DNA from: Bacilli bacterium | GTDB lineage: Bacteria; Bacillota_I; Bacilli_A; RF39; UBA660 | Assembly (NCBI GenBank): GCA_017887425.1 | Contig: JAGHHZ010000006.1 | Coordinates: 1-48,090, forward strand | Direction of reading: 5' to 3' | DNA length: 48,090 bases | Part shown: piece after piece, positions 1 through 48,090 of the stretch | Position numbering within the stretch: position 1 is the stretch's first letter | How the letters are laid out: every line of letters starts with the position of its first letter | Translations under genes and position numbers: made by a program | The notes under the pieces: generated by a model | What the model was told of the DNA's origin: nothing | The model's database searches: none | Seen by the model: the letters and a program-made list of their open reading frames with translations, nothing else

Positions 1-24
1 GATCTTTATATTTAATAACTTTGA

Positions 25-60
25 AAAAATCAGGAGTAGAGTTAACTATTTCTGATTTTT
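25..60. other. Inverted repeat (possible weak terminator)
   Basis: AAAAATCAG (25-33) pairs with CTGATTTTT (52-60) across an 18-nt loop. No gene can be assigned on either side. Between 1 and 245 I see only short open frames, the longest ending at about 157, and none has a start with a ribosome binding site. It may be the tail of something outside the window. Confidence 0.35.
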
Positions 61-182
61 ATAGTATAATGTTAATGTATTCAGGTAAGGTTATACAATT
101 ATTGTATAAACTGCCCACCAAATGAGACAGCAGCACAAGCTGTTGTTAAAGAAAAATAATCTTTATAAAAATAAGATTTTAT

Positions 183-215
183 GGCTTATTGTCAAATAGT
201 GTTGGTGGAACCAAA
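183..215. repeat. Insertion-sequence-end-like repeat, copy 1
   Basis: TTGTCAAATAGTGTTGGT (189-206) recurs exactly at 31281-31298, and the following GGAACCAAAA (206-215) recurs at 31324-31333. In the second copy a 13-bp hairpin arm lies between the two blocks; here that part is missing. From memory the block beginning GGCTTATTGTCAAA resembles terminal inverted repeats of ISL3-family elements, which I could not check. No transposase gene is visible, so this would be a remnant or solo end. Confidence 0.45.
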
Positions 216-245
216 ACTAGTGATAAATAAGTAATTGATAAGGAT

Positions 246-275
246 GGTCAAATCGAAAGATTTGACCTTTCTTTA
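246..275 (+). terminator. Rho-independent terminator
   Basis: Perfect 9-bp stem GGTCAAATC / GATTTGACC (246-254 and 259-267) closed by a GAAA tetraloop and followed by TTTCTTTAATTA. It must end a transcript that begins before or near the window edge. Confidence 0.75.
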
Positions 276-339
276 ATTATATTAAGACAATAATAGAAAT
301 TATAAAATAGTTTAATAATAAATTGTATTTATTTAATCA

Positions 340-368
340 TTGACAATAAAATTAATTTATAGTAAAAT
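340..368 (+). promoter_or_regulatory. Sigma-A promoter of a candidate small RNA
   Basis: TTGACA (340-345), 17-nt spacer, TAAAAT (363-368). It is a near-consensus vegetative promoter with no open reading frame behind it. Transcription would start near 375. Confidence 0.7.
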
Positions 369-374
369 GTATAT

Positions 375-495
375 AGATGAGGAAAACTCATATAATAAAA
401 AGAGATACATTTAATTGCTTGAGTTAGATGTTTTACTCTAAATTTGTTGTTTAAAGAAAACACCGTTTCAAAAGATGATTCGGTGTTTTCGTTTA
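375..495 (+). ncRNA. Candidate small RNA, possible type I antitoxin (locus 1)
   Basis: A strong promoter (340-368) and a strong terminator (456-490) frame about 120 nt with no ribosome binding site and no credible ORF. Local hairpins include ATGAG/CTCAT and GAGT/ACTC. The RNA converges on the minus-strand small-peptide gene at 499-598 and would share its terminator, so the two RNA 3' ends are complementary. This is the layout of known toxin mRNA/antisense pairs such as txpA/RatA and bsrG/SR4. Function is inferred from architecture only. Confidence 0.5.
456..490. terminator. Bidirectional terminator
   Basis: Ten-bp stem GAAAACACCG (456-465) / CGGTGTTTTC (481-490), with T-rich sequence on both outer sides. 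It can end both the plus-strand small RNA and the minus-strand peptide mRNA. Confidence 0.75.
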
Positions 496-498
496 AGA

Positions 499-564
499 TT
501 AGTCTTTTTTAAGGACTATGATTGTATATAATACAATAGTTATAAAAATAACTATTAATTCCAT
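499..564 (-). CDS. Small hydrophobic peptide, toxin-like (locus 1)
   Basis: A 21-residue ORF begins with ATG at 564. The peptide (MELIVIF ... IIVLKKD) is one uninterrupted membrane-spanning stretch followed by KKD. AAAGGA lies 9 nt upstream of the ATG, as expected for a ribosome binding site. The mRNA would start near 687 from a consensus promoter (694-722) and end at the shared terminator (456-490). A short leader ORF (509-598) overlaps it in another frame, recalling the mok/hok arrangement. Size, single membrane segment, lysine-rich tail and convergent small RNA are typical of type I toxins. I cannot assign a named family, and the start is less certain than the reading frame. Confidence 0.5.
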   Translation of the reverse strand: MELIVIFITIVLYTIIVLKKD

Positions 565-598
565 TGGAATTAATCCTTTCTATAGCTTTTTTGACCAT
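509..598 (-). CDS. Leader peptide overlapping the toxin-like ORF
   Basis: A 29-residue ORF starts at ATG 598 behind the strongest ribosome binding site of the locus, AAGGAGGTGATTTCT. Its product (MVKKAIERINSNG ... YNHSP) looks like no protein I know. It overlaps the hydrophobic ORF at 499-564 in a different frame. It may couple or regulate translation of that ORF. Alternatively the two parts may be read as one peptide by frameshifting, since basic N-terminus plus hydrophobic stretch plus KK would make a conventional toxin. Real translation is plausible but unproven. Confidence 0.45.
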   Translation of the reverse strand: MVKKAIERINSNGINSYFYNYCIIYNHSP

Positions 599-693
599 AG
601 AAATCACCTCCTTAAGCAATAAAATCTAAAAACTAAAAAGATAATACTGCTACGGAGTAAAACACCTAACTATTAAATATATCTCCTTAGTTA

Positions 694-722
694 ATTATGA
701 ATTAATTATAGATAAATGTCAA
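694..722 (-). promoter_or_regulatory. Sigma-A promoter of the toxin-like mRNA
   Basis: On the minus strand, TTGACA (722-717), 17-nt spacer, CATAAT (699-694). The roughly 90-nt leader that follows contains CTAAGGAG and, about 25 nt later, its near complement CTCCGTAG. They could fold into a leader hairpin, which is common in type I toxin mRNAs. Confidence 0.65.
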
Positions 723-822
723 CAATAAAGTAACAAAATATAGAACAAAAAACAGAATATTTGTATTTAAAAAAAGGTAAGATATAAATGCTAAATAGTA
801 TGAATGATGATCTCAATAAAAA

Positions 823-863
823 AGAAATTGACTACAGCTCCAAGCGGAGCGAAACCAATTTCT
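823..863 (-). terminator. Terminator of the sigma/anti-sigma operon
   Basis: AGAAATTG (823-830) pairs with CAATTTCT (856-863), with an inner GCTCC/GGAGC stem. On the minus strand it is followed by CTTTTTTATT. It lies 30 nt after the anti-sigma gene. Confidence 0.8.
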
Positions 864-892
864 ATAATTAAATTATACAATATTTTTGAGAA

Positions 893-2290
893 TTAGTCAT
901 CAATTTCATAACTAATTATTTTACCGGTTGTAGCATTAATTTCATATTCATATTCTTGATAACCAACTTTAAATTCAATTTCATATTTATTGTCATCTAA
1001 TTCAATTTTAAAATTAGAAACATCACTAACACCGGCATGATTTAAGGCGATTTCCTTAGCTTTATCACGAGAAATAGAAGCGTGTGTTTCGTTATAATCG
1101 TCATCATCATAATCATTATCGATAGAGTATTTTAATATTTTACCAGATAGACTGATATCATAATCGTATTCCTTGTTATTATATCTAAATTCAATTTCAT
1201 AAGAATTATCATCTAATTCAATTTTATAATTACTTACATTGCCAGTAATACCAGCATGACTTAAAGCGATTTCTTTAGCTCTATTTCTAGAAATAGTAGA
1301 ATTATTATTTGTATTATTACCTGTGTTGTTATTACTACTGTTGTTATTGCTGTCGTTTACATTTTTATGATTATCGATATCATATTCCATAATATCGCCA
1401 GTAGTAGCATTAATTTCATATTCGTATTTAGCATTATCAGCTTTAAATTCGATTTCATAAACAATTACTTCATCATAATCCATTTCTACTTGATAATTAG
1501 TAACATCAGTTACACCAGCATGATTTAAAGCGATTTCTTTAACCTTATCATATCCGATATAAGCTTTATCACTAGCGCTTCCTTCAACTTTAATATTTTC
1601 ATTATTGCTTGAAATTAAGTTTAATTCGTTGATTGATAAATTAGCTAATTCTTCATAAGTTAATAAGTTATTATTAGCAATAATATCTTGAATTAATTTA
1701 GCTTTACCTAAAGATATATTATATTGATTAGCGATACTTTCTAGTTCACTTTCATTAGATACTGTTTGGCTAACGATCGAGAAGTTATTATTAGCTAGAT
1801 TAGCGTTTAATTTATTTACTATTTCTTGACGTAATTTTTCATTTTCTTCTAAAGAATTTCCTTCGACTGAAATAAGAATCGAGTTAGCAAGTTCATCGAT
1901 ATAACCGTTTTTAACCATTGAGCCAATTAAAGCATTAATGGCTACATTCATATCACTACCGTTTAAATCCATATCGCTTAATATTTTATTACCATCTTCG
2001 TTATTAGCTATAACATCGATTACTTTATTTTTCTTATTGATTTTTAATTCGATACTTGGATTGACATCAATTCCAATGCGAGAAGCAACTTTAAAATTAT
2101 TATTATAAACCCCAAACCCAATTAATAAACAGAACACTAAAGTACATGCAGTTACCAAATAAGGTATCATGTTTCTTTTTTTCTTTTCCATATAAACAAT
2201 TCCTTTCTTTTCATTTAGTTTTTTATTATCGAACTCGGGAAGGTCGATATTATGAAAAGCCTTATTAATTTTATTTTCAATATTTTTCAT
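893..2290 (-). CDS. RsgI-like anti-sigma factor with three PepSY repeats
   Basis: This is a membrane anti-sigma factor of 465 aa. Residues 1-42 are a cytoplasmic domain, residues about 43-63 one transmembrane helix, and the start of the outer part (SRIGIDVNPSIEL...) matches the RsgI extracytoplasmic domain. Three PepSY-like repeats follow at about 240-305, 335-395 and 405-465, each with KEIAL.HAG and a YEIEF strand. An Asn/Ser-rich linker (about 312-333) separates repeats 1 and 2. The start (ATG 2290) has GAAGGAGG upstream and overlaps the sigma gene stop as ATGA, so translation is coupled. By family knowledge the cytoplasmic domain holds the partner sigma factor inactive until an outside signal arrives. 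The PepSY array as sensor is an inference. Confidence 0.85.
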   Translation of the reverse strand: MKNIENKINKAFHNIDLPEFDNKKLNEKKGIVYMEKKKRNMIPYLVTACTLVFCLLIGFGVYNNNFKVASRIGIDVNPSIELKINKKNKVIDVIANNEDGNKILSDMDLNGSDMNVAINALIGSMVKNGYIDELANSILISVEGNSLEENEKLRQEIVNKLNANLANNNFSIVSQTVSNESELESIANQYNISLGKAKLIQDIIANNNLLTYEELANLSINELNLISSNNENIKVEGSASDKAYIGYDKVKEIALNHAGVTDVTNYQVEMDYDEVIVYEIEFKADNAKYEYEINATTGDIMEYDIDNHKNVNDSNNNSSNNNTGNNTNNNSTISRNRAKEIALSHAGITGNVSNYKIELDDNSYEIEFRYNNKEYDYDISLSGKILKYSIDNDYDDDDYNETHASISRDKAKEIALNHAGVSDVSNFKIELDDNKYEIEFKVGYQEYEYEINATTGKIISYEIDD

Positions 2291-2787
2291 TTTTCCTCCT
2301 TCATAAGTTCTTTTAATTTTTTGATTGCACGATGATATTTAGAGAGAGTAGTAGTTAATTTTAAATCTAAAATACCAGCAATCTCGTGAAATTTAAATCC
2401 ATTTAAACTATGTAAAACAATTATTTGCCTTTCTAAATCATTTAAATTTTCTAATAGATAATTAATTAATATTTTATCGTAGTTATCAGTTGTTTTAAAT
2501 TCGATATTAGTAATATCAACTTCTTTTTTGTTGCTTCTTATTTTCATATAGGCTAGATTTTTAGTGATAGTTAAAATCCAAGCCATCGGTTTACCTTGAT
2601 TTTGATAGCGATAAGCATTGTGGTAGATCGATATAAATGTTTCTTGGGTTACATCTAAAGCGTCATCATGATTTTTTAAAATACTTAAAGCGAAACTATA
2701 AACATTAGTATTAATTAAATTATATAGTTCATTAAATGCCTCAGTATCGTTAAAAGAAATTCTTTCTAAGTAGCCATCTAGATTCAT
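2287..2787 (-). CDS. ECF-like RNA polymerase sigma factor
   Basis: A sigma-70 family protein of 166 aa with region 2 (DALDVTQETFISIY near residue 50, MAWILTITKNLAYM near 70) and region 4 (ERQIIVLHSLNGFKFHEIAGIL near 120). It lacks regions 1 and 3, as in extracytoplasmic-function sigma factors. I place the start at ATG 2787, because GAGAGGAG lies just upstream; an ATG 30 nt earlier at 2817 has no ribosome binding site. It is coupled to the RsgI-like gene by an ATGA overlap. Its own promoter is vegetative, so it does not appear to depend on itself for transcription. RsgI normally partners SigI; this protein looks shorter and ECF-like, so I give no gene name. Confidence 0.88.
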   Translation of the reverse strand: MNLDGYLERISFNDTEAFNELYNLINTNVYSFALSILKNHDDALDVTQETFISIYHNAYRYQNQGKPMAWILTITKNLAYMKIRSNKKEVDITNIEFKTTDNYDKILINYLLENLNDLERQIIVLHSLNGFKFHEIAGILDLKLTTTLSKYHRAIKKLKELMKEEK

Positions 2788-2861
2788 GTTTTTACTCCTC
2801 TCATTAAGACAATGCATTAAAACTAATTTTTATTGCATTAAATTTTATTTTTTTCAATTTA

Positions 2862-2890
2862 ATTTTATCTTACTAATAAATTAATGTCAA
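2862..2890 (-). promoter_or_regulatory. Sigma-A promoter of the sigma/anti-sigma operon
   Basis: On the minus strand TTGACA (2890-2885), 17-nt spacer, TAAAAT (2867-2862). No ECF-type promoter is evident here. Confidence 0.75.
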
Positions 2891-2917
2891 TAATTATATA
2901 AATTTCTAAATTTAAGG

Positions 2918-2935
2918 TATAATAATAATGGAGGG
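2918..2935 (+). promoter_or_regulatory. -10 box and ribosome binding site of the aminopeptidase gene
   Basis: TATAAT (2918-2923) has no good -35 box. The ribosome binding site GGAGGG (2930-2935) begins about 7 nt later, so the 5' leader would be only about ten nucleotides long. Confidence 0.5.
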
Positions 2936-2940
2936 ATAAA

Positions 2941-4128
2941 ATGAAGGAAAAATATGCGGAATTATTATTAGAAGGGTGTTTAAATATAGAAAATCAACCT
3001 TTATTAATATCATGTCCAATTGAAGTTTATGATTTTGTTAGAATATTAGTAAAAAAAGCTTATGAAAAAGGTATTAAAGATATTTATATCGATTATAGCG
3101 ATGAAGTAATAAAACAATTGCAACTTAAGAACTTTAGCGAAGAAGAATTAGAACAAAGTCCTTTTTGGAATAAGAAGATATTTGATGAATATACTAAAAA
3201 AGGTGCGGCTTTTTTGATGCTTTGTACTTATGAAGAAAGAAATGATATTGATAGTAAAAAATTAGATTTAGTTGCTAAAGTATCAAGATTATCACGTCCT
3301 TTATTTAAAGAAAAACAGTTAAATAATGAAATAGCTTGGAGTATAGCAGCTGTAGCTACAAAGTCATGGGCTGATAAGATGTTTCCTGGTGAAGCAAACA
3401 ATCTTGAAAAGTTATGGGAAACTATTTATAAGATGTGTTTAATCAACGAAGATGATCCTATTAAATCATGGCATGAAAAGACGAAACTAACTGAAAAACG
3501 AGCTAAATTTATGAACGAGAAACAATATAAGTATCTATATTTTAAAAATAAATTAGGTACTGATTTAACAATCGAATTGCCAAATAACCATATTTGGGCA
3601 GGTGGTGGAGCTTTAGTTAATGGTAAAAAAGTAATTGAAAATATGCCGACTGAAGAAATATTTACAGCCCCTTACAAATATGGCGTTAATGGAGTAGTTT
3701 ACAATTCTAAACCTTTAGTCTATAACGGCGTTTTAATCGATGACTTTATGATTAGATTTGAAAATGGTAAGGTAGTTGATTTTAAGGCAAAAAAAGGTTA
3801 TGATGCTTTAAAATCGATTATCGAATTCGATGAAAATTCAAATAAATTAGGTGAAATTGCTTTAGTTGATTACGATTCGCCAATTTCTAATTCTAACCTT
3901 ATTTTTTATGAAACATTGTATGATGAAAATGCTTCTTGTCATATGGCTTTAGGTTCGGCTTATTTAGAATGTATCGATAATAATCAAACTAAAGAAGAAA
4001 TATTTAAGCAAATAAATCAAAGTAATAATCATGTTGATTTTATGTTTGGAACATCAGATTTAGAAGTTATTGGTATTAAAGATGATATCGAAGAAATAAT
4101 TATGAAAGATGGTAACTTTATAAAATAA
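2941..4128 (+). CDS. M29-family aminopeptidase
   Basis: The 395-aa product matches cytoplasmic metallo-aminopeptidases of family M29 (AmpS/PepS/aminopeptidase T), which remove N-terminal residues from peptides with a two-metal centre. Seen motifs: a Glu pair in MPTEEIFTAP (about residue 240), YDENASCHMALG (about 325) with metal-binding His, and HVDFMFG (about 360). The length is close to the usual 410 aa. The start has GGAGGG five nucleotides upstream. It is followed by sigma-G in the same direction, across a hairpin. Nothing ties the peptidase to sporulation; it is probably a housekeeping neighbour. Confidence 0.88.
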   Translation: MKEKYAELLLEGCLNIENQPLLISCPIEVYDFVRILVKKAYEKGIKDIYIDYSDEVIKQLQLKNFSEEELEQSPFWNKKIFDEYTKKGAAFLMLCTYEERNDIDSKKLDLVAKVSRLSRPLFKEKQLNNEIAWSIAAVATKSWADKMFPGEANNLEKLWETIYKMCLINEDDPIKSWHEKTKLTEKRAKFMNEKQYKYLYFKNKLGTDLTIELPNNHIWAGGGALVNGKKVIENMPTEEIFTAPYKYGVNGVVYNSKPLVYNGVLIDDFMIRFENGKVVDFKAKKGYDALKSIIEFDENSNKLGEIALVDYDSPISNSNLIFYETLYDENASCHMALGSAYLECIDNNQTKEEIFKQINQSNNHVDFMFGTSDLEVIGIKDDIEEIIMKDGNFIK

Positions 4129-4133
4129 TGAAT

Positions 4134-4179
4134 AAAAAATCTCTTTTTACTTCAAAATGAATGTGAAAGGAGATTTTTT
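4134..4179 (+). promoter_or_regulatory. Hairpin overlapping the sigma-G ribosome binding site
   Basis: AAAAAATCTC (4134-4143) pairs with GAGATTTTTT (4170-4179). The downstream arm includes the last bases of the ribosome binding site AAAGGAG (4166-4172) and the whole spacer up to the ATG at 4181. It resembles a terminator for the aminopeptidase, but it would also mask translation initiation of sigma-G on any read-through RNA. Confidence 0.65.
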
Positions 4180-4180
4180 T

Positions 4181-4954
4181 ATGGCACGTCATCGCGTGGA
4201 AATAGTTGGCGTGAATACTGCGAATATTGATGTTTTAAGTAATGAAGAAATGTTGGAACTATTTAAAAAACTAAAAAAAGGTGATTTATTTGTTAAAGAA
4301 AAATTAATCAAAGGTAATTTAAAACTAATCTTATCAGTCTTAAAAAAATACAATAATAGAACTGATAATTTAGATGATTTATTTCAAATTGGCTGTATCG
4401 GTTTAATTAAGGCAATTGACAATTTTGATTTAGATCACGATGTTAAGTTTTCAACTTATGCAGTACCAATGATATTAGGAGAAATCAAAAGATATTTAAG
4501 AGATAATAATTCAATTAGAGTCACAAGAAGTTTAAAAGATATTGCTTTTAAAGGATTAAAAGCTAAAGAAGAATTAACTCACAAATTAAATAGAGAGCCA
4601 ACAAATAAAGAAATAGCAGAATTGTTAGAAATATCTGAAATCGATGTAATTACTGCTTTTGAAGCGATTAAAGACACCGTTAGTATGTCTGAACCAATTT
4701 ATAGTGATGGGGGAGATACTATTTATTTATCAGAACAAATAGCAGATGATAAAGATAAGATCAATTGGGATACAAGGTTGATGCTTAAAGATGCTATCAA
4801 TAAATTAAAAGAAAAGGAAAGATTTATTATTCAAAAAAGATATTTTGAGGGAATTACTCAAATTGAATTATCAGAAGAAATAGGTATATCTCAAGCTCAA
4901 ATATCGCGAATCGAAAAAAACGCTTTGGAGAATATGAAAAAAACGTTAAAATAG
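4181..4954 (+). CDS. sigG: Sporulation sigma factor G
   Basis: This 257-aa protein closely follows B. subtilis SigG: N-terminal MARHRVEIVGVNT, region 2 DDLFQIGCIGLIKAIDNFD and VKFSTYAVPMILGEIKRYLR (about 60-105), region 3, and region 4 EEIGISQAQISRIEK (about 232-246). Sigma-G directs late forespore transcription. I chose ATG 4181 because AAAGGAG sits 8 nt upstream and the N-terminus then matches the family; an in-frame ATG at 4157 only adds eight residues encoded in the hairpin. YlmC follows 24 nt later, as in Bacillus, but spoIIGA and sigE are not upstream. Together with CotE, SpoVS and sigma-H it marks a spore former. Confidence 0.95.
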   Translation: MARHRVEIVGVNTANIDVLSNEEMLELFKKLKKGDLFVKEKLIKGNLKLILSVLKKYNNRTDNLDDLFQIGCIGLIKAIDNFDLDHDVKFSTYAVPMILGEIKRYLRDNNSIRVTRSLKDIAFKGLKAKEELTHKLNREPTNKEIAELLEISEIDVITAFEAIKDTVSMSEPIYSDGGDTIYLSEQIADDKDKINWDTRLMLKDAINKLKEKERFIIQKRYFEGITQIELSEEIGISQAQISRIEKNALENMKKTLK

Positions 4955-4978
4955 TCATAAAATTAAATAGGTGGTTAA

Positions 4979-5200
4979 ATGCGATTAAGTGATTTACAAG
5001 CTAAAGACATCATAACTACAGATGGAAGACTAATTGGTAATATTATTGATGTTGTGATTAAAAATGGTAATATCGAATATTTAATTGTCGAAAAAAGTAA
5101 ATTCTTAATTTCGATGTTTACATCTAAAGATGAATTCGAAATAAAATGGAATCAAATTAAAACAATTGGTGATGATGTTATAATTGTTGAGTGTCAATGA
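4979..5200 (+). CDS. ylmC: YlmC/YmxH-family PRC-barrel protein
   Basis: A 73-aa protein forming a single PRC-barrel: MRLSDLQAKDIITTDGRLIGNI, then EYLIVEK and the strand-rich C-terminus. YlmC/YmxH proteins are small, conserved in spore formers, and usually follow sigG; their molecular role is not established. It starts 24 nt after sigG with GGTGGTTAA upstream, so the two are likely co-transcribed. Confidence 0.88.
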   Translation: MRLSDLQAKDIITTDGRLIGNIIDVVIKNGNIEYLIVEKSKFLISMFTSKDEFEIKWNQIKTIGDDVIIVECQ

Positions 5201-5252
5201 ACTGAAAAATTTTTATCTCTTCATTGACTCTTCCTTCAAATGATGTTATACT
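5193..5252 (+). promoter_or_regulatory. Hairpin overlapping a sigma-A promoter
   Basis: GTCAATGAA (5193-5201) and TTCATTGAC (5220-5228) form a 9-bp stem at the end of ylmC, with no strong T-tract. The -35 box TTGACT (5224-5229) lies in the downstream arm; after a 17-nt spacer comes TATACT (5247-5252). The promoter serves the gene starting at 5287. Confidence 0.65.
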
Positions 5253-5286
5253 TAAATTCCCGTCAATTTTGAAAGGAGTATTTAGT

Positions 5287-5733
5287 GTGTTTGAAAAAAT
5301 TCCATTGAATCAATTATACATTGCAAACTATGTAATGGAATCTTTAGAATATGTTTATAGTGGTGTCTTCAAATCCGTTAGTATTATTCACCATTTTAAT
5401 ATAAAAAAAGAAAAAGATATTTTTGTTTTAGTAACTGATTCTAAAAATAATTTTGTTGGTTATATGAGTTTAACTGATGGTCAAATATACCAACAAATTA
5501 ATGTCGCTTTAGAAGATTATGAAGTTACATTAGATGAAAACGATTTAGATAAAATAAAACAAGCAGAAAAAGTTAATAGTGGATATATTAACTTTGAACC
5601 TTTAAAAAATTATGATTCTAAATATATTAAACCATATATGAGTTATAAAGAAACAAAAAAAGCGACTAAAGATATTAACCGTCAAATAAAAGAAAATTAT
5701 GAAAATGATAAAACTATTAAATTTGTAGCATAA
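5287..5733 (+). CDS. Hypothetical protein
   Basis: A 148-aa soluble protein I do not recognise. The start is GTG 5287, 8 nt after AAAGGAG; an earlier in-frame TTG at 5224 lies inside the promoter and can be dismissed. The first half has mixed strands and helices (IFVLVTDSKNNFVGYMSLTDG near 60-80). The last 40 residues are Lys/Glu-rich and helical. There is no signal peptide or membrane segment. It stands alone between sigG-ylmC and the RNase J gene with its own promoter. No function is proposed. Confidence 0.75.
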   Translation: MFEKIPLNQLYIANYVMESLEYVYSGVFKSVSIIHHFNIKKEKDIFVLVTDSKNNFVGYMSLTDGQIYQQINVALEDYEVTLDENDLDKIKQAEKVNSGYINFEPLKNYDSKYIKPYMSYKETKKATKDINRQIKENYENDKTIKFVA

Positions 5734-5747
5734 ACTTAATTGTATGG

Positions 5748-5753
5748 TATAAT
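5748..5753 (+). promoter_or_regulatory. Extended -10 promoter element
   Basis: TGGTATAAT ends at 5753, 18 nt before the ATG at 5772. No good -35 box is seen at the usual distance, so recognition would rely on the extended -10. Confidence 0.5.
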
Positions 5754-5771
5754 AGCAAGTAGGTGTTATTT

Positions 5772-6056
5772 ATGGAAGTTAAATTTACTATGCCAACTGG
5801 TGAGGTATATACAAATAAAAACAGTCATGTTTTAATTTTATTACCGGATTTGTTAGAAGAAAATATTAATAAAGTAAGTTCTTATTACAGTTCTAATCAA
5901 CATTTAAATCAAGACTTAGATGTCGAAACAATTATTGAAAAAGTAAAAATATTATCAAGTGATAATTTAACGGTCGCTTATGATTTAATGACACAAGCAT
6001 TTATGCTAGTTAAAACTTACAAAGTTAAAACAAATAAATCTTTAAAACAGTTGTAA
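5772..6056 (+). CDS. Hypothetical small protein
   Basis: A 94-aa protein (MEVKFTMPTGEVY...) with no match I can recall. The ATG at 5772 is preceded by AGGTG; a GTG nine bases earlier is part of that ribosome binding site. The predicted fold has a short beta-hairpin and then helices (DVETIIEKVKILSSDNLTVA near 55-75), all soluble. It has a separate promoter and is followed 80 nt later by the RNase J gene. No function is proposed. Confidence 0.7.
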   Translation: MEVKFTMPTGEVYTNKNSHVLILLPDLLEENINKVSSYYSSNQHLNQDLDVETIIEKVKILSSDNLTVAYDLMTQAFMLVKTYKVKTNKSLKQL

Positions 6057-6073
6057 ATTATAAATTGGTCAAC

Positions 6074-6102
6074 TAGACTAATTTGTTTTTTTTTGATATA
6101 AT
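6074..6102 (+). promoter_or_regulatory. Probable promoter of the RNase J gene
   Basis: TAGACT (6074-6079), 17-nt spacer, TATAAT (6097-6102). The -35 box is weak and the -10 box perfect. It lies 36 nt before the ATG, with AAAGGAGGT as ribosome binding site. Confidence 0.5.
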
Positions 6103-6138
6103 TAATTCGTCTTTTAAATCTAATGAAAGGAGGTAAAT

Positions 6139-7779
6139 ATGAGTAAAATTAAGATGTTTGCTTTAGGCGGTTTAAATGAAATTGGTAAAAATATGTATGT
6201 TATCGACGTTGATAATGAAATATATATTTTTGAAGCCGGATTAAAATACGCTGATGATAAAATGTTGGGTGTTGATTATATTATACCTAACTATGATTAT
6301 TTAGTTAATAATAAGAATCGCATTCAAGGAATTTTCTTATCACATGGTCATGATGAACAAATAGGAGCTATTCCTGATATTCTTCATGATTTACCAGATT
6401 TAAAAATCTATGGTTCAAAGTTTACTTTAGAATTATTAAAAGAAGAATTGCTAGCTGAAAATATAAATGGTAATTTAATCGAGCTAAAACCTCATAAAAA
6501 AGTTCAAGTTGGTAAAAATTATATTTTTCCGATTACTTTATCACATTCGGTACCTGATAGTTTTGGTTATGTTTTATACACTGATGATGGGGCGATATTT
6601 TATACTGGTAATTTTGTGTTTGATCCTTCAATGCAAGGAAACTATAAGATGGACATTGGAAAGCTTGCATATGTTGGTAAACAAGGTGTTTTATGTTTAT
6701 TAAGTGAATCATTATATGCTGATAAAGTAGGTTTTACTTCTCCTAAACATCGCAGCTATGAATATTTAAGAGAAGTTATTAATAAATATAATGGTCGTAT
6801 TTTAGTTAATATTTTCCAAGGCCAATTTTATCGTATGCAAGAATTATTAAATGTCATAACTGAAGCTAATCGCAAATTAATCATTTTAGGTAAAGGGTTA
6901 GAGACAAGTTTAATTAAAGCTATCAATAGCGGTTATATTAATTTTGATAAATCAAGACTAGGTAATATTCATCATTTAGAAAAAGATTCAATTATAATAG
7001 TTTCCGATGAAAGAGAAAAACCATTTTCTAATATGAAAAGAATTGTTCGTGGTTATGATAAATTTATTACATTAAACGAAGATGACACGATTATTTTTGC
7101 TTCACCAGTCTATGACGGTATGGAAAAAAGTGCGACTAATTTATTTGATGAAATAGCTAAAAAAGGCTGTAATTTAATAACAATGTCTAGTAAGAATTTT
7201 TATTCGTTACATGCTTCGAGTGAAGATTTGATGTTAATGTTAAATCTAATGCAACCAAAATATTATTTTCCAGTTATTGGTGAATATCGTCATCAAGTAG
7301 CTAATAGTGAAGTAGCTAAACAAATGGGCATGAAAGAAGAAAATATTATTTTAAATTTAAACGGTCAAGTAACTACTTTAATTAATGGTAAATTAGTTGA
7401 TGAAAATGAATTTATTAAAGTTGATGATATCTTAATCGACGGAAAAACTGTTGGTGATGTTGGTGAATTAGTTATTAAAGATCGTGAAATGCTAGGAGAA
7501 AATGGTATTGTTTTAGTAGTAGCTATTATTGATAAACTAACTAAAAAAATCTTATCTGGTCCTGAAATTGTTACTAAAGGTTTTGTTTATGTTAAAGATA
7601 ATATAGATTTAATTAAAGAAGCCGAAAAGATGGCTTTAGAAATTATTAAAAACAATACTAAAGTTTCATATATTGATTATGGTAAAACAAAAAACGAAAT
7701 AAGAGATAAAGTTGGTAAATATTTTTATCAAGAAACAGAATCTAAACCTGTAATTTTAATAATGATGCAAGAAGTTTAA
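6139..7779 (+). CDS. RNase J-family protein with degenerate active site (RNase J2-like)
   Basis: This 546-aa protein has the full RNase J architecture: beta-lactamase core, beta-CASP insert and C-terminal domain (family usual about 555 aa). RNase J enzymes are 5'-3' exo/endoribonucleases in mRNA decay and rRNA maturation. The metal-binding sites are damaged. The HxHxDH motif reads SHGHDEQIG (H69, H71, then E73 and Q74 in place of Asp-His). The motif-IV Asp is Asn158 in TGNFVFD. The late motif reads PVIGEYRH, where active enzymes have PVHGE. HSVPDSFG (H136) is kept. Such loss resembles B. subtilis RNase J2, which works mainly as partner of RNase J1. A competent paralogue elsewhere in the genome is therefore expected. 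Confidence 0.9.
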   Translation: MSKIKMFALGGLNEIGKNMYVIDVDNEIYIFEAGLKYADDKMLGVDYIIPNYDYLVNNKNRIQGIFLSHGHDEQIGAIPDILHDLPDLKIYGSKFTLELLKEELLAENINGNLIELKPHKKVQVGKNYIFPITLSHSVPDSFGYVLYTDDGAIFYTGNFVFDPSMQGNYKMDIGKLAYVGKQGVLCLLSESLYADKVGFTSPKHRSYEYLREVINKYNGRILVNIFQGQFYRMQELLNVITEANRKLIILGKGLETSLIKAINSGYINFDKSRLGNIHHLEKDSIIIVSDEREKPFSNMKRIVRGYDKFITLNEDDTIIFASPVYDGMEKSATNLFDEIAKKGCNLITMSSKNFYSLHASSEDLMLMLNLMQPKYYFPVIGEYRHQVANSEVAKQMGMKEENIILNLNGQVTTLINGKLVDENEFIKVDDILIDGKTVGDVGELVIKDREMLGENGIVLVVAIIDKLTKKILSGPEIVTKGFVYVKDNIDLIKEAEKMALEIIKNNTKVSYIDYGKTKNEIRDKVGKYFYQETESKPVILIMMQEV

Positions 7780-7805
7780 GTCAAAGATTAACTTTGACTT
7801 TTATT
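7778..7805 (+). terminator. Terminator after the RNase J gene
   Basis: AAGTCAAAG (7778-7786) / CTTTGACTT (7792-7800) with a five-base loop and TTATTATT after it. It begins at the stop codon. Confidence 0.75.
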
Positions 7806-7857
7806 ATTGAATTTAATTAACAAATATGTTATTATTTATAACTAGGAAGTGATTATA

Positions 7858-9276
7858 ATGAATACACCTGATTTAAAAGAGGCAAGAAGAAGAACAAATA
7901 ATAAAGTAAGTATTAAAGAGAACGAATATAAAGTAACTGATAAGCAAAGAAAGATCGGTTTAAATAAAAAATACTATATTAAAACTTATGGTTGTCAAAT
8001 GAATGAACATGATTCAGAAAATATATCAGCTATCTTAAATGATATGAACTTTACTAAAACAGAAAGTTTAGAAGATGCTGATTTAATTATATTAAATACA
8101 TGTGCTATAAGAGAGAATGCTCATAATAAAGTATTTGGTTTATTAGGAAGAATAAAACATCTAAGACAAACTAAAAACATTATGGTTGGTTTTGGTGGCT
8201 GTATGGCTCAAGAAGAAGTCATCGTCGAAGAAATTACTAATAAATATAAATGGATTGACTTTGTTTTTGGAACTCATAATATCGTTAATTTACCAAATGT
8301 CATTGAAAAAGCTTATGATAATAAAAAACAAGAAGTTGAAGTTTTTTCTTGTGAAGGCGATGTAATTGAAAATATACCAGTTAAACGTGATAGCAAATAT
8401 AAAGCTTGGGTTAATATTATGTATGGTTGTGATAAATTTTGTACTTATTGTATCGTCCCATATACAAGAGGAAAACAAAGAAGTAGACTTCCCGAATATA
8501 TCATCAATGAAGTAAAAGATCTAATTAAAGATGGTTATCAAGAAGTAACTTTATTAGGCCAAAATGTCAATGCTTATGGTAAGGATTTAGGAATAAATTA
8601 TACAATGGCCAATTTATTAGAAGATGTCGCTAAAACGGGTATTAACCGTATTCGCTTTGTAACTAGTCACCCTTGGGATTTCAATGATGATATGATCGAT
8701 ATAATCAGTAAATATGATAATATCATGCCATATATTCATTTGCCAATTCAATCAGGATCAAGTAAAATTTTAAAACTAATGGGTCGCCGTTATACTAAAG
8801 AAGAATATTTAAATCTATTTAAAAAATTAAAAGAAAAAATACCTAATGTATCGATAACTACTGATATTATTGTTGGTTTTCCAGGAGAAACAGAAGAGGA
8901 TTTCCAAGATACTTTAGATGTTGTTGATGCTTGTAAATACGATTCAGCTTTTACCTTTATATTCTCCCCTCGAGTTGGAACACCAGCTAGCAAAATGGAA
9001 GATAACGTATCTTTAGAAGAAAAAGAGTCAAGATTACAAAGATTAAACCAATTAATTAATAAATATTCTAAAGAAAATAATGACAAATATTTAAATAAAG
9101 TAGTTCCGGTTTTACTAGAAGACTATAGTTCTAAAAAGAAAGATTGTTTAAAAGGTTATACTGATACTATGAAATTGGTTAATGTTAAAGCAGATGATAT
9201 TTATTTGGGTAAGATTGTAAATGTCAAGATAACAAGTGTTAAAACATGGAGTATGGATGGAGAAATAGTTAAATAA
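7858..9276 (+). CDS. miaB: tRNA-2-methylthio-N6-dimethylallyladenosine synthase
   Basis: This 472-aa radical-SAM methylthiotransferase adds the 2-methylthio group to i6A37 of tRNAs reading UNN codons. It has the N-terminal UPF0004 domain with three cluster cysteines (KTYGCQMNEHDSE, LNTCAIRENA, GFGGCMAQEE). The radical-SAM motif YGCDKFCTYCIVPYTRG follows near residue 195, and a C-terminal TRAM domain begins near 400. ATG 7858 is chosen over an in-frame GTG at 7849, because the GTG belongs to the ribosome binding site AGGAAGTG. The gene is monocistronic, with terminators on both sides. The miaB identity over mtaB rests on the sequence around the cluster and the overall length. Confidence 0.94.
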   Translation: MNTPDLKEARRRTNNKVSIKENEYKVTDKQRKIGLNKKYYIKTYGCQMNEHDSENISAILNDMNFTKTESLEDADLIILNTCAIRENAHNKVFGLLGRIKHLRQTKNIMVGFGGCMAQEEVIVEEITNKYKWIDFVFGTHNIVNLPNVIEKAYDNKKQEVEVFSCEGDVIENIPVKRDSKYKAWVNIMYGCDKFCTYCIVPYTRGKQRSRLPEYIINEVKDLIKDGYQEVTLLGQNVNAYGKDLGINYTMANLLEDVAKTGINRIRFVTSHPWDFNDDMIDIISKYDNIMPYIHLPIQSGSSKILKLMGRRYTKEEYLNLFKKLKEKIPNVSITTDIIVGFPGETEEDFQDTLDVVDACKYDSAFTFIFSPRVGTPASKMEDNVSLEEKESRLQRLNQLINKYSKENNDKYLNKVVPVLLEDYSSKKKDCLKGYTDTMKLVNVKADDIYLGKIVNVKITSVKTWSMDGEIVK

Positions 9277-9298
9277 ATGTCAATGTGAAAATTATGTG

Positions 9299-9327
9299 AA
9301 AAATTAGTTGTCAAAAACTAATTTTTT
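9299..9327 (+). terminator. Terminator after miaB
   Basis: An 11-bp stem AAAAATTAGTT (9299-9309) / AACTAATTTTT (9316-9326), followed by TT. The loop holds the -35 box of the next promoter. Confidence 0.8.
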
Positions 9328-9336
9328 TGTTAATAT
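9308..9336 (+). promoter_or_regulatory. Promoter of the lipoprotein pair
   Basis: TTGTCA (9308-9313), 17-nt spacer, TAATAT (9331-9336). The -35 box lies in the loop of the miaB terminator. Confidence 0.6.
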
Positions 9337-9361
9337 ATATTATAGAAGGAGTGAGTTTTAA

Positions 9362-10315
9362 ATGAACAAAATCAAAGTTTTTATATCAGCTTTGTTTATT
9401 ACATTATTACTTACCGGATGTGGGAAAACACCAGAAGAAATTTTATCTGAAGCAGGGGATAATATGGCAGCATTAGACAATTATCACATGCTAATGGATA
9501 TGGATGTTGAAATGTCATACGAAGGATCAACTTTTAGTATGGGTGCTACAATTAATTCTGATGTCGATGAAAAAAATGGTAATGCTCATATGGAAATGAG
9601 TACTTCTGCTTTTGGAACAACTGTTAATGCCGAAGGTTATACCACAATTCAAAATGGTAAAACTATAACTTATACATTGCAAGAAGATGAATGGTATAAG
9701 GAAGAAAGCGAAGTTAAAGAAGATGAATTTGACTTTAATATTTTTAAAGATGCAACAAATATTGAAGAGTTAGAAGATCAAGAAAATACTTATAAAATTT
9801 CTTTAACTGAAGAACAGTTAAAAGCTCTTTTGAATAACATTGATTCTGAACAAACAGATACAGAAGGAGCGACAATCGATGTTAATAATGTCGGTATTGA
9901 AGTAACTGTTATTGATGGTTATGTTACTAAAATGGTATTAGATATGCCAATGACTGCGGAAAGCGAAGGAATAACTTTTGATTCTAATTGTACTTTGACT
10001 ATCGAATTTTCAAAATTTAACGAAGTAGGAGATGTTACTATTCCAGCTGATGTTACAGAAAATGCTATTGATCTTAAAATTTATGAAATAGCTACTTATG
10101 CTGAAAGTTATATTTCTGAAATTGGATGGGATGTTATTTTTGCTGAAGAAGATATGACATATACTAATACAGCATTAGAATATAATGGCCCAGCACCTTC
10201 CAAAGTTGAAGTTAGTATTGTCGATGGTGAAGTAACAGATGGTACAATTGAAATTGAAGGTTATCGTGTTACAATTGTCGACGGTAGTGTTTCTGACGTA
10301 AATGTGATTGAATAA
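9362..10315 (+). CDS. Lipoprotein, paralogue A
   Basis: A secreted lipoprotein of 317 aa. The signal peptide ends in the lipobox LLTGC (Cys20), so it should be anchored to the outer face of the membrane. The mature part is acidic and rich in beta strands, with an N-terminal helix (EEILSEAGDNMAALDNYHM) like those of LppX/DUF6612-type lipoproteins. The C-terminus has the pattern YNGPAPSKVEVSIVDGEV then EIEGYRVTIVDG. The next gene repeats the whole architecture. The ribosome binding site is AGAAGGAG. The function is unknown; carrying a hydrophobic ligand is one possibility by fold analogy only. Confidence 0.85.
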   Translation: MNKIKVFISALFITLLLTGCGKTPEEILSEAGDNMAALDNYHMLMDMDVEMSYEGSTFSMGATINSDVDEKNGNAHMEMSTSAFGTTVNAEGYTTIQNGKTITYTLQEDEWYKEESEVKEDEFDFNIFKDATNIEELEDQENTYKISLTEEQLKALLNNIDSEQTDTEGATIDVNNVGIEVTVIDGYVTKMVLDMPMTAESEGITFDSNCTLTIEFSKFNEVGDVTIPADVTENAIDLKIYEIATYAESYISEIGWDVIFAEEDMTYTNTALEYNGPAPSKVEVSIVDGEVTDGTIEIEGYRVTIVDGSVSDVNVIE

Positions 10316-10318
10316 AAT

Positions 10319-11266
10319 ATGAAAAAGATAAGTTTTATAGTTTTAATTTGCCTAAGTTTATTAATTGGATGCGGTCAAGATCCTAATATCGTAGTTGAAG
10401 AAGCTATTAATAATATCGATAATTTAGATGATATGACTGTCGATATTGATATGAACTATAAGGCTACTAGTGGTCAAGCAAGTATCGAAAGCAGTTTGTC
10501 AATTAATCAACAAATAGATTACAAAAATAAAGCAATGAGAATAAAAAGTACCAATGCAACAATTTTTGGAGTACCTTTTAGTATTGATGCTTATTACAAG
10601 GAAGAAAACAATAAAACATTTTCTTATACTAAAGAAGATAATCTCTGGTTTGTCGAAGTATTAGATGAGGCTCCAATTGACGATTTTTTCTCTGGTATTG
10701 AATATACAGCTGAAAAAGTTTTCACTGGTGTAACAGAGTATGAAACATATAGATTAATCGTTCCTAAAGATAGTATGTTAAAAATGCTTAATTCTACTGA
10801 TCTAGATGATTTCACTATTCACGATGAAGAGGTTGAAGTTACTGTTACAATCAAAGATAATTATGTTGATACGATGGCTTATAGTTTAAACTTTAGCTAT
10901 ATACAAGATGACGTCGAAATTGAAATGACTGCTGATTATTCTTATACATTTTCTAATTTTAATACAACTGGAGAAGTTACTATTCCAGAAAATATATTGA
11001 AAAATACTATGGATATAAATGATTATAATTCATATGTTTATGCATATAATTATTTAGTAGCAATTGAAACTTATTTATATGATTTTTACGATGATATGAC
11101 TTTTACTGATACAAGTTTAGACTATGGTGGACCAGAACCTGATATAGTAAAAGTTTATATTGAAGATGGTTATATTGCTGATGGTTTAGTCGAAGTCGAA
11201 GGTTATCGCTTTAGAGTCCAAGACGGTGAGATTATAGAAGCAATTAAATTATCAAGTAATGTTTAA
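10319..11266 (+). CDS. Lipoprotein, paralogue B
   Basis: A 315-aa lipoprotein with lipobox LLIGC (Cys18), starting three bases after the stop of paralogue A. Both share the N-terminal helix (EEAINNIDNLDDM), a central EVTVTIKDNYV / EVTVIDGYV segment, TFSNFNTTGEVTIPENI against EFSKFNEVGDVTIPADV, and the C-terminal YGGPEPDIVKVYIEDG motif. This is a tandem duplication that has since diverged. There is little room for an independent ribosome binding site, so translation is probably coupled to paralogue A. The function is unknown. Confidence 0.85.
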   Translation: MKKISFIVLICLSLLIGCGQDPNIVVEEAINNIDNLDDMTVDIDMNYKATSGQASIESSLSINQQIDYKNKAMRIKSTNATIFGVPFSIDAYYKEENNKTFSYTKEDNLWFVEVLDEAPIDDFFSGIEYTAEKVFTGVTEYETYRLIVPKDSMLKMLNSTDLDDFTIHDEEVEVTVTIKDNYVDTMAYSLNFSYIQDDVEIEMTADYSYTFSNFNTTGEVTIPENILKNTMDINDYNSYVYAYNYLVAIETYLYDFYDDMTFTDTSLDYGGPEPDIVKVYIEDGYIADGLVEVEGYRFRVQDGEIIEAIKLSSNV

Positions 11267-11280
11267 AAATTGAATATAAT

Positions 11281-11397
11281 TTTATCAAGAATGAGGGAGA
11301 GAATTAGCTCAATGAACTCATACCAACCTGCTTATTTGTAAGGTGGTAAAGCTAATAACGATAAAGAGAAAATAAAACTCTTTAATAGAGTTTTTTT
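11281..11397 (+). ncRNA. S-box (SAM-I-type) riboswitch with terminator, upstream of metK
   Basis: P1 is TTTATC (11281-11286) / GATAAA (11360-11365). P2 closes with ATGAG (11291-11295) / CTCAT (11317-11321). P3 is ACCAACCT (11322-11329) with AGGTGGT (11341-11347). ATTAG in the P2 loop (11303-11307) pairs with CTAAT (11352-11356) as the SAM-I pseudoknot. The terminator AAAACTCT (11374-11381) / AGAGTTTT (11387-11394) with a T-run follows. On binding S-adenosylmethionine the aptamer should favour termination and so shut off metK. The usual P4 helix is not evident between P3 and P1. Confidence 0.9.
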
Positions 11398-11412
11398 GAT
11401 TAGGAGGAATTT

Positions 11413-12501
11413 ATGAAAAGACTAATAACAAGTGAATCAGTTACTGAGGGGCATCCTGATAAAATATGCGATAAAATAAGTGATAAAATATTAGATGAAG
11501 CTTTAAAAATAGATAAAAATAGTCGTATGGCTGTTGAGGCTACAATTAAAGATAAATTAATTTTTATCTATGGTGAAGCTAATACTAAAGCTAATTTAGA
11601 TTATAGTAAAATTGCTAAAGAAGTATTAAAAGATATTGGATATCAAGAAGATTTTGAAGTGTTAATCAAAGTTAGTAAACAATCAAGTGAGATAAATAAA
11701 GCAGTAAATAAAAATAAAATATGTGCTGGTGACCAAGGAATCATGTTTGGTTATGCAACTAGTGAGACAAATGAATATATGCCATTACCCATTTTATTAG
11801 CTAATAAATTAACTAAAAAATTAGCTGAAGTGCGAAAAAGTAATTCTAATTCTTTTTTAAAACCTGATGGCAAAGCACAAGTTACTGTTGAGTATGATAA
11901 TGATAAAATTGTAAGAGTTGATACTATTATTATTGCTTGTCAACACACTAAAGAAGTAGATAAAGAAACATTAGAAAAATATATAATTGATAATGTTATA
12001 AAAAAAATTATACCTAAAAATTTCATCGATGAAAAAACAAAAATACTGATTAATACAAGCGGTTCATTTTTAATTGGTGGTCCATTTTCTGATAGTGGAA
12101 CAACCGGTCGAAAAATAGTTGTCGATACTTATGGGGGAGTAGGTAAAGTAGGAGGTGGCTGTTTCAGTAGTAAAGATCCCTCTAAAGTAGATAGAAGTGC
12201 TGCTTATTATGCTAGATATGTTGCTAAAAATATTGTTGCTCATGGCTATTGCGATAAATGTGAAATAGAACTTTCTTATGCTATCGGGCAAGAACAACCA
12301 ATTAGTATTAATATTGAAACATTTAATACCAACAAAAAAAGTATTGAAGAAATCTATGAATACGTTAAAAATAATTTTAATTTTAGTGTTGACAATATAA
12401 TTAAAGAATTGGATTTACTAAAACCAATTTATTATGAATTAGCTAGTTATGGCCATTTTGGTAGAACTGATTTAAATTTGACTTGGGAACAAATAAAGTA
12501 A
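11413..12501 (+). CDS. metK: S-adenosylmethionine synthetase
   Basis: This enzyme makes S-adenosylmethionine from methionine and ATP. Seen motifs: SESVTEGHPDKICDK at the N-terminus, CAGDQGIMFGYA near residue 97, the phosphate-binding loop YGGVGKVGGGCFSSKDPSKVDRSAAY near 240, and FGRTDLNLTWE at the C-terminus. At 362 aa it is shorter than the usual 385-400, through trimmed loops rather than a missing domain. In GGGCFSSKD, the usual GGGAFSGKD is changed at two positions. AGGAGG precedes the ATG. The gene is under the S-box riboswitch. Confidence 0.96.
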   Translation: MKRLITSESVTEGHPDKICDKISDKILDEALKIDKNSRMAVEATIKDKLIFIYGEANTKANLDYSKIAKEVLKDIGYQEDFEVLIKVSKQSSEINKAVNKNKICAGDQGIMFGYATSETNEYMPLPILLANKLTKKLAEVRKSNSNSFLKPDGKAQVTVEYDNDKIVRVDTIIIACQHTKEVDKETLEKYIIDNVIKKIIPKNFIDEKTKILINTSGSFLIGGPFSDSGTTGRKIVVDTYGGVGKVGGGCFSSKDPSKVDRSAAYYARYVAKNIVAHGYCDKCEIELSYAIGQEQPISINIETFNTNKKSIEEIYEYVKNNFNFSVDNIIKELDLLKPIYYELASYGHFGRTDLNLTWEQIK

Positions 12502-12517
12502 TTTATTTGTTTTTTTA
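12489..12517 (+). terminator. Terminator overlapping the metK stop codon
   Basis: ACAAATAAA (12489-12497) / TTTATTTGT (12502-12510) with a four-base loop containing the stop codon, followed by seven T. Confidence 0.75.
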
Positions 12518-12519
12518 TG

Positions 12520-12547
12520 TACAAAAGACCATTAATCGCATATATTA
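12520..12547 (+). promoter_or_regulatory. Possible mother-cell (sigma-E/K) promoter of cotE
   Basis: CATATATTA (12539-12547) fits the sigma-K -10 consensus CATANNNTA. TACA at 12520-12523 lies about 16 nt upstream, where sigma-K expects an AC dinucleotide. B. subtilis cotE is transcribed by sigma-E and sigma-K, so a mother-cell promoter is expected here. The consensus is loose. Confidence 0.45.
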
Positions 12548-12565
12548 AACTAGAGAGGTGATAAT

Positions 12566-13099
12566 GTGTCTTTATATAAAGAAATAGTCACTAAGGCAGT
12601 TATTGGCAAAGGGAAAAAATATTTTAAAAATAACTATAAAATAACTACTAGTGATCAACCAACGACTATTTTAGGTTGTTGGGTTATAAATCATAAGTTT
12701 AAAGGATATAAATCAGGAGATAAAATAGGCGTCGATGGGTCTTTTGATGTTAATATTTGGTATTCTTATGAAAATGATTCTAAAACGACAGTTGTTAATC
12801 AAAAAATCGAATACAATGACTTATTTAATGTTAAATTGAAAGAAAATGCTGATTTAAGTAGTGAAACTGATATTATCGTTAGAACACTAAGTCAACCAAC
12901 TTGTATGGGAGTAAACATATTGGATAATAAACAAATTTCTTTTGATATTGAAAAAGAACTAGGTGTTGAAATAGTTGGGGAAACTAAAGTAAAAATTGCT
13001 ATCGAAGAAGATGAAGAACCTTGGGAAGAAATCGATGATGACGTAACTGATGAAGATTTAGAAGAAATTGATAAAATCGATGAAAATTACATAAAATAA
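12566..13099 (+). CDS. cotE: Outer spore coat morphogenetic protein CotE
   Basis: A 177-aa protein matching CotE: YKEIVTKAVIGKGKKY at the N-terminus, ILGCWVINH near residue 35, DVNIWYSYENDSKT near 60, SQPTCMGV near 110 and VVGETKVK-type EIVGETKVKIAI near 140. The last 35 residues form a Glu/Asp-rich tail, as in Bacillus CotE. CotE surrounds the forespore and is needed to assemble the outer coat. The start is GTG 12566 behind GAGAGGTG. It stands alone between two terminators, apart from mutS/L, its neighbours in many Bacillus genomes. Confidence 0.93.
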   Translation: MSLYKEIVTKAVIGKGKKYFKNNYKITTSDQPTTILGCWVINHKFKGYKSGDKIGVDGSFDVNIWYSYENDSKTTVVNQKIEYNDLFNVKLKENADLSSETDIIVRTLSQPTCMGVNILDNKQISFDIEKELGVEIVGETKVKIAIEEDEEPWEEIDDDVTDEDLEEIDKIDENYIK

Positions 13100-13129
13100 A
13101 GTGTCAACCAAAAACAGTTGACACTTTTG
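13098..13129 (+). terminator. Terminator after cotE
   Basis: An 11-bp stem AAAGTGTCAAC / GTTGACACTTT (13098-13108 and 13117-13127) then TT. The downstream arm contains the consensus -35 box of rpsP. Confidence 0.85.
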
Positions 13130-13146
13130 TTTAGATATGCTATAAT
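13118..13146 (+). promoter_or_regulatory. Consensus sigma-A promoter of rpsP-khpA
   Basis: TTGACA (13118-13123), 17-nt spacer ending in TGC, TATAAT (13141-13146). It is a perfect promoter with extended -10, suiting a ribosomal protein gene. Confidence 0.88.
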
Positions 13147-13171
13147 TGTTCAAGAAAAGGAGTGATTAATA

Positions 13172-13450
13172 ATGGCTGTTAAATTAAGATTAAAGAGAAT
13201 GGGAGCTAAAAAAAGACCGTTTTATCGTGTTGTAGCTGCTGATTCTAGAAGTCCTAGAGATGGTAAATTTATTGAAACAGTTGGAACATATAATCCAATT
13301 ACTGAACCAGCTGAAATTAAAATTGACGAAGAATTAGCTCTTAAATGGTTAAACAATGGTGCTATTCCAACTGATACAGTAAGAAATTTATTTAAACAAC
13401 AAGGAATCATGCAAAAATTCCACGAATCAAAAATGAAAAAGGATAAATAA
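13172..13450 (+). CDS. rpsP: 30S ribosomal protein S16
   Basis: The 92-aa product has the bS16 signature [20 protein letters not shown] at its start, [18 protein letters not shown] after it, and [19 protein letters not shown] later. It binds 16S rRNA in the 30S body. It has the strongest promoter in the window and shares its transcript with khpA, two bases downstream, as in Bacillus. The usual neighbours ffh, rimM and trmD are absent here. Confidence 0.97.
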
Positions 13451-13452
13451 TT

Positions 13453-13698
13453 ATGAATTTAGCCGAATTAACTGAATTTTTAGTTAAAAGTGTTGTAACT
13501 GATCCTGATATGGTATCAATCAAACAATTTGAAGATGATGAGGATTATATAACTATTCAAGTTTTAGTCGATGATAGTGTGATTGGTAGTGTTATCGGTA
13601 AAAATGGCATTATTGCTAATGCCATCAGAACTATTGTACAAGCTTCAGCTTATGCCAATGGTCTAAAAAAAGTTAAAATTAATATTGATTCGTTTTAG
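13453..13698 (+). CDS. khpA: KH-domain RNA-binding protein KhpA
   Basis: An 81-aa single KH domain (YlqC family). The RNA-binding GxxG loop reads IGKNG near residue 51, inside VIGSVIGKNGIIANAIRTIV. KhpA acts with KhpB as a small RNA chaperone linked to cell-wall and division control in Gram-positive bacteria. It starts two bases after rpsP. Confidence 0.93.
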   Translation: MNLAELTEFLVKSVVTDPDMVSIKQFEDDEDYITIQVLVDDSVIGSVIGKNGIIANAIRTIVQASAYANGLKKVKINIDSF

Positions 13699-13719
13699 AA
13701 GATAATATCTTCTTTTTTT
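13697..13719 (+). terminator. Terminator after khpA
   Basis: GAAGATA (13698-13704) / TATCTTC (13706-13712) followed by seven T. The stem begins in the stop codon. Confidence 0.75.
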
Positions 13720-13744
13720 ATGTTATAATTGTTATGGTGATGTT

Positions 13745-14458
13745 ATGAAGATACAAGTTATTGGATCTGGTTCTATGTGGAATCAATATAATAGTGCCTG
13801 TTATTTAATCGATGATAAGATAATGGTTGATTTTCCAAATGGCGCTTGTAAGTATTTGTATAGAGCCAATATTTTACCTAGCAATATCGAATATATTTTA
13901 TTTACCCATTTTCACGGTGATCATTATTTTGATATACCATTTTATATTTTAAATAAGTCTAAAAGTGAAAACAAAAAAACAACTATCTTTTGCTTTGAAG
14001 AAGGAAAATCAAAAATCGATCAAATTGGTAAATTGGCTTTCCCTAATTCTTATGAAGATGCTAAAAATTCTCTTGATTTAACTTTTGAGCATAAAAACCA
14101 ATTTAAAATTGAAAATTATAACATAGAAAAAATATTAGTCGATCATGGAAGAATGAAACCGGCTTATGGTTATATCTTTAATTTTAATAATACATATATT
14201 GGTTTTACTGGTGATACAGCTTTATGTGATAATGTTGAAATTATGGCCCAAAAATGTAGTTATTTATTTTGTGACTGTATGTTTATAGAAGGAAACAATA
14301 AACATATGGGAATTGATAATTTAAAAGATTTATCAAAAAAACATCCTAATTGTAAGTTTATAGTTAGTCACTTAGAAAATCAAACGAGGGAAAAACTAAA
14401 AGAACAAAATATAAAAAATATTATCATCCCTGATGATGGCTATATTTTAGAAATATAA
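13745..14458 (+). CDS. MBL-fold metallohydrolase (RNase Z/YhfI-like)
   Basis: A 237-aa metallo-beta-lactamase-fold protein with FTHFHGDHYFD (near residue 59), the conserved VDHGRMKPAYGY (about 138), GFTGDTALC (about 158) and VSHLENQ (about 213). These supply a complete two-metal site. Order and length resemble RNase Z-like hydrolases and YhfI, but the RNase Z exosite cannot be recognised, so the substrate is uncertain. Ribosome binding site GGTGATGTT precedes the ATG; TATAAT at 13724-13729 is a possible -10 box. Confidence 0.82.
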   Translation: MKIQVIGSGSMWNQYNSACYLIDDKIMVDFPNGACKYLYRANILPSNIEYILFTHFHGDHYFDIPFYILNKSKSENKKTTIFCFEEGKSKIDQIGKLAFPNSYEDAKNSLDLTFEHKNQFKIENYNIEKILVDHGRMKPAYGYIFNFNNTYIGFTGDTALCDNVEIMAQKCSYLFCDCMFIEGNNKHMGIDNLKDLSKKHPNCKFIVSHLENQTREKLKEQNIKNIIIPDDGYILEI

Positions 14459-14535
14459 GAAGGGCACAATATTTTATCTTCTTTTTTCTTGTATTAAAGG
14501 TCTATTTATATTATAATATTAAATAGGGTGATTTA

Positions 14536-15252
14536 ATGAATATACCTACTCATGTTGGAATTATTGTCGATGGCAATGGCAGGTGGGCTACAAAACGAGG
14601 AAAAAGTAGAAGTGAAGGCCATTTAGCTGGATCTAAAAACTTGGATAGCTTATGTCAATATATATTTGATCGTGGAATAAAAGTACTTAGTCTTTATGTT
14701 TTTTCGACTGAAAATTTCAAACGAAGTGATGAAGAAGTTAATTATTTAATGGATTTATTTGTAAAAAAGTTCAAAAAAGACTTTAAAACATTTAGTAAAA
14801 AAGGTATTAAAATTGTCTTTTCTGGAAGAAGAGAACCATTGAGACAAGAAATATTAGATATTATTGATGATATTACTTTAAAAACAAAAGATAATCAAAA
14901 TGGTATTTTAAATTTTTGTTTAAATTATGGTTCTCATGCAGAAATAATTGATGCTTGTAAAAAAATTGTTATCGATAGTGATAATGGTAAAATAAATGTA
15001 AATAAATTAGATGAGGACTTATTTAAAAAATATTTGTATAATGACTTACCAAACTTGGATTTATTAATTAGAACTGGTGGCGAACTACGTTTGAGTAATT
15101 TTATGTTGTGGCAAGCTGCTTATGCCGAATTTTATTTTACTAAGACGTTGTTTCCCGATTTTAATGATAAAGAGTTTGAAATAGCTCTAGAAGCTTATAA
15201 TAAGCGTGACAGAAGATTTGGGGGAATCAACTATGAAAAAAAGGATAATTAG
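14536..15252 (+). CDS. uppS: Isoprenyl transferase (undecaprenyl diphosphate synthase)
   Basis: A 238-aa cis-prenyltransferase that makes the C55 lipid carrier for cell-wall synthesis. It shows HVGIIVDGNGRWATKRG with the catalytic Asp near residue 14, YVFSTENFKR near 55, and LIRTGGELRLSNFMLWQAAY with EFYFTKTLFPDF near 175-210. It is the first gene of the uppS-cdsA-rseP operon, as in Bacillus, and overlaps cdsA by 20 bases. dxr, which usually sits between cdsA and rseP in Bacillus, is not here. Confidence 0.95.
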   Translation: MNIPTHVGIIVDGNGRWATKRGKSRSEGHLAGSKNLDSLCQYIFDRGIKVLSLYVFSTENFKRSDEEVNYLMDLFVKKFKKDFKTFSKKGIKIVFSGRREPLRQEILDIIDDITLKTKDNQNGILNFCLNYGSHAEIIDACKKIVIDSDNGKINVNKLDEDLFKKYLYNDLPNLDLLIRTGGELRLSNFMLWQAAYAEFYFTKTLFPDFNDKEFEIALEAYNKRDRRFGGINYEKKDN

Positions 15253-16024
15253 TGCGATTGTTGCTTTAATCATTTCATTACCACTAGTTTATATAGGTGG
15301 TATACCATTTTATATTTTAGCACTACTATTATCGTTAATAGCTTTTAAAGAAGTATTAGATTTAATTGTTAAAGATGATTATTGGGTAAGATTAGTCGGT
15401 TATATTTGTTTTTTGTTTTTAGTTGGCGCAAGTATAACTAAAAATAATTTTGATAATATTTTAGATTTTAAAATATTAGGAATTGTTTTATTAATTTATG
15501 GCACTTTAGCTTTAATTAAACATCGAAGTAAAGAATTCAACATTGAAAAGTGTTTTAGCTTGTTAGGAGTTAGTCTTTTTTTAGGAACTGCTTTTTCTAG
15601 TTTGATAATTTTAAGAAATATGAGTTTATATTATTTTATTTATATATTTTTAATTGCCATTATGACTGACACTTTTGCTCATTCAACTGGAACTTTATTT
15701 GGTAAAAATAAAATAAATGAAATATCGCCAAATAAATCTTGGGAAGGATGTTTAGGTGGAACTTTTTTCGGGACTTTAATAAGTGTTTTGTTTTATTTAA
15801 TTATTGTTAATCAAGATGTTAATTTATTTTTACTTATTTTTATTACCATCTTTTTATCAATAATTGGTCAGCTAGGAGATTTATTTTTCTCGCTTATAAA
15901 AAGACATTATCAAATTAAAGATTTTTCCAATATTATGCCAGGTCATGGGGGTATTTTAGATCGTTTAGATAGTGTGATATTTATTGCTTTAGCATTTATA
16001 TTTTTCATTAATTTTTTAATATAA
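15233..16024 (+). CDS. cdsA: Phosphatidate cytidylyltransferase
   Basis: A 263-aa integral membrane enzyme making CDP-diacylglycerol for phospholipid synthesis. There are about eight hydrophobic helices. The C-terminal family signature is present: IGQLGDLFFSLIKRHYQIKD, then the MPGHGGILDRLDS motif. NKSWEGCLGGT near residue 165 is also typical. ATG 15233 is preceded by GGGGGAATC inside the end of uppS; the longer frame upstream is shadow. Confidence 0.95.
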   Translation: MKKRIISAIVALIISLPLVYIGGIPFYILALLLSLIAFKEVLDLIVKDDYWVRLVGYICFLFLVGASITKNNFDNILDFKILGIVLLIYGTLALIKHRSKEFNIEKCFSLLGVSLFLGTAFSSLIILRNMSLYYFIYIFLIAIMTDTFAHSTGTLFGKNKINEISPNKSWEGCLGGTFFGTLISVLFYLIIVNQDVNLFLLIFITIFLSIIGQLGDLFFSLIKRHYQIKDFSNIMPGHGGILDRLDSVIFIALAFIFFINFLI

Positions 16025-16034
16025 AGGAGACTAT

Positions 16035-17075
16035 ATGACATTAATATATTTTATTTTAATACTTAGTGCAACAATTTTTGTTCACGAATTAGGACATTTT
16101 ATATTTGCTAAAAAAGCAGGTATTTATGTTTATGAATTTTGTATTGGTATGGGGCCAAGAATATTTAAATTTAAAAGAAAAAATGATGAAACAGAATATG
16201 GAATTAGATTATTACCAATCGGTGGCTTTTGTGCAATGGCAGGAGAAGACACGATTGAAGATGATAATGTTCCAAAAGAAAAAAAACTTCAAGCTAAAAC
16301 TTGGGGTCAAAGATTTATGACAATGGTTGCTGGAGTTATGTTTAACTTTATTTTCGCAATAATTTTACTATTTATCATTGGATTAATAAATGGTAATCCT
16401 AACAATCAGCCAATCGTTTCCAGCGTTCCTAATGATGGACCTAGCTATGCGGCAGGACTTAGAAGAGGGGATGAAATAACTAAACTAAACGGCGTTAAAA
16501 TTAATACTATCGATCGTCTTATGATCGAATATCAGATAAATTATGGGAAAACACTTGAATTAGAAGTATTAAGAGATAATGAAACTATTAATATTCAAAT
16601 TACACCTGAAGCTATCGAAACCGAACAAGGGACAGCTTATCAATACAATTTTGCTTTAGATGGAACTATTGAAACAGGATTTTTAGAAGCAATCGAATAT
16701 GCCATTACTAAATTTATGAGTTTAATTGAGCAGATGTTTGTAACTTTCGCTTATTTATTTACCGGTAAACTTAGTTTAACTAATTTATCAGGTCCGATTG
16801 GTATTTATAATATTGTCGATCAATCAGCTACAGCCGGTTTATTAAGTCTTGTTTCTTTAACAAGTTTATTAAGTATCAATGTTGGATTTATTAACTTATT
16901 ACCAATTCCAGCTTTTGATGGTGGAAGAATATTATTCTTGATAATTGAAAAAATAAGAAGAAAACCAGTTAAACCAGAAGTAGAAAATAGAATTCATGCT
17001 ATTGGTTTAGCTTTACTTATGTTACTTATGATTGTTGTAACTTATAATGATATCGTTCGTTTTATCATTAAGTGA
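16035..17075 (+). CDS. rseP: Site-2 protease, RIP metalloprotease RseP/RasP
   Basis: A 346-aa intramembrane zinc protease. The catalytic HELGH lies in the first helix (FVHELGHFIFAKKAG, near residue 17). A PDZ domain follows at about 125-195 (GPSYAAGLRRGDEITKLNG). The third-helix motif NLLPIPAFDGGRI near 285 carries the metal-binding Asp. The family cleaves anti-sigma factors and leftover signal peptides within the membrane. The RsgI-like protein at 893 is a conceivable substrate, by inference only. AAAGGAG precedes the ATG. Confidence 0.95.
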   Translation: MTLIYFILILSATIFVHELGHFIFAKKAGIYVYEFCIGMGPRIFKFKRKNDETEYGIRLLPIGGFCAMAGEDTIEDDNVPKEKKLQAKTWGQRFMTMVAGVMFNFIFAIILLFIIGLINGNPNNQPIVSSVPNDGPSYAAGLRRGDEITKLNGVKINTIDRLMIEYQINYGKTLELEVLRDNETINIQITPEAIETEQGTAYQYNFALDGTIETGFLEAIEYAITKFMSLIEQMFVTFAYLFTGKLSLTNLSGPIGIYNIVDQSATAGLLSLVSLTSLLSINVGFINLLPIPAFDGGRILFLIIEKIRRKPVKPEVENRIHAIGLALLMLLMIVVTYNDIVRFIIK

Positions 17076-17401
17076 TAATTCTTGATTGCTGTAAGTATTA
17101 TGACAAGATTGTTAATTTTTTATACTTAGAAAACGATATTATTTCCAAATTATTAATCCATTATTATCAAGAATATGTTTTTAATACTAAAAGTGAAAAA
17201 AGTAAAATAAAACTAGATGAAATAATGAGCCTATATACGGATAAAGAAGATTTTTATAAATATGTTCAAAATATTTTTGATTTAAAAAAGAGCAATGAAA
17301 TATATGATAATTACGATAAGATTATTAGAAAAATGTTAAAAATATACAAAAACTATGAAAACTATAAATTGACAAAGATAGAAAATTCGAGGTGGTTATA
17401 A
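17072..17401 (+). CDS. Hypothetical protein in the rseP-ABC operon
   Basis: A 109-aa ORF that starts with GTG overlapping the rseP stop as GTGA and ends by overlapping the next ATG as TAATG. There is no clear ribosome binding site, so translation would depend on coupling. The product is Tyr/Lys/Asp-rich and helical with no membrane segment, and matches nothing I know. The tight overlaps at both ends argue for a real gene, but base composition alone cannot prove coding. Confidence 0.55.
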   Translation: MIILDCCKYYDKIVNFLYLENDIISKLLIHYYQEYVFNTKSEKSKIKLDEIMSLYTDKEDFYKYVQNIFDLKKSNEIYDNYDKIIRKMLKIYKNYENYKLTKIENSRWL

Positions 17402-18300
17402 TGTTAAAAGTTAAAAATGTTACTAAATACTATGGTGACTTTAAAGCAGTTGATAATTTGTCATTTGAAGTAAAACCAGGAGAAATTTTCGGACTATTAG
17501 GAGTAAATGGTGCTGGAAAAACAACAACATTCAGAATGATTATGGGACTTCTTGATATGACAGAAGGAAGTATCACTTTAGATGGAAAAAAAATTGATTA
17601 TGATGTAACTGATGAAATCGGTTTTTTAACAGAAGAAAGAAGTTTGTTAACTAAATTAACAGTTAAAGAACAATGCATATATTATGGCATTTTAAAAGGG
17701 ATGAAAGAAGAAGAAATTATCAAAAGAACAAAAGAACTATTAGAAAAGTTTGAAATTCCTGAATATTTTGATAAAAAAATAAAAGAATTGTCTAAAGGTA
17801 ACCAACAAAAAGTCCAATTCATTACAGCAATTATTAATAATCCTAAATTGTTAATATTAGATGAACCGTTTAGTGGTCTAGATCCATTTAATGTTGAGTT
17901 ATTCAAAAAACAAATAGTTGAAATGTCTGAAAAAGGGAGTATGATTATTTTCTCATCTCACCGAATGGAACACGTTGAATTATTTTGTAAAAAATTAGTC
18001 GTTCTTTTAAATGGTAAAGCTGTTCTAGAAGGTGAATTAAAGAAAATAAAGGAACAATATCGCAAGAAAAATATTTTAATTAAAGGTGATATTGATCCTG
18101 ATAAGATTAAAAAAATCAAAGGTGTTATATCAGTTGTTGATAAAGCCGATGAATACGAAGTTAAAATTGAAGACGAAAAAATTGTTGAAGATGTTTTTAA
18201 ATATGTTACTAAATGTGATAATATAACTAAATTTTCTGTTGAAGAGCCAAGTTTAAATGAAATATTTGTAGCAAAAGTAGGTGAGTCATATGAAAAATAA
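17401..18300 (+). CDS. ABC transporter ATP-binding protein (NatA/YhaQ-like)
   Basis: A 299-aa ABC ATPase: Walker A GVNGAGKTTT (near residue 38), signature LSKGNQQKVQF (near 130), Walker B LLILDEPFSGLDP (near 152) and switch His in FSSHRMEHVE. The C-terminal domain of about 80 residues is typical of the NatA/YhaQ group, which powers ABC-2 exporters of sodium or unknown substrates. ATG 17401 follows GAGGTGG. It overlaps the permease gene by 11 bases. Confidence 0.9.
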   Translation: MLKVKNVTKYYGDFKAVDNLSFEVKPGEIFGLLGVNGAGKTTTFRMIMGLLDMTEGSITLDGKKIDYDVTDEIGFLTEERSLLTKLTVKEQCIYYGILKGMKEEEIIKRTKELLEKFEIPEYFDKKIKELSKGNQQKVQFITAIINNPKLLILDEPFSGLDPFNVELFKKQIVEMSEKGSMIIFSSHRMEHVELFCKKLVVLLNGKAVLEGELKKIKEQYRKKNILIKGDIDPDKIKKIKGVISVVDKADEYEVKIEDEKIVEDVFKYVTKCDNITKFSVEEPSLNEIFVAKVGESYEK

Positions 18301-19618
18301 ATTAAAGTTTTTAATTGGTGTTAGTTTAAGAAGAAAAGTTCAAACTAAATGGTTTTATATTGCTAATATATGTATTGCTTTAGTAATTATTGGTTTGGCT
18401 AATATCGATCATATCATTAATTTCTTTGGTGGAGATTTTGATCAAAAAACTAAAATTTATGTTATTGACAATACTGATGTCGCTTTTGATATTTTTAAGT
18501 CATCAGCCGACGCTAGTTTTAGTTTGACTGATGACAGTGAAAATAATTATGAAATAATCAATTCAGATAATTCCAAAGAAGAGATTATCGAAATGATAAA
18601 AACTAATGAAGAAGAAAAAAACTCTCTTGCTTTAGTTTTTGATTTAAATGAGGAAAATATTGTTAATGTTGAATTAATTAGTAATAATTTTGTCGATGCT
18701 TTAGATATGTCGATGATAAATAGTGCAGCTAATAGTGTTAAAGTTTATCTAGCGATGGAAAAATTTGATATTAGTGAAGAAGAAATAATGGCTATTAATT
18801 CTGGCGTGACGATTAATCGAACTGTATTAGATGAAAGTAAAGATTCTGCTGACGAAAATATGGAGATAATTATGTCGACTGTTTTTCCAATCTTCATTTT
18901 ACCATTTTTTATCTTAGTTATTTTCTTAGTTCAAATGATTGGAGCTGAAATTAACGATGAAAAGACAACTAGAGGAATGGAAATAATTATTGCTAATGTT
19001 TCACCACAAGTTCATTTTTTCAGTAAATGTATTGCTGGAAACTTATTCATTTTAATTCAAGGTGCATTATTGATATTATATGCTGTTTTAGGCTTCTTAT
19101 CACGCGGTTTCTTTGGTGATGTTAGTGGAATTAGTGACTTAGCTGGTCAGCTAACTGGTATGTTATCTAGTCTTTTCACTCCAAGTTTTGTTGATTCGTT
19201 AGTTTATGTAATTCCTTTAGTATTAGTTTTAATGATTTTAACTTTTATTGGTTATTCATTAGTAGCTGGTATTTTAGCTAGTATTACAACTAATACCGAG
19301 GATTTTCAACAGTTACAAACACCGATTATTTTAATCGTTTTATTAGGATACTATTTAGCGATGATGGCTGGAGCTTTTGAAGGGTCTGTTATAATTAATA
19401 TCTTTGGTTATATACCATTTATATCAGCTATTCTAAGTCCATCTTTATTAGTTATGGGTGAGTTTAGTGTTATCGATGTTATCATTTCAATCGCCTTAAT
19501 GGCTGTTACTATCTTTGTTTTAATAAAATACGGCTTAAGAATATATAAAGTTGGCATATTAAACTATTCTTCAAATGGTTTATGGAAAAAAATGTTTAAA
19601 GCTTTAAAGGAAAAATAA
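18290..19618 (+). CDS. ABC-2-type transporter permease (NatB/YhaP-like)
   Basis: A 442-aa permease. One helix (about 22-42) is followed by an outside domain of about 150 residues and then five or six helices from residue 200 onward. This matches the NatB/YhaP ABC-2 layout. It pairs with the ATPase just upstream. Start ATG 18290 follows AGTAGGTGAG; the GTG at 18281 is part of that ribosome binding site. The substrate cannot be read from sequence. Confidence 0.88.
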   Translation: MKNKLKFLIGVSLRRKVQTKWFYIANICIALVIIGLANIDHIINFFGGDFDQKTKIYVIDNTDVAFDIFKSSADASFSLTDDSENNYEIINSDNSKEEIIEMIKTNEEEKNSLALVFDLNEENIVNVELISNNFVDALDMSMINSAANSVKVYLAMEKFDISEEEIMAINSGVTINRTVLDESKDSADENMEIIMSTVFPIFILPFFILVIFLVQMIGAEINDEKTTRGMEIIIANVSPQVHFFSKCIAGNLFILIQGALLILYAVLGFLSRGFFGDVSGISDLAGQLTGMLSSLFTPSFVDSLVYVIPLVLVLMILTFIGYSLVAGILASITTNTEDFQQLQTPIILIVLLGYYLAMMAGAFEGSVIINIFGYIPFISAILSPSLLVMGEFSVIDVIISIALMAVTIFVLIKYGLRIYKVGILNYSSNGLWKKMFKALKEK

Positions 19619-19619
19619 T

Positions 19620-19979
19620 ATGTTAAAAGTAGTAGGAACAATGTTTTTTAAAGATGGCAAATTGCTAATTGATAAACCTCGAAAAAGACCGACATTTCAA
19701 ATGATTGGTGGTAGTGTTGAAGAAGGAGAAACTACTTTAGAAGCAGCAATTAGAGAATGTCATGAAGAATTAGGCGATAAAGCAATATTTGATGAAAGCA
19801 AAATAACGCCTGTTATGGATTTTGAAGAAATAGCAACAAGTGATCCGACTAAAAAAATTCATATGCATATTTTCAAATATGATGGCGAGTTAGAAGGTGA
19901 GCTAACAACATCTTCAGAAATTGAAAGCTTTATGTGGTTTGGCCAAAATGACGATGTTAATTTATTGTCTAATACTTAA
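19620..19979 (+). CDS. Nudix hydrolase, apparently shortened by a nonsense mutation
   Basis: A 119-aa protein with a complete Nudix box, GGSVEEGETTLEAAIRECHE followed by ELG (residues about 30-52), which binds the magnesium used to hydrolyse nucleoside diphosphate derivatives. The frame stops at TAA (19977-19979) after DDVNLLSNT. The same frame then continues with KNEILPYCIENKLIYNKTR to a TAA near 20038, which looks like the family's usual C-terminal helix. One base change (TTA to TAA) would explain it. The catalytic region is intact, so activity may survive. It starts one base after the permease stop. Confidence 0.85.
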   Translation: MLKVVGTMFFKDGKLLIDKPRKRPTFQMIGGSVEEGETTLEAAIRECHEELGDKAIFDESKITPVMDFEEIATSDPTKKIHMHIFKYDGELEGELTTSSEIESFMWFGQNDDVNLLSNT

Positions 19980-19999
19980 AAAAATGAAATTCTTCCTTA

Positions 20000-20027
20000 T
20001 TGCATTGAAAATAAATTAATATATAAT
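20000..20027 (+). promoter_or_regulatory. Promoter of tRNA-Leu
   Basis: TTGCAT (20000-20005), 16-nt spacer, TATAAT (20022-20027). The start site near 20034 lies inside the terminator hairpin of the upstream operon. Confidence 0.65.
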
Positions 20028-20050
20028 AAAACTAGATAATCTCTAGTTTT
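20028..20050 (+). terminator. Terminator of the ABC-Nudix operon
   Basis: A 9-bp stem AAAACTAGA / TCTAGTTTT (20028-20036 and 20042-20050). RNA coming from upstream can form it, while RNA started from the tRNA promoter lacks most of the first arm. Confidence 0.6.
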
Positions 20051-20054
20051 GATT

Positions 20055-20140
20055 GCATAGGTGGTGGAATTGGTAGACACGCAGGCTTGAGGGGCTTGTG
20101 AGATATTCTCGTGAGGGTTCAAGTCCCTTCCTGTGCACCA
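20055..20140 (+). tRNA. tRNA-Leu (anticodon GAG)
   Basis: A class II tRNA of 86 nt with CCA encoded (20138-20140). The acceptor GCATAGG (20055-20061) pairs with CCTGTGC (20130-20136). The anticodon stem CAGGC/GCTTG holds loop TTGAGGG, giving anticodon GAG, which reads CUC and CUU. A long variable arm and GGTTCAAGTCC-type T arm are present. The gene stands alone with its own promoter and terminator. Confidence 0.96.
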
Positions 20141-20186
20141 TAAGAGTTTAATCGGAACCTTTAGGTGTTTCGGATAAATTATAAAT

Positions 20187-20211
20187 AGAACTTGTCAAAA
20201 GTTCTTTTTTA
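20187..20211 (+). terminator. Terminator after tRNA-Leu
   Basis: AGAACTT (20187-20193) / AAGTTCT (20199-20205) with a five-base loop and T-run. It contains the -35 box of the following small RNA. Confidence 0.75.
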
Positions 20212-20220
20212 TGTTATTAT
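20192..20220 (+). promoter_or_regulatory. Promoter of candidate small RNA 2
   Basis: TTGTCA (20192-20197), 17-nt spacer, TATTAT (20215-20220), with no credible ORF downstream before a strong terminator. Confidence 0.6.
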
Positions 20221-20239
20221 GAATATGTCAAGGAAACTT

Positions 20240-20288
20240 GCATAAAATAAAAAGGGAACATTCAGTTTCGTCAAGTTGAATGTCTCCC
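20240..20288 (-). terminator. Minus-strand terminator of the locus 2 peptide mRNA
   Basis: Read on the minus strand, the stem formed by 20254-20264 and 20277-20288 is followed by CTTTTTATTTTATG. An RNA ending here overlaps the plus-strand small RNA by about 100 nt. Confidence 0.5.
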
Positions 20289-20317
20289 CAATAAATTGCC
20301 TTATGGCACTTATTCAG

Positions 20318-20353
20318 TGACACTTATTCTAGCGAATGAGTGTCATTTTTTTA
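20318..20353 (+). terminator. Terminator of small RNA 2
   Basis: A 12-bp stem TGACACTTATTC / GAATGAGTGTCA (20318-20329 and 20334-20345) with one G-T pair, TAGC loop and seven T. Confidence 0.85.
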
Positions 20354-20425
20354 TTACCACTATCATAATGATAAGGAGAAATAAAATGATAGCAATACTT
20401 TTATAATAAAAGTCTTAGTTTTCAT
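20343..20425 (-). CDS. Small hydrophobic peptide locus, toxin-like (locus 2), frame interrupted
   Basis: ATG at 20425 stands 10 nt behind a strong GAGAGGAGG on the minus strand. The direct frame gives 20 residues (MKTKTFIIKVLLSFYFSLSL) ending at 20363. In the -1 frame the same DNA encodes IAIILFLLIIMIVVIKK from 20396 to the TGA at 20343. One extra A in the AAAA run, or a -1 slip there, would join the basic N-terminus to this hydrophobic stretch and KK tail, giving a 27-residue classical toxin. The leader may hide the ribosome binding site, since ACCTC and GAGGT can pair. The minus-strand promoter is weaker: TTGATA, about 15 nt, TATTAT, near 20494-20520. It may be a decayed or slippage-controlled toxin. 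Confidence 0.42.
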
Positions 20426-20592
20426 CTTTATCAAACCTCCTCTCTATAAAGACTAGAGGTAGACACTCAACAACTGATATTCCCTATAAAAAGAATAATA
20501 TCAAAATAAAAAAATTATCAATATTAGATAAAATTAAATGATTAATATTTAAAAGAATAATGATTCGTGTTATTATATATGCGGAGGTATGT

Positions 20593-21477
20593 ATGAAAAC
20601 ATATGCAATTATTGAAATAGGTAGTAATAATACGAAAACTCATATTTATGAAAATGAAAAATTAATTTATGAAAATAATACAACAATCGAATTTAAAAAG
20701 AATTATTTAAAAGAAAATAAAATTTATCAGCCTGATTTAGACAAACTTTATGAATTAATTGAAAAAGCTATAGAATATACAACTAATGTCCATATATATG
20801 GTTGTAGTATTTTTAGAAATATAAAATTTGATGAATTACAACAAATCAATGATGAGTTAAATAAAAAATTTAAACTACAAATCGAAGTTGTATCACAAGA
20901 AGATGAAGCGTTATATACTGCTTTAGGTTGTTATAATGATATTGATTATAAAGAAAACATTTGCATCTTTATTGGTGGTGGTGGGTCAATAGAATTAATA
21001 TTTGTCAATAATAAAAAAATATTAGAAACTAAATATTATGATTTTGGTGTGGTTGATATAACTAATAAATTTTCTAGTTTAAAAGATGATATACCAACTT
21101 GTACTTTCGATGAAGTATACAATTATATAGATAAATTAATTGGTAATTTAAATATTAAAGCAGATATTTTAATATTAGCTGGTGGTGATCATCTTTATTG
21201 GTATAATAATGCAAATTATAAATTACTAGAAAATTCAATTTATCAAAATGATAAACAAAAATATATGATTACAACTGAAATGAGTGATGTTTATGACCAC
21301 GATGCCTTATTAACCTCTTTAGATAAAATAAGAGAAAATAGTGATAATCCGTTATGGTTCGATGGTTCAAGAGCAATGAAAGTAATAACTAATTTAATTT
21401 CTCATAAAGTTGATGCGAAATATATAATACCAACTAAAATTAACATGGAAGATGGTTTAAAAGAGAAGTTAAATTAA
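20593..21477 (+). CDS. Ppx/GppA-like phosphatase, C-terminus frameshifted
   Basis: A 294-aa member of the actin-fold Ppx/GppA group, which hydrolyses polyphosphate or pppGpp. Seen: YAIIEIGSNNTKTHIYEN (phosphate 1 loop), QEDEALYTALGCY near residue 105, ICIFIGGGGSIELI (phosphate 2, about 125) and ILILAGGDHLYW (adenosine-like motif, about 200). ATG 20593 follows GCGGAGG. The ORF ends at LKEKLN, and a tandem TTAAA duplication (GTTAAATTAAAT) sits exactly at the stop. Removing one TTAAA joins it to 53 further codons (to 21638). The main domain is complete, so the protein may still function. Confidence 0.75.
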   Translation: MKTYAIIEIGSNNTKTHIYENEKLIYENNTTIEFKKNYLKENKIYQPDLDKLYELIEKAIEYTTNVHIYGCSIFRNIKFDELQQINDELNKKFKLQIEVVSQEDEALYTALGCYNDIDYKENICIFIGGGGSIELIFVNNKKILETKYYDFGVVDITNKFSSLKDDIPTCTFDEVYNYIDKLIGNLNIKADILILAGGDHLYWYNNANYKLLENSIYQNDKQKYMITTEMSDVYDHDALLTSLDKIRENSDNPLWFDGSRAMKVITNLISHKVDAKYIIPTKINMEDGLKEKLN

Positions 21478-21638
21478 ATAATGAAGAAGTTTGGAATTCA
21501 ATTAAATCTAAAGTAGATAATTTTGATGAATTATCAATTTATACTATCTTTGATATTGCTCATAAAATAATGCAAGTTAAATACAACAAACTTTTTGATT
21601 TACCAACAGATTTATTTACACCAAACACAAGATGGTAA
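21478..21638 (+). pseudogene. Out-of-frame 3' extension of the Ppx-like gene
   Basis: From 21480 the -1 frame encodes NEEVWNSIKSKVDNF, then DELSIYTIFDIAHKIMQVKY and NKLFDLPTDLFTPNTRW, stopping at TAA 21636-21638. Composition and codon use look fully coding, but it has no start codon or ribosome binding site. Deleting one copy of the duplicated TTAAA at the upstream stop makes a single ORF of about 345 codons, EKLNNEEVW across the joint. I read this as a very recent frameshift. I do not recognise the domain. Confidence 0.65.
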
Positions 21639-21643
21639 TTTTT

Positions 21644-21670
21644 AAATAGTATAGAAATATACTATTTTTT
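21644..21670 (+). terminator. Terminator before padR
   Basis: Ten-bp stem AAATAGTATA / TATACTATTT (21644-21653 and 21658-21667) with GAAA loop and T-run. Confidence 0.85.
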
Positions 21671-21681
21671 AAATTTAGATA

Positions 21682-21711
21682 CTTGACAATGCAAGGTAGT
21701 TGGTATATAAT
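21682..21711 (+). promoter_or_regulatory. Consensus promoter with likely PadR operator
   Basis: TTGACA (21683-21688), 17-nt spacer, TATAAT (21706-21711). The near-palindrome TACTTG-N6-CAAGGTA covers the -35 box, a natural place for autorepression by the PadR protein encoded next. Confidence 0.75.
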
Positions 21712-21729
21712 TTTAATTAGAGGTGATTT

Positions 21730-22053
21730 ATGAATACCCAATTTAAGAAAGGAGTACTAGAACTGATTGTTTTATTAGCTGTCAGTAAGAAAGACATGTA
21801 TGGTTATGAATTAGTTTTAGAAGTATCAAAATTCGTCGATGTTAACGATGGAACAATTTATCCATTACTTAAAAGATTAACTAATGATAAATATTTCGAA
21901 ACATATCTAGTCGATTCGACTGAAGGACCAGCGAGAAAATATTATAAAATAACGGTTCTAGGAAAAGAAAGAGTTAAAGAATTAAAACAAAACTGGACAA
22001 CATTTGTAAGTGGTGTTGATAAATTTATAAAGGAGTGTACGAAAGATGAATAA
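21730..22053 (+). CDS. PadR-family transcriptional regulator
   Basis: A 107-aa winged-helix protein: KKGVLELIVLLAVSKKDMYGYEL, then the winged-helix core DGTIYPLLKRLTNDKYFE and GPARKYYKIT (wing), the hallmark of PadR proteins. They usually repress their own operon and a membrane-stress or transport gene. It overlaps the next gene by eight bases, and the PadR plus HAAS-domain pair is a common Firmicutes module. Ribosome binding site AGAGGTGAT. Confidence 0.93.
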   Translation: MNTQFKKGVLELIVLLAVSKKDMYGYELVLEVSKFVDVNDGTIYPLLKRLTNDKYFETYLVDSTEGPARKYYKITVLGKERVKELKQNWTTFVSGVDKFIKECTKDE

Positions 22054-23422
22054 AAAATCATTCATTAAAAAATTAAAAAATAATTTAAATGTTTTAGAAG
22101 AAAGTGAAGTTAAAGATATTATTGAAGAATATAGTGATATAATTGACGAAAAAATAAAAGATGGTAAAACAGAAGAAGAAGCTATTAAAGATTTTGGTGA
22201 TATCAATGAATTAAGTAAAGAAATTTTAAAAGCATATAAAATTAATCCTAAATTTATTGAAACTGATGAAAATTCGGAAATTCGCCAAGACTTTGAAAAA
22301 AATATTAAAAAAGGTGCTAAAAAACTATCTAATTTTACTAAAAGTGTTGTTGATGATATAAAAAAACATGATAATATAACATTAGAATTCATTTGTGAAA
22401 TAATTATCAAAATTATAATTTTACTTGTCATCTGTGCTATTTTAACGATTCCTTTTTGGGCATTGTTGGGATTAGGACATGCAATTTTCAACATTGCTTT
22501 CTTTCCGTTAGATATAATTTTAAATGTCCTTTGGGGAGTTTTAGTTTGGATTTTATACTTTGCGGTTGGAATAATGATTACGATTGCTATGTTTAAAGAC
22601 AATTTTAAGTTAGGAAAAGAAGAAACTAAAAAAAAGACAACAAAAACAAAGAATAATGAAGAAAAAAATACTGATAAAGTTAAAATTGTCGAAACAGAAA
22701 TGGAAGAAAATCAAAAACCTAAAAAAAAAGAACCAGTAAAAAGTAGTTCCGGTACGGTTTTTGCTACAATTAAAGCACTTATAAAAATCTTCATCTTTAT
22801 TTTCTTTATTCTACCTGTTATATTTATAATTGTTGGGTTGATTTTTGCTATTGTTGGAGTAATTTATTATATAATTCAAGGTCTAAATCTATGGGGCGTG
22901 TTAATCCTATTAATAGGGCTTACTTGTTTCTTTATCTATATATATTTATTGTTAAAAAATCTTTTTGAACATCAAAAAAGCCGCATAATTCTAATTTTAA
23001 TAAGTGCTATATTAGTAGCGATTGGTACTTTTGTAACCTTTGATACATTTAAAAATATCGAAATTATTAATGACCATCATTATGAAAATAAAAAATATGA
23101 ATATATAATTGATGGAACGACGGTATTACATCTAAGCAACATAAATAAATTAGATTTTAATGAAGTTGAAAGTATGGAAGATGGTAAAATAATAGTTGAT
23201 GTTTATTATAATGATAATTATATTAATATTGATTATTATGAATCAAAACCTAATACTGTTCATATTATTTCTAATATCAATGATGAAAACGGATGGAAAA
23301 TTTATAATGAAATAATAGATAATTTAAAAGAAAATAAACTAGTTGACTACGATTCAGCTTATCAAATTAATTATGTTATTCAAGGAAATAGTGAAACTTT
23401 AGCCGATTTAAAAATAAGATAA
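22046..23422 (+). CDS. HAAS/DUF1700-domain membrane protein
   Basis: This 458-aa protein begins with a HAAS (DUF1700) domain: FIKKLKNNLNVLEESEVKDI then EEYSDIIDEKIKDGKTEEEAIKDFGD (residues 1-65). About three helices follow (125-190), then a charged Lys/Glu linker (195-230), four more helices (about 240-345) and an outside beta-rich C-terminal domain. HAAS proteins are usually paired with PadR regulators and thought to act in envelope stress; the role here is inferred from that pairing. Confidence 0.85.
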   Translation: MNKKSFIKKLKNNLNVLEESEVKDIIEEYSDIIDEKIKDGKTEEEAIKDFGDINELSKEILKAYKINPKFIETDENSEIRQDFEKNIKKGAKKLSNFTKSVVDDIKKHDNITLEFICEIIIKIIILLVICAILTIPFWALLGLGHAIFNIAFFPLDIILNVLWGVLVWILYFAVGIMITIAMFKDNFKLGKEETKKKTTKTKNNEEKNTDKVKIVETEMEENQKPKKKEPVKSSSGTVFATIKALIKIFIFIFFILPVIFIIVGLIFAIVGVIYYIIQGLNLWGVLILLIGLTCFFIYIYLLLKNLFEHQKSRIILILISAILVAIGTFVTFDTFKNIEIINDHHYENKKYEYIIDGTTVLHLSNINKLDFNEVESMEDGKIIVDVYYNDNYINIDYYESKPNTVHIISNINDENGWKIYNEIIDNLKENKLVDYDSAYQINYVIQGNSETLADLKIR

Positions 23423-23432
23423 AATGTAAATG

Positions 23433-23459
23433 AAACATATATTAATTATATGTTTTTTT
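23433..23459 (+). terminator. Terminator after the HAAS gene
   Basis: AAACATATA (23433-23441) / TATATGTTT (23447-23455) with a five-base loop and T-run. Confidence 0.8.
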
Positions 23460-23543
23460 GATATTGAAATAAATGATTTAAAAAAATATATGTAAAAATA
23501 ATAAAAAATGTTATAATTAAATCATAAGGAGAGTAATAATTAT

Positions 23544-24338
23544 ATGACTGAATATTTAGATTTTGCTAAAGAAATCGCTTTATATGCTGGTAAAGTGATG
23601 ATGGAATATTATAATAAAAAAATCGATTTAAATTACAAGAATGATAAAACTGTCGTAACTCTTGTCGATAAAAAAATAAATAGTTATTTAATCGAAAAAG
23701 TTAAAGAAAAATATCCAACCCATGCTGTTAATGGTGAAGAAGAAAATTACAACCAAGATTCTCCATATGTTTGGGTTTGCGATCCATTAGACGGAACAGG
23801 AATGTACGTAGATCATATTCCAGTATTTGTTTTCTCACTAGCCTTAGTTTATGATGGTGAACCGATTGTTGGTGTAATATATAATGCCAATGAAGATAAG
23901 TTGTATTCAGCAATAAAAGGTCAAGGTGCTTATTGTAATAGTGCTAAAATCCACGTAAACAATAAAAAATTAGGTGATTTAGGCTATAAGACAAACATCG
24001 AGATATTCAATAATGAATTAATAGATGAAATAGAAATATTAAAAGAACTAAAAAAATTATCAAAAATATCTTCAATTGGAAGTGTTGCAAGAAGCTGTAT
24101 GGCTATTGCAACTGGTGATTTCTCATGCGATATCTTTCCTGGAACAATTCATGCTAATTGTGACATAGCAGCTTCTTATCTTATTGTTACTGAAGCCGGT
24201 GGTAAAGTAACAAATATATATGGCGATAATCAACGTTATGATGTAGATATCAAAGGAGCCATCATTACAAATGGTATATCACATAACCAAATATTAGGAA
24301 TAATAAGTAAATATATAAAAAAAGGAGAAATAAAATGA
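23544..24338 (+). CDS. Inositol monophosphatase-family phosphatase (CysQ-like)
   Basis: A 264-aa magnesium/lithium-sensitive phosphatase-fold protein. Metal site residues are in GEEE (near 71), WVCDPLDGTGMYV (near 80-92) and HANCDIAASYLIVTEAGGKV (near 208-226). The family includes inositol-1-phosphatases and 3'(2'),5'-bisphosphate nucleotidases; the substrate cannot be decided. It overlaps the next gene as ATGA, so the two are co-translated. Confidence 0.88.
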   Translation: MTEYLDFAKEIALYAGKVMMEYYNKKIDLNYKNDKTVVTLVDKKINSYLIEKVKEKYPTHAVNGEEENYNQDSPYVWVCDPLDGTGMYVDHIPVFVFSLALVYDGEPIVGVIYNANEDKLYSAIKGQGAYCNSAKIHVNNKKLGDLGYKTNIEIFNNELIDEIEILKELKKLSKISSIGSVARSCMAIATGDFSCDIFPGTIHANCDIAASYLIVTEAGGKVTNIYGDNQRYDVDIKGAIITNGISHNQILGIISKYIKKGEIK

Positions 24339-24814
24339 ATACATTACTTTTAGTAATCGACATGCAAAAAGCTTTTATAAATCCAAATACCGAATATTTA
24401 ATCGAAAAAATAAGCAATCTTATAAATGCCAATAAATATAATTATATTGTTTTCACAAGATTTATAAATACTAATGATAGTATTTATGTGAGTGACCTAA
24501 ATTATTACGGTTGTATAGGTGAAGATAAAGAATTGGTTATTAAACCTGATAATCATAAAGTAATTGATAAAAAGGTATATTCTTCATTAAATTCAGAATT
24601 AAAAAATTATATCATCGAAAATAATATCGCCAAAATATATTTATGTGGGATAAATACTGATTGTTGTGTTTTAAAAACTGCTTTTGATTTGTTTGAAAAT
24701 GAATATGACTTTTACATATTAAAAGATTATTGCGCATCAACTAACGGAATAGAAAAACATAACAATGCTTTAGAAATATTAAAAAGGAATATTGGAAATA
24801 AAAGAATCATATAA
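24335..24814 (+). CDS. Isochorismatase-family cysteine hydrolase
   Basis: A 159-aa protein of the nicotinamidase/isochorismatase superfamily. The triad is visible: Asp in LLVIDMQKAF (D9), Lys in KKVYSS (about 79) and Cys in CGINTDCCVLKTA (about 108). The cis-peptide region sits just before GINTDCC. It may be nicotinamidase-like (amide hydrolysis), but no metal-binding histidines are evident. Co-translated with the upstream phosphatase. Confidence 0.88.
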   Translation: MNTLLLVIDMQKAFINPNTEYLIEKISNLINANKYNYIVFTRFINTNDSIYVSDLNYYGCIGEDKELVIKPDNHKVIDKKVYSSLNSELKNYIIENNIAKIYLCGINTDCCVLKTAFDLFENEYDFYILKDYCASTNGIEKHNNALEILKRNIGNKRII

Positions 24815-24830
24815 AAATTTAATATAAAGA

Positions 24831-24857
24831 TAAACAAATACTTTGTTTACTTTTTTT
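24831..24857 (+). terminator. Terminator of the phosphatase-isochorismatase operon
   Basis: TAAACAAA (24831-24838) / TTTGTTTA (24842-24849) then CTTTTTTT. Confidence 0.75.
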
Positions 24858-24878
24858 CGCTAGGAAAGAAAGTAAGCA

Positions 24879-24907
24879 TTGCTTTTTAATGTGAAAAATG
24901 TTAGAAT
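24879..24907 (+). promoter_or_regulatory. Promoter of the MacB-like gene
   Basis: TTGCTT (24879-24884), 17-nt spacer, TAGAAT (24902-24907), 34 nt before the ATG. Confidence 0.55.
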
Positions 24908-24941
24908 GGCTAGTGTATTAAAAATAAAAGGAGCTGAATAA

Positions 24942-27491
24942 ATGCTAGAATTAAAAAAGATTACTAAAATATATGAAACAAACAGTTTCAAGCAACAAGC
25001 TTTAGATGAAGTTAGTATTAATTTCCGCAAAAATGAATTTGTCTCTATTTTGGGACCATCAGGAAGCGGGAAAACAACTTTATTAAACATAATTGGTGGA
25101 TTAGATGATTATACTAATGGCGATTTAATAATCAATGGAATAAGTACTAAAAAATATACTAATCGTAACTGGGATACATATCGTAATCATCGCATTGGTT
25201 TTGTTTTTCAAAATTACAACTTAATTCCTCATCAAACAATTTTATCAAATGTCGAATTAGCGTTAACTTTATCAGGTGTTTCTAAAAATGAAAGTCGAAA
25301 AAGAGCTAAAGAAGCATTAAATAAAGTAGGCTTAAGCGATCACATAAATAAAAAACCTAATCAATTATCTGGTGGTCAAATGCAAAGAGTTGCGATAGCT
25401 AGAGCTTTAGTTAATAATCCAGATATTTTATTAGCCGATGAACCAACTGGAGCTTTAGATTCAAAAACAAGCGAACAAATAATGGATTTATTAAAAGAAG
25501 TCGCTAAAGATCGTCTAGTTATCATGGTTACGCATAATGCTGAATTAGCTAATCAGTACTCAACTAGAATTATTGAACTAAAAGATGGAAAAGTTACAAG
25601 TGATAGTGATCCTTACACTAAAGTTGATAAAGAAAAAGAAGATGATAAAAAGAAAAAAACTAGTATGTCGTTCTTGACAGCTTTATCTTTAAGTTTAAAT
25701 AATTTAATGACTAAAAAAGGAAGAACAATTTTAACTGCTTTTGCTGGTTCAATAGGTATTATTGGTATTGCTTTAATCTTATCTTTGTCAAGTGGTGTTC
25801 AAAATTATATCAATCGTGTTCAAGAAGAAGCTTTAACCTCTTATCCATTAATGATTGAATCTAATTCAATTGACATAACATCATTTTTAGAAGAACAAAG
25901 AAATAATTTTATTAATGCCGAGGAAAATCAAGACGATAATAAAGTATATTCTAATGATATTATTATTGATACCTTATCTGTTATGAGTAATCAAATAAAT
26001 AATAACAACTTAGAGGCTTTTAAGAACTATTTAGAAAACGAGGGTAGTCATATTAACGACTATACAACAGCCATTAGTTATCAATACAATTTAAATTTAC
26101 AACTTTATAAACCAGATACAGAAAATGGTATAGTTCAAGTTAATCCTAATACAATTTTAGAAAGCATTGGCTATTTTGATGAAACAGCTGCATCGATTAT
26201 GATGAGCGATGTATTTAGTGAATTATTAGAAAATGATGAAATGAATAAACAAATGTATCAAGTAGTAAGTGGAAGAATGCCTGAAAATTATAACGAAGTA
26301 GTTATAATGGTCGATGAAAATAACCAAATTAGTGATTATGCACTATATGCTTTAGGTTTAAAAGATCAAGCTGAATTAAGTGAATTTTTTGAGAAACTAG
26401 CTAATGGTGAGGAAATCGTTACTGAACAAGTTAGCTTTGAGTATGATGAGTTGCTTAATTTAACTTTCAAACTATTACTAAATACGGATTATTATGAAAA
26501 AGTAAATGGTATTTGGGTCGATAAAAGTAATGACGAAGAATATATGAAACAAAAAATTGAAGAAGCCGAAGAAATAAAAGTAGTTGGAATTATAAAACCT
26601 AATGAAAATGCTGTTGTTACTAATAGTTCAGTTGGTGGAGTTTTATATACTAATGATTTAGAAGAATACGTTATTAATAAAATAAATGAAGCAGAAATCG
26701 TCAAAGAACAAAAAGAAAATCCAGATGTAAATGTTATTACCGGCTTAGAATTTAGTGATGAAGAATTTAATATTAATAATTTAAGTCCTGAACAACAACA
26801 ATATTTAGCTTCACTACCACCTGAGCAATTAGCTGAAATAATTGAAATGTATCGCGATCAAGCTAATGCAACATATGAAAGTACTTTATTAAAATTAGGC
26901 TCTGTTAATCTTGATAAACCTTCAGCTATCTATATATATGCTAAAGACTTTAAAGCTAAAGATGAGATAAAAAACATTATTGCTGAATATAATCAAATAC
27001 AAGAAAATAGTGGAAACGAAGATAATGTTATTAACTATAGTGATTTAGTTGGCATGTTAATGAGTTCAGTTACTGATATCGTTGATATTGTTAGTTATGT
27101 ATTAATCGGTTTTGTTTCAATTTCTTTAGTAGTTTCGAGTATTATGATTGGGATAATAACTTATATTTCTGTTTTAGAAAGAACCAAAGAAATCGGTATT
27201 TTAAGAGCAATTGGTGCATCTAAAAAAGATATTTCAAGAGTATTTAATGCTGAAACTTTAATTGTTGGATTAATTGCTGGATTATTTGGAATAGGAATAA
27301 CATTATTAATAAATATTCCAATTAACTTAATTATTTATAATTTAGCAGGAATAAATAACTTAAGCGCTTTACCACTAGTTGGTGGAATAATATTAGTCGC
27401 AATTAGTGTAATCTTAACTGTCGTTGCTGGATTGATACCAGCTAAAATGGCTAGCCATAAAGATCCAGTCGAAGCATTGAGAACAGAATAA
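24942..27491 (+). CDS. MacB-like ABC transporter, fused ATPase and FtsX permease
   Basis: An 849-aa fusion. The ATPase domain (1-225) has GPSGSGKTT, QNYNLIPHQT, LSGGQMQRVAIARAL and LLADEPTGALD, typical of the LolD/MacB group. One helix lies at about 260-282, then an outside domain of about 420 residues, then three helices (about 700-840) with the FtsX motif RTKEIGILRAIGASKKDI. Such proteins do not pump across the membrane in the usual way; they drive outside work such as peptide or lipoprotein handling, or antibiotic-peptide resistance. It has its own promoter and terminator, with no sensor kinase nearby. Confidence 0.9.
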   Translation: MLELKKITKIYETNSFKQQALDEVSINFRKNEFVSILGPSGSGKTTLLNIIGGLDDYTNGDLIINGISTKKYTNRNWDTYRNHRIGFVFQNYNLIPHQTILSNVELALTLSGVSKNESRKRAKEALNKVGLSDHINKKPNQLSGGQMQRVAIARALVNNPDILLADEPTGALDSKTSEQIMDLLKEVAKDRLVIMVTHNAELANQYSTRIIELKDGKVTSDSDPYTKVDKEKEDDKKKKTSMSFLTALSLSLNNLMTKKGRTILTAFAGSIGIIGIALILSLSSGVQNYINRVQEEALTSYPLMIESNSIDITSFLEEQRNNFINAEENQDDNKVYSNDIIIDTLSVMSNQINNNNLEAFKNYLENEGSHINDYTTAISYQYNLNLQLYKPDTENGIVQVNPNTILESIGYFDETAASIMMSDVFSELLENDEMNKQMYQVVSGRMPENYNEVVIMVDENNQISDYALYALGLKDQAELSEFFEKLANGEEIVTEQVSFEYDELLNLTFKLLLNTDYYEKVNGIWVDKSNDEEYMKQKIEEAEEIKVVGIIKPNENAVVTNSSVGGVLYTNDLEEYVINKINEAEIVKEQKENPDVNVITGLEFSDEEFNINNLSPEQQQYLASLPPEQLAEIIEMYRDQANATYESTLLKLGSVNLDKPSAIYIYAKDFKAKDEIKNIIAEYNQIQENSGNEDNVINYSDLVGMLMSSVTDIVDIVSYVLIGFVSISLVVSSIMIGIITYISVLERTKEIGILRAIGASKKDISRVFNAETLIVGLIAGLFGIGITLLINIPINLIIYNLAGINNLSALPLVGGIILVAISVILTVVAGLIPAKMASHKDPVEALRTE

Positions 27492-27515
27492 CATTGAAAA
27501 GATGTTATTTTTTTT
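27488..27515 (+). terminator. Terminator after the MacB-like gene
   Basis: ATAACAT (27488-27494) / ATGTTAT (27502-27508) with seven-base loop, followed by seven or more T. Confidence 0.8.
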
Positions 27516-27548
27516 AAAAAAGATTTAAATATTAAAAACTTTAGAACT

Positions 27549-27591
27549 CTACGATTCGTAGGGTGACTTTCTATAACCTCTATAGTATTAT
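27549..27591 (+). promoter_or_regulatory. Promoter with two palindromic operator candidates
   Basis: GTGACT (27563-27568), 17-nt spacer, TATTAT (27586-27591). CTACGATTCGTAG (27549-27561), a perfect 13-bp palindrome, abuts the -35 box. CTATAACCTCTATAG (27571-27585) fills the spacer as another inverted repeat. The operon encodes an XRE-type DNA-binding protein, the likely ligand. Confidence 0.6.
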
Positions 27592-27609
27592 TGTGTTAAG
27601 GAGGAAGTT

Positions 27610-28269
27610 ATGAAAAAAGATTTAATTAATAATTATACTATATTTATGATAATTATATTTATCATAGAAAACATAATACTAATTAATTTAAAAATTAAAG
27701 GAATAGTTTATGAAATATTTATGTTAATTTTAGTTATTTTTAATATGATTATACTTATAAAGTATAATAGTGAAATAAAATTTAAAATTTTAACTATTAT
27801 CGTTTCGTTGTTTCTTTTTTTACTATCTAAAGATTTTTATAATGCTATTTTTATGATTACTAATATATTAACTCTACTTATTATAACGATATTTAACGCG
27901 ATAAAAAAACAATCACTAAAGACAATAATTTTATCTATTTTAGCTGTTATTTTTCTTTTTAAATATTTCTTTTATATTATTTTATTTATAATGTTTGTTT
28001 TATATAATAAACTTACATATGAAGAAGATAGTGATATATATTATGATACATATTATTATTGTGAAAATAACTATGAGGCTTACGTATATTCTGCTGGTGC
28101 CTTTGATAGCTTTCATTATAGTGTTGGTAAACACTATGAAATTTTCAACATAGATGGTATAATAAACGTAAGTTATCGCGAAAGAAATGAAACTACAAAA
28201 GAAAACTATGAAGAATTTATAAGAAACAATAAATGTACTTTAGTAGGTGATATTGATGGATTTAAATAA
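27610..28269 (+). CDS. Hypothetical membrane protein
   Basis: A 219-aa protein with about five hydrophobic helices in residues 10-140, then a Tyr-rich, acidic outside domain (SDIYYDTYYYCENNYEAYVYS, split here by the eye only) to the end. The helical part is built almost entirely of Ile, Leu, Phe and Lys. I recognise no family. It starts 19 nt after the operator promoter with AAGGAGG and overlaps the XRE-VanZ gene, so the three genes 27610-29870 form one operon. The third gene has the same plan (helices, then a small outside domain), which suggests a functional pair. Confidence 0.78.
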   Translation: MKKDLINNYTIFMIIIFIIENIILINLKIKGIVYEIFMLILVIFNMIILIKYNSEIKFKILTIIVSLFLFLLSKDFYNAIFMITNILTLLIITIFNAIKKQSLKTIILSILAVIFLFKYFFYIILFIMFVLYNKLTYEEDSDIYYDTYYYCENNYEAYVYSAGAFDSFHYSVGKHYEIFNIDGIINVSYRERNETTKENYEEFIRNNKCTLVGDIDGFK

Positions 28270-29164
28270 AATATCAAATTTCATTAAAACAAAAAGAAAA
28301 GAGTTAAATCTTACTCAAGAAGAATTGGCGGAAAAACTTTTTGTTACTGAGAAAGCTGTTTCGAGATGGGAGACGGGCAGAGGAACTCCTGATATTTCTT
28401 TATTAATTCCGTTATCGAAAGCATTAAAAGTAGAAATACCAGAAATATTAAATGGCGAAGAAAATAAAAAGAATAAAAATGATATTGAAAAACTAATCGA
28501 GTATAATGAACTTACTAAAAAATCCAAATTTAATTTTAAAATTAAATTAATTATATTGTTATATGTTTTATCAATTCTATTCTTTTTAAGTTACTTAAGA
28601 GTCGAATATAATCCCAATATTGAATTAAATTATTTTATAAGATTATTTTTAGTAGTTATATCGTCGATCTTAATAGTTATCGGAAATAGAATATATGCTA
28701 ACAACTATGTTGAAAAAATCGAGGATAAAATGAAAGTAGATAAATTATCTAAAACTATTGTTTTTATATACTATATAATTTTATTATTCAACATGGTAAT
28801 ATTTGCCCGATACAGTAATATCACTAGCTACAATATAATACCGTTTGCGTCAATTACTAACTTAATTACAAATGGAAATTTATATACAATAGTTATTAAT
28901 TTGTTCGGAAATTTATTAATATTTATGCCATTAGAATATTTTATTATTGAATTATTCAAGGTAAACAAATTTAAACAAAATCTACTTTTGTCTTTTATAA
29001 TTATATTAATGATTGAGACCTCACAATTTATATTAAAAATTGGCGTTTTTGATGTTGATGATATAATTATATGTACATTTGGAATGATGACATTTTATGT
29101 AATTTGTAATTCAATAAAAAATATAAGGAGAAAATATGAAGGAAAAAATAACGCAAATTATTGA
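28256..29164 (+). CDS. XRE-family regulator fused to a VanZ-like membrane domain
   Basis: A 302-aa fusion. Residues 1-65 are an XRE helix-turn-helix (RKELNLTQEELAEKLFVTEK, then VSRWETGRGTPDISLLIPLS). After a short linker come about six helices. The last 120 residues match the VanZ-like fold: NIIPFASI, NLFGNLLIFMPLEYF, IIILMIETSQFILKIG and FDVDDIIICTFG. Start ATG 28256 follows GTAGGTG; an in-frame GTG nine bases earlier belongs to that site. A membrane-tethered DNA-binding protein suggests direct coupling of an envelope signal to transcription, perhaps through the palindromes at 27549-27585. Confidence 0.85.
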   Translation: MDLNKISNFIKTKRKELNLTQEELAEKLFVTEKAVSRWETGRGTPDISLLIPLSKALKVEIPEILNGEENKKNKNDIEKLIEYNELTKKSKFNFKIKLIILLYVLSILFFLSYLRVEYNPNIELNYFIRLFLVVISSILIVIGNRIYANNYVEKIEDKMKVDKLSKTIVFIYYIILLFNMVIFARYSNITSYNIIPFASITNLITNGNLYTIVINLFGNLLIFMPLEYFIIELFKVNKFKQNLLLSFIIILMIETSQFILKIGVFDVDDIIICTFGMMTFYVICNSIKNIRRKYEGKNNANY

Positions 29165-29870
29165 AAAAAGTAAATTATCATTCATAATGTGTATTATTAC
29201 ATTAATATTAAGTTATATTTTTATTGATTCAAGCTTAATTTTTGATGGAAAAGAAAAAATAACAGTTTTACTAATTGGCTTTGTTCCTGTTGTTGTATTT
29301 TTAATCATTACCTTAGCAATTAACTACTTTTATAAGAAGAATATTGTTCAAAAAGCATTAAAAATACTTAATATACTTTTAATAATAATTCTGCCTATGT
29401 ATTATTTAATAGGATTTTTAACTTGTACCGCTATTAAAATTTCTAACCCTATTGTAAACATTAAAAATTATAAGTATCTAGTTAATGGCGAACTTTTAAA
29501 CATTTTTCCTTCAAGTATTCCTGAAAATGTAATTGATACTAGACTTACATATTCACCTGCATTACTACAAGCTGGAGACCAAATTACGCTTTATTATATA
29601 GATAATAATTTAAACCTCGAAGAATTTGATAACAAATATAAAGAAAAAGCAATATGGATAGGTAATGTAGATGATTATGAGGAAAACAAAGGCTTATTGA
29701 CTGGAATTTTTTCCGATACTTCGGTTACTTATGAAACAGAAAATGATTTTATTATATATTTAATTGAAGGAAAATGTGATGATTCGGGATATTGTAATCA
29801 TGGTAAGTTTACATTAGCAGCCGTAAATCCAAAGACAAACGAAGTAATATATGAATACAAATATTGGTAA
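29136..29870 (+). CDS. Hypothetical membrane protein
   Basis: A 244-aa protein with three helices in residues 12-108, followed by an outside domain of about 135 residues rich in acidic and aromatic residues. A pair CDDSGYC near residue 215 might form a disulfide. There is no family I recognise. ATG 29136 has AAGGAG upstream and overlaps the XRE-VanZ gene by 29 bases. It resembles the protein of 27610-28269 in general plan only. Confidence 0.78.
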   Translation: MKEKITQIIEKSKLSFIMCIITLILSYIFIDSSLIFDGKEKITVLLIGFVPVVVFLIITLAINYFYKKNIVQKALKILNILLIIILPMYYLIGFLTCTAIKISNPIVNIKNYKYLVNGELLNIFPSSIPENVIDTRLTYSPALLQAGDQITLYYIDNNLNLEEFDNKYKEKAIWIGNVDDYEENKGLLTGIFSDTSVTYETENDFIIYLIEGKCDDSGYCNHGKFTLAAVNPKTNEVIYEYKYW

Positions 29871-29898
29871 AATGATAAATAAGTCAGGGGGAATATAA

Positions 29899-31272
29899 AT
29901 GATCAAAAATGTAATATCAGTAATCGATGGTGAAGCTGGAAGCTGTGGTAAAGCTAAAGTAGTTGGAGAAATAGCTACAGATAAATCCATAAAACTAGGG
30001 GCAGCTGTTACAAATTGTATGCCTAATGCTGGACATACATTTGTCGACAAAAACGGTAATAAAACTGTATTTAGAAATATACCTGTTTCATCAGTAAATC
30101 CTAATACAGAATTGTTTATTGGTCCAGGTTCAGCTATCGATATGGATACATTTATAGAAGAATATGCAAACGCTAGTAAATATTTAAAGAATAGAAAAAT
30201 TTATGTTCATGAAATGGTACCGTTAATTGAAAAAAGACATAAAGACCATGAACGAGAAAACATCAAAAGTGGTTCAACATTCAAAGGATGTGGAGCTGTT
30301 ACTCAAGAAAAAGTTATTAGAGATAAAAAATTGAAGTTTTTTAAAGATTTTAAAAATGCTATCGTTTGTTCTAATTATGAATGGTTAGAAAGATTATATA
30401 AACATCTTGACAATCCTGAAGAATATGTAATTTTAGAAGGTGCTCAAGGTTGTGATTTGGATTTAAACCATAGTGGTAATTATCCTTATGTTACAAGTAG
30501 AAATGTCTCGACTACTCAATTATTAGCTGATAGTGGAATATCTGCTGATAGACTATTACAAACTATTATGGTAATAAGACCATTTCCGATTAGAATAAGT
30601 AATGTAACAAAATCAGGTGAGGTTATATATACTGGTGGCTATGGTAATGGTGAAGAATTAACATGGACACAAATTAATCTTGCTTCTATGTATGGAGGAT
30701 ATCCGCATAAGGGAGATGTTGAATGTTATCGTAGTTTTCTTGATTTTAAAAGAATAAAAAAACTAGTTAGTCATTGCCCAGAAATATATTTGAAACAAAT
30801 ATTTGGCGAAAATTATAAATCAAAAAAACTCGATACCATAACTTTATTAGAAGCTCTTGAATTAGAACGATTAATGTACAAATCTAAAGGACAAAATATT
30901 TATGAGACAAAATTAATAGAAATTCCTATGATTGATAGTGAATTAGAGCCAAATACGATAATCGATCAATCTGAACAAACGACAGTTACTAAAATGGAAA
31001 GAAGAGTTTTTGATCTAGATATTAATAAACTTAAAACTAATTGCCAAATAAACACACCTTCAAGTCTATATTTAAATTTTTTTCAACATTTAAACTTTGA
31101 TTATGAAGGGGAAAAAGGTAACTTTGATGACTATTATTTTAATAGATATTTAAGAGAATATTTTAGTTGGCTAGAAAGTAATACAGATGTCGAAATTTCT
31201 GCACTGGGAACTGGTGCTAAAAACGGCGAAAGAATTTTAAAGAAAAATTTAGTTTTACCTATAAAAAGATAA
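29899..31272 (+). CDS. Divergent adenylosuccinate synthetase, PurZ-like
   Basis: A 457-aa member of the adenylosuccinate synthetase family. The first loop reads GSCGKAK (residues 14-20), where PurA has GDEGKGK; the catalytic Asp is thus Ser15. NAGHT with the catalytic His46 is kept. GSTFKGCGAVTQEK (124-138) replaces the PurA GTTGRGIGP loop. EGAQGCDLDLNHSGNYPYVT (180-199) is conserved. EQTTVTKMERRVFDL occurs near 340. Asp-to-Ser at this loop is the known hallmark of phage PurZ, which uses dGMP to make a precursor of 2-aminoadenine. Substrate here is inference; a true PurA is presumably elsewhere. It is preceded by CAGGGGGAAT. Confidence 0.82.
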   Translation: MIKNVISVIDGEAGSCGKAKVVGEIATDKSIKLGAAVTNCMPNAGHTFVDKNGNKTVFRNIPVSSVNPNTELFIGPGSAIDMDTFIEEYANASKYLKNRKIYVHEMVPLIEKRHKDHERENIKSGSTFKGCGAVTQEKVIRDKKLKFFKDFKNAIVCSNYEWLERLYKHLDNPEEYVILEGAQGCDLDLNHSGNYPYVTSRNVSTTQLLADSGISADRLLQTIMVIRPFPIRISNVTKSGEVIYTGGYGNGEELTWTQINLASMYGGYPHKGDVECYRSFLDFKRIKKLVSHCPEIYLKQIFGENYKSKKLDTITLLEALELERLMYKSKGQNIYETKLIEIPMIDSELEPNTIIDQSEQTTVTKMERRVFDLDINKLKTNCQINTPSSLYLNFFQHLNFDYEGEKGNFDDYYFNRYLREYFSWLESNTDVEISALGTGAKNGERILKKNLVLPIKR

Positions 31273-31274
31273 TT

Positions 31275-31333
31275 GTCTTTTTGTCAAATAGTGTTGGTAA
31301 TTCACTCACCAACACTATTTATTATGGAACCAA
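31275..31333. repeat. Insertion-sequence-end-like hairpin, copy 2
   Basis: AAATAGTGTTGGT (31286-31298) and ACCAACACTATTT (31308-31320) form a perfect 13-bp inverted repeat with a nine-base loop, three bases after the PurZ-like stop codon. The left block and the later GGAACCAAAA match positions 189-215. It could be the end of an ISL3-type element or a small non-autonomous remnant. It might also act as a terminator for the gene before, although the following T-tract is poor. Confidence 0.55.
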
Positions 31334-31368
31334 AATAAATATTTTTTTTGATTTTTTTTATCAAAAAA

Positions 31369-31394
31369 AAGGAAATCAGAGATTTTTATCGTAT
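31369..31394 (+). promoter_or_regulatory. Sigma-H-type promoter of the nuclease-like gene
   Basis: AAGGAAAT (31369-31376), 14-nt spacer, GTAT (31391-31394). The spacing is that of B. subtilis sigma-H promoters (AGGAWWT-N14-GAAT), with one mismatch in the -10. The same arrangement, including the GATTTTT tract in the spacer, precedes dnaG at 45194-45219. Confidence 0.55.
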
Positions 31395-31416
31395 ATAACT
31401 AGTAGGAGGTGAAAAC

Positions 31417-32169
31417 ATGAATGGTTATTCTAATGAGCTAAATTTTGTCAATTATCTAAATGGACATAAAGTCAAAAAATTAAATATCATGTTATTAGAG
31501 TTGATAGAATCATTATTTGATAATGTTAATGAAGATGATGTTATTACAGCTTGGAAAAATCCTTTTAAGCAAAAAACTGATATTTTTATTAAAATTAACA
31601 ATATTAAAAAAAGAATAAGTATTAAAATGGGTAGTAAAAATTCAGTCCATATGGAACCAATATCTGAGTTTATACATTTTCTAATTGAAAATGGTATTTC
31701 TCGTGAAGATGTAATTGAATACTTAAAATATCAATATGCTGACGGAACGACTAATGGAACCGGCAAAATTAGATTATCCAGCGAAGAATATAAAAAAGAT
31801 AATCAATTAAAGTTAGATAAATTAAATATGGTTTTAAATCAAGAGCGTATTTTAAAAAAAGCAATTGACAAATTTGTCTTAAAAGGAAATAATGATATAA
31901 ATTATATTGATGCTTTAATCTACGGAACTGTTGAAGACTTTGTATTTGTTAAAAAAGATGAAATAAAAGAAATAATTATAAATAAAAAAGATTTATATGC
32001 TACTGGTATTCATTTTGGACCATTGTTTTGTCAACCAATGAGTAGATGTTTGAATTATAATAAAAAATACGAAAAATTAAGATTTTGTGTGCAGATAAAA
32101 TGGTATAGTTTGTTAGACGATATATTGGAATATAAAAATGATCAATTGTATAAAAATAATTGTCATTGA
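31417..32169 (+). CDS. Hypothetical protein with nuclease-like core
   Basis: A 250-aa soluble protein. Residues 45-75 contain KQKTDIFIKINNIKKRISIK: an acidic residue (D55), a strand turn, and SIK (68-70). That D-x12-SxK pattern fits the catalytic core of PD-(D/E)xK nucleases, a family too loose for certainty. SEFIHFLIENGISREDVIEY follows. The C-terminal half has YIDALIYGTVEDFVFV and a short Cys-containing stretch, GPLFCQPMSRC. It is preceded by AGGAGGTG and a sigma-H-type promoter. It lies between the PurZ-like gene and tRNA-Gly in an accessory-looking region. A role in sporulation, competence or defence would be guesswork. Confidence 0.7.
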   Translation: MNGYSNELNFVNYLNGHKVKKLNIMLLELIESLFDNVNEDDVITAWKNPFKQKTDIFIKINNIKKRISIKMGSKNSVHMEPISEFIHFLIENGISREDVIEYLKYQYADGTTNGTGKIRLSSEEYKKDNQLKLDKLNMVLNQERILKKAIDKFVLKGNNDINYIDALIYGTVEDFVFVKKDEIKEIIINKKDLYATGIHFGPLFCQPMSRCLNYNKKYEKLRFCVQIKWYSLLDDILEYKNDQLYKNNCH

Positions 32170-32199
32170 TATTTTATAAAACTTATTTTTATACCTTGA

Positions 32200-32219
32200 C
32201 TTCCAAGCTGATAACGTGG
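32200..32219 (+). repeat. Inverted copy of the tRNA-Gly anticodon region
   Basis: CTTCCAAGCTGATAACGTGG (32200-32219) is identical to the anticodon loop, 3' anticodon stem and variable region of the minus-strand tRNA-Gly (32308-32289). The two are inverted relative to each other and enclose the tRNA 3' half and terminator. The identity stops abruptly at both ends. Confidence 0.85.
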
Positions 32220-32220
32220 C

Positions 32221-32252
32221 ATAAAAAAAGTCTTGTGCAAAGACAAGACTTT
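32221..32252 (-). terminator. Terminator of tRNA-Gly
   Basis: Ten-bp stem AAAGTCTTGT (32227-32236) / ACAAGACTTT (32243-32252). On the minus strand it is followed by TTTTATG, giving a run of seven T overall. Confidence 0.8.
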
Positions 32253-32264
32253 AAATTAGTAAAA

Positions 32265-32338
32265 TGGAGCAGGTGATGGGAATCGGACCCACGTTATCAG
32301 CTTGGAAGGCTGAAGTTCTACCATTGAACTACACCTGC
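32265..32338 (-). tRNA. tRNA-Gly (anticodon UCC)
   Basis: A 74-nt tRNA on the minus strand with CCA encoded (32267-32265). The acceptor GCAGGTG pairs with CACCTGC. The anticodon stem TCAGC/GCTGA carries loop CTTCCAA, giving anticodon UCC, which reads GGA and GGG. Discriminator base U and a regular T arm (GGGTCCGATTCCC) are seen. Confidence 0.96.
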
Positions 32339-32358
32339 AAAATTAGTAGGCAATATTA

Positions 32359-32387
32359 ATTTTACTTGAAAAAAGATAATTTGTCAA
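32359..32387 (-). promoter_or_regulatory. Promoter of tRNA-Gly
   Basis: On the minus strand TTGACA (32387-32382), 17-nt spacer, TAAAAT (32364-32359). Confidence 0.8.
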
Positions 32388-32493
32388 CCCTTTAATTAGA
32401 AATTATGAAAATTATTGAAAATAATTCTTTAATATATTATATTCAGTTAATAAAAAATTATTAATTCTAAATCATATTTACATATTTCAAACA

Positions 32494-32508
32494 TATAGTT
32501 TAACTATA
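32494..32508. promoter_or_regulatory. Palindrome just upstream of spoVS
   Basis: TATAGTT T AACTATA is a perfect 15-bp palindrome ending two bases before the ribosome binding site AAAGGA. It could be an operator or an mRNA hairpin next to the ribosome binding site. I find no clear sigma-A or sigma-H promoter in 32390-32490, which is otherwise featureless AT-rich DNA. Confidence 0.45.
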
Positions 32509-32524
32509 GAAAGGAATAAGATAT

Positions 32525-32785
32525 ATGGAAACATTAAAAGTAAGTTCAAAATCAAATCCTAATTCAGTAGCAGGAGCACTTGCTAATGTATTTAGAGAAA
32601 AAGGAAGTTTAGAAATTCAGGCAATAGGAGCGGGGGCATTAAATCAAGCAATAAAGGCAATCGCTATTGCCCGTGGTTTTGTCGCTCCTTCAGGGAAAAA
32701 CTTAATTTGTATCCCTGCGTTTACTGACATAGTAATAGACGGAGAAGAAAGAACAGCAATTAAATTAATAGTAGAGGCAAAATAG
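32525..32785 (+). CDS. spoVS: Stage V sporulation protein S
   Basis: The 86-aa product matches SpoVS along its length: METLKVSSKSNPNSVAGALA, then QAIGAGALNQAIKAIAIARG and CIPAFTDIVIDGEERTAIKL. SpoVS is a small Alba-like protein that in B. subtilis affects completion of coat and cortex and also septation. It has a GAAAGGAATA ribosome binding site. The next gene follows 34 nt later without a terminator, so spoVS and the cysteine synthase-like gene may share a transcript. Confidence 0.97.
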   Translation: METLKVSSKSNPNSVAGALANVFREKGSLEIQAIGAGALNQAIKAIAIARGFVAPSGKNLICIPAFTDIVIDGEERTAIKLIVEAK

Positions 32786-32819
32786 CCTCTTTTTCATATA
32801 CTAATTTTAGGTGAAAAAT

Positions 32820-33764
32820 ATGAATGAATTGATTGGAAACACTCCGATAATAAAAATAAACTATAAATATCAAAATGAAATCAAAAGTGTATATGCAAAA
32901 CTAGAATATTACAATTTGACTGGTAGCATCAAAGATCGAATGGCATATTACATTATAGATAAAGCATATAAAAATGGTGACTTAAAAAAGGGACAACCAA
33001 TAATAGAAGCTACAAGTGGTAATACGGGAATTTCTTTATCTGCCATAGGAGCACTTTACAATAATCCTGTATATATATTCATGCCAGATTGGGTAAGCAA
33101 AGAAAGAATAAAGATAATGGAATTATATGGTGCTAAAGTAACTTTAGTTTCCAAAAAAGAAGGCGGGTTTTTAGAGTGTATTAATCGAGCCAATACATTA
33201 GCTAAATCAATAAATGGATTCACATCCAATCAATTTGAAAATAAAGATAATATTACTGCGCATTATGAAACAACTGCTAAAGAAATAATTGATAAATTTC
33301 CTCAAATTGATAGTTTTATAAGTGGAGTAGGAACTGGTGGTACCATAATGGGCGTAGCTAAAAGACTAAAAGAGAAAAACGAAAAAATAAAAATATTAGC
33401 TTTAGAACCAAGTAGTTTACCTATTATTAGTAAAGGGGTAAAAACGGGAAATCATAAAATTGAAGGAATAGGTGATGAATTCATGCCAAAAATACTCGAT
33501 ACAAATTTGATTGATGATGTAATTTTAGTTGAGGATATCGATGCCATAAATATGGCAAAGAAATTAGCTTCAAAATTGGGATTAGGAGTTGGTATATCAA
33601 GCGGTGCTAACTTTTTGGGTGCGATTATGGCAAATCAAAATAATATAGCTACAATTTTCTCCGATGATTTAAAAAAATATCTGACAACAGATTTAACCGA
33701 AAAAATTACTTCAAAAAACTTGATTTCCAATCAAATAGAACTAATCGATTATGAAATTTTATAA
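32820..33764 (+). CDS. Cysteine synthase-family PLP enzyme
   Basis: A 314-aa fold-type II PLP enzyme. The PLP lysine is in LTGSIKDRMA (near residue 38), the substrate loop TSGNTG near 65, the phosphate loop GVGTGGT near 170 and the C-terminal SSGAN near 260. This fits O-acetylserine sulfhydrylase/CysK, but cystathionine beta-synthase-type enzymes are close. The start ATG 32820 follows TTAGGTG; an upstream in-frame GTG is part of that site. SufU follows, hinting at sulfur supply to Fe-S clusters. Confidence 0.87.
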   Translation: MNELIGNTPIIKINYKYQNEIKSVYAKLEYYNLTGSIKDRMAYYIIDKAYKNGDLKKGQPIIEATSGNTGISLSAIGALYNNPVYIFMPDWVSKERIKIMELYGAKVTLVSKKEGGFLECINRANTLAKSINGFTSNQFENKDNITAHYETTAKEIIDKFPQIDSFISGVGTGGTIMGVAKRLKEKNEKIKILALEPSSLPIISKGVKTGNHKIEGIGDEFMPKILDTNLIDDVILVEDIDAINMAKKLASKLGLGVGISSGANFLGAIMANQNNIATIFSDDLKKYLTTDLTEKITSKNLISNQIELIDYEIL

Positions 33765-33836
33765 AGCTATAATCTCAAGATAATTGACTATATAAAGTGC
33801 AAGTATTATAATGTTATATGAGAAAAGGTGAAAAAT

Positions 33837-34280
33837 ATGGATAATAATCTAAAAAGAAATATAATATTAGAAAATTACAAAAATCCTAAAAATAAAGGAT
33901 TAATTGATGATAGTAGCTATATTTTTTCTAATACTAATAACGAAAGTTGCATCGATGAAGTTAATTTGATGGCTAAAATAATAGACAATAAAATAAATGA
34001 TATAAGATTCGATGGTGAATCATGTGCAATATGTACAAGTAGTGCATCAATCATGACAAATCTTTTGAAAGAAAAAACAATTACAGAAGCCGAACAAATC
34101 TACTGTAACTTTGAAAACATGTTAGAAGGAAAACAATATGACAGTGATATTCTAAAAGAAGCTAATGTATATGATGACATTGCCAAACAACCAAGTAGAA
34201 AAAAATGTGCTTTGTTGCCTTGGATAGGAATGGAAAAAATAATCAAAAGTCATAAACAAACTATTGAAGAAAACAAATAA
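33837..34280 (+). CDS. sufU: SufU-like Fe-S cluster assembly protein
   Basis: A 147-aa SufU/IscU-type protein. Three zinc- or cluster-binding cysteines appear in order: NESCIDEVNL with the conserved Asp (near residue 40), GESCAICTSSASIMT (near 62) and KKCALLPW (near 124). The GDR-type first motif is changed (CIDEV where Bacillus has CGDRI). In Bacilli, SufU receives sulfur from SufS as a zinc-bound persulfide carrier. sufB, C, D and S are not in the window. Start ATG 33837 follows AAAAGGTG. Confidence 0.85.
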   Translation: MDNNLKRNIILENYKNPKNKGLIDDSSYIFSNTNNESCIDEVNLMAKIIDNKINDIRFDGESCAICTSSASIMTNLLKEKTITEAEQIYCNFENMLEGKQYDSDILKEANVYDDIAKQPSRKKCALLPWIGMEKIIKSHKQTIEENK

Positions 34281-34370
34281 AAAAGCATTTTTTTAAAAAA
34301 TATGACAAATTTTATTTTTTGTTTTAAAAATATGTGATATAATATAATTGTTATAGTAAAAGGAGGATTT

Positions 34371-34682
34371 ATGAAAAAAGTATTAGTTTTGACAATTTTA
34401 GCTTGTTCATTAATTTTAGTTGGCTGTGACAACCAAAGTGAATATGAGGAGATAATGAGAGATTATGCTACTACATTCTACAATAACTATCAAAAAGGTA
34501 GTGAAGGATTAACAACTCCTACTATCTCTATTCAACAATTAAAAGATGCTAATGAACAAGTACAAGCAGGCTTTGATTTAACAGGTTTAGAAAAATGTAC
34601 TGACGATTCATATGTTGAACTTGTTATCGATGAAAATACAAAAGATGTTCAAGATGTAAAATTTTTCTTACAATGCGAATAA
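34371..34682 (+). CDS. Small lipoprotein
   Basis: A 103-aa secreted lipoprotein. The signal peptide ends in lipobox LILVGC (Cys19). The mature part has a helical section (EYEEIMRDYATTFYNNY) and a short C-terminal strand pair with two cysteines (EKCTDDS and FLQCE), which may form a disulfide. No family is recognised. AAAGGAGG precedes the ATG; TATAAT at 34338-34343 is a likely -10 box. Confidence 0.8.
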   Translation: MKKVLVLTILACSLILVGCDNQSEYEEIMRDYATTFYNNYQKGSEGLTTPTISIQQLKDANEQVQAGFDLTGLEKCTDDSYVELVIDENTKDVQDVKFFLQCE

Positions 34683-34694
34683 AATATTAAACTA

Positions 34695-34750
34695 AAAAAC
34701 TATGTTTGGAGTAATTTTTAAAATTATTTAACCAAACATAGTTTTTTTTA
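34695..34750 (+). terminator. Long terminator hairpin
   Basis: AAAAAACTATGTTTGG (34695-34710) pairs with CCAAACATAGTTTTTT (34733-34748), and the inner AGTAATTTT / AAAATTATT pairs as well. The result is a hairpin of about 25 bp ending in T8. The stretch 34750-34880 holds nothing else I can recognise. Confidence 0.85.
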
Positions 34751-34885
34751 TAATTTTTTTAAAAATTTATTAATTTTGAAAATTGAATGCTATTTTTAAT
34801 CAGTAGTTATCAAAAAAACGAATTTCCTTTAGAACAAAATACATTATTAACGTAGCAAAGAAAACAAATATAAAAAAATAGTCAT

Positions 34886-34918
34886 TTGCATCACTTTTTT
34901 TAAAATGCTATAGTGATG
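34886..34918 (+). promoter_or_regulatory. Promoter of ssb with inverted repeat
   Basis: TTGCAT (34886-34891), 17-nt spacer, TATAGT (34909-34914). CATCACT (34889-34895) and AGTGATG (34912-34918) form an inverted repeat that overlaps both boxes, an operator-like layout. Confidence 0.6.
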
Positions 34919-34935
34919 GCGAAAGGAGGAAATTC

Positions 34936-35274
34936 ATGCTTAACCAGTCTATATTAGTAGGAAGAATCGTTCAAGAGCCAGAAGTAAGAGAGACTGAAAA
35001 CGGCAATAAAGTAACTAATATTACTTTAGCCGTTCAAAGATCATATAAAAACATTGAAGGCGAATATGATACAGACTTTATCTCATGTGTTTTGTGGAAG
35101 GGAATTGCTGAGTCAACAGCTGAATACTGCAAAAAAGGTGATTTAATCGGAATCCGCGGCCGAATCCAAACAAGAGTAGTAGAATATCCGGATGATACAA
35201 AACGAAATGTTATGGAAGTAGTAGCCGAAAGAGTAACGTTTCTATCAAGCAAAAAACAAGAATGCGATGCTTAA
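34936..35274 (+). CDS. Short single-stranded DNA-binding protein (SsbB-like)
   Basis: A 112-aa protein consisting of one OB-fold: LNQSILVGRIVQEPEVRETE, then ITLAVQRSY, DTDFISCVLWKGIAE, CKKGDLIGIRGRI and VEVVAERVTFL-type end. It lacks the Gly/Gln-rich linker and acidic tip of replicative SSB (about 160-170 aa). That short form resembles the competence SSB of Bacillus (SsbB). The ORF ends in convergent overlap with an XRE regulator gene. Confidence 0.88.
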   Translation: MLNQSILVGRIVQEPEVRETENGNKVTNITLAVQRSYKNIEGEYDTDFISCVLWKGIAESTAEYCKKGDLIGIRGRIQTRVVEYPDDTKRNVMEVVAERVTFLSSKKQECDA

Positions 35275-35480
35275 CATTCTTGTTTTTTACTGTATTCTTC
35301 GTAAAATATATTATCCGGTTTAGTGCTAAAAATATTAGCAATTCTAACGGCAATCTCATAACTCATCCTTCTTTTTTTATTCTCGATTTGCCAATAAAAC
35401 GATTTACTAATATTTAATTTGTTAGCCATAAACTGACAACTATAATTATTTTTCATGCGGGTCTCTTGTAATTTATTCAT
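35271..35480 (-). CDS. Small XRE-family regulator
   Basis: A 69-aa protein made up of one helix-turn-helix domain (CQFMANKLNISKSFYWQIEN, then YEIAVRIANIFSTKPDNIFYE). It is Cro/CI-like with no other domain. ATG 35480 follows AGGAGGG. The gene lies tail to tail with ssb, sharing four bases. It has a strong promoter with palindromic sites, suggesting autorepression. Confidence 0.88.
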   Translation of the reverse strand: MNKLQETRMKNNYSCQFMANKLNISKSFYWQIENKKRRMSYEIAVRIANIFSTKPDNIFYEEYSKKQEC

Positions 35481-35496
35481 CTATATCCCTCCTATA

Positions 35497-35529
35497 GTTA
35501 ATTATACATTAACATGAAATTAATTTCAA
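35497..35529 (-). promoter_or_regulatory. Promoter with two palindromes, for the small XRE gene
   Basis: On the minus strand TTGAAA (35529-35524), 17-nt spacer, TATAAT (35506-35501). GAAATTAATTTC (35516-35527) is a perfect 12-bp palindrome over the -35 box. GTTAAT-N5-ATTAAC (35497-35513) covers the -10 box. Confidence 0.7.
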
Positions 35530-35557
35530 TATAAAAGTTAACAAAAAATTAAAAAAG

Positions 35558-35585
35558 TTGTAAAAGAAATAATATATGATATAAT
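35558..35585 (+). promoter_or_regulatory. Promoter of the divergent XRE gene
   Basis: TTGTAA (35558-35563), 16-nt spacer, TATAAT (35580-35585), 31 nt before the ATG. Confidence 0.6.
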
Positions 35586-35616
35586 GTGGTTAACAAACTG
35601 ATTACGGAGGGTATTT

Positions 35617-35976
35617 ATGATAATAGGTGAACGTTTAAAAGAAGCTAGATTAGCAAAAAAAATGTCACAAGAAACTTTAGGTGGTCTATTAGGGGTATCA
35701 AAAGTTTCAATTTGTGGGTATGAAACAGGGACAAGAACCCCAAATATGAGTAATTTTTTAAAACTAATCGAAATTTTAGACTTAGATGCAAAATACGTGT
35801 TAGGTATGGACGTCAAAGTAATAAATGAAGAAGGCGAAGAATATCCAGTAAAAATGGCCAATAACGATATAAAAATCATCGAAGAAATAAAGAAGAATCG
35901 TGAATTATATAATATGTTTTGTAGTAATCCTAAAAGAACAGTTGATAAAATTAAAAGTAAGTTTAATTTGAAATAA
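35617..35976 (+). CDS. XRE-family regulator
   Basis: A 119-aa protein with an N-terminal helix-turn-helix (GERLKEARLAKKMSQETLGG, SKVSICGYETGTRTPNMSNF, residues 3-48) and a helical C-terminal half that may dimerise. It is divergent from the smaller XRE gene; about 135 bp with both promoters separate them, as in two-repressor switches. The targets are unknown. Confidence 0.87.
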   Translation: MIIGERLKEARLAKKMSQETLGGLLGVSKVSICGYETGTRTPNMSNFLKLIEILDLDAKYVLGMDVKVINEEGEEYPVKMANNDIKIIEEIKKNRELYNMFCSNPKRTVDKIKSKFNLK

Positions 35977-36043
35977 AGAATTGTTCTTTTTTCTTTTAAA
36001 AAAATTATAAATGGGGTATAATAAATAAAGGAGAAGAAAGAAT

Positions 36044-36892
36044 ATGTATAGAAAGAAGCAGAAAGATAAAAGAAACAAAATAATCATCAGTTGTATTATA
36101 ATATTTTGTCTAATTGTTGGCTTTATTGTTAATGTTGTAGTAACTGATCGTGAACTTACGATTTTTGAAAAAGCAATCAAAGATAGCGTTTTAACTGTTC
36201 AAAAAATTCTTGGGTATCCTATTGAATTTATTACAAACAAAATAGACGAAAACAAAGAAAAAGATAAAATGTATGAAGAATATCAAAAGCTACAACAAGA
36301 AGTAGTTGATAATAATCGCTATAAAATTGAAAACGAAGAATTAAAAAAACAACTAGAAGAAATGAAAGAACTATTAAACATAAATGATACTTTAGCAGAC
36401 TATACTGAATTGAATGCGGTTGTCATTAATCGTGACTTAGGTTACTGGTATGATACTATTACTATTAATAAAGGGGAACATGATGGTGTAACAATCGGTA
36501 TGCCAGCGGTAGTAGGAGAGGGTTTGATTGGAAAAGTCATCTCTACCACCACATTTAATAGTACGATTCGCCTTATTACAGCAACCGATGTTGTCGATAA
36601 AATATCAGTTAAAATTCAAAATGGCAATAAATATGTCTATGGAATTTTAAGTAGCTATGATAGTGAAACAAAAACTCATATAATCGAAGGAATATCTCAA
36701 ACAGAAGAAATTGAAAATGGAGCAATTGTAACTACAACTGGTATGGGTGATATTTTTCCGGCTGGTGTCATGATAGGTAAGATAACGGGTGTAAGAACCG
36801 ATACATTTGATTTGTCGAATGTTTTAGAGATGAAATCCGAAGTTGACTTCGACAATATAAATTATGTCACTTTATTAAAGAGGAATTTATGA
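36044..36892 (+). CDS. mreC: Rod shape-determining protein MreC
   Basis: A 282-aa protein with one N-terminal helix (about 12-35), a coiled coil (about 70-115) and two beta-barrel domains. LNAVVINRDLGYWYDTITIN and GMPAVVGEGLIGKVIS are family hallmarks. MreC lies outside the membrane and scaffolds the elongation machinery for cell-wall synthesis. mreB is not present next to it. It overlaps mreD by four bases. Confidence 0.94.
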   Translation: MYRKKQKDKRNKIIISCIIIFCLIVGFIVNVVVTDRELTIFEKAIKDSVLTVQKILGYPIEFITNKIDENKEKDKMYEEYQKLQQEVVDNNRYKIENEELKKQLEEMKELLNINDTLADYTELNAVVINRDLGYWYDTITINKGEHDGVTIGMPAVVGEGLIGKVISTTTFNSTIRLITATDVVDKISVKIQNGNKYVYGILSSYDSETKTHIIEGISQTEEIENGAIVTTTGMGDIFPAGVMIGKITGVRTDTFDLSNVLEMKSEVDFDNINYVTLLKRNL

Positions 36893-37380
36893 TAGTTTTC
36901 ATTTCTATATTATCTTTTTTATTAGATGGAATCTTATCGCGTTATATCTTACCAACAACATTATTTTTACCGCTTTTTACAATTGTTTCATTAGTTATTA
37001 TTTATCCGTATTTTAATAATAATAACTTAAAATACTTTCGCTATGTAGCGATTATTGGATTATTATATGATATAACTTACTTAAATACACTATTTTTCAA
37101 TTTCTTTATTTTTGTTATGATAGGATTTATTATTGGTTTATTTAACTATTTACTATCTAATAATTTGTATACCAGCACAATCATAACAGTAATTGCAATT
37201 ATCCTATATAGAGTTATAAACTATCTATTTGTCGTAATTTTCAAAAACCAACCATTTGATTTTATGAATTTATTAGAAAGCATATATTCTTCGCTATTAC
37301 TGAATATAATATATTGTATTATTATCTATATAACAACTGAACTATACAGTAAAAAACATAAGATATTGCGAAGTAAATAG
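36889..37380 (+). CDS. mreD: Rod shape-determining protein MreD
   Basis: A 163-aa integral membrane protein with about five helices, ending in a basic cytoplasmic tail. Its sequence is poorly conserved, as is usual for MreD, and the assignment rests on the helices, the length and the four-base overlap with mreC. Ribosome binding site AGAGGAATTT. Confidence 0.87.
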   Translation: MIVFISILSFLLDGILSRYILPTTLFLPLFTIVSLVIIYPYFNNNNLKYFRYVAIIGLLYDITYLNTLFFNFFIFVMIGFIIGLFNYLLSNNLYTSTIITVIAIILYRVINYLFVVIFKNQPFDFMNLLESIYSSLLLNIIYCIIIYITTELYSKKHKILRSK

Positions 37381-37472
37381 TTGACACAAATAAGCTATTA
37401 TGCTAAAATGATTGGTGACGTAATCCGCTGATTAATATTATGATTATAGTTTATATAAAGGAGAGTGACACT
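37381..37472 (+). promoter_or_regulatory. Promoter and leader of rplS
   Basis: TTGACA (37381-37386), 17-nt spacer ending in TGC, TAAAAT (37404-37409). The leader from about 37415 contains GTAATCCGCTGATT, in which TAATC (37421-37425) can pair with GATTA (37442-37446). It may be the ribosomal protein L19 leader, an autoregulatory element known in Firmicutes. That reading is from memory of the family and is tentative. Confidence 0.5.
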
Positions 37473-37826
37473 GTGAATCTTGTAGAAAAGATAGCTTCAA
37501 AACAAATCCGTACTGATATTCCTGAATTTAGAGTTGGAGATACAGTAAAGGTTAATGTTAAAATTGTTGAAGGAAAAAGAGAAAGAATTCAAGCGTTCGA
37601 AGGCTTAGTAATGGCTATTCAAGGTAGTGGTGTAGGAAAAACTTTCATCGTACGTAAAGTTTCTGGTGGCATCGGAGTAGAAAGAACATTCCCAATTAAT
37701 AGCCCAATTATTGATTCAATTGAAGTAGTTAGAACTGGTAAAGTAAGACAAGCTAAACTAGGCTATATTAGAACAATGGTTAAACAACCAAAAATCAAAG
37801 AACGTAGAACTAAAGAAGCTGCATAA
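37473..37826 (+). CDS. rplS: 50S ribosomal protein L19
   Basis: The 117-aa product fits bL19: IPEFRVGDTVKVNVKIVEGK, RERIQAFEGLVMAIQGSG, FIVRKVSGGIGVERTFPINS and GKVRQAKLGYIR. It sits at the 30S-50S interface. The start is GTG 37473, nine bases after AAAGGAG, which gives the usual family length. A longer ATG frame from 37440 would extend into the leader. Confidence 0.96.
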   Translation: MNLVEKIASKQIRTDIPEFRVGDTVKVNVKIVEGKRERIQAFEGLVMAIQGSGVGKTFIVRKVSGGIGVERTFPINSPIIDSIEVVRTGKVRQAKLGYIRTMVKQPKIKERRTKEAA

Positions 37827-37842
37827 GCTTCTTTAATTTTAT
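37812..37842 (+). terminator. Terminator after rplS
   Basis: AAAGAAGCT (37812-37820) / AGCTTCTTT (37826-37834), followed by AATTTTAT. The stem includes the last codons of rplS. Confidence 0.75.
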
Positions 37843-37886
37843 TTTTTTTCAAAAATAGTATATAATATTAATGGAAGTGATAAGAT

Positions 37887-38369
37887 ATGAATATTATTAA
37901 AGCTATAATTCCTTATATAATAATTATAATTACGGTTGTGGTTATAAGAACTTACGTTTTGACTCCAGTAATTGTATCAGGGACATCGATGGATGACACA
38001 TTAAAAAATGGTGAACTTTTATTATTAAAAAAATATGATAAAAGCTATGAGCGTTTTGATATTGTTGTTTTTGATTATGGTGATTCAAAATTAGTTAAAA
38101 GAATTATTGGACTACCAGGAGAAACCCTAGAATATAAAGATGGCGTTTTATATATAAATGGTGAAGAAGTAGAAGATCCATTTGCTTTAGCAACAAAAGA
38201 TTTTAAACTATCAGACCTAAATATCGACGTTATACCTGAGGGTTATTACTTTGTAATGGGAGATAATCGTTCAAACTCTAGTGATAGTCGAATCATTGGG
38301 CCAATTAGTGCAGAAACAATAAACGGAACGACTTCATTTAGTCTATGGCCATTTGGACCCGTCGAATAA
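37887..38369 (+). CDS. lepB: Signal peptidase I
   Basis: A 160-aa type I signal peptidase. One N-terminal helix (5-24) anchors it. The catalytic Ser is in VSGTSMDDTL (near residue 34), the Lys in KLVKRIIGLPGE (near 73), and MGDNRSNSSDSR (near 131) is box E. It removes signal peptides from exported proteins on the outer face. AAGTGATAAG precedes the ATG. Confidence 0.95.
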   Translation: MNIIKAIIPYIIIIITVVVIRTYVLTPVIVSGTSMDDTLKNGELLLLKKYDKSYERFDIVVFDYGDSKLVKRIIGLPGETLEYKDGVLYINGEEVEDPFALATKDFKLSDLNIDVIPEGYYFVMGDNRSNSSDSRIIGPISAETINGTTSFSLWPFGPVE

Positions 38370-38394
38370 GCATTTATAATTGCTTATTTTTTTT
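38365..38394 (+). terminator. Terminator after lepB
   Basis: AATAAGCA (38365-38372) / TGCTTATT (38381-38388) with T-run. It starts inside the stop codon. Confidence 0.85.
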
Positions 38395-38427
38395 CGAATA
38401 TGTTATAATAAGTAACAGGTGATTTCA

Positions 38428-39990
38428 ATGAATGGAGTTTTAGGTGGCTTTAAAAATATGTTGCGTCAATGGCGAATTAATTTAAAAAAAAGAAAACAAA
38501 AAGAAAAAAGACAGAAAGAAGCAAATAAAAAAATTACTAAATATCCACGTTTAACATCATTTATCTATAGCGCAATAGCTATAATATATAGTCCATTCGG
38601 TTACATATTTGCCAAAAATAACGAACAAGCAAAATTTGAAAAGCCAAAATTATATAAAAAATTTGAAGAAATAAACATTGAATTAGACAAAATAATTATT
38701 GGCGAAGAACAAAATATAAAAAAGATAGAAAGAAAAATAGAAAAATTAAAAAAAGAAAGTAATCAACCGATGAGTAAAACAGCTAAAAATTACTTTGATA
38801 ATAAATTAAAAGAAATAGAAATAAAAACAAATTTTATTAAAAACCCCAACAAAATATCAACTATTGAAGCGAAAATTATTAGTGATTCATTAGAACAAAA
38901 TATAGCCAACAAAAACATTAATAAACCTAAAAATATTAATAAGCCATTATTAAAAAAACTAGCAGTTATTCCAATTACTTTAAGTTTAGATCCTCAAAAA
39001 CAAAGCAAGTCTATTTCTGATGAAGTTCAAACAAAACCTATAAATAATGAGCTAAGCTTTATTAAGACTGCCAATAAACAATTGAAAGAAACCGAACAAA
39101 AAATAAAAGAAATTGAAATAAAAATATCTACCATCAAGGAATATAACCATTATTATGATTTGGAAAACGACCTAAAATATCTATATCAAAGAATTAATTT
39201 ATTAAAGTATAAATATGCTGAATTAAAAGATAAATTCAATGCTAATATCGAACTCGATTTCGATAAATACAAATTAATAAAATCAAGTGATAAAATAACC
39301 GAATTGTTAGATAAAATTGATAATGATTTAAAACTAATTGAAACAAAAAAGAAAGAATTAGTTACTAAAAAAGTTACTAAAATAGAACCAAAAAAAGAAG
39401 CTAAAAAAGAAGAAAAAAAGAAAGAAACAAAAACTAAAATAAAAGAAATTGATGAGTTCGTCGAAGCTAAAAATCATGTTTTAAATAACATTATCAATCA
39501 AAATAAATATTTAGAAAATTATTTTCAAAAGTTAGCCAAATCAACTAATAAAAAGAAGACAATTTTTTCTTCGCTATTTAATTTTTCTAAAACTATTTTA
39601 AATTTTACTATTTCATTATTGCCGGTTTCTATATTCAAAAACAAATTATTAGGAACTCTAGTTAGTACGATTATGATTAATAATTCAATTAAAACAATGC
39701 GTAAAATGGTTAATCCAAAACTAAACATCAATTACGAGTTGTTTTTAGAAAGTTATATGAGTAATAAGGATATAATTACAAATACTTATAACCTTTGTAA
39801 TAACTCTTTAAACGAATTAAGTTTGCTTAAAGATGAATTAATTTTATTAGGAGCAAACAAAGAAGCGAAAGATTTATTAAATCAAATAGAAGCAATAGAA
39901 AATAATATTTTAAGACAAATGGAAAATTTAAAAATAAAGGATAAAACATTAGATAAGGTATATGTTAAAATAAAAAATAATGCTGCATAA
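38428..39990 (+). CDS. Large coiled-coil protein of unknown function
   Basis: A 520-aa protein, Lys/Glu-rich and mostly helical. Residues 5-40 are strongly basic (RINLKKRKQKEKRQKEANKK). A hydrophobic segment lies at about 45-65 (FIYSAIAIIYSPFGYIF). Long coiled coils fill 70-350, with a Lys/Glu repeat (EPKKEAKKEEKKKETKTK) near 325. A second hydrophobic patch (about 380-425) includes a likely membrane helix, NFTISLLPVSIF. I recognise no family. ATG 38428 follows ACAGGTGATT. It could be a membrane-bound structural protein. Confidence 0.7.
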   Translation: MNGVLGGFKNMLRQWRINLKKRKQKEKRQKEANKKITKYPRLTSFIYSAIAIIYSPFGYIFAKNNEQAKFEKPKLYKKFEEINIELDKIIIGEEQNIKKIERKIEKLKKESNQPMSKTAKNYFDNKLKEIEIKTNFIKNPNKISTIEAKIISDSLEQNIANKNINKPKNINKPLLKKLAVIPITLSLDPQKQSKSISDEVQTKPINNELSFIKTANKQLKETEQKIKEIEIKISTIKEYNHYYDLENDLKYLYQRINLLKYKYAELKDKFNANIELDFDKYKLIKSSDKITELLDKIDNDLKLIETKKKELVTKKVTKIEPKKEAKKEEKKKETKTKIKEIDEFVEAKNHVLNNIINQNKYLENYFQKLAKSTNKKKTIFSSLFNFSKTILNFTISLLPVSIFKNKLLGTLVSTIMINNSIKTMRKMVNPKLNINYELFLESYMSNKDIITNTYNLCNNSLNELSLLKDELILLGANKEAKDLLNQIEAIENNILRQMENLKIKDKTLDKVYVKIKNNAA

Positions 39991-40034
39991 TAATTCATTT
40001 GAAAATAGATATAACTAAAAAAGAGGTGATTAAT

Positions 40035-40466
40035 TTGAACTATATTTTAGTTAAATCTTCTAATGATGATGTAGAGAAATTGATTGAATATAAGAAAGAA
40101 ACTGTTTTTAAATATGCTAACAATTTATCTGAAGAGGAAAAAAATAAAATAAATAATTATATCAACAATAATATAGCTAGCGAAATCAAAAATTATTGTA
40201 ATATTGTAATTAATGATAATATCGTTGGCTGTTTATTATTGATTGATAAAGAAGATGGTAAATTATTAGATGAGATATATTTAAAGAAGGAATATAGAAA
40301 TAAGGGAATTGGTACTGATATTATTAAAAACATAACAAAAGAAAATAATATTATTTATTTATGGGTATATAAGTCAAATACAAAAGCTATTTCTTTATAT
40401 AAAAAACTAGGATTTTCAATAATTCAAGAAGAAAAAACTAGATATTATATGAAATATGAAAAATAA
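40035..40466 (+). CDS. GNAT-family N-acetyltransferase
   Basis: A 143-aa GNAT protein. The acetyl-CoA motif EIYLKKEYRNKGIGTDIIKN (motif A, residues about 80-99) and the C-terminal YLWVYKSNTKAISLYKKLGF (motif B) are clear. The substrate is unknown. I place the start at TTG 40035 because AAGAGGTG lies six bases before it; an in-frame TTG at 39999 has no ribosome binding site. It stands between the coiled-coil and phosphoesterase genes, transcribed the same way. Confidence 0.87.
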   Translation: MNYILVKSSNDDVEKLIEYKKETVFKYANNLSEEEKNKINNYINNNIASEIKNYCNIVINDNIVGCLLLIDKEDGKLLDEIYLKKEYRNKGIGTDIIKNITKENNIIYLWVYKSNTKAISLYKKLGFSIIQEEKTRYYMKYEK

Positions 40467-40487
40467 AATGATTTTGAGGAGGAAAAA

Positions 40488-41303
40488 ATGAACAAAATAG
40501 CGATTATTTCAGATGTACATGGAAATTATGAGGCACTCAAAACAGTATTAGCTGATATAGAGAAAAGAAAAATCAATCATATATATTGTTTAGGAGATGT
40601 TATCGGAAAAGGTTCTAGATCAAATGAATGTTTAGATTTGTTAAAAAATTGTACTATGACTTATGGCAATTGGGAAGATTTTTTTAACAAAAAATCCTGT
40701 GCTAATGAACTTGATAAAAAAAGATATAAATTACTTAATAAACAACTTTCAAAGGAAAATAAAGATAGATTAAAAACATTACCTTTGTGTTATGAAATTT
40801 ATATAAGTGGCAGATTGATTAGAATGTTTCATGCAACACCTAGTAATCCTCGAGATAATGTTTTAGAAATAGATAGAATAGATAAAATGTATAAGCAATT
40901 CTTACCAACTAAACATACTAATAATGAAATAGCTGATGTCGTAATATATGCCCATACACATACTCAAAATTTAATGAAATTGTATAATAGAACTTTAATT
41001 AATGTTGGCTCAGTAGGAAATGCATTTGATATAATTAGAAACAAAGAAAAAGATGGTAAGTATGAAAATACAACCAATGCCGATTATTTGATTATCGAAG
41101 GAGAAATAGATAGTAAAGAGCATGCTGATATTAGATTCGAATTTGTTTCTTTAAATTATGATAGAAATTTAGAGTTACAAGAAAGTAAAACTAATCCGGA
41201 ATTAGAAAGCTACACCAAAGAACTGTTAACAGGGAAATTTAGAAACATCGAAAAATATAAAAATAACTTTGATGAATCATATTACGATATTAATAAATTT
41301 TAA
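40488..41303 (+). CDS. Metallophosphoesterase (YfcE/DNA-polymerase-type calcineurin fold)
   Basis: A 271-aa calcineurin-like phosphoesterase. All metal motifs are visible: ISDVHGNYEAL (residues 6-16), CLGDVIGKG (near 35), GNWEDFF (near 60, where GNH or GNW occurs in the family), MFHATPS (near 114) and YAHTHTQ (near 155). It might act on nucleotides or cyclic nucleotides, but the substrate cannot be read. AGGAGG precedes the ATG. Confidence 0.87.
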   Translation: MNKIAIISDVHGNYEALKTVLADIEKRKINHIYCLGDVIGKGSRSNECLDLLKNCTMTYGNWEDFFNKKSCANELDKKRYKLLNKQLSKENKDRLKTLPLCYEIYISGRLIRMFHATPSNPRDNVLEIDRIDKMYKQFLPTKHTNNEIADVVIYAHTHTQNLMKLYNRTLINVGSVGNAFDIIRNKEKDGKYENTTNADYLIIEGEIDSKEHADIRFEFVSLNYDRNLELQESKTNPELESYTKELLTGKFRNIEKYKNNFDESYYDINKF

Positions 41304-41355
41304 AATAAATGTTACATAAAAAATTGGAAATAATTAGCAATTTAGGAGGTAGAAT

Positions 41356-41694
41356 ATGAAGCATAAAATGAATTTACACAATGAACCATTTAATCTTATA
41401 AAAGAAGGAACTAAGACTATCGAATTACGTTTAAATGATGAAAAACGACAATTATTAAAAGAGAAAGATTTAATAGAATTTACCAATAGAAAAACATTAG
41501 AAACTATCGATACCGAAATAATTAAATTACACAAATATTCAAGTTTTGAAGAACTATATAAACATTTTGATAAAATATCGATGGGATATAATATAGACGA
41601 TGCTGCCAATCCTCAAGATATGGAAGAATATTATTCAAAAGAAGAACAGGACAAATATGGGGTAGTTGGAATAGAAATAAGACTAATAAAATAA
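41356..41694 (+). CDS. ASCH-domain protein
   Basis: A 112-aa ASCH domain, a PUA-like fold thought to bind RNA or nucleosides. The signature is LHNEPFNLIKEGTKTIELRL (residues 6-25), with DLIEFTN and GVVGIEIRLI. Some ASCH proteins hydrolyse N4-acetylcytidine. AGGAGG precedes the ATG. It sits next to a GNAT, a phosphoesterase and a deoxyribosyltransferase-like protein, in what looks like a run of small nucleotide-related genes. Confidence 0.85.
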   Translation: MKHKMNLHNEPFNLIKEGTKTIELRLNDEKRQLLKEKDLIEFTNRKTLETIDTEIIKLHKYSSFEELYKHFDKISMGYNIDDAANPQDMEEYYSKEEQDKYGVVGIEIRLIK

Positions 41695-41759
41695 GAAGTA
41701 TATTTTTTTAAACTTGTTATTGAATAACTCTGACAAATACTAATTAAAAGGAGAATATA

Positions 41760-42062
41760 ATGAAAATAGTAACAATATGTGGAAGTTTTAAATTTAAAGA
41801 AGAAATGTTAAGATTATCGGCAGAATTAGAAATAAAAAATAACTATGTTATTTTACAACCTGTTTATAGTGGTAATGATGCAATATATACTGCTGAAGAA
41901 ATGGAAATAATGGGAAAACTTCATATGAAAAGAATAGAGATTAGTGATGCAATATATGTAGTTAATGTTGGGGGATATATAGGTTCTTCAACAAAAAAAG
42001 AAATAGAATATGCAATTTCACTAAATAAAGAAGTTTATTCTCTTGAACCATTAAGTTATTAA
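41760..42062 (+). CDS. Nucleoside 2-deoxyribosyltransferase-like protein
   Basis: A 100-aa protein with a single Rossmann-like domain: VTICGSFKFKEEMLRLSAEL at the N-terminus, VILQPVYSG, an ISDAIYVVNVGGYIGSSTKK stretch and EIEYAISLNKEVYSLEP. The pattern fits the nucleoside deoxyribosyltransferase/DUF4406 group; catalytic Glu may be in TKKEIEYA. It is short for the family. The substrate is not known. Confidence 0.78.
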   Translation: MKIVTICGSFKFKEEMLRLSAELEIKNNYVILQPVYSGNDAIYTAEEMEIMGKLHMKRIEISDAIYVVNVGGYIGSSTKKEIEYAISLNKEVYSLEPLSY

Positions 42063-42095
42063 ACTTTAAATAGTGATAGAATGGAAGTGATTTAG

Positions 42096-42968
42096 ATGAA
42101 TGAAAATAAAATGAATATCAACTGGTATCCAGGACATATGGCCAAAACAAAAAGATTAGTCAAAGAGCAACTTGATTTAATTGATATGGTTTACGAAGTA
42201 ATCGATGCCAGAATGCCATATTCTTCAAAAATAAAAGATATTGATGATATAATAAAAAATAAGCCACGTATTTTAATTATGACAAAATATGATTTATGCG
42301 ATAAAAAAGAAACCGACAAATGGATAAAATATTATAAGGAAAAAAACTATAATGTTTTACCACTAGACTTAGAAACAAAGCCTAATTTAAAACCATTATT
42401 TGATTTAACTGAAGAATTAATGGAAAATATCAATCAAAAAAGAGAACAAAAGGGATTACTTAAAAGAAGAACGAGAGTTTTAATCATGGGTATTCCTAAC
42501 GTTGGTAAAAGTACTTTAATTAATCGCTTGGTTGGAAAAAAAGCTGTTTCAGTTGGTAATAAACCAGGTGTGACTAAACAACTTAGTTGGATTAGAATTA
42601 ACGACAAGCTAGAATTATTAGATACTCCAGGGGTATTGTGGCCAAAATTAGATAACGAAATTGTTGCATTAAACTTAGCTAGTTTAACTGCAATTAAAGA
42701 AGAAATATTACCGTTATTTAATGTTTGTGAATATATCTTAAATACTTTATATAAATATTATCCAGAAAAACTAGCCGAAAGATACAAAATTACCGAATTG
42801 GATGAAGATATAGTTGAAACTTTAGAAAAGATTGGCAAAATCAGAGGTTGTTTAATTAAAGGTGGTCAAGTTGACTATGATAAAGTAATTAGTGTTATAA
42901 TAAATGATATAAAAAACGGTTATTTTAAAAATATCACATTTGATCGAATTGAAGATATGAAGGAGTAA
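42096..42968 (+). CDS. rbgA: Ribosome biogenesis GTPase RbgA (YlqF)
   Basis: A 290-aa circularly permuted GTPase. The G4 motif (TKYD) in ILIMTKYDLC (near residue 65) comes before G1 GIPNVGKSTLINRL (near 126) and G3 DTPGVLWPK (near 170). INWYPGHMAKTKR at the N-terminus is the family hallmark. RbgA promotes late 50S assembly. ATG 42096 follows GGAAGTG. It is followed by mrnC with a two-base gap. Confidence 0.95.
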   Translation: MNENKMNINWYPGHMAKTKRLVKEQLDLIDMVYEVIDARMPYSSKIKDIDDIIKNKPRILIMTKYDLCDKKETDKWIKYYKEKNYNVLPLDLETKPNLKPLFDLTEELMENINQKREQKGLLKRRTRVLIMGIPNVGKSTLINRLVGKKAVSVGNKPGVTKQLSWIRINDKLELLDTPGVLWPKLDNEIVALNLASLTAIKEEILPLFNVCEYILNTLYKYYPEKLAERYKITELDEDIVETLEKIGKIRGCLIKGGQVDYDKVISVIINDIKNGYFKNITFDRIEDMKE

Positions 42969-42970
42969 CG

Positions 42971-43333
42971 ATGGAAAACATTTTAGTTTTAGCGTATTTA
43001 GGCGATAGTGTCTATGAAGTTTATATTAGAAAATATTTAATTGATAAAAAAATAAGTAAAGTAAATAATTTACAAAAAGAAGCAATTAAATATGTTAGTG
43101 CTAAAGGACAATGCAATTTAATTAATAATTTAATTAACAATAATTTTTTAACCAAGGAAGAACTTAATGTTTTCTATCGTGCTAGAAATCACAAGACTAA
43201 TTCTCATCCTAAAAACACCGACATAATCACTTATAAATATGCAACTGGCTTTGAAGCCATTATCGGCTATTTATATTTGAATAATAATATCAAAAGAATT
43301 GAAGAAATAATTAATTTTTGTTTGGAGGTATAA
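42971..43333 (+). CDS. mrnC: Mini-ribonuclease 3
   Basis: A 120-aa RNase III catalytic domain without a dsRNA-binding domain. The signature LAYLGDSVYEVYIRKYLI (residues 7-24) holds the first metal ligand; RARNHKTNSHPKN and FEAIIGYLYL (with the later Glu) complete the site. It matures 23S rRNA ends. It begins two bases after rbgA and ends next to rlmB. Confidence 0.94.
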   Translation: MENILVLAYLGDSVYEVYIRKYLIDKKISKVNNLQKEAIKYVSAKGQCNLINNLINNNFLTKEELNVFYRARNHKTNSHPKNTDIITYKYATGFEAIIGYLYLNNNIKRIEEIINFCLEV

Positions 43334-43334
43334 A

Positions 43335-43994
43335 ATGTACGTGTATGGTAAAAATGTCGCTAAAGACTTAAATAGTAAAATTGAAAAAGCTTATGTAGTT
43401 AATAATTTTAAAGACAAAGAATTATTAAAAAAAATCAAAGCCCCAATTATTTATGTCGATAAAAAAAGACTAGATAGTATGGTTGATGGTGTTCATCAAG
43501 GAATTATATTAAAAATTGCTGATTATGAATATAAAGATATAAGCGAATTAACTAATGATATCGTTGTAATACTAGATCACTTAGAAGATCCTCATAATTT
43601 AGGTGCGATTATTAGGACTTGTGAAGCCGCTGGAATTAAGGATATTATATTGCCAAAAGACCGTAGTGTTCAGGTTAACAGCACAGTTATGAAAACAAGT
43701 GCCGGATGTTTAGATAGAGTAAACTTATACCAAGTAACAAATTTAGTTCAAACAATCACTTATTTAAAAAAACAAGGATTTTGGATAATTGGAACCGATA
43801 TGGAGGGGACTGATTACAAAAAACTTGATTATCAAGGGAAAATTGCGATTATTATTGGTAATGAAGGAAATGGCATGAGTCGGTTAGTTAAAGAATCTTG
43901 TGATTTTATTGCCAGTATTCCTATGTATGGGACTGTTAATAGTTTAAACGCATCAGTTGCTGCTGGAATAATTCTATTTGAAGTAAGGAGGTAG
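43335..43994 (+). CDS. rlmB: 23S rRNA 2'-O-methyltransferase, RlmB/TrmH family
   Basis: A 219-aa SPOUT methyltransferase. Motif 1 is DHLEDPHNLGAIIRTCEAAG (near residue 75), motif 2 IIIGNEGNGMSRLVKESCD (near 175), motif 3 IPMYGTVNSLNASVAAGIIL (near 195). The N-terminal substrate-binding domain (1-60) is short. It probably methylates G2251 of 23S rRNA. The order mrnC-rlmB-sigH matches Bacillus, with yacP/rae1 missing. Confidence 0.92.
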   Translation: MYVYGKNVAKDLNSKIEKAYVVNNFKDKELLKKIKAPIIYVDKKRLDSMVDGVHQGIILKIADYEYKDISELTNDIVVILDHLEDPHNLGAIIRTCEAAGIKDIILPKDRSVQVNSTVMKTSAGCLDRVNLYQVTNLVQTITYLKKQGFWIIGTDMEGTDYKKLDYQGKIAIIIGNEGNGMSRLVKESCDFIASIPMYGTVNSLNASVAAGIILFEVRR

Positions 43995-43995
43995 T

Positions 43996-44595
43996 ATGAA
44001 TTACAAAAATTTTAACGATTATGAATTACTAGACTATATCTATAGTTGTAATGAAGATGCTAACGAAATACTTCTTTATAAATATCGTCCATTAATTGTC
44101 AGTATAGCTAAAAAAATGCTTAAATATTGTAACGGTGGCGTTGACTTGAATGATTTAGTTCAAGAGGGAATGCTAGGCTTAAATGATGCTATCAATAGTT
44201 TTAGAGATGACAAAGAAACCAATTTCGGAACTTATGCCAGGTTATGTATTGAAAGAAGAATTTATAGTTTAGCTAAAAGTACTAGGACATATAAAAATAA
44301 AATCTTAAATGAATCAATTTCAATCGAAGATGAAGACGATTTGACAATTGACCGATTTTTAATGGATAACTCATCTAATCCTGATTCGATGATTTCTGAA
44401 AATGATTTTCAAAATGATATAATTACTAAACTAAAAAGTCAACTTACTGATTTAGAAAAACGTGTCTTAGAACTTAAAAAAAATGATTTCAATTATAAAG
44501 AAATTGCCGACATTTTAGAAAAAGAACCGAAAGCAATTGATAATGCTTTACAAAGAATTAAAAATAAACTAAAAAACATTATGCGCGAATCATAA
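43996..44595 (+). CDS. sigH: RNA polymerase sigma factor SigH
   Basis: A 199-aa sigma factor with DLNDLVQEGMLGLNDAINSF (region 2, near 47-66), YARLCIERRIYSLAKS (2.4/3) and a C-terminal region 4 (DFNYKEIADILEKEPKAIDN). Its place after mrnC-rlmB is the Bacillus sigH position. SigH controls entry into sporulation, and competence, in Bacilli. AAGGAGG at the end of rlmB serves as ribosome binding site. Two candidate promoters of its class lie in the window (31369, 45194). Confidence 0.92.
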   Translation: MNYKNFNDYELLDYIYSCNEDANEILLYKYRPLIVSIAKKMLKYCNGGVDLNDLVQEGMLGLNDAINSFRDDKETNFGTYARLCIERRIYSLAKSTRTYKNKILNESISIEDEDDLTIDRFLMDNSSNPDSMISENDFQNDIITKLKSQLTDLEKRVLELKKNDFNYKEIADILEKEPKAIDNALQRIKNKLKNIMRES

Positions 44596-44601
44596 TGTTT
44601 T
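44573..44601. terminator. Bidirectional terminator between sigH and the DUF6512-like gene
   Basis: AAAACATTATG (44573-44583) / CATAATGTTTT (44591-44601), 11 bp, with T-rich sequence on both sides. It covers the end of sigH and the end of the convergent gene. Confidence 0.85.
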
Positions 44602-45136
44602 ATTTAACGTAAATATTAATGCCATACTTACTATTAGAAATATCAAAGAAAATATAGTTTTCAACCGGATTATAAGTTAAATAACCAAAAATAATATAAG
44701 TTATAATAATACCAACAATACCAATAATATTTTGGTATTTTATTTCTTTAAACCGCAAAAAATAATAGCTTAGAACTTGTTCAAAAATGATAATTAAAAA
44801 CAACAACCCAATACTTATTAACATATTTTCTCCAAAATTGTTATAAATTGGAATAAAAATTAATAAATATAAAATAATACCTACAATAGGAATTAAAAAT
44901 AATTGCAAAAGGAAATTATTAAAAGAAATTTTATTTTTTTTAAGTAATAAATAATCAAAAATACCATAAAAAACATAAGAAGTAAAAATCAATTTCATAT
45001 GTTCCCAAATACTTTCATTAACAGGAACGAAGATACTAAATAATGTGTTTGGCAAAAAATCATATATAAAATGCAATGGAAAACATAATAAAAATATTAA
45101 AAATAGGCCAAGTGTTTTTACTATTTTTAGGCTCAC
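44600..45136 (-). CDS. DUF6512-family membrane protein
   Basis: A 178-aa membrane protein with five to six helices. The N-terminus contains PLHFIYDFLPNTLFSIFVPVNESIWEHMKL, in pieces: HFIYD, PVNESIWEH, the diagnostic motif of the small uncharacterised DUF6512 family. The start is GTG 45136 after GGAAGTG. It is convergent with sigH. The function is unknown. Confidence 0.82.
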   Translation of the reverse strand: MSLKIVKTLGLFLIFLLCFPLHFIYDFLPNTLFSIFVPVNESIWEHMKLIFTSYVFYGIFDYLLLKKNKISFNNFLLQLFLIPIVGIILYLLIFIPIYNNFGENMLISIGLLFLIIIFEQVLSYYFLRFKEIKYQNIIGIVGIIITYIIFGYLTYNPVENYIFFDISNSKYGINIYVK

Positions 45137-45193
45137 AAAATCACTTCCTTATTAAATAATATGTAAAAAATTTAAAAAAATATGCGTAAAAAA

Positions 45194-45219
45194 AAGGAAA
45201 TTGCTGATTTTTGTCGTAT
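45194..45219 (+). promoter_or_regulatory. Sigma-H-type promoter of dnaG-rpoD
   Basis: AAGGAAAT (45194-45201), 14-nt spacer, GTAT (45216-45219). B. subtilis also has a sigma-H promoter for its dnaG-sigA operon, active at the start of sporulation. The sequence matches the promoter at 31369 in both boxes, spacing and the GATTTTT tract. Confidence 0.6.
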
Positions 45220-45243
45220 ATTAATAAATAGAGGAGTGGGAAT

Positions 45244-46983
45244 ATGAAAACATTAACAACTGAACAAATTAATGAAATAAGATCTAGTGTCGATATAGTT
45301 GACATTGTATCAAAATATATTCCCCTTACTAAAAAAGGTAAAAACTATTTTGGTGTTTGTCCTTTTCACGAAGATAGTGACCCATCTTTAAGTGTCTCAC
45401 CAGATAAACAAATATTTTCTTGCTTTTCGTGTCATACCGCCGGTAATGTTTTCACTTTTATCAAGGAATATGAACATGTTTCTTTTATTGAAGCGGTTAA
45501 AATGGTTGCTGATATAGCAGGAATAAATGTCGATATCGATACATCAAATAAAAAGGCAATCAAAAATAACGATATTTATAAGATTTATGAGATTGGTCAA
45601 AAATTTTATTTAAACAATATCAATACTCAGTTTGGTAAAACTGCCAAGGAGTATCTATATAAAAGAGGAATTACTGACGATTTAATAAAAGAATTTGAAA
45701 TTGGACTAGCTATTAAAGATAGCAAAGCTTTATCGAATTTATTAACGAAGAAAGATTTCAAAGATAAAGACCTAGTAGATAGCGGTTTAGTAGTAAAAGA
45801 TGAAAGAGGATTTCATGATTTCTTCTATGACCGTATCATGTTTCCTTTACATGACATCAACAATAAAGTAATTGGCTATAGTGGTAGAACATATTATAAC
45901 AGTGATGCTCCTAAATATATCAATAGTAAAGAACACATTTTGTTTAAAAAAGGAGAGTTTGTCTACAACTATGCAAGAGCTAAAAACGAATGTCGAAGTA
46001 AAAATACAGTTATTATCATGGAAGGATTTATGGATGTCATAAGAGCTCATAGTGTTGGCGTTACTAACGTCGTCGCAACGCTAGGGACTGCTTTTACTAA
46101 AGAACACGCTAATATTATTAGAAGATTAGCTAGTAATGTAATTATTTGCTTTGATGGTGATAAGGCTGGAGCTAAAGCTACTATGGCTTGTAGTGATATT
46201 TTATTAAATTTTAAAATAGTTCCTAAAATAGTTCGCCTAGAAGATAATCTAGATCCGGATGAATATGTTCTAACATACGGTAAAGATAAATTTTTAGACA
46301 AAATAAATAATCCGATTAGTGTCATGGATTTTAAATTGAATTATTTAAAAAACAATAAAGACATGACGCAAACCGTCGATAAGGCTAAATATGCTAGCGA
46401 AGTTATTGAACAATTAAATAAAATTGAAGATGATATTTTAAGAGAAATAACACTAAAAAAACTAGCTAAAGAAACCGATTTAGATGTCGAATTCTTAAAA
46501 GATAAATTAGAAAAAAAAGAAATAAAAGAAGTAATAAAACCAGTAAAAATAGTTAAAACTAATAAATATACAATGGCCGAATTAGGTTTACTTTATTACA
46601 TGTTAAGAAGTGGCGAAGTAATTAAAATGTTCGATAATAGGACAGTTTATTTTCCAACTAAGGAATATCGTTTACTAGCTCACGAAATAAGTTATTTTTA
46701 TAAAAATAATGGTTACATAAATGAAGCAGATTTTTTATCGGATTTAGATGAATCAATGATAAAAGTTGTTGGCGAGATAGAACAATTAGATTTAAAAGAC
46801 GAATATACTAATGATTTAATCATCGATTATATTAATGCTATTGAAGAAAAAAATATCGAAGATGAAATGAATAGATTAGAAAAATTACAACGTGAAGAAA
46901 CTGACGAAGTTAAGAAAGCTGAAATTGGGCAAAAAATTGTAAATCTAATGGCAAGAAGGCAAAGAAATATTGAAAATGTTTAA
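45244..46983 (+). CDS. dnaG: DNA primase
   Basis: A 579-aa primase. The zinc site is C39-P-F-H42 and C60-F-S-C63, in GVCPFHEDSDPS and SCFSCHTAGN. The TOPRIM core shows IIMEGFMDVIRAH (near 258) and VIICFDGDKAGAKAT (near 299). The C-terminal helicase-binding domain starts near 430. It lays down RNA primers for replication. rpoD follows 39 nt later without a terminator, forming the usual dnaG-rpoD pair. GAGGAGTGGG precedes the ATG. Confidence 0.96.
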   Translation: MKTLTTEQINEIRSSVDIVDIVSKYIPLTKKGKNYFGVCPFHEDSDPSLSVSPDKQIFSCFSCHTAGNVFTFIKEYEHVSFIEAVKMVADIAGINVDIDTSNKKAIKNNDIYKIYEIGQKFYLNNINTQFGKTAKEYLYKRGITDDLIKEFEIGLAIKDSKALSNLLTKKDFKDKDLVDSGLVVKDERGFHDFFYDRIMFPLHDINNKVIGYSGRTYYNSDAPKYINSKEHILFKKGEFVYNYARAKNECRSKNTVIIMEGFMDVIRAHSVGVTNVVATLGTAFTKEHANIIRRLASNVIICFDGDKAGAKATMACSDILLNFKIVPKIVRLEDNLDPDEYVLTYGKDKFLDKINNPISVMDFKLNYLKNNKDMTQTVDKAKYASEVIEQLNKIEDDILREITLKKLAKETDLDVEFLKDKLEKKEIKEVIKPVKIVKTNKYTMAELGLLYYMLRSGEVIKMFDNRTVYFPTKEYRLLAHEISYFYKNNGYINEADFLSDLDESMIKVVGEIEQLDLKDEYTNDLIIDYINAIEEKNIEDEMNRLEKLQREETDEVKKAEIGQKIVNLMARRQRNIENV

Positions 46984-47022
46984 AAAGTGCAATAATTGAT
47001 TGGAAAGTTAGGGGAAAGAGAA

Positions 47023-48090
47023 ATGTTAGATGAAATTAAAACTTTTGATGAAAGAAAAAATGAATTAGTAAAATTAGGAAAAAAGCAAGGATATGTCACT
47101 TATGATGATTTGGCTAATGCTTTAAAAGGATTAGATTTAGACTCTGATTCATTAGATGATTTATACAATACCTTTAGTGAAAATAATATTCCAGTTGTAT
47201 CAGAAGAAGAAACTGATGGTGGTAATGATAAGATATTATTAGATGATAATACTTTAACTAAAGATTTAAATATCAATGATCCTGTTAGAATGTATTTAAA
47301 AGAAATTGGTCAGATTAAATTATTAACTACTGAAGAAGAATTAGAACTAGCTGACCGTATTTTAGAAGGTGATGAGCAAGCTAAAACTATTTTAGCTGAA
47401 GCCAATTTACGTTTAGTCGTTAGTATTGCTAAAAGATATGTTGGCCGTGGAATGCTATTTTTAGACCTTATTCAAGAAGGAAATATTGGTTTAATGAAAG
47501 CAGTCGAAAAATTCGATGTAACTAAAGGATATAAATTTTCAACTTATGCGACATGGTGGATTAGACAAGCTATCACAAGAGCAATAGCTGATCAAGCAAG
47601 AACAATTCGCGTTCCTGTTCATATGGTTGAAACAATCAATAAATTAGCTAGAATTCAAAGACAATTAACTCTAGAACTAAACCGTGAACCAACCGAAGAA
47701 GAATTAGCTAAAAAAATGAATACTTCAGTTGATAAAATAAGAGAAATTTATAAAATTAGTCAAGAACCAGTTAGTTTAGAAACACCAATTGGTGAAGAAG
47801 ACGATTCACACTTAGGAGACTTCATTAAAGACGAACACAATATGAGTCCAGAAGAATATGCGACTAACGAAATGTTAAAAGACGAAATTAGTGATATTTT
47901 ATTAACTTTAACGGAAAGAGAAGAAAAAGTTATTAGACTAAGATTCGGTTTAGAAGATGGTAAAGCTAGAACACTAGAAGAAGTTGGTCAAATATTTGGT
48001 GTAACTCGTGAAAGAATTAGACAAATTGAAGCTAAAGCTTTAAGAAAATTGAGACATCCATCTAGATCTAGAAAATTAAGAGATTATTTA
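47023..48090 (+). CDS. rpoD: Primary sigma factor RpoD/SigA, cut by the window end
   Basis: 356 codons are open to the last base. The ATG at 47023 follows GGGGAAAGAG. Region 1.2 ([18 protein letters not shown]) begins near residue 85. Region 2 ([20 protein letters not shown] and [15 protein letters not shown]) and region 3 ([12 protein letters not shown]) follow. Region 4 ([20 protein letters not shown] and [20 protein letters not shown]) is complete. The sequence ends at RSRKLRDYL, so only a few residues and the stop are missing. The short acidic N-terminal domain is typical of Firmicute SigA. Confidence 0.96.

Follow-up and report, generated by a model that had tools for sequence, protein, structure and literature searches.

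Phage PurZ, the deoxyguanylosuccinate synthase of phages phiVC8, S-2L and SH-Ab 15497, carries Ser where the adenylosuccinate synthetase PurA has Asp13, together with an NAGHT motif, a TTVTK loop and an ATP-type LNFx(N/Q) nucleotide site. It is coupled to the (d)GTP hydrolase MazZ (PMC8342488), and the two genes often adjoin, as we also saw in the sequences examined here; the lyase of Z-phages comes from the host (PMC8342488, PMC12884076). Reports of the enzyme concern phages and, apart from these, just four archaeal sequences (PMC12884076). Phage PurZ0 (Wayne, Ghobes, Milani) likewise has Ser for Asp as well as the aspartate loop.

In the present study, we analysed a 48,090-nucleotide stretch of DNA from a gut Bacilli bacterium (the window), in which a long-type PurZ-like gene was found on the forward strand (Table 1). 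The encoded protein shares with phage PurZ all the motifs named above and the fold (6tnh, 6fm1, 7odx), and its bacterial relatives adjoin phosphohydrolase genes much as phage PurZ adjoins that of its (d)GTP hydrolase. Unlike phage PurZ, however, the bacterial branch is chromosomal, forms its own clade, reads GSCGK instead of GSTGK, has an insert in its long type, resides in hosts without PurB, and is accompanied by Ppx/GppA-like or NUDIX/MTH1-like partners in place of MazZ. PurZ0 differs from the window protein in its PurA-type Asp in the nucleotide site (T-x-x-D), its GSEAKG motif and its separate clade (100/100). Our search of the open-access literature, with subscription papers outside its reach, found no report of a chromosomal bacterial PurZ clade or of its Ppx/GppA or MTH1 partners, and what we describe is a known kind of enzyme, possibly put to a new use.

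Table 1. Features of the window in and around the PurZ-like gene.
Feature	Coordinates	Strand	Basis or remark
NUDIX (MutT-type) protein, related to the Clostridia PurZ-adjoining NUDIX genes	19620..19979	+	Link to window PurZ-like gene unproven
Ppx/GppA-like protein, 28% relative of the partner found elsewhere	20560..21477	+	PF02541 7.5e-12; link to window PurZ-like gene unproven
AGGGGG ribosome-binding site, 7 nt 5' of PurZ-like ATG	29886..29891	+	From sequence
PurZ-like (succino-aminodeoxyadenylate synthetase-like) CDS, long type	29899..31272	+	Intact ORF, 457 aa, ATG start
P-loop GSCGKAK (residues 14-20), Ser15 for PurA Asp13	29938..29958	+	Alignment
NAGHT motif (residues 43-47), catalytic His46 kept	30025..30039	+	Alignment
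Helical insert, about 94 residues (262-355), long type only	30682..30963	+	Alignment; predicted helices H283-292, H295-302, H316-329 (AlphaFold2 model)
TTVTK aspartate-binding loop (residues 361-365), as in phage PurZ	30979..30993	+	Alignment; loop role per PMC8342488
N393-F394-x-Q396, ATP-type nucleotide site	31075..31086	+	Alignment; S-2L residues N305/F306/Q308 per PMC8342488
13-bp perfect hairpin 3' of PurZ-like stop codon	31286..31320	+	Fold -15.5 kcal/mol; likely the PurZ-like transcript end
Type II restriction-endonuclease-like (REase) protein	31417..32169	+	PADLOC REase_II 2e-16; neighbour, judged outside the module

Placement between PurA and PurZ

The protein matches PF00709 at 94.2 bits (Pfam cut-off 27), its top NCBIfam model is PurZ NF038379 (184.9 bits, under that model's 300-bit cut-off), its top PHROG match is 1211, annotated as "2-aminooxy adenylosuccinate synthetase", and its top PDB sequence match is S-2L PurZ (7odx). 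The top structural matches of its AlphaFold2 model (pLDDT 90) are PurZ 6tnh/6fm1 and archaeal PurA 5k7x, with phiVC8 PurZ (Foldseek 4e-24, Z 37.9) and archaeal PurA (Z 38.7) tied by Z. PurA shares with the window protein both the fold and most catalytic residues; the two enzymes are not separable by fold alone, and it is residues and phylogeny that separate them. The hairpin behind the gene is without a strong T-run and was hence missed by the terminator scanner.

When the S-2L PurZ residues named in PMC8342488 were mapped onto an alignment with the window protein, the residues of the dGMP pocket and the catalytic site were found to be kept (G14, S15, N43, A44, H46, G125, S126, T127, R141, Q183, T199 and R232), as were the aspartate loop and the three ATP-site residues, of which Gln396 occupies a position held by Asp in PurA and PurZ0. 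Val241 of S-2L PurZ, which clashes with the ribose 2'-OH (PMC8342488), corresponds to Ile233. In a maximum-likelihood tree of 56 rows, the PurA rows (E. coli, archaeal, Clostridioides and PurA of the same bacterial family) split from all PurZ-type rows at 100/99, and the bacterial chromosomal PurZ-like proteins, 34 of 34, formed one clade (100/96) beside phage PurZ; the clade around the window gene held bacterial chromosomal members only. A sequence-only reading had called the gene PurZ-like and not PurA, from GSCGKAK in place of GDEGKGK and the retained His of NAGHT; both motifs were confirmed in the exact ORF, and the tree and the pocket residues agree with its verdict. On this alignment and tree, the window gene is on the side of PurZ and not of PurA, and its predicted chemistry, well supported by the residues kept, is that of an ATP-dependent ligase of aspartate and dGMP.

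Ser15 is found in nearly all relatives examined, and we therefore judge from the alignment that it is neither chance nor a sequencing oddity. The one exception (L055:7485-8594) has Asp restored at this position (GDCGKGK), but reads NADHS for NAGHT and has lost the TTVTK loop; it is a decaying or re-purposed copy. A separate PurA-type protein that keeps the Asp (G190:C7:12783-14150) sits on a very long branch (2.9) of the tree.

Could the gene nevertheless be an ordinary or degenerate PurA, converting IMP to adenylosuccinate? It is the single PF00709 gene found in the window assembly (draft MAG, 1.24 Mb, 87.6% complete), which speaks for such a role. What PurA needs is missing, however, since the catalytic Asp13 is Ser15, the GTP-recognising Asp (K/T-x-x-D) is Gln396 in a site of ATP type, the protein falls outside the PurA clade, and there is no PurB to use the product; we regard this explanation as extremely unlikely. 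The sequence-only reading had expected that being the sole purA of the genome would count against it. The gene literally is that, yet the reading is not overturned, purB being absent as well: with purB gone too, and full-length ordinary purA absent in 182 of the 193 genomes of the family, the window gene does not fill the place of PurA, and we rejected the replacement of a lost PurA on the same ground, the missing purB. Nor did mutual exclusion between PurZ-like and PurA genes give a signal, the observed overlap of zero genomes being set against only 1.1 expected (p 0.61).

The missing lyase and the hydrolase partners

PurB (TIGR00928) was detected neither in the window genome nor in any other carrier within the family, and no Lyase_1 protein of any kind was found in 19 carriers, the window genome included; the Lyase_1 search was positive in its controls, namely three family members that have purA and purB, and each of the 14 reference genomes. 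Likewise, 26 of 30 further genomes with related loci gave no PurB. Across the family purB is below its cut-off or absent in 190 of 193 genomes, and the absence of the lyase is a background trait of the family, not specific to carriers. Five genomes (G006, G007, G012, G080 and G086) have a full-length ordinary purA, with no purB or Lyase_1 detected.

Because the carriers are without PurB or Lyase_1, no route is known that would take the PurZ product further, which argues against a Z-DNA pathway as well as against a PurA role; N6-succino-2-amino-dAMP probably cannot become dZMP in these hosts. The phage-type building of 2-aminoadenine, brought up by the sequence-only reading, thus does not hold as a completed pathway. 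It might still be supposed that the module makes 2-aminoadenine (Z) nucleotides for the DNA of the bacteria or their elements, with an unrecognised lyase finishing the step from dSMP to dZMP. The predicted PurZ chemistry and a phosphohydrolase partner do resemble the logic of the phages, for which a host-supplied lyase is the norm (PMC8342488, PMC12884076), but against this stand the 19 carriers with no PurB or Lyase_1 member, and no datZ- or dpoZ-like gene stood out among the recurrent neighbours, the neighbourhoods being what was surveyed. We consider this very unlikely.

The relatives point to a second component. Counting only loci with enough sequence (56 Bacilli loci, 30 of them with the partner), a 298-aa Ppx/GppA-like gene ends 14-24 nt upstream of the PurZ-like start in 27 of 51 long-type loci and, among related short-type loci, in 3 of 5. 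For the short loci of the Clostridia type it is a NUDIX gene that takes this place, directly upstream in 13 and fused at the N-terminus in 5 of the 19 loci with data (18/19 in total); the fused domain is MTH1-like (2.5e-32) and keeps the NUDIX box and the PDD motif. These in-frame NUDIX-PurZ fusions (L124, L128, L136, L138 and L139) carry a domain close to human MTH1 in sequence. Twelve genomes hold both the PurZ-like gene and the Ppx-like partner, where 2.1 would be expected (p 3e-9, the genomes not being independent), and in four of the 12 the two lie on different contigs. Solo copies of the Ppx-like partner showed no consistent alternative partner gene. Since different hydrolases stand beside the same ligase, the arrangement argues that the shared step is the supply of a guanine monophosphate.

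The Ppx-like partner is strongly conserved (mean column identity 79%, with one 28% outlier among the aligned sequences), and its model (L067:5083-5979, pLDDT 81) resembles Ppx/GppA 1t6c (Z 18.3, rmsd 5.0 over 266 residues), followed by NTPDases (Z 12.9). It retains the two Glu that align with the catalytic pair of Ppx/GppA (E107, E135). In contrast to Ppx/GppA, the partner is a short single-unit form with conserved NMGGKTTEL and FTGGEERFELL, and its metal-site Asp is replaced by Asn128 in all 298-aa copies aligned, because of which its activity may differ from that of Ppx/GppA.

A partner of MTH1 type also brings to mind the sanitation of nucleotide pools, in which the hydrolase would act on damaged guanine nucleotides (e.g., 8-oxo-dGTP) and the PurZ-like enzyme would tag the monophosphate against re-use. 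The intact NUDIX box and PDD motif of the fused domain fit this thought, as do an 8-oxoguanine-glycosylase (OGG-type)-like neighbour at locus L053 and, at L119, L120 and L121, what we take from their sequences to be a UVDE-like protein, encoded upstream of the Ppx-PurZ pair, and a rubrerythrin-like one, encoded downstream of it. Nevertheless, few loci have neighbours of this repair kind, a housekeeping function would not be expected to be lost so patchily, and Ppx/GppA proteins are, to our knowledge, not known for acting on oxidised nucleotides, so that we hold sanitation to be improbable.

The window copy itself is without an adjacent partner, and its genome has only the 28% Ppx-like relative. 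This gene and the NUDIX gene of the window may be the missing partners, but both are too diverged for the claim to be made; the window copy may rely on a distant relative, work by itself, or be in the course of being lost.

Patchy distribution and genomic surroundings

The gene or its remnants were found in 20 of the 193 genomes of the family, some copies having decayed; within the genus, 1 of 18 genomes has an intact copy and one other a 44-residue remnant. A scan with one genome per species gave 99 relatives, and 80 were retained. Nearly all come from gut-type MAGs that bear the names Bacilli, Tenericutes or Clostridia, and they fall into two forms, a long type of about 457 aa with the helical insert and short types of 358-391 aa. 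Decay takes several shapes: a frame-broken copy (G161), a 121-residue stub adjoining an intact partner (G150), partner and PurZ ends fused in frame (G187), and short remnants (G071, G098 and G026). Between intact relatives dN/dS is 0.10-0.24, which is purifying selection. The closest copies elsewhere in the genome collection share 79-81% identity with the window gene, in comparison with only 63-72% for cysK within the genus; this suggests, and does not prove, horizontal spread of the PurZ-like gene. Family, motifs, clade, partner linkage, missing lyase and patchiness are established by these observations.

It had been proposed from the sequence alone that the gene is chromosomal and accessory, with no phage structural genes nearby, and this is borne out. 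Its further suggestion of capture from a known phage found no support, in view of the separate bacterial clade and of an IMG/VR search that returned only two distant relatives (28%); the closest named phage match, Bacillus phage vB_BpsS-140, is at 33%. In view of these distant matches we set aside a prophage or phage origin. On Agrobacterium and Sinorhizobium plasmids we observed adenylosuccinate-synthetase-like genes with GSEGKG (L159:2455-4068 and L160:2986-5048); in one case the gene is fused with an AAA_18 domain and has DUF7002 behind it, and in the other it overlaps a gene resembling dCTP deaminase.

The nuclease-like neighbour, which the sequence-only reading had noted beside the gene, proved to be a resident gene and not a partner. 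Its orthologues, 65-70% identical, occupy the same place beside tRNA-Gly in five genus-mates without PurZ, where the block of REase, tRNA-Gly, the gene at 32525 and cysK is kept, and homologues occur in 39 of the 193 family genomes, mostly without PurZ; the REase was accordingly rejected as a PurZ partner. It has no PDB sequence relative. One other adjacent pair, with the REase after PurZ, was seen in G042 (L048), whose PurZ-like protein is the nearest tree row to the window gene (92/52), and a shared history of the two loci is possible. In another genome (G235) the flanking genes at 15206-18281, 21730-22046, 31417 and 32525-34936 are present in order, and the NUDIX (19620), Ppx-like (20560), 23544-29870 and PurZ genes were not found at the locus; the window gene sits in a variable stretch. 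Beside the REase gene we also observed a 20-nt inverted piece of tRNA-Gly(TCC), from anticodon to variable arm (32200-32219 and 32289-32308); the copy lies just 5' of a hairpin terminator (32227-32252), in the REase gene's 3' region. The matching inverted copy in five genus-mates, often without AA, largely tracks the tRNA sequence of its own species, and on these alignments it looks like concerted change.

A gene that is accessory, patchy and partly decayed, in a two-enzyme cassette conserved through changing neighbourhoods, would suit anti-phage defence proper, with infection triggering depletion of dGTP through the partner and trapping by the PurZ-like enzyme; expression of the S-2L Z-cluster is, in addition, toxic to E. 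coli (PMC8342488). On the other hand, PADLOC gave no catalogued defence match for the PurZ-like protein, no clustering of defence genes with the module was seen in its varying neighbourhoods, and no trigger component is known. We therefore think defence in this strict sense unlikely, if a good deal less so than the making of Z-DNA. A link to (p)ppGpp through RelA/SpoT was uninformative, these being present in 33 of 33 genomes tested.

Proposed function

The substrate, the product, the activity of the partner and the biological role are what we infer. The PurZ-type enzyme, using ATP, would attach aspartate at the C6 position of a guanine monophosphate, of which dGMP is the likeliest, and so give N6-succino-2-amino-dAMP (dSMP). 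In the relatives, a Ppx/GppA-like (Bacilli) or NUDIX (Clostridia) hydrolase would provide the monophosphate in the manner of MazZ in the phages, and because the hosts are without adenylosuccinate lyase the route would stop at the succinylated nucleotide. The module would in this way act as a drain on guanine (deoxy)nucleotides, its end product being one that the host has no means of converting to dZMP, with a role in accessory pool control or defence, or in the making of a dedicated nucleotide. That hydrolase and PurZ-like ligase form a module taking (d)GTP to a succinylated end product, in one of these roles, we consider an evenly balanced proposition. Among the options raised by the sequence-only reading, an enzyme altering a guanine nucleotide pool is the one that the evidence favours. 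More tentatively, we propose a lyase-less chromosomal PurZ module of gut Bacilli and Clostridia in which a dedicated hydrolase (Ppx/GppA-like, or a fused MTH1-like domain) would feed a dGMP:aspartate ligase, the succinylated product being the end point and serving either to trap guanine nucleotides or as a new nucleotide.

The fused MTH1-like and PurZ-like protein offers a single polypeptide for the direct testing of substrate and product, and a chromosomal PurZ clade raises the question of which came first. More broadly, a chromosomal bacterial clade with partners of its own, in hosts unable to finish the 2-aminoadenine route, separates PurZ chemistry from Z-DNA; if the proposal is true, the lyase-less module would put PurZ chemistry to a use that has nothing to do with Z-DNA.
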